DNA of 37,206 nucleotides, from the IMG/VR virus record IMGVR_UViG_3300027917_000097, positions 1 through 37,206 of that record. The stretch is one strand, 5' to 3'. This DNA comes from a virus. The notes below the pieces were generated by a model. The model worked only from the letters and a program-made list of their open reading frames with translations, was not told the origin of the DNA and did no database searches. Positions within the stretch are counted from its first letter, which is position 1. The number at the start of each line of letters is the position of its first letter. Positions 1-37,206 of the stretch are shown here, in pieces. The position numbers and the translations under genes were made by a program.

Positions 1-550
1 AAAATAATTTCCTCCCCATTCACACCCGCTATAACTATTGCCAAAAAATTTACAACCTATGAAATAATGATAATCTGGCACAGATAACTCCCCAGAAAAG
101 CCATCATCCCCATTATTGTCAAAATCGCAATTGATCCACACCCAATAATCGGCATCCGATGCAGATGCGGCTGCTACACCATCCCCGCTGGCGTTGGTAA
201 ACCGGAAATTCTCTATCCAAATATAATCCGAATATATCTTTGCCAAGGGGCTACGTGCTCCACCACCATCGAGCACATACTTCGTACCATCCGGCGAACC
301 ATCTCCGGTATTCGTAGAGCATCCTATGAACTTGATATAACCGCTGGTCGTGTCTCCGCTGGTGCCGTCGAAGTCTATGGTTGCTGCGGGAGACTCTTTA
401 TTCGTTACGCCGTTAGAATAGCATAGCACGACATCACCTGCCGCCAAGGGCTTGTCTATGGCTGCTTGTAGATCGTTCCAGGCATTGGCCCAGGAGGAAC
501 CGTCATCAGAGCCGCCGCTGACCGTCGTGTCCACGTAATAGGTAGTCATA
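1..550 (-). CDS. Tail-spike-like beta-helix protein, C-terminus cut by the window edge
   Basis: An open frame runs from an ATG at 550 to the window edge (183 codons) without a stop. An SD-like AGGGGG lies about 5 bases upstream. The N-terminus (MTTYYVDTTVSGGSDDGSSW) followed by a short helix-forming stretch, then repeated short strands rich in Gly, Asp, Asn and aromatics (for example YIWIENFRFTN and WVWINCDFDNN), is the pattern of right-handed parallel beta-helix proteins such as pectate-lyase-like folds and phage tailspikes. Such proteins bind or cut host surface polysaccharide. No catalytic site can be assigned because the C-terminal part lies outside the window. It is the last gene of the left-end tail cluster, which fits a receptor-binding role. 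The fold class is fairly well supported; the tailspike role is inferred from context. Confidence 0.72.
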
Positions 551-558
551 CGAACCCC

Positions 559-933
559 CTATAACAGCGTGTGCTCGTAGTGATACATCGTAAGAATCGG
601 AACGGTGTCAATGGTCACCGTGTCCGTATCCACCACATGGGCGCAGTTCTCCACGCAGGGAGTCAGGCCGTGTACCACGCCCTTTTCATCCAGGATGTGC
701 GTACACATGGATTTCTGAATGTGTAAGCAATCCTCGACAACGGCATCCCCAGGCAGAAGGCAGTTCGTAAGATTGCAGTTGCGGAAGGTCAGCCCAGTAA
801 GGCCGGCAAACAGGCTTTCCTGCCCCCATCTGCTAAGGTTGCAGCGTTCAAAAGTGTCGCCGTTGCTGACCGTCACCTCCGTCAGATAACGGGCCAGGGC
901 TGTGTTAGACAGGTTACGGTTCCGATGAATCAT
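559..933 (-). CDS. Small pentapeptide-like phage protein, probably tail-associated
   Basis: A 124-residue protein starting at ATG 933, with a GGGAG SD about 9 bases upstream inside the end of the preceding gene (20-base overlap). Residues about 27-70 contain loosely periodic short strands with Phe/Leu and Cys-Asn-Leu triplets (FERCNL, LTFRNCNLTN), resembling degenerate pentapeptide-repeat or beta-helix coils. The remainder is rich in Val, Thr and His. There is no signal peptide or membrane segment. It lies directly before the beta-helix tailspike-like gene, so a tail accessory or folding role is possible. I do not recognise a precise family. Confidence 0.6.
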   Translation of the reverse strand: MIHRNRNLSNTALARYLTEVTVSNGDTFERCNLSRWGQESLFAGLTGLTFRNCNLTNCLLPGDAVVEDCLHIQKSMCTHILDEKGVVHGLTPCVENCAHVVDTDTVTIDTVPILTMYHYEHTLL

Positions 934-1153
934 AGAATTGACTCCCGAAGAAATTATTGTCCAGGTAGTTGTAAACGTCCCAGGCTATGTCCATGATGGG
1001 ATCGTCTCCACTTAACACCCAGGCTTTGCGCTTGGCTGGCTTGATCTTTTGCCAAACCACCTTTCTCTGCTCCATCAGGTTTTTGAGCTTTATGAGCTTT
1101 GGCTGAACGTCATCACGCTCTATTGCCTGACCATTAAGGTTTACATCAGTCAT
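914..1153 (-). CDS. Hypothetical 79-residue protein
   Basis: Starts at ATG 1153 with an AGGAG SD about 7 bases upstream. It is the first gene after a strong intrinsic terminator (1176-1212), and the SD lies just beyond the terminator's U-run. The protein has a basic helical middle (residues about 18-45, many Lys, Arg and Gln) and an acidic-aromatic C-terminus. There is no membrane segment or known motif. Its last 20 bases overlap the next gene, which suggests co-translation with the tail genes downstream. Function unknown. Confidence 0.6.
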   Translation of the reverse strand: MTDVNLNGQAIERDDVQPKLIKLKNLMEQRKVVWQKIKPAKRKAWVLSGDDPIMDIAWDVYNYLDNNFFGSQFYDSSEP

Positions 1154-1175
1154 GGTAGAACTCCTGCTTGCTCAT

Positions 1176-1212
1176 AAAAAGGGGGAAGGGCAAGGGAGCT
1201 GCCCTTCCCCCC
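1176..1212 (-). terminator. Intrinsic terminator after the 265-residue gene
   Basis: Read on the minus strand, a perfect 12-base-pair GC-rich stem (arms 1181-1192 and 1200-1211, loop 1193-1199) is followed directly by TTTTT (1176-1180). This is a textbook Rho-independent terminator for transcripts coming from the right, ending 24 bases past the stop of the 265-residue gene. The next gene's SD and start follow at once, leaving no room for a conventional promoter, so some read-through or RNA processing is likely. Confidence 0.85.
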
Positions 1213-1235
1213 GGATGTGTATTGTCTCCAGGATG

Positions 1236-2033
1236 CTAATCTACATCCTCTGGCTCCAAGTTTGGATCTCTGGAGCTACGGCCATACTTAACGATATGTG
1301 GCATGGGAACATTGCCCTCGTTATAGTCTTTTACCGTGGGATCCTTCATCTTAGCTGCATACTCGATGATATTTCTCAAAATATGCTGCTTGATGACCTC
1401 CGGGCTTTTGGCCAAGTTTGGGAAATCTTCAAAGTAGAAATTATCGTTCACCAGCTTTTCCCACCTCTTATCCTTCTCTGTCTGCTTATACTTGTCTGAA
1501 TCGCCGTACTTCAATTCGAATTCCGTACAGTATCTCTTCAGATGGACAGAATCGGAACATTCTTGGCTGACGTATTTCGCTGTTTCGGCCTTTACAAATT
1601 CCAGGCATTCCTTGCCGGCCTCGATGTTGTTGTTATACCAATAGGCCCCATAGAGGCTTTGCACATACGCCCGCACCTCGATACCAATCTTGCTCGATCT
1701 GTTCCATTTAACCATCTGATCGTGTAGCAAACACAGCTCATGGAAGGTATTGGGCCGGGCTACTACCTTCCAGCAATTCAGGCAAAAGCTCGGGACCACA
1801 TCCATGAACCTGAAAAGAATCTGATGCCACAGTAAGCAATCCCGGAGGGGATCTCGATTGATCGTAAGCCAGGGTGTATCCCAGACGTAGCTAAAAGTTG
1901 TGGTGAGCTTGCCATCTTCCCTACGAAATCGAAATCCGGCCTTGAGTAGAGGCTCGAGTTTTTCAACTAAATCATACTCATAGACCTGTCGATATAAATC
2001 CGGGGTATTAGACAATTTTGTAAAATCAACCAT
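1236..2033 (-). CDS. Hypothetical 265-residue phage protein
   Basis: Starts at ATG 2033 behind AAGGAGA with good spacing. The protein is soluble-looking and mixed alpha/beta, rich in Tyr, Trp, Glu and Lys, with a basic helical centre (residues about 150-215). There is no signal peptide, membrane segment or motif that I recognise. It is followed by a strong terminator, so it ends a transcriptional segment, and it is preceded by a long perfect hairpin in the 151-base gap after the 137-residue structural gene. Its position among tail and host-contact genes makes it a candidate virion or lysis-timing protein, but nothing in the sequence shows which. Confidence 0.6.
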   Translation of the reverse strand: MVDFTKLSNTPDLYRQVYEYDLVEKLEPLLKAGFRFRREDGKLTTTFSYVWDTPWLTINRDPLRDCLLWHQILFRFMDVVPSFCLNCWKVVARPNTFHELCLLHDQMVKWNRSSKIGIEVRAYVQSLYGAYWYNNNIEAGKECLEFVKAETAKYVSQECSDSVHLKRYCTEFELKYGDSDKYKQTEKDKRWEKLVNDNFYFEDFPNLAKSPEVIKQHILRNIIEYAAKMKDPTVKDYNEGNVPMPHIVKYGRSSRDPNLEPEDVD

Positions 2034-2114
2034 TTACGTTCTCCTTATACTCATGGGGATCTGCACAGGTGGACTCAAGACCACCTTGTAGATACACCCA
2101 AACTGATGAAGGTG

Positions 2115-2145
2115 GCCTCCAGGAGTTTGCAAGACTCCTGGAGGC
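2115..2145 (-). other. Perfect inverted repeat (hairpin) between tail genes
   Basis: Arms of 12 bases (2115-2126 and 2134-2145) are exact reverse complements around a 7-base loop. On the minus strand no T-run follows, so it is not a standard intrinsic terminator for the local genes. On the plus strand an AT-rich stretch (2146-2155) follows, so weak termination of antisense transcription is possible. An RNA-stabilising or processing hairpin at the 3' end of the 137-residue gene's message is another reading. The rest of the 2034-2184 gap holds only the SD of the 265-residue gene. Confidence 0.6.
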
Positions 2146-2184
2146 ATATTCTATTATCCTGCTGGCCATGCTCCTGTACGCAAT

Positions 2185-2598
2185 TTATGTGAACTTGAAA
2201 GCCCCGCTTGCATGCCATTGAATGGTGACATCCCCGGAATTCGGAGTCAGCGGCAGGCCCGTGACACTAGCGGTATCGTAGAACGCAATCAGCGGGCTGG
2301 TCGATGCCACGCTGGTATCCTTGAACAGAATCAGGTGGCTGACCTGTGCGCTGCCAACGCTTGTCGTTGTAACGCTCGAGGCATCGGCCACGCCGCTGGT
2401 GTTCGTAAGGGCTGTGAGGGCAGGGCTGGTGGCCTCTACCCGTGAAGACACAATATCGCTGCGATAATCATGGGCTGCAGAGTACGTGTAACTCGCATCG
2501 ATGAAGAGTACCTTGAACGTATCTGCAGAGCTGGCCTTCCAGGCAATGTCTCCTGCAAGAAAGGCTTGCAGTCCTTTCGGATACATATCACTTGCCAT
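2185..2598 (-). CDS. Conserved phage structural protein, probably tail or fibre related
   Basis: A 137-residue protein starting at ATG 2598 behind AAAGGAGG. The N-terminal sequence, about residues 7-45 (KGLQAFLAGDIAW, then FKVLFIDASYTYSAAHDYRSD), matches a pattern I recognise from many siphophage and podophage virion proteins of undefined role: a short Lys-Gly-Leu-x-x-Phe-Leu-x-Gly-Asp-Ile start, a strand with an Asp, and the YTYSAAHD motif. The rest is Ser/Thr/Ala-rich beta structure without Cys. It lies between the peptidase gene and other tail genes. It is likely a particle component; its exact location in the virion cannot be read from the sequence. Confidence 0.68.
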   Translation of the reverse strand: MASDMYPKGLQAFLAGDIAWKASSADTFKVLFIDASYTYSAAHDYRSDIVSSRVEATSPALTALTNTSGVADASSVTTTSVGSAQVSHLILFKDTSVASTSPLIAFYDTASVTGLPLTPNSGDVTIQWHASGAFKFT

Positions 2599-2657
2599 AA
2601 TAAAATCCTCCTTTAATGTTTAGTTGTTTATCGCTTCATACTTTCGAATGTCCGACT

Positions 2658-3071
2658 CTACATTTGCATCCCCCCTTTCGTCAGAACATGATGAAAAAAC
2701 TGCGAGTTCAGGGCCACGTATTCTCCCTTTTTCTTGCAGCCCCACCTAGCACCTATGCGGCTGTTACGAAGGTCCACATGAAAGCCTGGATTGTTCCAGG
2801 CCGGATAAATGCCAATGCCCTTGAAAGGGAATCGGCTGATACATACAAACTGCTCAATAAGAGGCATATCCTCGATGCGGCCGTCACAGGCCAATCCCAG
2901 ACGATGCACATTGGCTGCGTTCCGGGCCTCGTCATAGAGGCAATGCACATAGAGCTTGTTATGCACAAAGTCATTCAAGTCTCGCAATAGTACAATGAGG
3001 CGCACATCGACCTTATCAATCATCGGCCCGGAAGCCTCGTACTGTTTCCATGGCAGGTTGAACGGTTGCAT
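2658..3071 (-). CDS. M15-type peptidoglycan peptidase, candidate endolysin
   Basis: A 137-residue protein with the zinc-ligand layout of the M15 / DUF882 (YcbK-like) D,D- or L,D-peptidases: His56 and Asp63 in HRLGLACD, and His98 plus Asp100 in GFHVDLR, followed by the typical Ala-Arg-Trp end of the core. The preceding GIGIYP strand also fits the family. Such enzymes cut peptide cross-links in the cell wall. There is no signal peptide, so export would need the holin candidate encoded two genes upstream. The start ATG overlaps the previous stop by one base (TAATG), giving translational coupling. It could instead be a virion-associated wall hydrolase, since tail genes flank it on both sides. Confidence 0.75.
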   Translation of the reverse strand: MQPFNLPWKQYEASGPMIDKVDVRLIVLLRDLNDFVHNKLYVHCLYDEARNAANVHRLGLACDGRIEDMPLIEQFVCISRFPFKGIGIYPAWNNPGFHVDLRNSRIGARWGCKKKGEYVALNSQFFHHVLTKGGMQM

Positions 3072-3460
3072 TATCCATTTCCTGTGGCACTTATCTGTAG
3101 GTCTGGTAACATGGCATCCAGCTCCCTGATGACGATCGGAGCCGCCTCAAAATCAATCTTCAAATACAGAATGTGTATGTCTATTGTTGGCCCTGCGGAA
3201 AAATCGGACTGCAAAAGCAATTTCCATTTCCCAGGAGCCAAGCAATCTACTAGAAGGTCCAAATAGCCGTCAGCCGCCAAGGTGGTGATATAATCGCCGT
3301 TTACATAGGATGCAATGGTTTGTTCCTCGTCATAGAGCATGCCTGAGAAAGTCACGCCCGAAGACAAATCGATCGGATCTCCGTTCTCATCCGTGAACAC
3401 GTACCGCACTCGTTTAATCTCTCCCCAGATAGCGGATAGTTCTTGCGAAATGAACGGCAT
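3071..3460 (-). CDS. Ig-like tail or baseplate-type protein
   Basis: A 129-residue protein. Residues about 14-100 (RYVFTDENGDPIDLSSG, then strands ending in IDIHILYLKI) look like the beta-sandwich found at the N-terminus of many phage fibre and baseplate proteins (BppU-like). The C-terminus ends in a short LPDLQISATG segment, the same module repeated 17 times in the 576-residue protein at 20800-22530, so the two may dock or share a fold. The stop overlaps the peptidase start (TAATG). The role is inferred from fold pattern and context. Confidence 0.6.
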   Translation of the reverse strand: MPFISQELSAIWGEIKRVRYVFTDENGDPIDLSSGVTFSGMLYDEEQTIASYVNGDYITTLAADGYLDLLVDCLAPGKWKLLLQSDFSAGPTIDIHILYLKIDFEAAPIVIRELDAMLPDLQISATGNG

Positions 3461-3472
3461 AGCTATTCTCCC

Positions 3473-3763
3473 TTATGGCTGAGAAGCCTTGAAAGTCTTC
3501 AGAGCTTTGAGCGCAGCATCATAAGCAATCTCTTGCGTATTGTTGGCAGCCTTATAAGTCAGCCCGGTATTGGCTAACCATAAAGTAACAAGCCCGGCCA
3601 TGAACCAGAGCATCCACTTTCTCACTTTGTAAATCTCCTTGAAGACAATGCCATCAGGCTGAAGTGTTGTTTCTAGATAAAGACATCGTGCCGAAAGGTG
3701 TCTGCATTGCTCTATCAATCCGGAATGTTCTCTGCATAACTCACATACTGGCCCGTTAGTCAT
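3473..3763 (-). CDS. Single-helix membrane protein, holin candidate
   Basis: A 96-residue protein whose ATG overlaps the giant gene's stop by four bases (ATGA). It has one hydrophobic helix at about residues 50-67 preceded by a basic stretch (KVRKW). The N-terminal half is cytosol-type with four Cys (7, 10, 20, 27) and His12 and His22, a possible zinc site. The C-terminal tail is a short amphipathic helix. Its size, single membrane segment and position before an M15 peptidase resemble haemolysin XhlA-like or other one-helix holins. The lysis role is inferred from context; the membrane helix is seen directly. Confidence 0.6.
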   Translation of the reverse strand: MTNGPVCELCREHSGLIEQCRHLSARCLYLETTLQPDGIVFKEIYKVRKWMLWFMAGLVTLWLANTGLTYKAANNTQEIAYDAALKALKTFKASQP

Positions 3764-6700
3764 TTGCTAGATCCCTTGGCACCTCCTCTATACACCTTGA
3801 GGTAGGTATTCTCGTACCACCCGAGTGCTTGCCGCAATCGTCTACGATCTTCTGGATCAAGTGTATGCACAAATGCCTGACGATACTTCACGGGGATGCC
3901 GGCAAGCGGGTGCGCCAAACGGATCGAAATCTTCAGGCCCCTTGTCGTGCCTTTCAAATCCACATACTTTTGCAAATATTTCTCCGCAGCTTTTACATCT
4001 CCGTACTTTAGGGCCTGCTTATAATAATACAGCGCATTACTTCGTTTGGTTGGTTCCACGGATGGCTTGACTAACTGGTGCCGTTCCAGGAACTTGTTGG
4101 CTTCTTGCCGGATCTCATGGTACGCGATTTCCTGTGGGTCAGCGGTGTAGACAAGCAACTGGCTGATGTGCTGAAAGAGTTTGCCAGGAACGCTTTCACC
4201 TCGGGTGGGCTTTCCTGCGAACTCGTTGTAGAGCTTTTCCACCGCCAGCACACGGAAGACATGCTCCACACGGTCCCGGATCGGCTTCGGCTTGAACACA
4301 TCCGGCCAGAGAGCCCTGCCGGTGGCAATCTCTGCCGGAGTCTTGTACTGAGGCCCGATGCCCTGCGCCCAGACATTGGTAAAGGCTTTACCGCCTTCTT
4401 TCATCCATTCGTAAAAGTTCTTCTTGCCAGAGGCCAGGTCTTTCACATCGTCCGGGAAGTCCTCCAGGCCGAACCAGTTCATGGCATCGGACAGGGCTCC
4501 TTGGAATCGCAAGGTCATAATGCTGCCGTCCGGTCGGCGGCCCAGGATCAGGTGTAGCTGCCTACGGCCGGTCATGCCCAGTTCTTCCTCTTCCTCTGGC
4601 CACACCACGGAATTGTATAGACTGACGGCGCTGTACAGCAGGGTAGCCTTGAATGCAACGCCGACTCCTTTCTTGGCAAAGGCTGCGCTCATGCGAGGCA
4701 TCATTTCACCCATGCTTCGGCCTTCATGCGGTATGTTGCGGAACAGCCGATAGTACCTGGGGATGTTGATCTCTTTCCACGCATAGAACGGCATGACTTT
4801 GGCCCGGAGCCATTGACCGGCCGGCGAGATGTTCCCATAATCACCGACCAGTTCCCTTGCCAGCTTCGCGGCTACCCTGTCGTATTGTCCATCTTGCAGT
4901 AAGGCCCGGATCTCGTCTGGATTGGAGACTCCGAACTCGTTTAGCTCGACTTCGTTTTTGGCGACTTCCTTGAGCTTATCCTTGTAATACCTGTACGCGG
5001 CCAGCCGGAGGATGTTCTCGCGCCATATAGTAAATGTGCGGGCTTTGCCGTACCATTTTTCGACTTGAGCAGGAAAGCCTGGATGTTCTCCGGATATGTG
5101 TTTCATAAAATCCCGTTCGTTCATTCTTCTCAGAACATCCGGGGTTTCTACCCTGGCCCAGCCACTACTGGTAACCGCCATCTTACTGGCATGAAGCATC
5201 TCCTCTTCGATATCGGACACATCTCCCTTCTGACGGCTCCACCTGGCCAGATCCTTGGCCGCCCCGTATCCGTACTTCAATATGCCCGGTGCTGCGGCAA
5301 TGACGATATCCAGGTCACCGGACAAGTTGTTCAAATTGTACTTCAAGACCCGCAAGGGCATGATAAGAATGTACTGCTTCCACAGACTTTGCAGCCGTTC
5401 GGCTCTCTCTCCTACCCAGGAGCCTGGTTCCACCCTGCGGAAGGATTCCATGGTAGCAGCTACTTCCGGTGGGATGGCCCACTTCTTGTCGATCCCGCGG
5501 ACCAGGACTTCCTTCTTGTCCTCTTTGGTTAGATCCCGCACCCCCTCGAAATACTTGGTGAGCAAGCTCTCCGGGAAGGTGGCCTCGATGTGCCAGGCCG
5601 TGTGCGGCTGCGGGACATAGACCTCCAGGCCTCTGTCTCGGGCAAGCTGCTCCCAGGTGGTATAGTATTTGCCCAGCGCTTCCTTTTTCTTGTTTTCCCG
5701 TGAGTTGATGGCCCGGAAGATGGCTGCGGCCGGCCCGGACCCATCCATCTTATTCTTGATGAGATAGCGGTAGAACTCGAAGAACCGGGGATCGTCTATG
5801 GGCGCTAGGTGGATGTACTTTTTCTCCTCCTTGTCGGCCTCGGCCAGCCGTGCCCGATATTCCTCCCAGTTCTCGCGCAGATCCTCCACCAGATCGTCAA
5901 ACTCTCCCCTGCCTTCCAGGGTGCCCTTGTAGGCCATCTTGTGCAGCTTCTCGATGGCCCCGGCTATCATGCGCCGTTCCTCATAGAACGGCCCTTGCTC
6001 ATATTCTTTTGGCGTGATCTCCTCGTTCTTGTACATGCCTTCCCAGCGTTGACGGTATCTGACGTTATTCTGAATCTTGGCTTGTTTGTTCAGCTCCTTG
6101 CTCTTGTCGTAAATCCTTTCGATCTCGTCCATGGTTTCTTTGGTTTCATAATTCACCAAGCCCTGCATCAGAACTTCGAATTCGCTTTCCACATATTCAA
6201 TATTGTAATCCTTGGCCGTGATCTGGTCCTTACGGGCTATCTGGTATGGCCGCCGTTTGGTGCGGACATCCTGGGAGGAGACTCCTGGGCTGCGCCGTTC
6301 CTCCATATATTCCAGCACTTGATGGTGGAAATATTCCTCGATGTCCCGGACCTCCTCCGGCAGGAGCTTCGCGTCCACTTGCTGATGCCTGAAGTCCCGC
6401 ATCCAGTCGTTACGTTTCTGAAGGGCTTCAGCTACCTGGGGATCCTGTTCAACGAGTTCTTTTATGTTGGCAAGGGTTTCCTCGACCTCCTCCCGGCTCT
6501 GAAATTTGAATGGGAGCCATGTGCCCACGCCTTCCAGGCCAGCCGGTGGCGGTGTGATGACTTTGCTCTCGATGTCCCGCAAAAGATCCCCAAAGACGAT
6601 CCGCAACGAGAAGAGGTCGTATTGCTCGGGCGTGAGATCCCCTACCCAGGTCTTGATCCGGTACAGAACCTCCTCCACGGCTGCGTGTGCAGCCTCCTGG

Positions 6701-9700
6701 TACGTTCTCAGAAGATCCTGTGCATGCGGAAACTGTTGGGGATCCAGGGTGGCCCAATGCCGCATGAAATTCTCATGAATTCTCTGCTTCATGCCTTCAT
6801 ACTGAGCCTTCAAATCCGGCATCTGCATACCGTGCCGGCCCGTGATACTACCTCGTACATGCTCCGGGATGGCATCCTTCAGGGGCCCACCGAAGAACTT
6901 GCGCCGTTTGGATCCCAGCGTGATCTTGCCGACCGTGCCCCAGATATCCCTGGCGGTCCTTGAATAGTCCTGATGCTCTGCAAACAGGTTCGGGGTCTGG
7001 GATCGGGCCGGCAACTCCCCACGTTCCGCAGCCTTGCGGCTCCGAATGAGAAGATCCCGGATGTCATTGTCGGACCATTTCACGGTAAAGCCCAGGTCGC
7101 GCATCATGTCCCGGATCCTGGAGTAGACCCGTGCCATGAAGTTGGGCTTGATATCTTGCTCGGCCATCCGGGCTATCATTTCCCTGGCAGCCTGGAACCG
7201 ATGTCCGGGATCCTCCAGATCCAGGCCGTAATCCTCGGCAATCTCCCGCAGGCCCGGCTTGGCGTACATGGCGACCACTTCCCGCAAAATCTGCATGAAC
7301 TTCTCGCCACCCCACCGTTCGGGCGCTACGTGCCCCCAGAGGGCATGCGCCAGGGTTCTTTCTGCATCCTCCCGGTTCTCGATGTTGCTGGCCACGAATG
7401 CTATGGTGTTGGAAGGCCGGTCCCAGACCTCCTTGATTGTTTCCGGTCGGTAGGGGTTGCCTCGAAGCTGGGTATGATCGTCCAGGAACTTGATGTGCAG
7501 ATCCAGGGAATCATAGAACGGCCCGACAATACCCATCACGATATCCCGCACTTCGTCCCGCTTCATGCCAGGATAGGTGCCGGTGAGGCCGCTGCGCATG
7601 TATTCCTGGTCGTCCTTCTTGCGGCTCTTTCTCTTCTTCTTCTGGGTAGGCTTGGTTTCCTTGACGGGTATGTCTGAAGGAGGCGGCACGTTGATCTTTC
7701 GTTCGGCTATGAAATCTTCCATCAGGGCAGAGTGCTGCCTTTGGTCCCCGATCCGCAGAGGCATGGTGACCCCTACCCATTTATCGTCCTGCCTCCAGAG
7801 TGTCTGCCGGGCGTTCTCCACGAAATAGGGCTCCGCACCCGGCCAGGCGGTTTGGATAATATCCACGAAATCGGCGTTCATGGTAATGGTCTGCTTGCCG
7901 TCACTTATGACAACGTGGTGAACTTGATCGAAAAATCCTTTTTCCTCTGCAATGATTTCAGCCTTGTAGGTTTCCCTGCCTTCTGGAATCAAGATGGACG
8001 TAAAATCTCCCTCGTTCGGGCCTACTTGGCTCGAAAGGAACTTCTCGGGCTCCTTCAAACGAGGGTTGCGCCGTAGTGCATACCCGCCCTGCGTGATCCA
8101 TTCCCGGTTCTTGTCTACCCATAGTCCTCTATTTCTGTCGGTCACCCTTTCAGTAGGGGCCCAGGTGCTTTCAACGATCTTGGCTGGCTTGTACTCGGCC
8201 ACATATTCGTAATGCTCGTATGCCTCCTTACCTTGAGGCACCCGCCGTTCTCTGGGTGTTTCCGGCTCGGCCTTGAGCTTGAGATCCCGTTCCATGGGCT
8301 TGCCAGGGAAATGGCTCTTGACCCGGCTTTGAAACTTGGTCAGCGCTTCCTTGGTGTTACGGACCCTGAACCGACCGTCCCCCGGAACTTCGAAGACCGC
8401 CATGTCCTCGGCCACATCCACGGCTACCGTGTCGGTCTGTTTCGGGGCTTCCTTCTTTGCCCGTTCGATGGATTCGTGTAGGGCTTTCTTCTGTGTCTTC
8501 TGCGTGATCTCTTCTGTAATGACGACCGCAACCTGCTTTTCGGTAACATCGGTAGCTGCCGGTTTTGGGGCTTCAGCGATACCTGCAGATATCCCTGTAG
8601 GCTTGGGCTTGAATTCGCGGGCCTGTCCAAAAGCCGCTTCTATCTTTCTTGGAGCTACGGGAAAGTCTTCTTTTTGAAGTCTTGCCTTCTTCAGAACATC
8701 GTCATACGCTCTGCTGGCTGTTTCAAAGCTGGGATAATTTACAAGGTGAACCTCCACATCTGCTGCGTTCAGTACACGAATCGATCCGTACTCTACGCCA
8801 GATTCCGTTTCTCTGCGATAGAGTTCGTATTTGACACCCCCATACGTGTGGGTATCTCGCCGCTTTGAATCCGGAGGCAATGCTTCGACCTCTGGTACTG
8901 CTGGCGCTTCTTCCTCGGCGGGTGGCGCAGGAGCCTCCGCAGGTGGTGGGGCCTCTTTCTCCACCTTCCCTTCCCAGGCCCGTATGGCATGATCTTTTGC
9001 AAAGAGCTGGGCTGCCTTGAGATCCTTGTTGAACGGCTGACCCCTGACTCCTGCAATCGTTGTTTTCTCGCCCTTACGAATAATCTCTACCACATAGTTG
9101 TCATTGGCATCGGTGGTAATCTTGTAATCGGTTCCGTCCGGACCCCTGGCCGCACCCTTCGCCACCAGTTGATCGTGGAACTTGTCCATCTCGTCAACGG
9201 GAGCCTCGGGAGCCGGAACCGCTTCTTTTTCTATGGGAGTTGGCGGTGGGGCTGGGGCTGCAGGTTTTTGTTTCTCTCCGAATTCGGGGGACTTCCAGCC
9301 CATTTCTTTTGCATATTCACGCAATGCGGCTGCGGCCTCTTCCGGGGTATCCCAGAACCGCTGGCGGTCATGGCGCAGCTTTAACCGTGTGCCCTGCCTT
9401 TTGAGATCCTTGGTACGATAGAAACTGAAGTTGCCATGTGGCGCTTTGCCCACATGAATATACCAGCCGTTTTTGTCCAGGAATGCGGTTCTGCCCGGAG
9501 TGCCCCATGCCTCCTTCTCGGGTGCTTTTTCCGGTGTGGGCTTGAAGCCTTTCTCGTAAGAGATCCCCCTCATGCCCTGCACAAGGGCACGGTTTTCTGG
9601 GGTGTCTGGAAGCGAACCAGCCCGTCTTTTTGATCCAAGGGTAGCTGCTCCGCCTTCGATAAAGCCTTCTCTTTCCTCAAGTACGGCCCGGATACGGGCA

Positions 9701-12700
9701 TTGGCTTTGCCGCTTCCACCAAAAGTAATGCGAAGTCTTGGGCGCTCTGCAGCGGGTGCGGGCCCACGTTCCGGCTCGGCGGTTCTGCGCACCGCTGCCT
9801 TACGGGCCATCGGGCCGGCTCGCTTGTGCATCTCCTCGATACCCAGCCATTGCATCTGCTGTGCTATCCAGTCATCCTTGGCATCGTCTGGAAGCTCTTT
9901 GTACTCCTTGGTTTCCATCAGCCGATCTGCAACGTCAGCCATTATCTCGGTATCGTCCAGGCCAGCACGATCCCTGAGTTCAATCAGTTCTTCCTTGATC
10001 TCACCGCGCAGTTGGCTTATCTCTTTGATCTGTGCCCGCAGCCGGCCACCATCGGCGGTGATGTCCACATCGCCGGCGGCCAATTCCCGAACCAGATCGA
10101 CTGTAGGCTGGAACCTGGGGCTGGCGTAGGTGATGCCCAGGAGGTGTAACTTGGGGGGGCCCTCCCCATCCTTGTACAAAGCCCGGATATCCTCTTCCGT
10201 AAATCGGCCCTTGTTCATGGGGATGGCAATGCGGACATCATTCAGGCCAATGGCTTCCATTGCCGCTTTCCAGACAGCTTGTGGAGGTCTTCCGCCCTTC
10301 TGTATCGGCACAATGACATCCACGGCTTTGTTCCACAGGTTTTTGATCCTATCGCTGTACTTCTTTTGCACTAACAGGGTTTCAGTCTGTCCATCCCCGG
10401 TCTTGGCAGCCTTGGGCAATACATCCGGCATGACCATGTGCAGGTTGGGCCGGTTCTCTCGCTTGACGGAATTGGCCAGCTTGTCATAGCGGTTCAGCAC
10501 CTTGTCAAAATTGGTCGGTTCTTCCTGGGTGGCCTTGTAAGCCCCGGAGTCTACAAATATGTGTCCACCCTCGTTCGCGTACTTGACAAGCCTCTTCTCC
10601 GCGGGCTGTGAAGTAATTCCGATCTCCACCCCTACCGGCACACCCTCATCGATGTATCCCTCCAAGACTGTTACGCCCTCCGCCCCGGATCGGAAGGTCA
10701 TGGGCTCCGGCTTTTCCGGGGCTGGTGCCTTCTTGGAGAAATAGATATCAGCAATTTCTTCCAGTTGTTTCTTTTCTTCTGCCTCTTCGGGGAAAGTTGC
10801 AAACGGTGGTGGCGGGGCCTCTTTGGCAAGTGAGTCCCTGTATGGCCGGAAATCGACAACCTCGAAATCGCCCTGGCGCGGGTTTACCACCACAAGGCCA
10901 TCATAGCCGCTTTCAAGCAGATCCTTGGTCATGGCCTCGGCTGCAGCAAGTCGATCTTCGACGGTTCCCCGTACCGTAGTTCCGTACTCTTCCTGAAGGT
11001 CGTATGCCTCCTCAACGGTCAAGCGAAGAGGATTCTCCAACCGAACCCGTTCTTCTCTCACTTCTCCATGCGCCTTGGCTCGGGACTTCCGGCTTGTCCA
11101 ATAAAGCCCTCTTCCGAAATCACCGGGATCCGTTCGGAAGCCCTCCTTCTTCATTTGTGGCGTTTCCCCACGATACAGGGTGCCCTCAAATGGTCCTTCC
11201 TGTCCGACCTCCAATGCCGGGGTTACTGGTACGGCCTCTTCGGTCGGCTTGGCTTCCTGGGCCTCAAGGATCTGGCCGATAACGGGATCCAGCCGTTGAC
11301 TCTCTGCCTTGGACAAACCCCTGGCCCTGGCGATGGCACGGATCCGATGGCCGGCCTTCATCTTCTTGAACTGCATCAATTCTTCGCGGGTGTAGACTCT
11401 TTCTTCGAGTTCCTTCTGCAGACGTTCCTGACGAGCTTCCTGTTCCCGGAGATTGGCAACGGCCTCGGCCGGCGTGTTTCCTACCGCGACCTCCCGGCCT
11501 TCCTTGGCATGGAAATCGGAGTATGCAGTCCAGAAGTTCGGGGCTCCACGGTGGGTCCATTCCAGACCAACCTCGACCCCTTCATGTTCATGGATGTTGG
11601 TGATCGTGCGCCCATGCACCGGATCCTTGCGGGTTTCCCCAGCCGGTGCTTCCATGATGGGTTGATACTTATCCTGTGTTAAATCCTCGGCCAAATATCG
11701 TTGAAGGTCGGCTATGGATTGATCGCGTTTTTCCGGGGAAGCCTTCTTGTGTCCCTTGTCGATCTTTACGGTCTGTCGCCGGATACGTTCAATGGTGCCT
11801 TCAATGTGACCAGCGGCCTCTACAAGGTTTTCGAGGAACATGGGCTTACCACCCCACTTGCCCACGTTGGACAAGCCGATGCCCTCTTCGATTCGAGCAT
11901 CGAGTTCTCCCAGCTTGGTCAGGGCTTCTCCGAGGACTTCGGGTGGAAGTTTGGCTTCTCCCCATCCTTCGGGCAATGCCTCCGCTTCCGGCTCCTCCGG
12001 CGTAACCGGAGCCCGTGCGGCCTCGGCGGCCTCGACAGCCGCAAGTTCTTCAGGGGATGGTGCCGCCGCTTCAGCCGCCATTTCTTGCGCAATGGCTCTC
12101 CTTACTTCGGGCTCTGGTACTTTCTCAGGCGTGATATCCGGGGTTGGTTTTTGAAGCTCCTTCTCAGCCCTTTTCAGCTCCTCCGTAACTTCCTTCTCTT
12201 CCGTGGGGATTGGCCCTGCCGGTCGCTCCTTGACTTCCTCCTTTGGACCTTCCGGCAGTTTGGTAAGGTCTGTATCGAGCTGGATTCGCAAGCCTTTGCT
12301 AATCAGCTCATTGGCATTGTTGGCCCATACCTGGGCAATCTCCGGGTCTGCCTTTGCCAGGGCCTTCTGCACCCTTCTGCTAACGGCCAAGCGGTCTGCC
12401 TTGCTGGCATCGGGATCCTGAAGTGTATGGGCCTCATCTCTGCGGATTTGCCTCGCTCCGGCTTCCACAAGGCCAAAAAAGAGGATGCTGGCGACTGCCG
12501 TGGGCCCCATCACGTCCTTGGCTGCCTCCCACATATCCTGGTCGCCAAGGTTGATCTTTCGTGCTGCCTGTGCCTGCATGGCGGCTGTGCTCATCTCGCC
12601 GGCAACTTCACCCGTGGTGACGGCTGCCCATCGTGCCAGGGTTTCCTTCATGCCCGTGGCAAAGACGGTTTTCAGGCCTCCCTTCAAGGCTTCCTTGGCT

Positions 12701-13425
12701 ATGCCGGCCCCTGGCGCAAACTTCATGGCCCCGGCGAATATAAGGTCGCTCAGAACTTCTCCGCCAGCTTCGTACAGGGCTGATTCCAGGGCTACAGGAG
12801 CACTTTCTTCACGGCTAATGCCGGCCTCGTCGGCCTCATCCAGCCTCCTGCTATACTCTGCAGCTCCAAACAGGGTGCCACCAGAGGCAATGTATCCCAG
12901 GATGGCTCCAGGAATGCCTCCTCCCAGAAGCCCGCCCGCGATCGTGGCCGGTGCCCTGGCCGTGAGGGAGGTCATGGCTTGCTCCACGCCTTGCACAACG
13001 GCTCCCTTGAGACTCCGAGGATCCTGGTACTCCGGCCCCAGGATCATCTCGGGGGTGCGTCTTGCCCATGCCTCGAAGCCTTCTTGCTGCTCCATGGCCC
13101 ATTGTTCGATCGGGCCCAGTTCCTCCCCAGGGCTTTGCAGTACCTCCCCGATGGTCTTCACCACGGGAATGCCCACATCTCCCCAGGTCTGGGCCACGCC
13201 CCTTTTGCCTGCGGCAATGATCTCACCGACAAAACCACGGTCTGCAGCTTCTTGCTGTGCTTCTGCTTCTTCAAATTTTTGAATTCGTGCAAGCATGTTC
13301 TTGGCGTTAATTGGAGATATAGGTGCGCTTTCAAATTGTTGAATAGCTTCGAGCGTGACCGGAGAAGCTTTTTGTTCTTCCGGCAAGAGTCCAAGTCTTC
13401 GCTGTATATCTTTATTCGCTGGCAT
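3760..13425 (-). CDS. Giant polyvalent virion protein (3221 residues) with ART-like, TGT/DpdA-like and degenerate zincin-like domains
   Basis: The gene covers about a quarter of the window. Order along the protein: residues 1-150 charged helix; 155-195 Gly-rich hydrophobic stretch and another at about 300-320; 400-520 Glu/Pro/Ala linker; 745-862 ADP-ribosyltransferase-like domain (Arg752, Thr777, Glu855); 910-1140 TGT/DpdA-like region (Asp959 in VDSGAY, Asp1001, an IQKGG loop, LLGI, Asp1122/Asp1125); several small beta-alpha modules separated by Pro/Ala/Glu linkers; 1985-2145 polyvalent zincin-like domain (HALWGH, residues 2027-2032); 2200-2690 helical; 2690-3000 conserved module with NNLSGD and PFYAWKEINI followed by a hydrophobic helix. 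The start ATG overlaps the previous stop (TAATG) without a clear SD, so translation is coupled. Position matches the ejected internal virion proteins of podoviruses. Such multi-domain 'polyvalent' proteins are known to enter the cell with phage DNA and counter host defence; that role is inferred here. Confidence 0.85.
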   Translation of the reverse strand: MPANKDIQRRLGLLPEEQKASPVTLEAIQQFESAPISPINAKNMLARIQKFEEAEAQQEAADRGFVGEIIAAGKRGVAQTWGDVGIPVVKTIGEVLQSPGEELGPIEQWAMEQQEGFEAWARRTPEMILGPEYQDPRSLKGAVVQGVEQAMTSLTARAPATIAGGLLGGGIPGAILGYIASGGTLFGAAEYSRRLDEADEAGISREESAPVALESALYEAGGEVLSDLIFAGAMKFAPGAGIAKEALKGGLKTVFATGMKETLARWAAVTTGEVAGEMSTAAMQAQAARKINLGDQDMWEAAKDVMGPTAVASILFFGLVEAGARQIRRDEAHTLQDPDASKADRLAVSRRVQKALAKADPEIAQVWANNANELISKGLRIQLDTDLTKLPEGPKEEVKERPAGPIPTEEKEVTEELKRAEKELQKPTPDITPEKVPEPEVRRAIAQEMAAEAAAPSPEELAAVEAAEAARAPVTPEEPEAEALPEGWGEAKLPPEVLGEALTKLGELDARIEEGIGLSNVGKWGGKPMFLENLVEAAGHIEGTIERIRRQTVKIDKGHKKASPEKRDQSIADLQRYLAEDLTQDKYQPIMEAPAGETRKDPVHGRTITNIHEHEGVEVGLEWTHRGAPNFWTAYSDFHAKEGREVAVGNTPAEAVANLREQEARQERLQKELEERVYTREELMQFKKMKAGHRIRAIARARGLSKAESQRLDPVIGQILEAQEAKPTEEAVPVTPALEVGQEGPFEGTLYRGETPQMKKEGFRTDPGDFGRGLYWTSRKSRAKAHGEVREERVRLENPLRLTVEEAYDLQEEYGTTVRGTVEDRLAAAEAMTKDLLESGYDGLVVVNPRQGDFEVVDFRPYRDSLAKEAPPPPFATFPEEAEEKKQLEEIADIYFSKKAPAPEKPEPMTFRSGAEGVTVLEGYIDEGVPVGVEIGITSQPAEKRLVKYANEGGHIFVDSGAYKATQEEPTNFDKVLNRYDKLANSVKRENRPNLHMVMPDVLPKAAKTGDGQTETLLVQKKYSDRIKNLWNKAVDVIVPIQKGGRPPQAVWKAAMEAIGLNDVRIAIPMNKGRFTEEDIRALYKDGEGPPKLHLLGITYASPRFQPTVDLVRELAAGDVDITADGGRLRAQIKEISQLRGEIKEELIELRDRAGLDDTEIMADVADRLMETKEYKELPDDAKDDWIAQQMQWLGIEEMHKRAGPMARKAAVRRTAEPERGPAPAAERPRLRITFGGSGKANARIRAVLEEREGFIEGGAATLGSKRRAGSLPDTPENRALVQGMRGISYEKGFKPTPEKAPEKEAWGTPGRTAFLDKNGWYIHVGKAPHGNFSFYRTKDLKRQGTRLKLRHDRQRFWDTPEEAAAALREYAKEMGWKSPEFGEKQKPAAPAPPPTPIEKEAVPAPEAPVDEMDKFHDQLVAKGAARGPDGTDYKITTDANDNYVVEIIRKGEKTTIAGVRGQPFNKDLKAAQLFAKDHAIRAWEGKVEKEAPPPAEAPAPPAEEEAPAVPEVEALPPDSKRRDTHTYGGVKYELYRRETESGVEYGSIRVLNAADVEVHLVNYPSFETASRAYDDVLKKARLQKEDFPVAPRKIEAAFGQAREFKPKPTGISAGIAEAPKPAATDVTEKQVAVVITEEITQKTQKKALHESIERAKKEAPKQTDTVAVDVAEDMAVFEVPGDGRFRVRNTKEALTKFQSRVKSHFPGKPMERDLKLKAEPETPRERRVPQGKEAYEHYEYVAEYKPAKIVESTWAPTERVTDRNRGLWVDKNREWITQGGYALRRNPRLKEPEKFLSSQVGPNEGDFTSILIPEGRETYKAEIIAEEKGFFDQVHHVVISDGKQTITMNADFVDIIQTAWPGAEPYFVENARQTLWRQDDKWVGVTMPLRIGDQRQHSALMEDFIAERKINVPPPSDIPVKETKPTQKKKRKSRKKDDQEYMRSGLTGTYPGMKRDEVRDIVMGIVGPFYDSLDLHIKFLDDHTQLRGNPYRPETIKEVWDRPSNTIAFVASNIENREDAERTLAHALWGHVAPERWGGEKFMQILREVVAMYAKPGLREIAEDYGLDLEDPGHRFQAAREMIARMAEQDIKPNFMARVYSRIRDMMRDLGFTVKWSDNDIRDLLIRSRKAAERGELPARSQTPNLFAEHQDYSRTARDIWGTVGKITLGSKRRKFFGGPLKDAIPEHVRGSITGRHGMQMPDLKAQYEGMKQRIHENFMRHWATLDPQQFPHAQDLLRTYQEAAHAAVEEVLYRIKTWVGDLTPEQYDLFSLRIVFGDLLRDIESKVITPPPAGLEGVGTWLPFKFQSREEVEETLANIKELVEQDPQVAEALQKRNDWMRDFRHQQVDAKLLPEEVRDIEEYFHHQVLEYMEERRSPGVSSQDVRTKRRPYQIARKDQITAKDYNIEYVESEFEVLMQGLVNYETKETMDEIERIYDKSKELNKQAKIQNNVRYRQRWEGMYKNEEITPKEYEQGPFYEERRMIAGAIEKLHKMAYKGTLEGRGEFDDLVEDLRENWEEYRARLAEADKEEKKYIHLAPIDDPRFFEFYRYLIKNKMDGSGPAAAIFRAINSRENKKKEALGKYYTTWEQLARDRGLEVYVPQPHTAWHIEATFPESLLTKYFEGVRDLTKEDKKEVLVRGIDKKWAIPPEVAATMESFRRVEPGSWVGERAERLQSLWKQYILIMPLRVLKYNLNNLSGDLDIVIAAAPGILKYGYGAAKDLARWSRQKGDVSDIEEEMLHASKMAVTSSGWARVETPDVLRRMNERDFMKHISGEHPGFPAQVEKWYGKARTFTIWRENILRLAAYRYYKDKLKEVAKNEVELNEFGVSNPDEIRALLQDGQYDRVAAKLARELVGDYGNISPAGQWLRAKVMPFYAWKEINIPRYYRLFRNIPHEGRSMGEMMPRMSAAFAKKGVGVAFKATLLYSAVSLYNSVVWPEEEEELGMTGRRQLHLILGRRPDGSIMTLRFQGALSDAMNWFGLEDFPDDVKDLASGKKNFYEWMKEGGKAFTNVWAQGIGPQYKTPAEIATGRALWPDVFKPKPIRDRVEHVFRVLAVEKLYNEFAGKPTRGESVPGKLFQHISQLLVYTADPQEIAYHEIRQEANKFLERHQLVKPSVEPTKRSNALYYYKQALKYGDVKAAEKYLQKYVDLKGTTRGLKISIRLAHPLAGIPVKYRQAFVHTLDPEDRRRLRQALGWYENTYLKVYRGGAKGSSK
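6991..7473 (-). other. Polyvalent zincin-like domain with the catalytic Glu replaced
   Basis: Residues about 1985-2145. RTLAHALWGHVAP aligns with the HE-x-x-GH helix of polyvalent-protein metallopeptidases, but the residue after His2027 is Ala2028 where Glu is expected. The downstream helices (REMIARMAEQ, RIRDMMRDLGF) keep the family pattern. Both His are retained, so zinc binding may persist without hydrolysis. Confidence 0.55.
10006..10698 (-). other. TGT/DpdA-like domain of the giant protein
   Basis: Residues about 910-1140. The motif order follows the tRNA-guanine transglycosylase barrel: FVDSGAYKA (Asp959, compare DSGGF), HMVMPDV (Asp1001), VIVPIQKGG (compare IVQGG), HLLGIT (compare LMGVG), then VDITADGGRLRA with candidate nucleophiles Asp1122 or Asp1125. 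DpdA proteins, which insert 7-deazaguanine bases into DNA, are shortened members of this family. Assignment rests on motif order only. Confidence 0.5.
10840..11193 (-). other. ADP-ribosyltransferase-like domain of the giant protein
   Basis: Residues about 745-862. The first strand ends LYRGE (Arg752), the second region reads GLYWTSRKSRA (Thr777 in the Ser-Thr position), then ENPL, GYDGLVVV, and FEVVDF with Glu855. This R-[ST]-E order with ENPL and GYDG is what I know from the ART domains attached to phage polyvalent proteins. If active it would transfer ADP-ribose from NAD to a host target. All three motif residues are present. Confidence 0.65.
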
Positions 13426-14489
13426 TATTCGCTAAGAGCTTTCTTTACGGCCTTTTTTTGATCCTTGTTCAAGGTGGCGTACGCTGACTCCCAATTATCC
13501 CCATATGAATTCAAAATCCGCAGCAAGGCACTTGCATCTGTGCCTGCTGCAGCCAACTCTCCTTGCATTGTTGTGGCCGTACGAATCGGAGTCCAAACAC
13601 CAGTTGCAGGATCGTAGGAACCTGGCCCTACGGCTCCTTCTCCAAGACCAAAGCCTTCGGTAAATTCTTTTGGAAAGATTTTAGGCTTCAATCCGACTTT
13701 TTCCTGTGCTTGTGCCATACGTTCTGCACGCTTCCATAGACCAGCTTCTTGCATTTGTTGAAGTCTAATAGCATGTGCCCTTTTTCTTTCTGCCTCTGCT
13801 TCCTTTTCTCCGAATATTTGCCCAGCCTTTACTGTGCGGCCCTTCCCGGCGACTGCCTCTCGAGCTGTAAGGTATTCATCTCCCGTCTTGGGATCCCAGA
13901 AGGTCATGGTGTTGCCTCGAAGCACTTCGATGGGTCTTTCGTTTTCTGGCAAGTTTCTCCAATCAGCCATTTGCCTTCTCTTGGCTCCAGCCGTTTTTCC
14001 GCTTGCCGGCTGCGCACCCACGGCTGCGGCAGCTCTCCTGGCCGTATCCGTCATTGCCGGCTTGCCGTAGGTCATTGGAGATTCTTCGTCCGAAATCGTT
14101 GTCGGGCTTACAGGCGTTTCCCTACGATATGCTGGCTGCATATATCCGCCTTCTTGTCCTCTGGCATATCTGGGCAATACCTCTCCACCTTGAGGCCCAA
14201 GCGCTGGCATCCAGTAAGGGCGCAAATGTCTTTGTGCAAATTCTTTGGCTTCTCCCTTAATGGTTTTCAAGGCTCCTGTGGGCTGAAAATGCGTGGCTGC
14301 AAAAGTTTCACCCATCGTTCTACGAAAAGGATCCCGATAGGGTGCTGCCAACTCTCCAGGCGGCCGATGATTTTCCGTCTTGACAAGCCTGTGGTCACCT
14401 ACGGTGCGAATCAAGGACTGAGCAGAATTCAAGCCCTGCTCGGTGACATACTTACGCCGTTTACGGCGTTCTTCTTCGTTAGGAGGCAT
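13425..14489 (-). CDS. Hypothetical 354-residue virion-type protein preceding the giant gene
   Basis: Starts at ATG 14489 with AAGGGGA upstream; its stop overlaps the giant gene's start (TAATG). The N-terminus is very basic (NEEERRKRRKY), the middle is Pro/Arg/Gly-rich and probably disordered, a helical charged segment lies at about 230-270 (EKEAEAERKRAHAIRLQQM), and the C-terminus is a small helical end (LNKDQKKAVKKALSE). There is no membrane segment or known domain. Coupling to the giant protein and its position suggest an internal virion or ejection protein, or a DNA-binding partner; this is inference only. Confidence 0.65.
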   Translation of the reverse strand: MPPNEEERRKRRKYVTEQGLNSAQSLIRTVGDHRLVKTENHRPPGELAAPYRDPFRRTMGETFAATHFQPTGALKTIKGEAKEFAQRHLRPYWMPALGPQGGEVLPRYARGQEGGYMQPAYRRETPVSPTTISDEESPMTYGKPAMTDTARRAAAAVGAQPASGKTAGAKRRQMADWRNLPENERPIEVLRGNTMTFWDPKTGDEYLTAREAVAGKGRTVKAGQIFGEKEAEAERKRAHAIRLQQMQEAGLWKRAERMAQAQEKVGLKPKIFPKEFTEGFGLGEGAVGPGSYDPATGVWTPIRTATTMQGELAAAGTDASALLRILNSYGDNWESAYATLNKDQKKAVKKALSE

Positions 14490-14491
14490 GG

Positions 14492-14629
14492 CTATTTCCC
14501 CTTTTTGTGTTTGAAATATTCCACTTGTGCAAGGCGCTTCTTGGCTGCAGCTTCGGTCTTGTATGGCCCACCAAGATTCTTTCCCTCCTCCGATAGAACC
14601 TGCCAGCCGCCCTTAACTTTGCGTATCAT
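14492..14629 (-). CDS. 45-residue basic phage microprotein
   Basis: ATG at 14629 follows AGGGAGA at good distance; the TAG stop lies 2 bases before the next start. The protein reads from MIRKVKGGWQVLS to VEYFKHKKGK, with a YKT-x-A-x-A-x-KR-x-A helix between. I recognise this pattern from very small phage proteins: a two-stranded GGW-x-V...G-x-x-LGxYKT hairpin plus a helix ending in Q-x-x-YFKHK. It is fully open, has a proper SD and fits exactly between two genes. Function is unknown; a nucleic-acid-binding or assembly cofactor role is possible. Confidence 0.75.
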   Translation of the reverse strand: MIRKVKGGWQVLSEEGKNLGGPYKTEAAAKKRLAQVEYFKHKKGK

Positions 14630-14640
14630 GGGAATCTCCC

Positions 14641-15069
14641 TTAGTAGGAATAACTTCTCTGTTTGCCTCTTTGCCTTCTGTATTCTTTCGCATATATCTG
14701 TGCAGCCCGTTCCTGATCTTCTTCCTCTGCCGAGTAACGGGCACGCCGGGCTATGTCCGAAGATTCTCTGGCAAGCATTTCCTCTATCTCCCTTGATTCC
14801 TCCAGGCCTTCCTCTCCAGCAGGACGACGAGGCTCGACCATAAGGCTGGGCTCGGCTACGGCAAGGTCTGGTTCCACGAATCCATGTGGTCGTGCCGGCC
14901 CGGCATCTGCATCAAATATGCGTCTATATCCCCGGAGCAAATCAGGAGCGAACCTTGTGGGGGCTATATTTGCTTGGCTGGTTAGTCCCTGCAACGGTGG
15001 TCGTCGCCTGCCCCGCCGACCATGCTGACTAGCGAATCTGCCACGGTAATATGCTTCTTCGATAGCCAC
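14641..15069 (-). CDS. Hypothetical 142-residue Arg-rich protein
   Basis: A GTG start at 15069 lies 7 bases after AAGGAGG. The N-terminus is Arg-rich (about residues 9-25), the middle Pro/Ala-rich, and residues about 85-135 form a Glu/Arg-rich helix. Low complexity suggests disorder or a coiled coil. It sits between the 8+8 repeat fibre gene and the 45-residue gene, in the run leading to the giant protein, so a minor internal virion protein is plausible. No family recognised. Confidence 0.58.
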   Translation of the reverse strand: MAIEEAYYRGRFASQHGRRGRRRPPLQGLTSQANIAPTRFAPDLLRGYRRIFDADAGPARPHGFVEPDLAVAEPSLMVEPRRPAGEEGLEESREIEEMLARESSDIARRARYSAEEEDQERAAQIYAKEYRRQRGKQRSYSY

Positions 15070-15085
15070 GATTAGCCTCCTTTAT

Positions 15086-18000
15086 TTATGAGCCAAGGTC
15101 TGGGTAATAGTTGAAATAACTCAGTTCGCCCAGATATTCTTGCCAGTTGTGAGCTTTTGCTTGCGACCAATTCCAGGTGCGATTGATAGATTCAGTCAGG
15201 GTGTTTGATAGCGATTTGCTTTGATGCATGGAATAACTGAGCTGGGAAAGAGCTGCTGATTGCGTTTGCGCAGAGCCAGCAATTTCGGCTGCACTTATGC
15301 GGGCCTGCATATCGATTTCGGCAATGGCTTTCCGTATGGCACTATCAGCTTCCTTGACACAAAGTTCCATGTTGTTGCGATGTTCTTCCACACGGCCCCT
15401 AAAGACTGTTGTGACTGCATTAACTTCTTGCTCGAATCTCTTCACGTCTGTATCGTAGAGTGCCACACGGTATCCTTGTTCTTTGGCGATAATTTCTGCC
15501 TCTGCTATGGCTGCTTGAATTTCACTTTTGTATTTCTCAATCAAAGCTCGGTAAATATCCACTTCCGCCTTGTTTTGTTCTACAGCCATTTGCACACGGG
15601 CGATATCGATATCAGCCCTTGTCTTATATGCCCGAACTTCCTCCCCGTATGCACCTACACGGCTTGCATAAAGGTCTACCTTGGCCTGTTCCCCCTTTAC
15701 TTGCGTTTCATATCCACTAAAGCGTGCTATACCTGCTTGCACCTCTTCTCCATATGCTTGAATTCTGGCTTTGTAGGCCTCTACACGATCCCGATTGATG
15801 GCCGATTGAATCTTTGCAGCCTCCATTTGCGATTTGAACAGTTCGAGTTCGGTTGCTTTTGCATTCACTTCGGTGCCGTAGGCATCCACCCTGGCCTTAT
15901 ATGTTTCTGTACGATCTCGATTAATGGCACTTTGCACTTTGGCTCCCTCAATTTGTGCTCGATACAATTCGAGCACTTGATTAAGTGCCTTCACTTGTTC
16001 CGCATATGCCTCCACACGAGAGCGATATGTTTCTGTACGATCCCGGTTGATACCGCTTTGAATCTTTGCAGCTTCCATCTGCGATCGATACAAATCGACG
16101 GAAATGTTAAGGGCCTGTACTTGCTTTGCGAAAGCATCCACCCTGGCTCGGTATGCCTCTACCCGATTTTGGTTAATTTCGCTTTGAATGCGGGCGGCTT
16201 CCATGCGCACTCGGTAAAGATCGATCGTAGTGCTTTCGGCTTTTACCTGCTCTCCATATGCCTGCACACGGCTGCGATATGCTTCCGTACGGTCCCGATT
16301 GATTTGGCTTTGTATCTTCGCTCCTTCCATACGTGCTGAGTAAAAGGCGATCTCCTTGGCTTCGGCTTCTACTTGGGTGCCGTAGGCATCTACCTTGGCA
16401 CGATAGGTGTCTGTACGATTGCGGTTAATATCACTTTGAATCTTTGCAGCGTCCATTTTCTTGCCATAGAGATCCAGCTCCGTAGCCTCTGCCTGTACTT
16501 GCGTAGCATAAGCATCCACCCGTGCTTTGTATCCTTCAATGCGGTCCCGATTGATACCGCTTTGAATTTTGCCCGCCTCCATCTGTGCCTTATAGAACTC
16601 AATTTCGGTGGCCTGTGCCTGCACCATTACGGCATATGCTTCTACACGGGACTTGTAACTTTCGATACGGTCCCGATTGATGCTACTTTGCAGCTTGGCT
16701 CCTTCCATTTCGGCACGGTACAGATCAATAAGGGTGGCGGTGGCTTGCACTTGCGCTTCATATACTTTGACAAGGGCCAGTTGCACATCGACAGTAAGGC
16801 GCAGCCCTTCGATCATAATGCGGTATCGTTCGGCACGAGCAATTTCGGCACGCACACGAGCTTCGAAGACTTGCGCATATACTTGATACATCTGTGCCTG
16901 AGCCTTGTAGCACTCCACCTTGCCCTGATAAATCATTACAGCAGCCTCAATGGCGAACTTGGCCGCTTCCAAAGCACGGGCTTGGCGTTGATTCTCGTGT
17001 TGTGTAAGTAACTGCTCGAGATTAAATCCCTGCTCAAACATAAAATGCGTATTTGTTTGTGCCAGCTTGCTTTCCTGGATGAGAATATCGTTGTTGAGGT
17101 CTTCTCGGGTTTGGGCAATCTTGTTACGGGCCTCCATGACCGTGGCATTCAAAATGCCAGCAGGAAGTGCAAAACCACGAGAGGCCCAATAGCTAGTGGC
17201 TTCCAGAAGTTGCTGGTCGAGTTCCTGCTCTTGCCTGGAGATAGCCCGATCATAAATAGCCTGTTCGATGTCCGGACCCAAGCCTGTACCGCCCTGGATG
17301 ATGTTCGATCGGATGCGTTCATCGAGTAGAGTACGCATATCGGAACTATATAGTGGCTCCTCCCACGAGAAGGTCGTATCCGGAGGGGTAATATCGATCG
17401 TCGGTGGTACACCTTCAAAGGCCGGTTCGTTGAAATCGGGAATGCTCGGAATGCTAATATCTGCAAAAGTTGGGATAGGCGGCAATGTGTACGTGGGAGC
17501 TGCAGGAATATCTACGGCAATCAGGCTAGGCTCATCTACATTCATTGCGGGCACTACATAATCGGGCACTTCTGGAATCTCTACATTGACTTCCGTGGGT
17601 TCCGCTATGGCCATTTCCGGCACCGTATAGTCAGGCACGGGAGGAATGTCCAGGCCGATTTCCGTAGGTTCTTCAATATCCATGGGCAACACAGAATAGG
17701 CCGGCGCAGTTGGAATATCTACGGACTGCTCTACTGGTTCTGGGATGTTCATGGCCGGGACGGTATAGTCCGGATTGGGAGGAATCTCTACCGTTATTTC
17801 CGTAGGATCTTCTATATTCATTGCTGGTACAGACACATCCGGAGCAGCCGGAATATCCACGCTGATTTCTACAGGGTCATCGATGTTCATGGGAGGAATA
17901 ACATGGTCAGGGGCAGCCGGAATATCCACGGCGCCTTCTACAGGAGCGTCCAGATTGAGTGGAGGGACAGTATATTCCGGTGCTGGAGGAATATCCACGC

Positions 18001-18412
18001 TGGTTTCTATTGGCGCTTCCACATCCAGCATGGGCCATACTACGGCGGGAGGCTCTGGAATCGTCACTCCAGGATCGGGCACATTAAAGGCAGGCGGATC
18101 TTCCATGCTAATAAGTACGTCCACCAGCTCTGGGGGCACACCCAGAAATGTAGGCATGCTATATACAATATCGTCGAGATCTGGAGGTGTCGGGACAATC
18201 ATGGGAAATCCGTCCAGGCCATATGCAGACATATCCTCACGAATGCATCCCGCAACCCACGGTATTTCATATTCCCTGGTCGTGGCAGTCGTCCAAATCG
18301 ATTGCAAAGCACTCACAAATCCGGCAATATTGGCATCGACACTTCCCCAATCATCGACCTCTACCACGTCCACCTTTTCAGGCGTGTTTGGAATATCTAT
18401 ACTAACTGACAT
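15086..18412 (-). CDS. 1108-residue repeat fibre: eight 23-residue Pro-rich units then eight 42-residue helical units
   Basis: Starts at ATG 18412 behind AAGAAGGAG. Residues 119-302 are eight gap-free 23-residue units of the form P-x-x-P-D-Y-x-V-P-x-M-N-I-x-x-P-x-E-x-x-V-D-I, ending in a looser Pro-rich stretch to about 345. Residues about 350-569 are helical. Residues 570-905 are eight gap-free 42-residue units built around EAAKIQSGINRDR, then YRSRVEAYAEQVKA and a LYRAQM helix. Forty-two residues equal six heptads, so a continuous coiled coil of roughly 50 nm is expected. The C-terminal 200 residues stay helical. There is no signal peptide. It is probably a virion fibre, tail shaft or internal scaffold-like protein; the family is not recognised. 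Position next to nozzle-like and internal proteins supports a virion role. Confidence 0.8.
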   Translation of the reverse strand: MSVSIDIPNTPEKVDVVEVDDWGSVDANIAGFVSALQSIWTTATTREYEIPWVAGCIREDMSAYGLDGFPMIVPTPPDLDDIVYSMPTFLGVPPELVDVLISMEDPPAFNVPDPGVTIPEPPAVVWPMLDVEAPIETSVDIPPAPEYTVPPLNLDAPVEGAVDIPAAPDHVIPPMNIDDPVEISVDIPAAPDVSVPAMNIEDPTEITVEIPPNPDYTVPAMNIPEPVEQSVDIPTAPAYSVLPMDIEEPTEIGLDIPPVPDYTVPEMAIAEPTEVNVEIPEVPDYVVPAMNVDEPSLIAVDIPAAPTYTLPPIPTFADISIPSIPDFNEPAFEGVPPTIDITPPDTTFSWEEPLYSSDMRTLLDERIRSNIIQGGTGLGPDIEQAIYDRAISRQEQELDQQLLEATSYWASRGFALPAGILNATVMEARNKIAQTREDLNNDILIQESKLAQTNTHFMFEQGFNLEQLLTQHENQRQARALEAAKFAIEAAVMIYQGKVECYKAQAQMYQVYAQVFEARVRAEIARAERYRIMIEGLRLTVDVQLALVKVYEAQVQATATLIDLYRAEMEGAKLQSSINRDRIESYKSRVEAYAVMVQAQATEIEFYKAQMEAGKIQSGINRDRIEGYKARVDAYATQVQAEATELDLYGKKMDAAKIQSDINRNRTDTYRAKVDAYGTQVEAEAKEIAFYSARMEGAKIQSQINRDRTEAYRSRVQAYGEQVKAESTTIDLYRVRMEAARIQSEINQNRVEAYRARVDAFAKQVQALNISVDLYRSQMEAAKIQSGINRDRTETYRSRVEAYAEQVKALNQVLELYRAQIEGAKVQSAINRDRTETYKARVDAYGTEVNAKATELELFKSQMEAAKIQSAINRDRVEAYKARIQAYGEEVQAGIARFSGYETQVKGEQAKVDLYASRVGAYGEEVRAYKTRADIDIARVQMAVEQNKAEVDIYRALIEKYKSEIQAAIAEAEIIAKEQGYRVALYDTDVKRFEQEVNAVTTVFRGRVEEHRNNMELCVKEADSAIRKAIAEIDMQARISAAEIAGSAQTQSAALSQLSYSMHQSKSLSNTLTESINRTWNWSQAKAHNWQEYLGELSYFNYYPDLGS
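15698..16705 (-). repeat. Eight 126-base coding repeats (42-residue helical units)
   Basis: Exactly 8 x 126 bases in frame. Each unit has the core [KR]-[ILV]-QS-x-IN-[RQ]-[DN]-R, then Y-[KR]-[AS]-[RK]-[VI]-x-A-[YF], then a mid-unit [KQN]-A and a C-terminal aromatic at about position 38. The register is unbroken over 336 residues, as for a straight coiled coil or helical bundle. Confidence 0.9.
17507..18058 (-). repeat. Eight 69-base coding repeats (23-residue units)
   Basis: Exactly 8 x 69 bases in frame, no insertions. Conserved positions are Pro1, Pro4, Pro9 (Leu in one unit, with Pro following), a hydrophobic residue at 13, Pro16 (Ser follows in the last unit) and [VL]-[DE]-I at 21-23. 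DNA copies have diverged at synonymous and non-synonymous sites, so the array is old and kept by selection at the protein level. Confidence 0.9.
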
Positions 18413-18437
18413 GGTGGCACTCCTTCTTTAGTATTGC

Positions 18438-20318
18438 CTAATAATCAAATGTCGGTGTCTCTGGCAGAATGCGGGCCTTGTATTGCTTACAAAGACCTAT
18501 GTTTCTGGCAGTTATCCATCCAGCCCCTTCATTGTTTGGCATCTGTACCTCGGTGTTGTACCTCGCATAGAGGGGATTCATCCGTGCAGGCACATCGAAT
18601 CGAGTTAAATGATTGCCACGCCAATTTTCTGGCCATCCATCCCCGGAATAGCATACCCCCAACCATATCTGCTGCGACTCTGCGGTGTGTATGGCAGCTT
18701 CCGGATTTGCTGAATACGGACCCGTATCCGAATCTCCACCACCAAACCCCGTGGGTCTTTGGTGTGGTCCAGGCACTAATCCGTTATATGCGCGAATTTC
18801 ATCATTTACGCAGGGATAGGTTCGCATAAGGTTAGAGGCACTTGTGGGTCTTGTATTCAATGCATACACAAGAATTTGCTGGTTTTCGCTGATGTAGTAA
18901 TACTGCAATGATGTAGAATGATTTGCTATGTTCGGATATTGATAAGGCAATTCATCATAGTCCCTGCAATGGTAATACCTTGCAGGAAAGCCGTAGTAAC
19001 CTGGATACGGCGTTTCCCAATATTTAAGGTTTAGCCAGTCTGCCCAAGTGCCTTCCGTGCTTCTGGCATAATAGTGCGGAAATTCTGTATAAGGCACTCC
19101 AAAGGGCCCTGAAGGTTCCCATCCATAGCTGCGTCCTATATTGCGGGGATCCCAATAACCCAACGGCGGCCGATTAGGCGCACCATCTCCTGTAGTTTCA
19201 TAATCGATGTACCCATGATGCCCGCTAAACAGTTCGTAAATCTCGCCGTTCATATCCAGGTATGTGGTGCCATAATTAGCCACGGTCCAGTCTGTAACAT
19301 GCACATTGTTTATTCCGTAACTAGGACCACCGGGCCATTGATACGGAACCCAATTACTGCAGTCCACGACTCTAGGAGTAGGATCTATCCACGGAGGCAA
19401 CGTGCAATAATCTATTCCGTAAGCAAGCTGTCCATCGAAAGCTTCGTTAGCATTGTGAACCGTAAAAATATTGGCATAATGCCCTGGCAGGAGCGTCCAG
19501 GGCTCTATGATACATGCTGTGGCATGATCCTGAGATCCAATAAATGCAGAGCCGTTTATCTGCATCGTGGCTTGCAAAGTGTTGTGGCAATATGATGGTG
19601 GGGGATGCCTATACGTTACGCCTCCACCTATAACCCTGGGGCTTCTTATCGTATCGCCATCCATGTCTACTACCCAGGTCGTCACCTTATTATTCGTGGG
19701 TTCGGAATATCCTAAGCTTGGATCAATGGGATTGTCTAAATAGCCTTGCCCTTCACCCCAGCGGCTCCAACTCAGCCACGAATACTGCTTGCCATTTTGA
19801 AACATATCCTCATAGGCATCGTCCTGGCCCTGAAGTTCCGGTTTGTGTCCCTTTTTGCCCTGCACTTGTAAAATATGTTCTTGTTCGGAAAACGACCGGA
19901 GAGGTCGGTAGGGGCCGTCAAACGAATGCGACTGCGAAACAAGAATGCCAATGGGCCTGCAAACCGTCTCGTCACCAAATTCGTCGTAAATTTCTAATGG
20001 CCCAAAAGCCACCATGTATGGACGATAAAGAAGTTCCTCCTGGGCAGGTTGTGGCAATTTCATTTTTTGTCGCCCCACACCTACCTCCGGAGCTTCTGCA
20101 AAAATCGTTATCAAGTTCTGCCCATTAATGCTTTCTACGCGTATATAAATCGGATAATCGGCATTCCCTCTTGTGGTATGTTTTACCCATACAGGCAATG
20201 CGCTGTTCAAGCTCTGCATCTTTTTGAAAAACATGCCAGCCTCTTTTATATGCGGCCTGGCTGCATTGAGATCCCCATAGATCCGTATGGGGGTGCCCTC
20301 ATAAGATTCTGTAAACAT
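18438..20318 (-). CDS. 626-residue aromatic-rich virion protein of unknown fold
   Basis: Starts at ATG 20318 behind AGGAAGGT. Residues 1-85 (IRIYGDLNAARPHIKEAG, then VWVKHTTRGNADYPIYIRVES) look like a compact alpha/beta N-terminal domain. The rest is loop- and strand-rich with an unusually high content of Tyr, Trp, His, Gly and Pro, most marked at about 350-470 (PYPGYYGFPARYYHCRDYDE). There are several Cys but no clear zinc motif, no signal peptide and no membrane helix. It lies between a conserved tail-region protein and the 8+8 repeat fibre. The composition fits a carbohydrate- or surface-contacting virion protein; I recognise no family. Confidence 0.65.
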   Translation of the reverse strand: MFTESYEGTPIRIYGDLNAARPHIKEAGMFFKKMQSLNSALPVWVKHTTRGNADYPIYIRVESINGQNLITIFAEAPEVGVGRQKMKLPQPAQEELLYRPYMVAFGPLEIYDEFGDETVCRPIGILVSQSHSFDGPYRPLRSFSEQEHILQVQGKKGHKPELQGQDDAYEDMFQNGKQYSWLSWSRWGEGQGYLDNPIDPSLGYSEPTNNKVTTWVVDMDGDTIRSPRVIGGGVTYRHPPPSYCHNTLQATMQINGSAFIGSQDHATACIIEPWTLLPGHYANIFTVHNANEAFDGQLAYGIDYCTLPPWIDPTPRVVDCSNWVPYQWPGGPSYGINNVHVTDWTVANYGTTYLDMNGEIYELFSGHHGYIDYETTGDGAPNRPPLGYWDPRNIGRSYGWEPSGPFGVPYTEFPHYYARSTEGTWADWLNLKYWETPYPGYYGFPARYYHCRDYDELPYQYPNIANHSTSLQYYYISENQQILVYALNTRPTSASNLMRTYPCVNDEIRAYNGLVPGPHQRPTGFGGGDSDTGPYSANPEAAIHTAESQQIWLGVCYSGDGWPENWRGNHLTRFDVPARMNPLYARYNTEVQMPNNEGAGWITARNIGLCKQYKARILPETPTFDY

Positions 20319-20321
20319 TGA

Positions 20322-20798
20322 CTACCTTCCTGAATGCAAGGGTATCAGCACCAGATCCATGGCATCTATGCTAAAATCGCAACCATCCCTGTTCTCTATA
20401 CGAAACATCCATGTAATTCCCCGCTGCTGCCTGGATATGAACAGCTTTTCCCCGTACTGCTTCTGTGCCGTCTTGTCAGGCTGCATTTCATATTGCACTT
20501 CGTTGTTGTCATCTGTTTTTACCTTGAATATTAAATATCCGCTGGTTTCATAGCCTATGTGCGCACTTCGAATGCGCTTTGGATTCGTGCGGCCGAAATC
20601 GGTGGATACCAGCTCCACGAAGGCATCGATCAAGGCGGTATTATCTTTTTGGGCACTATCTAACTCGAAAATGCCATCCTCCGAAGCTGCTAATGGCATT
20701 CCATTGAATATGCAAAAGGAATTAAAATCGTAATTGGCATATTGCGATATTGCATTGCGTTTCAGATTCAGGCATACGCCCAAGCGATCATCGGCCAT
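20322..20798 (-). CDS. Conserved phage tail-region protein (158 residues)
   Basis: Starts at ATG 20798 with GAGGTGGTG upstream, three bases from its 3' neighbour's start region. The pattern is one I know from many tailed phages: an N-terminal CLNLKRNAISQYANYDFNSFC segment (here split by differences), then DGIFEL, STDFG-x-x-x-x-KR, SGYLIFKV, and a C-terminal W-x-F-x-I-x-N-x-x-G-x-DF-x-ID-x-M segment. It is a beta-rich virion protein usually found beside tail or head-completion genes; its exact role is not defined. Good context support here: it sits between the 576-residue and 626-residue virion proteins. Confidence 0.7.
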   Translation of the reverse strand: MADDRLGVCLNLKRNAISQYANYDFNSFCIFNGMPLAASEDGIFELDSAQKDNTALIDAFVELVSTDFGRTNPKRIRSAHIGYETSGYLIFKVKTDDNNEVQYEMQPDKTAQKQYGEKLFISRQQRGITWMFRIENRDGCDFSIDAMDLVLIPLHSGR

Positions 20799-20799
20799 G

Positions 20800-22530
20800 T
20801 CACCACCTCGAATGCCTAAGTACGATAGTTGACCATCGGGTTATATCTTCAATGACTCCACCCGGCAATACAGGATCTTCGGACCCGCTGGGCTCTGCGC
20901 CCATGTATGGAGGTCCGATTTCTGCGTCCAGCTCCATAAATGGCGTGAGTAACATGCTGGCATCCAGATCCGGGGATGGAAGAATACGATCCAGGGTTGC
21001 ACCAAAGCCGCTAATCGCCGTGGCATCCAGACGCAGCCATGACAGGGATTCCTCTAGCCAGGCCTGCCCTGTGTACATGCTGGCTTCTATGCGGAACGTC
21101 CAGAGGTGGATATCCGCTACGGTGCTTATAGCGGCAGAGGCCGCAGCCTCTACTTGCAACCATGGCAGTTTCTTGTCCAGATTGTTCTGCTTGTGCGTGG
21201 CAGAAGCCAGGATTTGCACGATTGGCAATGTTGCATCCAAGATAGCTTCCGTACTGATAGAAGCCTCAAATTGCAACACGGGCAATGCGCCGGAAAGTTC
21301 ATTTTGCTTGTGCGTAGCCAGGGCCCATATGTGTAAGCCGGGCATATCTTCAATAAGGGCTGTTGGCCCCCCGGCTGTGGCCAAAAGCTCGAGCATAAAC
21401 AGGTCTGCATCCACAACACCCGCACGACCGATGTGTGCCACGAGTTCAAGATGAAAGAAATCAGCATCCAGCCTGCTGGCCATTCCACCCGTGGCGCTCA
21501 GTTCCATTGGCGGCAAGTGCCTATCCAGGCTTAGGAAGCGTTCCCGGCCGCCTGCTGCTTCAAAGAGGAACGCTGGAATCTTGGCATCCACTTCCATGTC
21601 CATGGGCACAATCATGGAGATATCGAGTGTGGTTACGGGCAGAGAGCCTTGTACGGCATAGCCAAACCTGCCAGCAAGACGCAGAAAGCCCAGCACTTCA
21701 TCCAGGGTTGCTAGGGAGCCTGCAAGACCCGTGGCGGATATACCCAAGTCCGGAAGATAAAGATCCACTTCTGTAATAGCACCCATGGAGGCTTCCAGCT
21801 CCAGGGCCGACAAGTATTCCTCGAGTTCAGCACGATCTGAGAATTCTGCCTCTATCTGCACAACAGGAAGATAAAGAGGCATTTCGGTATACATGCGGGT
21901 GGCAATGCTTGCCGTGATTTGCAAATCCGGAAGGGTACTTACTACGGAAGGCGGTGTTGTAGCTTCTAATTCCAGGTTAAAGATGTTCTTTTCTAATGTG
22001 AGCGCATCATTTTCAAAAGCATTTTCAAAAATGTATCCCTTTTTGTCATAAGTAGTGTCTGGACCACCGGACCAAGTAACATCTGCAGCGACATTACCTG
22101 CCTTTTTATAACTCAGATATCCTGTAACATCAGCCGATTTGTGATGAACTTCGTTGGAGGCATCGGAGATGATATGTACCGAAATGATATACGTGTAGCC
22201 TGGAATGTAGTTATAAGTAAATACATCAGAAAGAGTATCTGCCGATACGTCTACGCTGGCAGAACCATCAAAATATATCTGGGTGGGTGTCTCTGCAAAA
22301 TCGTACCTGTTTCCGCCTTCTTCCAAGGCAGACCGGCCAAACCACACTTCTCCGATCCGCATAGGATTTGATCCGCCAGAATCATATCCTAATCGCAGAT
22401 AAAGTTCCGCAGCCGTTTTGCTGGCGCTTTGCACCTGATAATCAAAGGTGCAGCGGTACGTTTCCGAAGTGCTGATGACATCGGTATGTGTATCAACACC
22501 TATGGCGGTACTAAGTACGGTTTCCGACAA
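20800..22530 (-). CDS. 576-residue virion protein with 17 LPxLxxxA-type repeats
   Basis: Starts at a TTG (22530) 6 bases after GGGAGGGG, better supported than any downstream ATG. Residues 1-190 resemble a beta-sandwich with Gly, Asp and aromatic strands, as in carbohydrate-binding or fibre head domains. Residues 200-526 are a run of 17 short modules of the form [LIMF]-P-x-[LVM]-x-[LIF]-x-A spaced 19-23 residues apart (for example LPDLQITA, LPVLQFEA, LPWLQVEA). Such repeats occur in phage tail and fibre proteins and probably form a rod of stacked strands. The stop lies next to the start of the 158-residue protein. A single copy of the module ends the 129-residue protein at 3071-3460. Confidence 0.72.
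   Translation of the reverse strand: MSETVLSTAIGVDTHTDVISTSETYRCTFDYQVQSASKTAAELYLRLGYDSGGSNPMRIGEVWFGRSALEEGGNRYDFAETPTQIYFDGSASVDVSADTLSDVFTYNYIPGYTYIISVHIISDASNEVHHKSADVTGYLSYKKAGNVAADVTWSGGPDTTYDKKGYIFENAFENDALTLEKNIFNLELEATTPPSVVSTLPDLQITASIATRMYTEMPLYLPVVQIEAEFSDRAELEEYLSALELEASMGAITEVDLYLPDLGISATGLAGSLATLDEVLGFLRLAGRFGYAVQGSLPVTTLDISMIVPMDMEVDAKIPAFLFEAAGGRERFLSLDRHLPPMELSATGGMASRLDADFFHLELVAHIGRAGVVDADLFMLELLATAGGPTALIEDMPGLHIWALATHKQNELSGALPVLQFEASISTEAILDATLPIVQILASATHKQNNLDKKLPWLQVEAAASAAISTVADIHLWTFRIEASMYTGQAWLEESLSWLRLDATAISGFGATLDRILPSPDLDASMLLTPFMELDAEIGPPYMGAEPSGSEDPVLPGGVIEDITRWSTIVLRHSRW
20953..21933 (-). repeat. Run of 17 short LPxLxxxA coding repeats
   Basis: Modules of 19-23 residues (57-69 bases), diverged, in frame across residues 200-526 of the 576-residue protein. 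Two modules share a THKQN linker, hinting at a recent pairwise duplication. Confidence 0.75.
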
Positions 22531-22555
22531 GAGACACCCCTCCCAGGACTAGGGG

Positions 22556-23338
22556 TTAAGCGCCATAATACGCCGGCAACGTGAGCTGGAACGTATCGAT
22601 GGTATAAGTAGCTCCGGAAGTTATCGTTGTCGAAGTCATGTTGAGGTCTGCCCCGGAAGTACCAATCGAGCCCTGAATACGTGGCAATGTGGTGGACAGC
22701 GCCCCGTTATCCGTGGGATTCCCCAGAAGCCGGAAATAGCCCGCTGTGCCAGTTGCGCTTGCAACTCCAGACCATGTTTCTGCCGAAGCCTTGGCAATTA
22801 TGCCGGAAGCAGAGTCTCCGAACTCCAAGCCGTTCGCTGCTGTGCCATGCACAAAGGTTCCGGAAGATACGCTGATCTCCACCAGGAGCGTCCCGCTAAC
22901 TGCGGCATCTGCCGTTGCTGGCGCAGATCCGCTATAGATACGAATCACGCCGTCCATGAAGACTTCCTTCAAGGAACCTCCCTTGAAGGACAAGAGGATG
23001 GTTTCTGCACCAAACCCCTCGGATCCGGCCAGGGTGCCCGCCACAAAGTCGAGTTGGCCGGCTACAGCCACGGTGCAGGCCACGTTGCTGAAATTGTTTC
23101 CCGTATCGGGCACTCCAGCTCCCGTCGTGGACTGATAGGTATACAACCGATCATTAACCGCAAAACCTGCGGTCAACAGGTTGGAACCATCATCGGTGAT
23201 GGCATCTGCGCCACCACCTCCACCGCCATCCGAATAGGCGAGGTTGGAACTGTACCGGGCTTCGTAGATAAATCCCTTCGGTGCGGCCCTTGCACTCAGA
23301 AGATCGTCCCGCAAGCCTGTGGAAAGTCTCAGAGTCAT
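22556..23338 (-). CDS. Conserved phage structural protein (260 residues)
   Basis: Starts at ATG 23338 behind AAAGGAGG. The N-terminal MTLRLSTGLRDDLL and the later strand VFMDGVIRIYSGSAPATADAA form a signature I recognise from phage virion proteins of undetermined role. The middle is Gly/Ser/Thr/Ala-rich beta structure with a six-Gly run at about residues 38-43. There is no Cys-rich or membrane segment. It lies directly after the nozzle-like gene, so a tail or head-completion part is likely. Confidence 0.7.
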   Translation of the reverse strand: MTLRLSTGLRDDLLSARAAPKGFIYEARYSSNLAYSDGGGGGGADAITDDGSNLLTAGFAVNDRLYTYQSTTGAGVPDTGNNFSNVACTVAVAGQLDFVAGTLAGSEGFGAETILLSFKGGSLKEVFMDGVIRIYSGSAPATADAAVSGTLLVEISVSSGTFVHGTAANGLEFGDSASGIIAKASAETWSGVASATGTAGYFRLLGNPTDNGALSTTLPRIQGSIGTSGADLNMTSTTITSGATYTIDTFQLTLPAYYGA

Positions 23339-23352
23339 GTCATTTCCTCCTT

Positions 23353-24285
23353 TTATGGATCGATTAAGCCAATGTACCTACCGTCAACAACTGTACCGGC
23401 TCCCGTACGGCCAGCCGGCAACTTTGCCAGTTTGGTTCTTGTCAAATTGTAGAAGTTCCCGGTCGAACCTCCGTAGCAAATGCCTTCTGTCGATAGCCAT
23501 AGAAGCGATGGATCGGCTGCAGATACATCTATCATTGGCAAACCATCTTGCGTGATAGTAAAACGCCCATGAAAGGGCACATCTGAGTATTGAATCGGCA
23601 CGACATTGCTAATGGAGATGCGCTGAAACTCCTTCGGTTCTGCGCCTGCCACAAATTCCATTCCCGTTTTTGTACCTATCCAGAATCCATCAGTCAGAGC
23701 CCGAAACAGGATGATGTCATGCTCCACAGCAAAGAAGTTTCTTGCCAGATCGAACCGGGCAAAATCGTACGGTTCGGAATAAAAGACAAAATTCGCTTGC
23801 ACGACATACATGCGCCCACGGTAATACTGAATGATCGATCCCGTGGGCGGGCCGACAAAGGTGCGGGTGGTGTCTGGACCAACGAATGTGGAAGGCAGTT
23901 CCCAGGCAGAAATGGAGCCGTCTTCGAATATACCTTTCTCAAAGCCGTTTGCGAAAAAAACTTGTTCATTGACGGGCGCATAGGACATGCGGGCATCCGG
24001 CGTGACGGTCATTAAGGCCGTATTGGAGTAATCCGAATGCAGCATGTAGAGCGCAGAGCCCGAAACAAAGAAGCAAAGGTCTTTATACGCAAACAGGCTA
24101 TGGGCGGCCATAGCGGAACGCTGCGTGTATCCCTTACGCCTGGATATTCTTCCTGTATCATCAATATCAATGTTGTAAGCTACAGCAAGTTCCTGTACGC
24201 CGCTTTCAGGATCGTAGCGCAAACGAGCCGGGTCTATGCGGGTATTCAGGCCCGTGGTTGCACGAAACAAGACTGTTTTTGGCAA
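23353..24285 (-). CDS. Nozzle / tail-tube-like stabilisation protein (310 residues)
   Basis: A TTG start at 24285 lies 9 bases after GGAG; no better ATG is near. The N-terminus GLNTRIDPARL..., then the segment AVAYNIDIDDTGRISRRKGY, is the hallmark of podoviral tail-nozzle or head-tail stabilisation proteins (gp10 / gp12-like beta-propellers), where 'N-x-D-x-D-x-x-G-x-[LI]-x-[RP]-[RP]-G' opens the propeller. Blade-like repeats (LFAYKDLCFFVSG, MYVVQANFVFYSEP, LLWLSTEGICYGG) follow. It would plug or extend the portal-adaptor channel. Its gene follows the adaptor gene, as in other podoviruses. The family call is moderately firm. Confidence 0.68.
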   Translation of the reverse strand: MPKTVLFRATTGLNTRIDPARLRYDPESGVQELAVAYNIDIDDTGRISRRKGYTQRSAMAAHSLFAYKDLCFFVSGSALYMLHSDYSNTALMTVTPDARMSYAPVNEQVFFANGFEKGIFEDGSISAWELPSTFVGPDTTRTFVGPPTGSIIQYYRGRMYVVQANFVFYSEPYDFARFDLARNFFAVEHDIILFRALTDGFWIGTKTGMEFVAGAEPKEFQRISISNVVPIQYSDVPFHGRFTITQDGLPMIDVSAADPSLLWLSTEGICYGGSTGNFYNLTRTKLAKLPAGRTGAGTVVDGRYIGLIDP

Positions 24286-24291
24286 TGATCC

Positions 24292-24945
24292 CTACTCCAA
24301 GTAATCCGTAACGGTGTCATTGATTGCGGGAGGTTCGGAGGCTCGAGGAATGATCCATAAGGTCAGATCGGCAAAGGCCCTATCATATTCCTGCGCATGA
24401 TATCCCGTATTCACCTTTTTGCCGTCCATGCCATCCTCAATCCTTGCGAACAGCTCCTTGCAGGCATAATTGACGAGAAGCCGCCTGTGCAAATGTGCCG
24501 GCAGCATATTTGGCTCGTCTCTATCATTTGCCATGAGTGTGGGCTTGCGGAAATAATTGATTGAAAGCTCTCTTTTGACGCTAGGGATGCCCTGATAGTA
24601 GAGCTTGTTTAATGACACAGCCGCATGCTCAATATTTCCGGTTTTTGCAAGTCCTGGGTACTTGATTTTGAGCAGTTGCAGACTGCCCAGAAGAGTTACC
24701 CGTGCATCCGTGGTTATGTCATATACCCAATTCAGGTTGCGTAGATAATCATCTGGCAGTACCGTAAATGCCTCATTAAGAACGGTCATAACCGTTCCTT
24801 GCGTTTCCAGGTCTGGAAGGGGATCGGTTGTGCTATAAAGGCTTTGTTCGTAGCCTTCATTCAACAGATGCTTGATCTGTGTCTCGCCCAGCAATGGGTC
24901 ATGGACGATATCGATAACCTCATCGATCAAATCTGAAAAACGCAT
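24292..24945 (-). CDS. Head-tail adaptor-like protein (217 residues)
   Basis: I choose ATG 24945 because AGGGG lies 7 bases before it; a TTG two codons upstream is too close to that SD. The protein is helical with the layout of podoviral adaptors (gp4 / gp11-like): an N-terminal helix-turn-helix stretch (IDEVIDIVHDPLL), the LPDDYLRNLNWVYD strand turn, a LYYQGIP segment, and a C-terminal helix CKELFARIEDGMDGKK leading to H-x-x-E-Y-x-x-A. Adaptors form a 12-fold ring below the portal. Position between decoration and nozzle-like genes supports this. Confidence 0.65.
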   Translation of the reverse strand: MRFSDLIDEVIDIVHDPLLGETQIKHLLNEGYEQSLYSTTDPLPDLETQGTVMTVLNEAFTVLPDDYLRNLNWVYDITTDARVTLLGSLQLLKIKYPGLAKTGNIEHAAVSLNKLYYQGIPSVKRELSINYFRKPTLMANDRDEPNMLPAHLHRRLLVNYACKELFARIEDGMDGKKVNTGYHAQEYDRAFADLTLWIIPRASEPPAINDTVTDYLE

Positions 24946-24980
24946 AACCAATCCCCTTTGCTACAAAACCTGGGTTAGAG

Positions 24981-25700
24981 TTAATCGATGGTGAGCATCA
25001 CCGGCTTGAATTCGTCTGTCACGCCCGCCGTGGCAATGGTGTAACCGACGATGGGGTCGTCATGTGCCGCAGCCAGAGCCAAGACTCCGTTAGCAGCCGC
25101 CGTGAGCTTCTGCCCCAGAGCTACGGCGTTTGTCACGAGGGCGCAGGCAATGCCTCCTGTCTGAATCCAGAAGTAGTAGGCAGCCGTGACAGCAATGGGT
25201 GGAATGCCCGTAATGGCCACCGGCTCTCCGGTGCTTTGCACAACGCCGTCCCACAGGTTGTAGATCAGAGAGGCTTTGCTGGAGCCCGCCGTGGTCAGGG
25301 CCACCCGGATGGAATCCTTGATCTGAATCAGCCCGGTGCCCGCAGAGCCGATCGCTGGATGGCCGTCGATGGGATATTGCAAGCCAGCGCCAGCACCGCT
25401 GTTGATCTGCAGCAAGCCGTCTTTGTACTGATTCAAGGTGGCTGCCGTAGCCCCCAAGGTGAGGGACACCGACCTCGCACCGACTGCTGCATTTGCAGCC
25501 ACGGTACAATCCACATGATTGGCTTCCGCAGCGGCTCCTTGCGTGCATTGGCCAGCCACAAGGGCTACCCCGCCGTTCTGGCAATACCGGAACTTCCTTC
25601 CGTCCGACAGCACCCGAAGGGTTCCCAAAATCTCCTTCTGGACGCTGCTCTCCTCGTGAATCGCCTGGGAGAAGGTCACTTTTTGCGGTTCATTGCTCAT
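24981..25700 (-). CDS. Probable head decoration protein (239 residues)
   Basis: ATG 25700 is preferred over the ATG two codons upstream because AGGAGG is 8 bases away (only 2 from the other). The sequence has the layout of a protein that follows the capsid gene in many phages: LGTLRVLSDGRKFRYCQNG, ALVAGQCTQ, ANHVDCTVAANAAVGARSV, LNQYKDGLLQINSGAG, a GHPA turn, and a final YTIATAG. It is Ala/Gly/Thr-rich and beta-structured. Such proteins are thought to bind the capsid surface or form head fibres. The precise role is inferred from gene order. Confidence 0.68.
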   Translation of the reverse strand: MSNEPQKVTFSQAIHEESSVQKEILGTLRVLSDGRKFRYCQNGGVALVAGQCTQGAAAEANHVDCTVAANAAVGARSVSLTLGATAATLNQYKDGLLQINSGAGAGLQYPIDGHPAIGSAGTGLIQIKDSIRVALTTAGSSKASLIYNLWDGVVQSTGEPVAITGIPPIAVTAAYYFWIQTGGIACALVTNAVALGQKLTAAANGVLALAAAHDDPIVGYTIATAGVTDEFKPVMLTID

Positions 25701-25745
25701 TTGCATTTCCTCCTAAAATGTAATTCGTTGACTGATTGCTTCTAC

Positions 25746-25763
25746 TGCCGTTCTGGAACGGCA
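25746..25763 (-). other. Hairpin directly after the capsid gene stop
   Basis: Seven-base arms (25746-25752, 25757-25763) with a 4-base loop begin one base past the capsid stop codon. No T-run follows on the minus strand, so it is more likely to protect or pause at the 3' end of the capsid message than to terminate. Confidence 0.5.
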
Positions 25764-26738
25764 CTACGCTGCGGTCAGACCGCTGGCTGCGGTATGTGCC
25801 TTGCGATTGTTGCAAATCATGTTGCCGTCCCAATAAATGCGCATGTACTGCCCTGCTGGGCCTGCTGTGAGATCCGTCCAGGATGTCCGAGCGAAGTAGC
25901 CTTTGGAATGCACGGCCCAGCCGAAGTGATGTGAATTCAAAAGGAAGGCATAGGTGCTGGGACAGAAATCGTCCACGGCCACAATCATGCCCTCGAAGAC
26001 CAAGTGCTGAAAGCCCGCTTTTGCGGTATCTGCGTCCCGCACAAACCGCTGCTGGGTCTGCAGAATGCTGGCGATCTTGTTCCAGAGGGTTTCCGTTGTG
26101 ACCATGGTATCCGGCTTGCCGTCCATGCCGTCATGGATCTTTGCTCCCGAGCGAATCGTTCGGATGATGTCCAGGGAGATGACTCCGCCTGTGGTGTTCG
26201 TCTTTCCTTCCCAGGGTTTCGTACCGTCCCGGCTCACCAGATCGTCCTCTGCGATCGTGCCGTACTTCGTGGTGGTAGTTTCAGAGGTCATGGTGAGCAG
26301 GCCGGTCAAGTGCCTGTCGGAATCGCCACCGCTGGCATAGATGTTCTTCGCCAGATGGTTCCGGGCCGTCTTCTGGGCATTTGCGACCTTTGCGGTGACA
26401 AGCTGCACTTCGGCGTAAGCGCCGGCATTCATCAGTCCATCCGTGCGGTAGACCGTGGCGTTGCCGTAGTAATGCTTCCACTCGAAGTAGGCCGCATCGA
26501 TGATCTCCCTGTCGTCCGTGGACAGGGGATCATTGCGGGTGTACGCCCCGCCTTCGCTTTCATCGTACTCAAGCGGCACACGAATGTACTTGCCGCCGCT
26601 GGGCCTCTCCCAGAGGCCACGCTGTTTTTGCATGTAATGCTGCATGAGGAAAGACGATTGAAAATAAATGTCGGTCGCCTTGCCTCCGTCCAGGAGAAAG
26701 TAATCGTTGGTGATTTCGTTAAGTTCTTCCAGAATCAT
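25764..26738 (-). CDS. Major capsid protein (324 residues)
   Basis: ATG 26738 lies 9 bases after a perfect AAGGAGG, so the longer frame starting at 26780 inside the terminator is rejected. The protein begins with a helical arm (MILEELNEITNDYFLLDGGK), then FLMQHYM, GGKYIRVPLEYDE, an E-loop-like acidic stretch, AYFEWKHYYG, NHLAKNIYASGG, and DTMVTTETLWNKI...FEGMIVAVDD, which is the strand-helix pattern of HK97-fold capsid proteins of the podoviral / P22-distant type. It comes directly after the scaffold gene and before the decoration gene. The strong SD and the flanking hairpins fit high expression. Confidence 0.82.
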   Translation of the reverse strand: MILEELNEITNDYFLLDGGKATDIYFQSSFLMQHYMQKQRGLWERPSGGKYIRVPLEYDESEGGAYTRNDPLSTDDREIIDAAYFEWKHYYGNATVYRTDGLMNAGAYAEVQLVTAKVANAQKTARNHLAKNIYASGGDSDRHLTGLLTMTSETTTTKYGTIAEDDLVSRDGTKPWEGKTNTTGGVISLDIIRTIRSGAKIHDGMDGKPDTMVTTETLWNKIASILQTQQRFVRDADTAKAGFQHLVFEGMIVAVDDFCPSTYAFLLNSHHFGWAVHSKGYFARTSWTDLTAGPAGQYMRIYWDGNMICNNRKAHTAASGLTAA

Positions 26739-26760
26739 GTTTTGGTTCCTCCTTGAAAGC

Positions 26761-26798
26761 AAAAAACCCGGTCCTGCCATGGTAAAGCAAGCCGGGTT
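26761..26798 (-). terminator. Intrinsic terminator or processing hairpin just before the capsid RBS
   Basis: On the minus strand the arms 26792-26798 and 26765-26771 pair perfectly (AACCCGG with CCGGGTT), and five more pairs (26787-26791 with 26773-26777, one G-U) extend the stem past a bulged A, with a 9-base loop. A T-run covering 26761-26766, partly inside the stem, follows. The capsid SD begins about 8 bases later, with no room for a promoter. It may be a partial terminator, or a 5'-end hairpin left after RNA cleavage. Confidence 0.75.
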
Positions 26799-26810
26799 CT
26801 TCCGGGTGAA

Positions 26811-26825
26811 CGTCTGAAACAGACG
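26811..26825 (-). other. Small 6-bp, 3-base-loop hairpin upstream of the capsid terminator
   Basis: CGTCTG and CAGACG pair around three bases in the 121-base gap between scaffold stop and capsid start. Apart from this, the terminator and the capsid SD, the gap holds no coding signal. It may be part of the same regulatory or RNA-processing site. Confidence 0.45.
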
Positions 26826-26859
26826 GACCTAAAGTATTCCCGCTTCTGCTTGTGGTTCT

Positions 26860-27825
26860 CTATCCTCCGTAGCGTTTTGCTCGAGCTGCTTCCAGCCGAT
26901 CGGCAAGGAATTTATTCACACCTCCAACTTTCTTAACATCGACTTTGGAAATGTCATCCTTGCTCTCTGTCGCCGGCTTTGGCCGGGTCACGGTGGACCC
27001 ATCAAGGGATGCTGCCTGCTGACCAGCCTTGATCTCTTGGATGGTCTTGGCACGTTCTTCCTTGCGTGCCGCATCGATTTGTTCTTGCACCTGGGCTTCC
27101 ATGTCCTTGTATTTGGCAGCCCAATATGCAGAGAAATCGTCGTGCATCGGAGAAGTTCCCTTGACCTCGGCAATTTTCCCGGAAAGCATCATGGAATCAA
27201 AGTCTGGGTTTTCTCTGTAGAAGGCGTTTTCTATTTCCCGTGCCCGTGCCTCTTTTTGCATCTGTTCCATGATGCGTGTATTCTCGGCCTGCAACTGCTC
27301 GTTGTTTTGCGCACGTAGAATGTTAATCATCTGCGTTGCATGTTCGGTCTGGGAAATATCTCCTTCATTCAGTTGCCTGTGCAATTCCGCCAATTCCTTG
27401 TCATAATCTCTACCTGGGCGTTGCTCTTGCATTGACTGCCTTGGCATTGCAGCCAAATGATCGAGCTTGCTTTGCAAATCGATAATCTGCTTTTCCAGGC
27501 CTGTTGTTTTTTCTATGGCGGTATTGCGTTCCTTGACCATGCGTTGCCAATCCGGATGTTCGTGAAAGGGAGCCGGTTTTGCTGCCTCTTTATCAGAGTC
27601 TTGCGGCTCCTGCCCTTGTTTCTCGCCCTTCTGCTCTGGAGTCGCTTTTGCTTCTGCAACTTTGGCAGGGGCATCCAGCTCGTTTTTCGCCAAGTCGGGA
27701 TCGCCACGTTTATCGTCTGTGACTGACGGGGTATCCATGTGGGATGCGACCGGATCTGGCGCAGAAGGGGTTGACGAGGCCCCTCCCATTTCATCGATTA
27801 GCGTCGGGTGTTCTTCTGGTGGCAT
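26860..27825 (-). CDS. Scaffolding protein (321 residues)
   Basis: ATG 27825 follows AAGGGAG. The protein is highly charged and Gln-rich. Residues 1-95 are acidic, Pro-rich and disordered; about 100-245 are helical coiled coil (KERNTAIEKTTGLEKQIIDL and the stretch around NNEQLQAENTRIMEQMQKE); an AFYRENPDFD segment and YWAAKYKDMEAQ helix follow; the C-terminus is basic (KFLADRLEAARAKRYGG), as in P22-type scaffolds that use a basic helix-turn-helix end to bind the capsid. Position before the capsid gene is classic. It would guide procapsid assembly and then leave the head. Confidence 0.78.
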   Translation of the reverse strand: MPPEEHPTLIDEMGGASSTPSAPDPVASHMDTPSVTDDKRGDPDLAKNELDAPAKVAEAKATPEQKGEKQGQEPQDSDKEAAKPAPFHEHPDWQRMVKERNTAIEKTTGLEKQIIDLQSKLDHLAAMPRQSMQEQRPGRDYDKELAELHRQLNEGDISQTEHATQMINILRAQNNEQLQAENTRIMEQMQKEARAREIENAFYRENPDFDSMMLSGKIAEVKGTSPMHDDFSAYWAAKYKDMEAQVQEQIDAARKEERAKTIQEIKAGQQAASLDGSTVTRPKPATESKDDISKVDVKKVGGVNKFLADRLEAARAKRYGG

Positions 27826-27828
27826 GCT

Positions 27829-28128
27829 TTACTCCCTTTTACTCATTGAGGCAATAATGCCTATGGGTGGCGCTTTCCTCGCCTGTGATGGTGCGCCGGG
27901 AGCCGCTGCCTGTTGTGCTCCCTGCATTTGTGGATTCAGTTGAGTTTGTATGGGGATGTTCTCATCATAATCAAAAGGAGTAGATGTAAGCATGATTACT
28001 CTGGAGACACCTCCCTTATTATAGGTTAAGTGAAATTGTAGCTGTCCTGTGTATCGTTCGTTTTTGAATCCAAGAATGGCGGCATAAATCTGGGTGCCTA
28101 GTCTTTGTAATTCCAGCTCCTTCGCCAC
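27829..28128 (-). CDS. Hypothetical 99-residue protein upstream of the scaffold
   Basis: A GTG start at 28128 follows AAGGAGG by 8 bases. Residues 1-62 form a small alpha/beta domain (LGTQIYAAILGFKNERYTG, then FHLTYNKGGVSRVIMLTS); residues 63-99 are Gln/Pro/Ala-rich and disordered. The gene is 3 bases from the scaffold gene and 2 bases from the FmdB-like gene. No family recognised; a head-assembly accessory role is possible from context. Confidence 0.6.
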   Translation of the reverse strand: MAKELELQRLGTQIYAAILGFKNERYTGQLQFHLTYNKGGVSRVIMLTSTPFDYDENIPIQTQLNPQMQGAQQAAAPGAPSQARKAPPIGIIASMSKRE

Positions 28129-28130
28129 AC

Positions 28131-28535
28131 CTATTTCCTCCTTAGATTGATGGTTTCTCGGGTACGTTTTTGCTTGAGCAGTACGTGTGTACGTTGTCGC
28201 ATGATTTCCTCTTCGGCTTTTTCTCGGAATGGATGCCGGAACTCATTTTCGGACATGGGCCGCAAGCCCTTTGCTTTCATCCACGCTTCGTAGTTGTGCC
28301 GATTCGGTTCCGCAACAAAGGCTTGCGTAGCCGGATCTTTATCGGTTTTATCGACCACATCCAAGACACTTTCCAACCATGTGGCATCGGGTCGATAGGC
28401 ACTTCTGCCGATGGATACGATACGACGAGCCACTCCCTTATCGCATTTCGGACAAGTACAGGTACGTTCCTGCTGAGAAGCAAAACGCTCGAAAACAGCC
28501 TTGCAATCTCGGCATTGAAAATCGTAAAGCGGCAT
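28131..28535 (-). CDS. FmdB-like zinc ribbon protein (134 residues)
   Basis: Residues 1-41 (MPLYDFQCRDCKAVFERF ... CPKCDKG-x-ARRIVS) are the FmdB / CxxC-CxxC regulatory zinc ribbon seen in many phage head-region genes. Cys8/Cys11 and Cys32/Cys35 are the likely zinc ligands, with extra Cys28 and Cys30. The C-terminal half is basic and helical. The start directly abuts the previous stop. The domain is clear; its target (DNA, RNA or a protein) is unknown. One of several small zinc proteins in the packaging-head region. Confidence 0.78.
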   Translation of the reverse strand: MPLYDFQCRDCKAVFERFASQQERTCTCPKCDKGVARRIVSIGRSAYRPDATWLESVLDVVDKTDKDPATQAFVAEPNRHNYEAWMKAKGLRPMSENEFRHPFREKAEEEIMRQRTHVLLKQKRTRETINLRRK

Positions 28536-28919
28536 TTAATCTTCTTTCAAAACTTTCTGAAGTTCCTTGGCTTCTGCAATTTCCTTGTACAACTTCGCTT
28601 CCAGCTCCTTGTAATCTCGCAAAATCCGATCGACATCCATGCAATGCCTTTCGCTTATATGATAGTGCAACTTTCTTGGACTGGAACCCAGAAAATACGC
28701 CGTCATACGCTGTGTTTCAAACCGCTGCCGTGCCCTTGTAATGAGCAAATCCTGTACCATCTTGAGAACATCGATGTTACGTCCTCCAAGCATGTCGAGG
28801 AGACAGTCCAGAGCATCCGGCACATCGGATATTTTGTACTCTCTGGATGTTTGCTCCATAATTGCACGCAGCCGTTTGTCCTTATCTGAAAATTCTAATG
28901 CCGTGCGCTGCTTCGTCAT
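28536..28919 (-). CDS. Hypothetical helical 127-residue protein
   Basis: I place the start at ATG 28919 (MTKQRTALEF), 5 bases after the stop of the 58-residue gene; an upstream in-frame ATG at 28991 would overlap that gene by 67 bases. The SD is weak (GGTAGA), so coupling to the upstream gene is likely. The protein is mostly helical, with a Cys/Met-containing middle and a Glu/Lys coiled C-terminus (DYKELEAKLYKEIAEAKEL). RKLHYHISERHCMDVD could be a helix-turn-helix, but this is weak. Function unknown. Confidence 0.6.
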   Translation of the reverse strand: MTKQRTALEFSDKDKRLRAIMEQTSREYKISDVPDALDCLLDMLGGRNIDVLKMVQDLLITRARQRFETQRMTAYFLGSSPRKLHYHISERHCMDVDRILRDYKELEAKLYKEIAEAKELQKVLKED

Positions 28920-28924
28920 AAGCG

Positions 28925-29101
28925 TCAGGTATCTACCACAATCACTCCCATGACCTCGTTGTCCCTGGCACAGCCGATGATCTGATAACATCGAATGGTC
29001 TTCGTATCATCGACGGCTTCGATAGCCGTTTCCATTGCTGCAGTTACGGTTGCCAGATCATCCGGGCCATAGGTAGTTGTGGTGACTGCATAATTAGCCA
29101 T
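28925..29101 (-). CDS. 58-residue protein, paralogue of the next gene upstream
   Basis: ATG 29101 to a TGA at 28925. The sequence is MANYAVTTTTYGPDDLATV... with the shared core LATV-x-AAMET-x-x-EA, then a strand and RDN-x-VM-x-x-I-x-x-DT. The same spacing and residues occur in the 81-residue protein at 29120-29365, so the two arose by duplication. The gene fills the space between its neighbours. The helix-then-strand layout resembles small phage proteins of unknown role. Confidence 0.68.
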   Translation of the reverse strand: MANYAVTTTTYGPDDLATVTAAMETAIEAVDDTKTIRCYQIIGCARDNEVMGVIVVDT

Positions 29102-29119
29102 TCATGCATCTCCCGAAAG

Positions 29120-29365
29120 TTAAGGTGGCGTATATACAGCCGTGGTGGTCGGCACGGAATAGCCAATGGAGATCGTAAGAGGCTGCAGGACGGTATCGTG
29201 TGTAATCATGCACATTACCTGATTGTCTCGATGTGTCTCTACAAACGTAATGCTCTGCAGCGTAGCCGTGGTAGTCAAAGCCTCCAAATACGTTTCCATT
29301 GCTGCCGCAACCGTAGCCAACGGCGCTGGCCCAAGTCGTTTTGTGGTAAAGCGAAACGTGGGCAT
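29120..29365 (-). CDS. 81-residue protein, paralogue of the 58-residue gene
   Basis: Starts at ATG 29365 after AAGGGG. It carries the LATVAAAMETYLEAL helix and RDNQVMCMITHDT strand shared with the 58-residue protein, plus a 22-residue Thr/Pro-rich C-terminal extension (LTISIGYSVPTTTAVYTPP). A longer frame on the same strand (29094-29393) is a shadow, since only this one carries the paralogue match. Function unknown. Confidence 0.68.
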   Translation of the reverse strand: MPTFRFTTKRLGPAPLATVAAAMETYLEALTTTATLQSITFVETHRDNQVMCMITHDTVLQPLTISIGYSVPTTTAVYTPP

Positions 29366-29376
29366 GAGTAGACCCC

Positions 29377-29991
29377 TTACAAGCCGGTGGCATGCACCCG
29401 GTAAGAAGTGATAACCGTCAGCGTACTGCCAGCGCAGGTAGTATAGTTCGTGCCCGAATTCTCGATTTCCAAAGCCAAGTTTTCGAGGTCTGCGGCACTA
29501 CCACCTGGAATTTCCACGGCAATCATGGTGCCAATGACATCGGCCGTAGCGTCTATGAATCCGGTGGTCTGCCAAGTGCCTACCACATCCAGGCCGCTGG
29601 TATTGTACTGTATGACCAGATCGTCCGGATCGGAAGGTTCCGCGCAGGCCGCAGAGCCATAATTCAAAATAAGTGTGGCGCTCACGAATTCCAAAAAGTA
29701 GCCTACTCCTGGGGCCGCTACAAGAGTAATCGGTGTTTCCAGGGTAAGCAGTTGCGCATTGGTAATGACGACTGTACTAGTTTGCACCTTCGCATCCACA
29801 TATGCCTTGACACTTTGCTGCGTCGGTATGCCACGGGTGGAATCGCTACTCATGGTGTCTTCGTCGTAGACATCCATGTAGGGCCCGGATCCGTGAATGG
29901 TGAGCACTTTTTCTCCGGTAGATGCGGCATAGATGGATGGTGCCCCTGCAATCAGAAGCATCATTGTGAGCAATGCAAGAATCTTTTTCAT
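29377..29991 (-). CDS. Exported 204-residue protein with a Sec-type signal peptide
   Basis: ATG 29991 follows AAGGAGG at good distance, one base past the portal stop; the longer frame to 30138 would lie inside the portal gene and is rejected. The N-terminus is a clear signal peptide: MKK, a hydrophobic core of about 15 residues (ILALLTMMLLIAG), and a likely Ala-X-Ala-type cleavage site near residue 22-23. The mature part is beta-rich with two Cys pairs (about residues 116 and 191). STRGIPTQQSVKAYVDAKVQ resembles the stretch before coiled stems in tail-fibre proteins. A phage-head operon gene with a signal peptide is unusual. It may modify the host envelope or receptor; that is inference. Confidence 0.7.
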   Translation of the reverse strand: MKKILALLTMMLLIAGAPSIYAASTGEKVLTIHGSGPYMDVYDEDTMSSDSTRGIPTQQSVKAYVDAKVQTSTVVITNAQLLTLETPITLVAAPGVGYFLEFVSATLILNYGSAACAEPSDPDDLVIQYNTSGLDVVGTWQTTGFIDATADVIGTMIAVEIPGGSAADLENLALEIENSGTNYTTCAGSTLTVITSYRVHATGL

Positions 29992-29992
29992 G

Positions 29993-32176
29993 TTACTTTC
30001 CTCCTTGTGCTGAAGCGGGTTTTTGGTTGTTCGATTTGGCACCCCTTTCTCGGGTGTCTCTGCGTTCCGTACTTTTGACTGCCTTAAGTTGTTTGGCGTC
30101 CTCCTTCGTCTTTTTGATATCGTTAAGCGTCTCTGCACGCCTTATTTTCAGGTCTTCCTTATCGTAATCCACGCCGGCCAGATCCACCTCCTGCTTCACA
30201 CGTTCCGTATTGGCCTTTTCTTCAAGCAAGAGCCGTTCCGCCCTTTCCTTGCGTATTTTCTCTTCTAGCTCTTGCAGGGCAAGCATTTGCTCCGTTTGTT
30301 GCATTCGGTCTTGTTGCATGCCCGGCCATGGAAGGACCGGGATTTCGCCGGCCTTCGCTGCTTTAGCAAATTCCTTTTCGTCCATCGTTCCAATTTGCTC
30401 AAACAGGTCCAGATAGGGTTCGGGAGCGCCCGTAACGGCTATACGTTCCACAAGTTCTGCAATGGGCCCTTGCTGCATACGCTTGATAACCTGCGATCTT
30501 CCGGACCAGTCCAGTTTATCGAGTAACGCTTTCTGATCGATGGCACCCTTGTCAAAGAGCACAAGAGCTTCTTCACGCTGCTGCACTTTGGATATGGGTA
30601 GGGTGGACCCATTGACCACGGTAAGTTTCAAAGGAAATTGCGCATCTTGTGCGCTTATTATGCCCGCTTCTATTTCTCCTTGTTCTTCCCATGTAAACCA
30701 TCGTTCGGTGGTGTAGAAGTTCTGCACATAGCTAAGGTACATACGGCCTCGTTCCCGGAGCAACTTGGAATAATTGCGCACCTTGCCACGCATCATAGTG
30801 GCAGCTCGTTCCAGAAGTGCTGCGATGGCTTTGTAGGCCACCACTTCCCGGCCTGGAGTCTGTGCCTGCTCCAGCTCGAAGGTGCCAGAGACAAGGAAAA
30901 ACATCTCCTTAAACAAGGCAGCAATCTTTTCGATGTCCATGGGCACTTGCGGAAAGTCTAGGTATCGAATGGCTGCCGCTTCCATGCTGTTGATGGGATT
31001 GATAATGCCTGGAGCATTCGTGAAATGCTCATTAGGCACGCCGCTGGTTTTGGGGTTTATGATCTTTGGTCGTGCGGCCTTATCTTTCAGGAAGACCATT
31101 TGCGACATGGCCTTGTTGAATTCCTTTGCCAGTTGCTCTAATTGCTCTACATCCGACATGCCCCAGGCCGTGGAGGTGTCTTTCACAGAGACTATGAGAG
31201 TAAACGGCCATTTGTCCCATAGGTAGGAGTTCATTGCCTGTTCCACGGGCAGCAGGGGATTGATGGATGGGTTGGGACGATCTGAAAGAACCACCTTTCC
31301 GGAGCAGCAGACGGTTACGCAGCGTATACGCCCTGGGTATTTGTATTGCGAACTACCATCCGGGTTCGTAGTGCGGGTGTAGTCCTTTACCCAGCATTCG
31401 ACCACAAGCACCTTATCGGCCAGCTCGTCTTGCGTATCATTGGCGGTGGTAGAAAAAACAGATCGGATGGCATTGCTTATTTGCGAAAGCACGCTGTCCT
31501 TGTGAGAGCCGCTAACCAGCTCCCTGCGTTCCGTACCCAGCTCGGAAAGATACACTTCGTCGGGCTTGATATCAGATGCCTTATCCGGCCACTTACGGCG
31601 GGCCTGTCTCACAGTCATGGGATAATAGTAGAAGACGGCTTCGGCCTTATTGGGATCTCTGCAATCTACTGGATAAAAGCCAAACTGGAAGGGATCCACG
31701 ATCACAGTTTCGACTTCGCCCAGGCCTTTTTCCGATTCCGGGTTCCAGATGACCTTTTCTATGCACACGCCGTAGTCTTCGCCGTTCGATACAGACGATT
31801 CAAAAAGACTTTGTTGCTCCTCTTCTATCCACCAATATTCACAAGCTCGTTGCAACTTTAGATATCTTTCATCGTCGGTATCTCCGCCTAGCTGCACCAA
31901 GTTAAACGTGGGATTATTGTCCGTAAGCATGTTCTTGGTGCGTTGCTTGTGCGTATGTAAAAGGTTGATGCTGATAAGAGGCACCTTGGTAGATGTTCGT
32001 TTCCAGTATTGATTGCGGCTCAATCTGTGATGCTCCAGCCACTTCGTATGCAGACCCAGAGCATTCTTGTCTCCAATGACTTCCCCAAGAAGTGTAAACA
32101 CCCGTTCGCCTACCTTTTTATGTCCTTCGGGAGGTAGTAGCTCGGCACCTTTCCAGGAATCCTGCTCTGTGGGCAT
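29993..32176 (-). CDS. Portal protein (727 residues)
   Basis: ATG 32176 is preferred because AAGGAGA lies 8 bases before it; a TTG two codons upstream sits too close to the SD. Gene size and order (between terminase and scaffold) and the sequence fit a podoviral portal: N-terminal WLEHHRLSRNQYWKRTS, RTKNMLTDNNPTF, EYWWIEEEQQSLFE, FGFYPVD and the FYYYPMTVRQARRKWP stretch, a central core with WGMSDVEQLEQLAKEFNKAM, and a long Glu/Lys/Arg/Gln C-terminal helix (about 620-727) like the portal barrel. Portals form the 12-fold DNA channel at one capsid vertex and bind the terminase. Confidence 0.82.
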   Translation of the reverse strand: MPTEQDSWKGAELLPPEGHKKVGERVFTLLGEVIGDKNALGLHTKWLEHHRLSRNQYWKRTSTKVPLISINLLHTHKQRTKNMLTDNNPTFNLVQLGGDTDDERYLKLQRACEYWWIEEEQQSLFESSVSNGEDYGVCIEKVIWNPESEKGLGEVETVIVDPFQFGFYPVDCRDPNKAEAVFYYYPMTVRQARRKWPDKASDIKPDEVYLSELGTERRELVSGSHKDSVLSQISNAIRSVFSTTANDTQDELADKVLVVECWVKDYTRTTNPDGSSQYKYPGRIRCVTVCCSGKVVLSDRPNPSINPLLPVEQAMNSYLWDKWPFTLIVSVKDTSTAWGMSDVEQLEQLAKEFNKAMSQMVFLKDKAARPKIINPKTSGVPNEHFTNAPGIINPINSMEAAAIRYLDFPQVPMDIEKIAALFKEMFFLVSGTFELEQAQTPGREVVAYKAIAALLERAATMMRGKVRNYSKLLRERGRMYLSYVQNFYTTERWFTWEEQGEIEAGIISAQDAQFPLKLTVVNGSTLPISKVQQREEALVLFDKGAIDQKALLDKLDWSGRSQVIKRMQQGPIAELVERIAVTGAPEPYLDLFEQIGTMDEKEFAKAAKAGEIPVLPWPGMQQDRMQQTEQMLALQELEEKIRKERAERLLLEEKANTERVKQEVDLAGVDYDKEDLKIRRAETLNDIKKTKEDAKQLKAVKSTERRDTRERGAKSNNQKPASAQGGK

Positions 32177-32188
32177 CTTCAACTCTCC

Positions 32189-32548
32189 TTAAATCCAGAT
32201 ATGTCCTTTCCCCTGGCATACGTGGCATTCCGTGACAATCACACGGCTAGTGATTCCCGGTGGCAATTTCCAGCCGGCCTGGGGTGTGAGCACTTTTTGA
32301 ATTTGTTTCTTGCCGTTGCATTTCGGGCATTCATATATGCGGGATCCAGGCTGCTGCAATCCCACTTTTTTGAGCACCGTGACCTTATTCGGCTTCAGCG
32401 TTTGTTGCGTGCGTTTGCGATTCCAACCGTCGATATACTTTCGGCGGCGGGCTTCTGCCTTACGGCGTGCTCTGCGCTTGCGAGGATCGTTCTCGTCCAG
32501 CAAATCCAGCCGGGTGATTATCCGTCCTCCGGGCTTTCCTTCAGACAT
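32189..32548 (-). CDS. DnaJ-type zinc-finger-like protein (119 residues)
   Basis: Residues 74-118 contain two CxxCxGx motifs (CPKCNGKKQI and CHVCQGKGHI), as in the Cys-rich domain of DnaJ, here as a single pair rather than two. The N-terminal half is strongly basic (RKRRARRKAEARRRKY), suggesting nucleic-acid binding. The start ATG at 32548 overlaps the upstream gene by 31 bases and has only a weak SD, so translation is coupled. There is no J-domain. It could be a small chaperone-like or DNA/RNA-binding factor. Confidence 0.68.
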   Translation of the reverse strand: MSEGKPGGRIITRLDLLDENDPRKRRARRKAEARRRKYIDGWNRKRTQQTLKPNKVTVLKKVGLQQPGSRIYECPKCNGKKQIQKVLTPQAGWKLPPGITSRVIVTECHVCQGKGHIWI

Positions 32549-32898
32549 TTGGCAATTTCGTCCTTGAAATGCTTTTGAAAAATCTTGCAGCCGTTATTTA
32601 CATGATCCATCTTGTCATTGAGAGTGTTCACGGCATGTACGATGGGTTCGATAACCTGATAGAAGAATTCAAACGCCTTCTCTTCTACAAGGCCATTCTC
32701 TGGATATGTTTGATCCCAGGCGGCCTTCAAGACTTCTTTTGTGAGCAAGTTCTGGTACATTACTTCTTCCTGGCTTCTCTCTTCGCTTTCCTCGATATCG
32801 TCGGGGATATCGTCCTCTCCGGCTGTGTATCCTCTTTCGTATCCTTCGTAGGAGAAGACTTCTCTGAGGGTTTTGCCTTTTTTGCTCTTGCTTGCCAT
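32518..32898 (-). CDS. Hypothetical 126-residue protein
   Basis: ATG 32898 follows GGAGAAGG; the longer frame to 33099 would be an overlap shadow. The protein is acidic and helical: residues 1-20 basic, 21-50 Asp/Glu-rich, then helices (NLLTKEVLKAAWDQTYPE, FEFFYQVIEPIVHAVNTLND) and a lone Cys at about 98. It overlaps the zinc-finger gene at its 3' end and the 163-residue gene at its 5' end. No family recognised; position suggests a packaging or portal-associated factor. Confidence 0.6.
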   Translation of the reverse strand: MASKSKKGKTLREVFSYEGYERGYTAGEDDIPDDIEESEERSQEEVMYQNLLTKEVLKAAWDQTYPENGLVEEKAFEFFYQVIEPIVHAVNTLNDKMDHVNNGCKIFQKHFKDEIAKCLKESPEDG

Positions 32899-33251
32899 TC
32901 CTTCTCCAGTTCTTCGTCGGAATGAATTTGCACGTTGATCTGCGGAGGCACGCCTGGAAATTCCTTGCTGTAGATGCGGTACATGCCTTGTGCCGTCTTC
33001 ACCTGCTCCGGGCCGGGCCATTTTCCTTCCACGGCCTGTGATGCCTGTTCCTCCGTAATGATGAACGGGCGGGTCTTGCACATGGGGCATTTCATCCATT
33101 CCCAGGTCATGTTGGGATCTGGAAAGGGATCGGAATGGCCGGCCTCAATGGGAGAGAACATGCTGGCTATCAGAGGCCTAGAAAGTCCTGGCAGATGTGC
33201 TCGAGCCAGGGGATGATCGCAGATTTCACAAAGTATTTTGTGTGTAATCAT
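32760..33251 (-). CDS. Zinc-binding hypothetical protein (163 residues)
   Basis: ATG 33251 (MITHKILCEICDHPLA) follows AGGAGAT; the longer frame to 33305 is not needed. Residues 8-11 (CEIC), 12-18 (His and Arg) and 55-58 (CPMC) make a plausible CxxC-x(n)-CxxC zinc site. The C-terminal 50 residues are very charged and low-complexity. The start overlaps the previous stop by four bases (ATGA). Function unknown; part of a run of small zinc proteins between terminase and portal. Confidence 0.6.
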   Translation of the reverse strand: MITHKILCEICDHPLARAHLPGLSRPLIASMFSPIEAGHSDPFPDPNMTWEWMKCPMCKTRPFIITEEQASQAVEGKWPGPEQVKTAQGMYRIYSKEFPGVPPQINVQIHSDEELEKEWQARAKKAKPSEKSSPTKDTKEDTQPERTISPTISRKAKREARKK

Positions 33252-33487
33252 TGCAAATCTCCTGTAATGCGTTCCGGGGGCGGTCCTTCCATGGCTTCGG
33301 TCCAAGGATCATCGTGGGTCTTGTCGATCTCCACCTTCTGCTCCTTGAAAATCGGCCGTGCAGGTTTCGATTCGCCGGGGATAACAACTTGTCGGCCCAT
33401 GCGAAATCCGAGCCAAACACAGAGAAGGGTCCAGAAGCACAGAAATGCGCCGGTATTTTCAGTTATGAGGCCTAGGAGGGGGTTCAT
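33248..33487 (-). CDS. 79-residue protein with one membrane helix
   Basis: Residues about 12-30 (TGAFLCFWTLLCVWLGF) are a hydrophobic helix, followed by RMGRQ, so the C-terminal half is probably cytoplasmic. The rest is charged. Starts at ATG 33487 (weak AGAAGAG SD), overlapping the upstream stop by four bases; its own stop overlaps the next start by four bases. It could be a second holin-like or inner-membrane factor; no family recognised. Confidence 0.6.
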   Translation of the reverse strand: MNPLLGLITENTGAFLCFWTLLCVWLGFRMGRQVVIPGESKPARPIFKEQKVEIDKTHDDPWTEAMEGPPPERITGDLQ

Positions 33488-33750
33488 ACTCTTCTGAATT
33501 TTTCCATCGTTGTGTCTTGTCCCATCTGGAACATTCTAATCAGTTCTGTTTTGCCGTGGTGTCGTGCTTTGTTGATAATCACACGGTCAGCCGATGTTTT
33601 CTTCTTCCAATGGTCGTCATGCTCCTTCCGGCGCTTGTCTTCCTCCGTGGGTTCTTTCTTCTTCTTGGTGTCGCAAGAAGCGCCCAGAAGTGGTACTGCC
33701 AAAAGGGAGCCGGCCAGGTACTTCAGGAACTCTTTTCTAGTTAAGGTCAT
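33484..33750 (-). CDS. 88-residue lipoprotein-like exported protein
   Basis: ATG 33750 follows GGGAGGA (a longer frame to 33831 overlaps the terminase). The N-terminus reads MTLTRKEFLKYLAG, a near-match to the twin-arginine motif (RK for RR, then EFLK), followed by a hydrophobic core and a Cys at residue 26 in LLGASC, a possible though imperfect lipobox. The mature part is very basic and charged. Its start overlaps the terminase gene by 14 bases. Candidates: an outer spanin-like protein, or a surface-exclusion lipoprotein. The signal is seen; the role is inferred. Confidence 0.62.
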   Translation of the reverse strand: MTLTRKEFLKYLAGSLLAVPLLGASCDTKKKKEPTEEDKRRKEHDDHWKKKTSADRVIINKARHHGKTELIRMFQMGQDTTMEKFRRV

Positions 33751-35488
33751 GGAAAATCCTCCCTTTGTATGATTCTTGATCGTCATCGCCAAACAACTCC
33801 AAACCCACCTGCCTGCGCATGTAGTGCTCAAAATCGTCCTTTATGCCTTCCTCCAGGGCATTGATGCGCTTCGTTTCCGCATTCGGCCCCTGCAGGTCTT
33901 CCGGCACCTGTACGGGGGGCATTTTGATCGACACCTGGAGGGCTATACCTGCGGCAATTACGCAATCGTCCAGCTTGTCGTCTTCTGCGCCCAGCTTGCC
34001 GGTTTCGTGCCTGATAAACGTGGCACATTCATCGATCAAGATGCCGCAGGGCACCTGAGAGAACAGTTCCCGGAAGTGTCTTTTCAGTTCATCTGCGAGT
34101 ATTTGCTTCGCTTCGTGTGTCTCGAGCCAGCCATATTCCTGCACGTACTTCCCGCCGATCTTTGCCGGCCGATCCCGGTAAAAGAGGTTCACGTACCTGT
34201 TTTTCATGGCCTCGATGGTGGTAATGCCGGCTCCGTTTTTCTCTACCCCTATGCGTGCCTCGCAGTAATAATAGCCCAGATCCATGAGCATGTAGGCCCA
34301 GAGGTCTGCATCCACCTTATTTGAGCGCAGGCGGGCCACGTAGCGATTATCGAGCCGGTCGTAGACGTATCCCACGGAGTAAGATAGGCCCAGGCCTTCC
34401 GACACATCGGAGCCAATGGCGTAACGATTTCGAAATCCAGGCTGTGGATGCTGCCACACTTCCAGGATGCCCGCGCGCTCCGGTGTAAAAACCGTATGGT
34501 GTGGATTTTCGGGAGTTGCGGTTTTTACCAGGGTGCCTTTTTCGCCGTTGTAGGGCTTGTAAGAAGCTATGGTTCGACCGAAGTAGGAGCCGCCAATGGG
34601 GCTGATGGCCTCTTCTTCCGTGGAGGGGTATTGCATGGAGATATCATCTTCGTCCAGGCCTGCCTGTCGTTGCATTGCCAGAAAGTTGGGGCCCCTTCCC
34701 GGTACGCAGCTCCAATCCAGAAACACTCTTTTGAAGAGGTTTTCCGCACGCATGCTGGCTCGGTACAAATCTCGAGTCCAACCCCACCCAGGGCCGATCT
34801 TCGTGGGGTTGCTGATAATGATGGCCTGCCCCCTGGCATGTTCCAGGGTGGGTTTGGCGGCCGACCAAATCTCCGTGCAGTACCTATTGAGGGCTGATTC
34901 GTCCATCACCAGCAAAGAAATGGTCTTGGACTGCCCGGCATCCGGGGTGCTGGGTACGCTCTTGATCTGTGAATTCAAGCCCCGAAGAATGCGGTTGCCT
35001 TTCTCGTCCTTCTCTTCCTCTGCAAAATGGAGCTCCGTGCCGGATCTTTTGTATACCTTGGCACGCATCCATACGGGAAGCCGGTCAAAAAGGTAGCGTA
35101 CACGGTCCAGAAACTCGATCGCCAGCTCCTCCTTGGCCGAAATCACCACGATCAGTTCCTCAAACCTGAAATTGGCTCTCCACAAGGCATAGGCAGCCAC
35201 GAGCCATGTAAGTCCAAGCTGCCGGGCCTTGAGAATGATCGTGTAAGTAGCCTGCAGAATGACTGGCACCACACGCCGCTGGCCCGGCCATAGGTGAAAA
35301 GCCACATCGCCGCCTGTAATACGGTCCTGTATGAAGCAGTAGTTATTGACAAAGTGCAGAAAGTCGTTCCGCACCGTGATTAGCTCCGCAGCCCGATGCT
35401 GTACTTCCAGAGAGGCGTTAGTCGCCAGTAAGCTCTGAAGCCTGTCCAGATCCTCCGGCTTCCTCAAGCGTATCTTGTCCGGATCCAT
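33737..35488 (-). CDS. terL: Terminase large subunit (583 residues)
   Basis: ATG 35488 has an AAGG 9 bases upstream; the ATG three codons earlier abuts it. The ATPase domain shows a Walker-A-like loop with Lys87 (KARQLGLTW) and Walker B LLVMDES (Asp196, Glu197), with a coupling motif IIISNPTK. The nuclease domain carries Asp361 (IGSDVSEG), Glu416 (GVEKNGAG) and Asp507/Asp508 (DDKLDDCVIA), the usual acidic triad. It cuts and pumps DNA into the head through the portal, guided by the small subunit, whose gene overlaps its start by 71 bases. No key residue is missing. Confidence 0.9.
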   Translation of the reverse strand: MDPDKIRLRKPEDLDRLQSLLATNASLEVQHRAAELITVRNDFLHFVNNYCFIQDRITGGDVAFHLWPGQRRVVPVILQATYTIILKARQLGLTWLVAAYALWRANFRFEELIVVISAKEELAIEFLDRVRYLFDRLPVWMRAKVYKRSGTELHFAEEEKDEKGNRILRGLNSQIKSVPSTPDAGQSKTISLLVMDESALNRYCTEIWSAAKPTLEHARGQAIIISNPTKIGPGWGWTRDLYRASMRAENLFKRVFLDWSCVPGRGPNFLAMQRQAGLDEDDISMQYPSTEEEAISPIGGSYFGRTIASYKPYNGEKGTLVKTATPENPHHTVFTPERAGILEVWQHPQPGFRNRYAIGSDVSEGLGLSYSVGYVYDRLDNRYVARLRSNKVDADLWAYMLMDLGYYYCEARIGVEKNGAGITTIEAMKNRYVNLFYRDRPAKIGGKYVQEYGWLETHEAKQILADELKRHFRELFSQVPCGILIDECATFIRHETGKLGAEDDKLDDCVIAAGIALQVSIKMPPVQVPEDLQGPNAETKRINALEEGIKDDFEHYMRRQVGLELFGDDDQESYKGRIFHDLN

Positions 35489-36080
35489 TCCCACCATCCT
35501 TGCTGTCTGCCTTCAAAAGGCCTATCTGCGCCGCCTCTGCCAGTAATCTTTCCAAGGTAAATTCCTTCTTCTCCTTGCTGCCCAGGCCCAGCTCCTCGTC
35601 AAAAACCTGCTGAATCTTCTCGTGATACTTCAAAAACATCTCCAAAGCCGTGGTCTTGGGCCATAACTTGACTTCCCTGGTTACTTCCAGATCGCTCTCT
35701 CCATCCCGGTTCCGGCGATAGTTCCTCGTAACCTTCATGCTGGCTACCGCCCTGCGGGCATGCTCTGGCATTTCATGTACCGGAAGGACGTTGCCCTCCT
35801 CATCGAAAATGTCGCCAATGTCAGAAAAGGCCACATGCGCCGTCTCCCGCACCACCCGCACGATGCTTGCCTGTACCTCATCCAGAGGCCTGGAAATGAT
35901 CTCCTCATATGCCCGCTTGATGTTAGGCTTCCTCAGAAGTGCCTGCGCCTTTTGCCTCGCTGCATATTGCGAAAAGCCGGCATTGCGATAACTGTCCACC
36001 AAATTGCCCGTAAGGGCATAGCGGGTCAGAAACATGCGCTCCTGCGGCGTTACAGGCCTCTCGGGATCGTCACTCGGCAT
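35418..36080 (-). CDS. terS: Terminase small subunit (220 residues)
   Basis: Residues about 10-62 (TPQERMFLTRYALTGNLVDS, then YRNAGFSQYAARQKAQALL and KPNIKRAYEE) match the Terminase_2 N-terminal DNA-binding helix-turn-helix. The middle is a helical oligomerisation region (MFLKYHEKIQQVFDEEL) and the C-terminus is Gly/Ser/Glu-rich, as expected for the arm that contacts the large subunit. It recognises the packaging start on phage DNA. Its 3' end overlaps the large-subunit gene; its start overlaps the 78-residue gene by 11 bases. Confidence 0.85.
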   Translation of the reverse strand: MPSDDPERPVTPQERMFLTRYALTGNLVDSYRNAGFSQYAARQKAQALLRKPNIKRAYEEIISRPLDEVQASIVRVVRETAHVAFSDIGDIFDEEGNVLPVHEMPEHARRAVASMKVTRNYRRNRDGESDLEVTREVKLWPKTTALEMFLKYHEKIQQVFDEELGLGSKEKKEFTLERLLAEAAQIGLLKADSKDGGNGSGQDTLEEAGGSGQASELTGD

Positions 36081-36306
36081 CCGTACCCTCTGACTTCGGC
36101 TTGCCCGTGCCCATGGCTAGCGGATCCCGGCCAAATACTGGAATCCTGGCCCAAAACTTCCGTACCGCCATGATGCCCCGATTGTCCCACTCCCACGGGG
36201 TTAGCTCCGCCAAGGCCCCGGCTCCCACGATAATGGCCCCCACCGCTGCCACAATCTCAGGACCGTTTTCCGTCACCAACTTCACAATGTCCATAAAATT
36301 TTCCAT
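36070..36306 (-). CDS. 78-residue protein with one hydrophobic helix
   Basis: Starts at ATG 36306 behind GGGGGTAGGA. Residues 14-35 (GPEIVAAVGAIIVGAGALAEL) are a Gly/Ala/Val-rich helix that could span a membrane, followed by a Trp/Arg-rich segment and a charged tail. Size and shape resemble small pinholins or phage membrane proteins. Lying upstream of the terminase genes, a holin role is possible but there are two other one-helix proteins in the window, so the assignment is open. Confidence 0.6.
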   Translation of the reverse strand: MENFMDIVKLVTENGPEIVAAVGAIIVGAGALAELTPWEWDNRGIMAVRKFWARIPVFGRDPLAMGTGKPKSEGTDAE

Positions 36307-36311
36307 GATTC

Positions 36312-36656
36312 CTACCCCCTTTTACGACTTTTCCCAGAAACCCTCCTGGGCTTTTTCCCAGGATTCATGTGCTCCCATACATCCTTCCGAAACCTTGCCG
36401 CCTCTGCCTCCGTCGGCGGCCGCCCCATCGCCGCTGCCCATATGCGCTTACTCGCCATTACATAATCGTCAAAACTCTGCCCCTTAAACTCCGCCTTCCG
36501 ATCCCTCGCTGCCTCATCCACGCCAACTATCGTCCCATCCCCTAAATCCTCCACCGCCCCGTATATCCTTAAGCCCATCTCCACCAACTTCGGGCCATAC
36601 TTGAAAAATAACTTCGTCCCAGTCCACCCCTGCCGTATCGCACGAAATAATCCCAT
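36312..36656 (-). CDS. Hypothetical 114-residue basic helical protein
   Basis: Starts at ATG 36656 with a G-rich leader. An N-terminal amphipathic part (FRAIRQGWTGTKLFFKYGP), then a helical region containing FDDYVMASKRIWAAAMGRPPTEAEAARF, and a basic C-terminus (KKPRRVSGKSRKRG) suggest nucleic-acid or capsid contact. No domain recognised. It lies 5 bases from the 78-residue membrane protein and 23 from the first zinc-ribbon gene. Confidence 0.58.
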   Translation of the reverse strand: MGLFRAIRQGWTGTKLFFKYGPKLVEMGLRIYGAVEDLGDGTIVGVDEAARDRKAEFKGQSFDDYVMASKRIWAAAMGRPPTEAEAARFRKDVWEHMNPGKKPRRVSGKSRKRG

Positions 36657-36679
36657 GCCTCAATACCCCCACTATGCCC

Positions 36680-36928
36680 TCATCCAGGATTCCTCCAACG
36701 TGCTACCTTCAAACACCGCCACGTCCCTACCAACGCTATCTCTGGCGCATGCCCACACTTGCGACATGCATAAAGTGCGCCTAACTTCCGCTGCCGATCA
36801 TTCGGTACCTGAAACGCAATCGCCCCACATGCAGGACATCTCGCCAAAGATACCCCCTCCGGAAACTCCACCTGCCTCAATTCACCCCCTCCGTTACATA
36901 ATCTACAAAAGTTACCTCCGAAACACAT
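36680..36928 (-). CDS. Zinc-ribbon protein, first gene of the operon
   Basis: An 82-residue protein with three CxxC pairs (CRLC at 8, CPAC at about 31, CRKC at about 55). Two of them would form a zinc ribbon and the third an extra knuckle. The start at 36928 has no clear SD in its AT-rich leader; internal GGAGG and GGAGGGGG sequences mean a shorter start (losing the first CxxC) is possible. It is the first supported gene right of which no gene is seen, behind a promoter-like sequence. A transcriptional or packaging regulator is possible. Confidence 0.55.
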   Translation of the reverse strand: MCFGGNFCRLCNGGGELRQVEFPEGVSLARCPACGAIAFQVPNDRQRKLGALYACRKCGHAPEIALVGTWRCLKVARWRNPG

Positions 36929-36957
36929 TAATATTAAACAAGAAAATAATTTCAGAA

Positions 36958-36987
36958 TTTATCTTCACACCGAAGGATTTTTCCCAA
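36958..36987 (-). promoter_or_regulatory. Weak sigma70-like promoter before the first gene
   Basis: On the minus strand TTGGGA (36987-36982) and GATAAA (36963-36958) are 18 bases apart, each matching 4 of 6 consensus positions, in an AT-rich stretch. Transcription would start near 36951, about 23 bases before the first CDS. A 6-base-pair hairpin with a 3-base loop (36977-36991) overlaps the -35 box. The assignment is tentative. Confidence 0.3.
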
Positions 36988-37035
36988 AAATGCCATGGGC
37001 GCTACTTTCGGGTATTATGATTCATAAGGTCGCCT

Positions 37036-37061
37036 CCCCTCCCCCCCATTCCCTCCCCCCC
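37036..37061 (-). other. G-quadruplex motif on the coding strand
   Basis: The minus strand has four G-runs of 7, 3, 7 and 4 bases separated by loops of 1, 3 and 1 bases, which satisfies the G4 rule with very short loops. It lies upstream of the promoter-like sequence and right of the terminase end. I see no gene in 36929-37206. Confidence 0.8.
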
Positions 37062-37119
37062 AGGTCGGACCACCCCGGTTTCCCGCCAGGACTAAATCCC
37101 CTGCTGGCGTGCGGGCGCC

Positions 37120-37174
37120 TCCAGGGCGTGGCCCCGAGGGCCTGGAGATCCAGGGCGTGGCCCCGAGGGCCTGG
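37120..37174. repeat. Two exact 26-base GC-rich direct repeats, plus a partial third copy
   Basis: Identical copies at 37120-37145 and 37149-37174, each bounded by CCAGG and CCTGG (so each can fold), and a partial copy at about 37175-37187 sharing the GGCGCCTCCAGGGCG flank that also precedes the first copy. The composition is far more GC-rich than the coding part. They may be packaging-site repeats, an origin, or sequence from another source at the window edge. Confidence 0.8.
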
Positions 37175-37206
37175 CGCCTCCAGGGCGGCGCGTGGATCGG
37201 GCCAGC

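Follow-up and report, generated by a model that had tools for sequence, protein, structure and literature searches.

A fibre-like phage protein with two repeat arrays that change length together, and a proposed fold-back shaft

Why would a single phage protein carry two chemically different repeat arrays with equal numbers of units? The question is raised by an open reading frame (ORF) on the minus strand (positions 15086-18412) of a linear virus record from IMG/VR, which was analyzed at its full length of 37,206 bases and is called the window here. The ORF list and translation of the window give a fibre-like protein of 1108 amino acids. A preliminary description of the sequence took the equal copy number to be meaningful and suggested that the two parts may measure or match a structure in the particle. 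The first part of this idea stands, given that the arrays change together in relatives, while the cause appears to be a match of the arrays to each other and not to another structure of the particle. We propose, with a probability of about 0.7, that the protein belongs to an F116-type podovirus and forms the self-paired, fold-back shaft of its long tail fibres, with a fibre length that would be set by matched pairs of units.

The protein, its arrays and its gene neighbourhood

The N-terminal part of the protein (amino acids 1-127, positions 18032-18412) consists of helices predicted by AF2 with low confidence, followed by a Pro-rich lead-in. Next come eight Pro-rich, acidic units of 23 residues (amino acids 128-311, positions 17480-18031) and the core domain, where the chain is proposed to turn (amino acids 351-486, positions 16955-17362). 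A long helix is predicted, again with low confidence, from AF2 secondary structure (amino acids 418-1061, positions 15230-17161); repeat and periodicity analyses place eight coil units of 42 residues, or six heptads, within it (amino acids 548-883, positions 15764-16771). The chain ends in a C-terminal tail, non-helical in the AF2 model (amino acids 1062-1108 and the stop codon, positions 15086-15229). The core domain (GGTGL...WASRGFALPAG), identified by an HMM match (E = 5.5e-51) and by conserved columns, is among the best-conserved parts of the family, and the length measurements below are anchored on it.

Sequence similarity at lags of 23 and 42 residues exceeds that of shuffled sequences by 17 and 31 standard deviations, respectively, and neither array contains an insertion or a deletion, which confirms the presence of two indel-free arrays in one protein. 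The arrays had also been called exact, a term that fits the constant unit length but not the unit sequences: the units of the first array (consensus xMxxxxPxExxVDIPxxPxYxVP) have a mean pairwise identity of 51% (range 39-70%), and those of the second (consensus VxAYxxQVxAxxxxxxLYxxxMExAKIQSxINRDRxExYxxR) of 57% (range 50-67%). Similarly, the count of eight is correct in the chosen register but depends on it, as the periodic stretch covers 8.6 units in the 23-residue array and, depending on the threshold, 8.8 to 9.5 units in the 42-residue array. A search for tandem repeats at the DNA level found none at either array, and the arrays are therefore old.

The periodic stretch around the first array (amino acids 118-314) is 22% proline and contains 38 Asp or Glu residues and no Lys or Arg. 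In the second array, apolar residues recur with a period of 3.50 on the Fauchere-Pliska scale, where the peak has a power of 11.1 and the 99% limit from shuffles is 7.3. The heptad period is also recovered with a binary apolar scale and is not significant with the Kyte-Doolittle scale; on the first two scales, the six-heptad period originally noticed is upheld. In addition to heptad positions a and d, position c is 83% apolar. This apolar face is wider than an ordinary coil needs, and it fits a second contact face. As a helix, the second array alone would be ~50 nm long, in agreement with the initial estimate, and the whole predicted helical region (amino acids 418-1061), which is free of proline, would reach ~96 nm if continuous.

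The gene lies in a minus-strand phage structural module, in which searches of the window ORFs identified the small terminase (35418-36080), the large terminase (33737-35497), the portal (29993-32182), the major capsid protein (25764-26780) and the head-closure protein Hc3 (23353-24285), all on the minus strand. Further structural genes follow Hc3, and then come the 1108-aa protein, two small ORFs and a giant ORF of 3221 amino acids (3760-13425, minus strand) at the place of the F116p59/p60 giant proteins. The giant ORF has no Pfam or NCBIfam match, and its two halves have no PHROG match. In the F116-type module, the homologous gene is found just before the giant ORF, after Hc3 and phrog_12240/phrog_11362. 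The window keeps the position before the giant ORF and has an Hc3 homologue and a phrog_12240-like end domain, but the order of the neighbours differs, with ORF 20322-20798 preceding a 626-aa ORF (18438-20318) for which no PHROG match was found. The phrog_12240 gene, which is single in phages 8P and Y7, seems to be split in the window into two adjacent minus-strand ORFs, one of 576 amino acids with loose LPxLxIxAS-like repeats (20800-22530) and one of 158 amino acids with the end domain (20322-20798). The end of the record carries a short tandem array of a GC-rich 29-base unit (2.3 copies; 37120-37187).

With Hc3-type connector genes on one side of it and the giant ORF on the other, the gene could also encode a tail needle or ejection-conduit rod, placed between the head-closure or nozzle genes and a giant, presumed ejection protein. 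The tail needle gp26 of phage P22 is a thin coiled-coil rod of the podovirus tail; the window protein would resemble it in this rod and has a similar gene position, and it would be a coiled-coil rod without a variable adhesin tip. However, no sequence match to gp26 was found, and the window protein is much longer and has the dual arrays. At an E value of 0.001, phrog_10969 is the sole PHROG match of the protein and no Pfam model matches, which leaves it without a match to a described needle family. Moreover, the helix lengths of 51 to 96 nm predicted for the family are long for a needle, and long fibres have been described for F116-type virions (PMC5217972). We consider a needle rather unlikely, and the shaft of a fibre a likely role for the protein.

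Coupled length change of the arrays across the family

The match to the phrog_10969 profile (E = 2.6e-121) covers the length of the family in four stretches. The family has an unknown function and is known from F116-type podophages; its members include F116p57, 8P_021, proteins of phages Y7 and Y11, and a protein of a plasmid-borne Acinetobacter prophage. Whereas searches for loci with the window protein alone, or with a 20-row alignment, found none, scans of viral and bacterial contigs gathered 115 different proteins with the core domain. Their common layout is a short N-terminal helix, a Pro-rich extended region, the core (GGTGL...WAxRGFxxPxG), a long helical region and a Ser-rich or polar tail. 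Most are short forms of ~630 amino acids without real arrays, and few are long. The F116/Hollowayvirus proteins (F116p57, 8P_021 and phiC725A gp52) have a core and coil homologous to those of the window protein and, likewise, a gene position before the giant ORF. They are array-free and ~600-630 amino acids long, however, and the window protein corresponds to such a form with ~7 extra unit pairs; no function or fold has been described for this family. In Pseudoalteromonas phage Y7 and Shewanella phage Y11, the long forms are built, like the window protein, of 23- and 42-residue units in coupled counts (~5-6 each), but they have fewer units and form a separate lineage in the core tree. Six proteins with uncertain ORF ends and likely wrong starts (L029, L052, L033, L055, L165 and L113) and one truncated protein (L044) were excluded from the length statistics.

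Several records of the family have irregularities of their own. The F116 reference copy (L001, 13857-15671, NC_006552.1) is frame-shifted past the core, as are L109 and L186: F116p57 runs on out of frame and a second ORF carries the remaining coil, while relatives have a single intact ORF. This frame shift may stem from an error in the old sequencing or may be a genuine break. Public names of homologues are misleading (LigA, Rho guanine nucleotide exchange factor 11, chromosome segregation ATPase). The protein of Acinetobacter sp. ANC 7919 (L201, 7911-10433, pANC7919.1) belongs to a phage module on a 60.7-kb "non-mobilizable plasmid."

The two arrays change length together in comparisons of long forms with shorter relatives. 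Relative to the short form L013, the proteins of L009, L041 and Y7 have 168 more residues in the coil (4 × 42) and 92 more in the strand (4 × 23). The L185 protein, in which the periods are 55 residues in the strand (5.2 copies) and 103 in the coil (5.1 copies), exceeds its short sister L127 by 412 coil residues (4 × 103) and 221 strand residues (4 × 55 = 220). In the ANC7919 protein, whose coil insert is made of 18-residue repeats, the coil is longer than that of L019 by 126 residues (7 × 18) and the strand by 63, with 11 more residues elsewhere. The window protein exceeds L007 by 301 residues in the coil and 154 in the strand, or ~7 units each (7 × 42 = 294 and 7 × 23 = 161), the two being too diverged to place the inserts exactly. 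Smaller changes show the same pattern: L160 differs from its sisters by a single unit pair (42 more coil residues and 20 to 22 more strand residues), and L064 and L059 lack, relative to L060, a 42-residue coil block adjoining the core and, on the opposite side, ~19-25 strand residues near the core, in a diverged pair with further small differences.

Whenever the coil differed from that of a close relative by whole units, the strand differed too, and by about as many units. The preliminary description had named independent variation of the arrays among relatives as the outcome that would break the link between them; no such variation was found among the cases of whole-unit coil change. Across 77 rows, the part of the protein before the core and the part after it are strongly correlated in length (r = 0.98, slope 1.77), also as independent contrasts (r = 0.97, slope 1.78). 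Small length differences, with long rows and single-unit cases removed, are uncorrelated (r = 0.22, P = 0.17), and the coupling is therefore a matter of whole units. The ratio of coil to strand unit length is steady across unlike periods (42/23 = 1.83 and 103/55 = 1.87). Taken together, the sequence comparisons make a coupling of the two arrays in length well supported.

Two further observations concern the L185 protein and the upstream gene. Each 103-residue coil unit of L185 (6999-10850) contains a proline (e.g., EVPIEVHKAR), and the apolar period is 3.55 instead of 3.50; its coil must therefore be wound differently, with the strand-to-coil ratio still kept. The upstream repeat-bearing neighbour, the sole other gene compared with fibre length, ranges from 294 to 1048 amino acids (144 where the end domain alone was found). 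As a candidate third coupled component, this phrog_12240 neighbour was rejected: it is longer in the Y7 class (461 versus 384 amino acids), but its length does not correlate with coil length across the family (r = 0.18, P = 0.12).

A proposed antiparallel arrangement of strand and coil

The positions of the arrays relative to the core offer a possible reason for the coupling. When distances of the strand array edges from the core are multiplied by 1.83 (a hand computation), they predict the edges of the coil array: 79-600 predicted and 76-601 observed in L185, 68-426 and 57-453 in the window protein, and 93-306 and 71-308 in Y7. In the ANC7919 protein, the strand and coil inserts are both farther from the core. 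Because the array edges mirror each other about the core, they fit an antiparallel register in which each strand residue corresponds to ~1.8 residues of the coil. If the helix rises by ~0.1485 nm per residue, the unit ratios amount to 0.27-0.28 nm per strand residue, which is near the value for an extended or polyproline chain wound round a rod.

We propose that the chain would begin at one end of the shaft and reach the core domain as an extended, Pro-rich strand; after a turn there, it would come back as a very long coiled-coil helix, leaving both termini at a common end. Each 23-residue unit of the strand would pack on one 42-residue unit of the coil, and this antiparallel course of the strand would be the reason that the arrays match. 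The fibre would grow or shrink through paired changes in both arrays, each unit pair being worth ~6.2 nm in this virus. The window protein shares the heptad helix of trimeric coiled-coil phage fibres, and a trimer is assumed. The coupled whole-unit changes and the mirrored positions of the inserts fit such a fold-back, from which we infer physical contact between strand and coil; on these grounds, we regard an antiparallel fold-back of the strand as quite likely.

Coupled lengths by themselves need only equal span, and the two arrays could cover the same distance in the virion without touching, for example, as a coil rod and a strand that lines or tethers another component. The inserts, however, are mirrored about the core, near with near and far with far, as expected of a fold-back within one molecule, and the array-bearing neighbour gene does not track fibre length. 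We therefore judge equal span without contact to be unlikely. Coincidence or common descent, with no functional coupling, is a very improbable cause of the equal copy number: independent long lineages are few, and the rows of Y7, Y11 and L009 are of one origin, but coupled whole-unit changes occurred in at least 3 to 5 separate lineages, with two unit sizes and with both gain and loss. In the core tree, the long forms occupy separate positions, and the starred branches force at least 3 changes.

Column covariation within the short forms also hints at the fold-back. In two scans, the best line is antiparallel with a slope of 1.6-1.8; it scores 9.0 in one and 8.7 in the other, while the best parallel lines reach 3.1 and 5.2, respectively. 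Shared gaps account for most of this signal: once gaps are disregarded, the antiparallel line scores 5.3 versus 4.2 for the parallel one, and with 20 letters 5.5 versus 5.3, which makes the covariation only suggestive of an antiparallel line. For a short form, an AF2 monomer model built from 71 sequences (pLDDT 71) has one unbroken helix of 345 residues (254-598) and an extended strand region without beta structure. The first array had been described as strand-forming, and this holds for an extended chain but not for beta structure. The AF2 monomer of the window protein itself is poor (pLDDT 54). A Foldseek search against the PDB gave no match below 0.001, and the matches among viral models were F116's own homologue and two uncharacterized phage proteins only.

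The 42-residue repeat is hardly likely to be an alpha-solenoid of stacked short helices, as phmmer matches to designed 42-residue repeat proteins (4rv1, E = 7.4e-11; 4hxt, E = 2e-06) might suggest, given the proline-free region 418-1061, the apolar period of exactly 3.50 and the single continuous helix modeled for the short form. These PDB entries were rejected as relatives and their similarity judged coincidental; the matches probably follow composition and period.

An extended chain lying antiparallel on a trimeric coiled coil, the leash-in-groove, is found in influenza haemagglutinin HA2 and other class I fusion proteins and resembles the proposed fold-back. The HA2 leash, however, is unrelated, single and repeat-free and belongs to a refolding machine, whereas repeats in register and a static shaft are proposed here. 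A word-based search of a limited literature collection did not find a description of the dual-array design. We lean toward regarding it as a design in which two chemically different arrays of one chain stand in one-to-one register and length changes only by matched unit pairs, at a ratio of ~1.83-1.87 for units of 23:42 or 55:103. If the coupling is real, two separate repeat arrays clearly evolve in lockstep in this family, which raises the question of how both change together. If true, the fold-back would also offer a rule for designing rigid protein rods from modules to a chosen length, and a testable structure for a family now labeled unknown or misannotated.

Predicted fibre length and the F116-type virion

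In the proposed role, the protein would form the shaft of long fibres that an F116-type podovirus bears at its tail as a thin, tail-like appendage. F116-type phages are podoviruses, and F116 has been proposed to have tightly packed long fibres; the tail of phiC725A is thin and measures 66 nm in electron microscopy, and phiC725A does not grow on pilus mutants (PMC5217972). Type IV pili are listed as the receptor of F116 and the related EPa33 (PMC12838167). The protein encoded by phiC725A is a 630-aa short form. Because the short-form helix would be ~51 nm long and the phiC725A tail is 66 nm, the protein is a good candidate for the fibre shaft. If this is true, the length of the appendage can be read from the genome, as ~51 nm in the F116 type, 76 nm in the Y7/Y11 type and 96 nm in this virus.

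Shewanella phage Y11, which encodes the 901-aa class of the fibre-like protein, was described as siphoviral, with a tail of 72.2 and a head of 57.8, no units being printed beside these values (PMC10846135). Among the scanned structural proteins of Y11 (L202, L203; vB_SbaS_Y11), no match to a tail-tube or tape-measure protein was found, and a podovirus-like Hc3 is present. The "tail" of Y11 may be a bundle of long fibres, and a fibre shaft of this kind, if real, may also explain why the phage was described as a long-tailed siphovirus despite these genes. Other genes could also make the visible appendage; candidates are the gene for a 1386-aa protein of phrog_11272 and the Y11 gene labeled "tail assembly" (phrog_9600). 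The raw tail lengths of Y11 (72.2) and phiC725A (66 nm) are only ~6 nm apart, where the helix lengths predict a difference of +25 nm. Scaled post hoc by the head, the reported values give a Y11/phiC725A tail ratio of 1.48, close to the predicted helix ratio of 1.49, an agreement that lends weak support to the length prediction.
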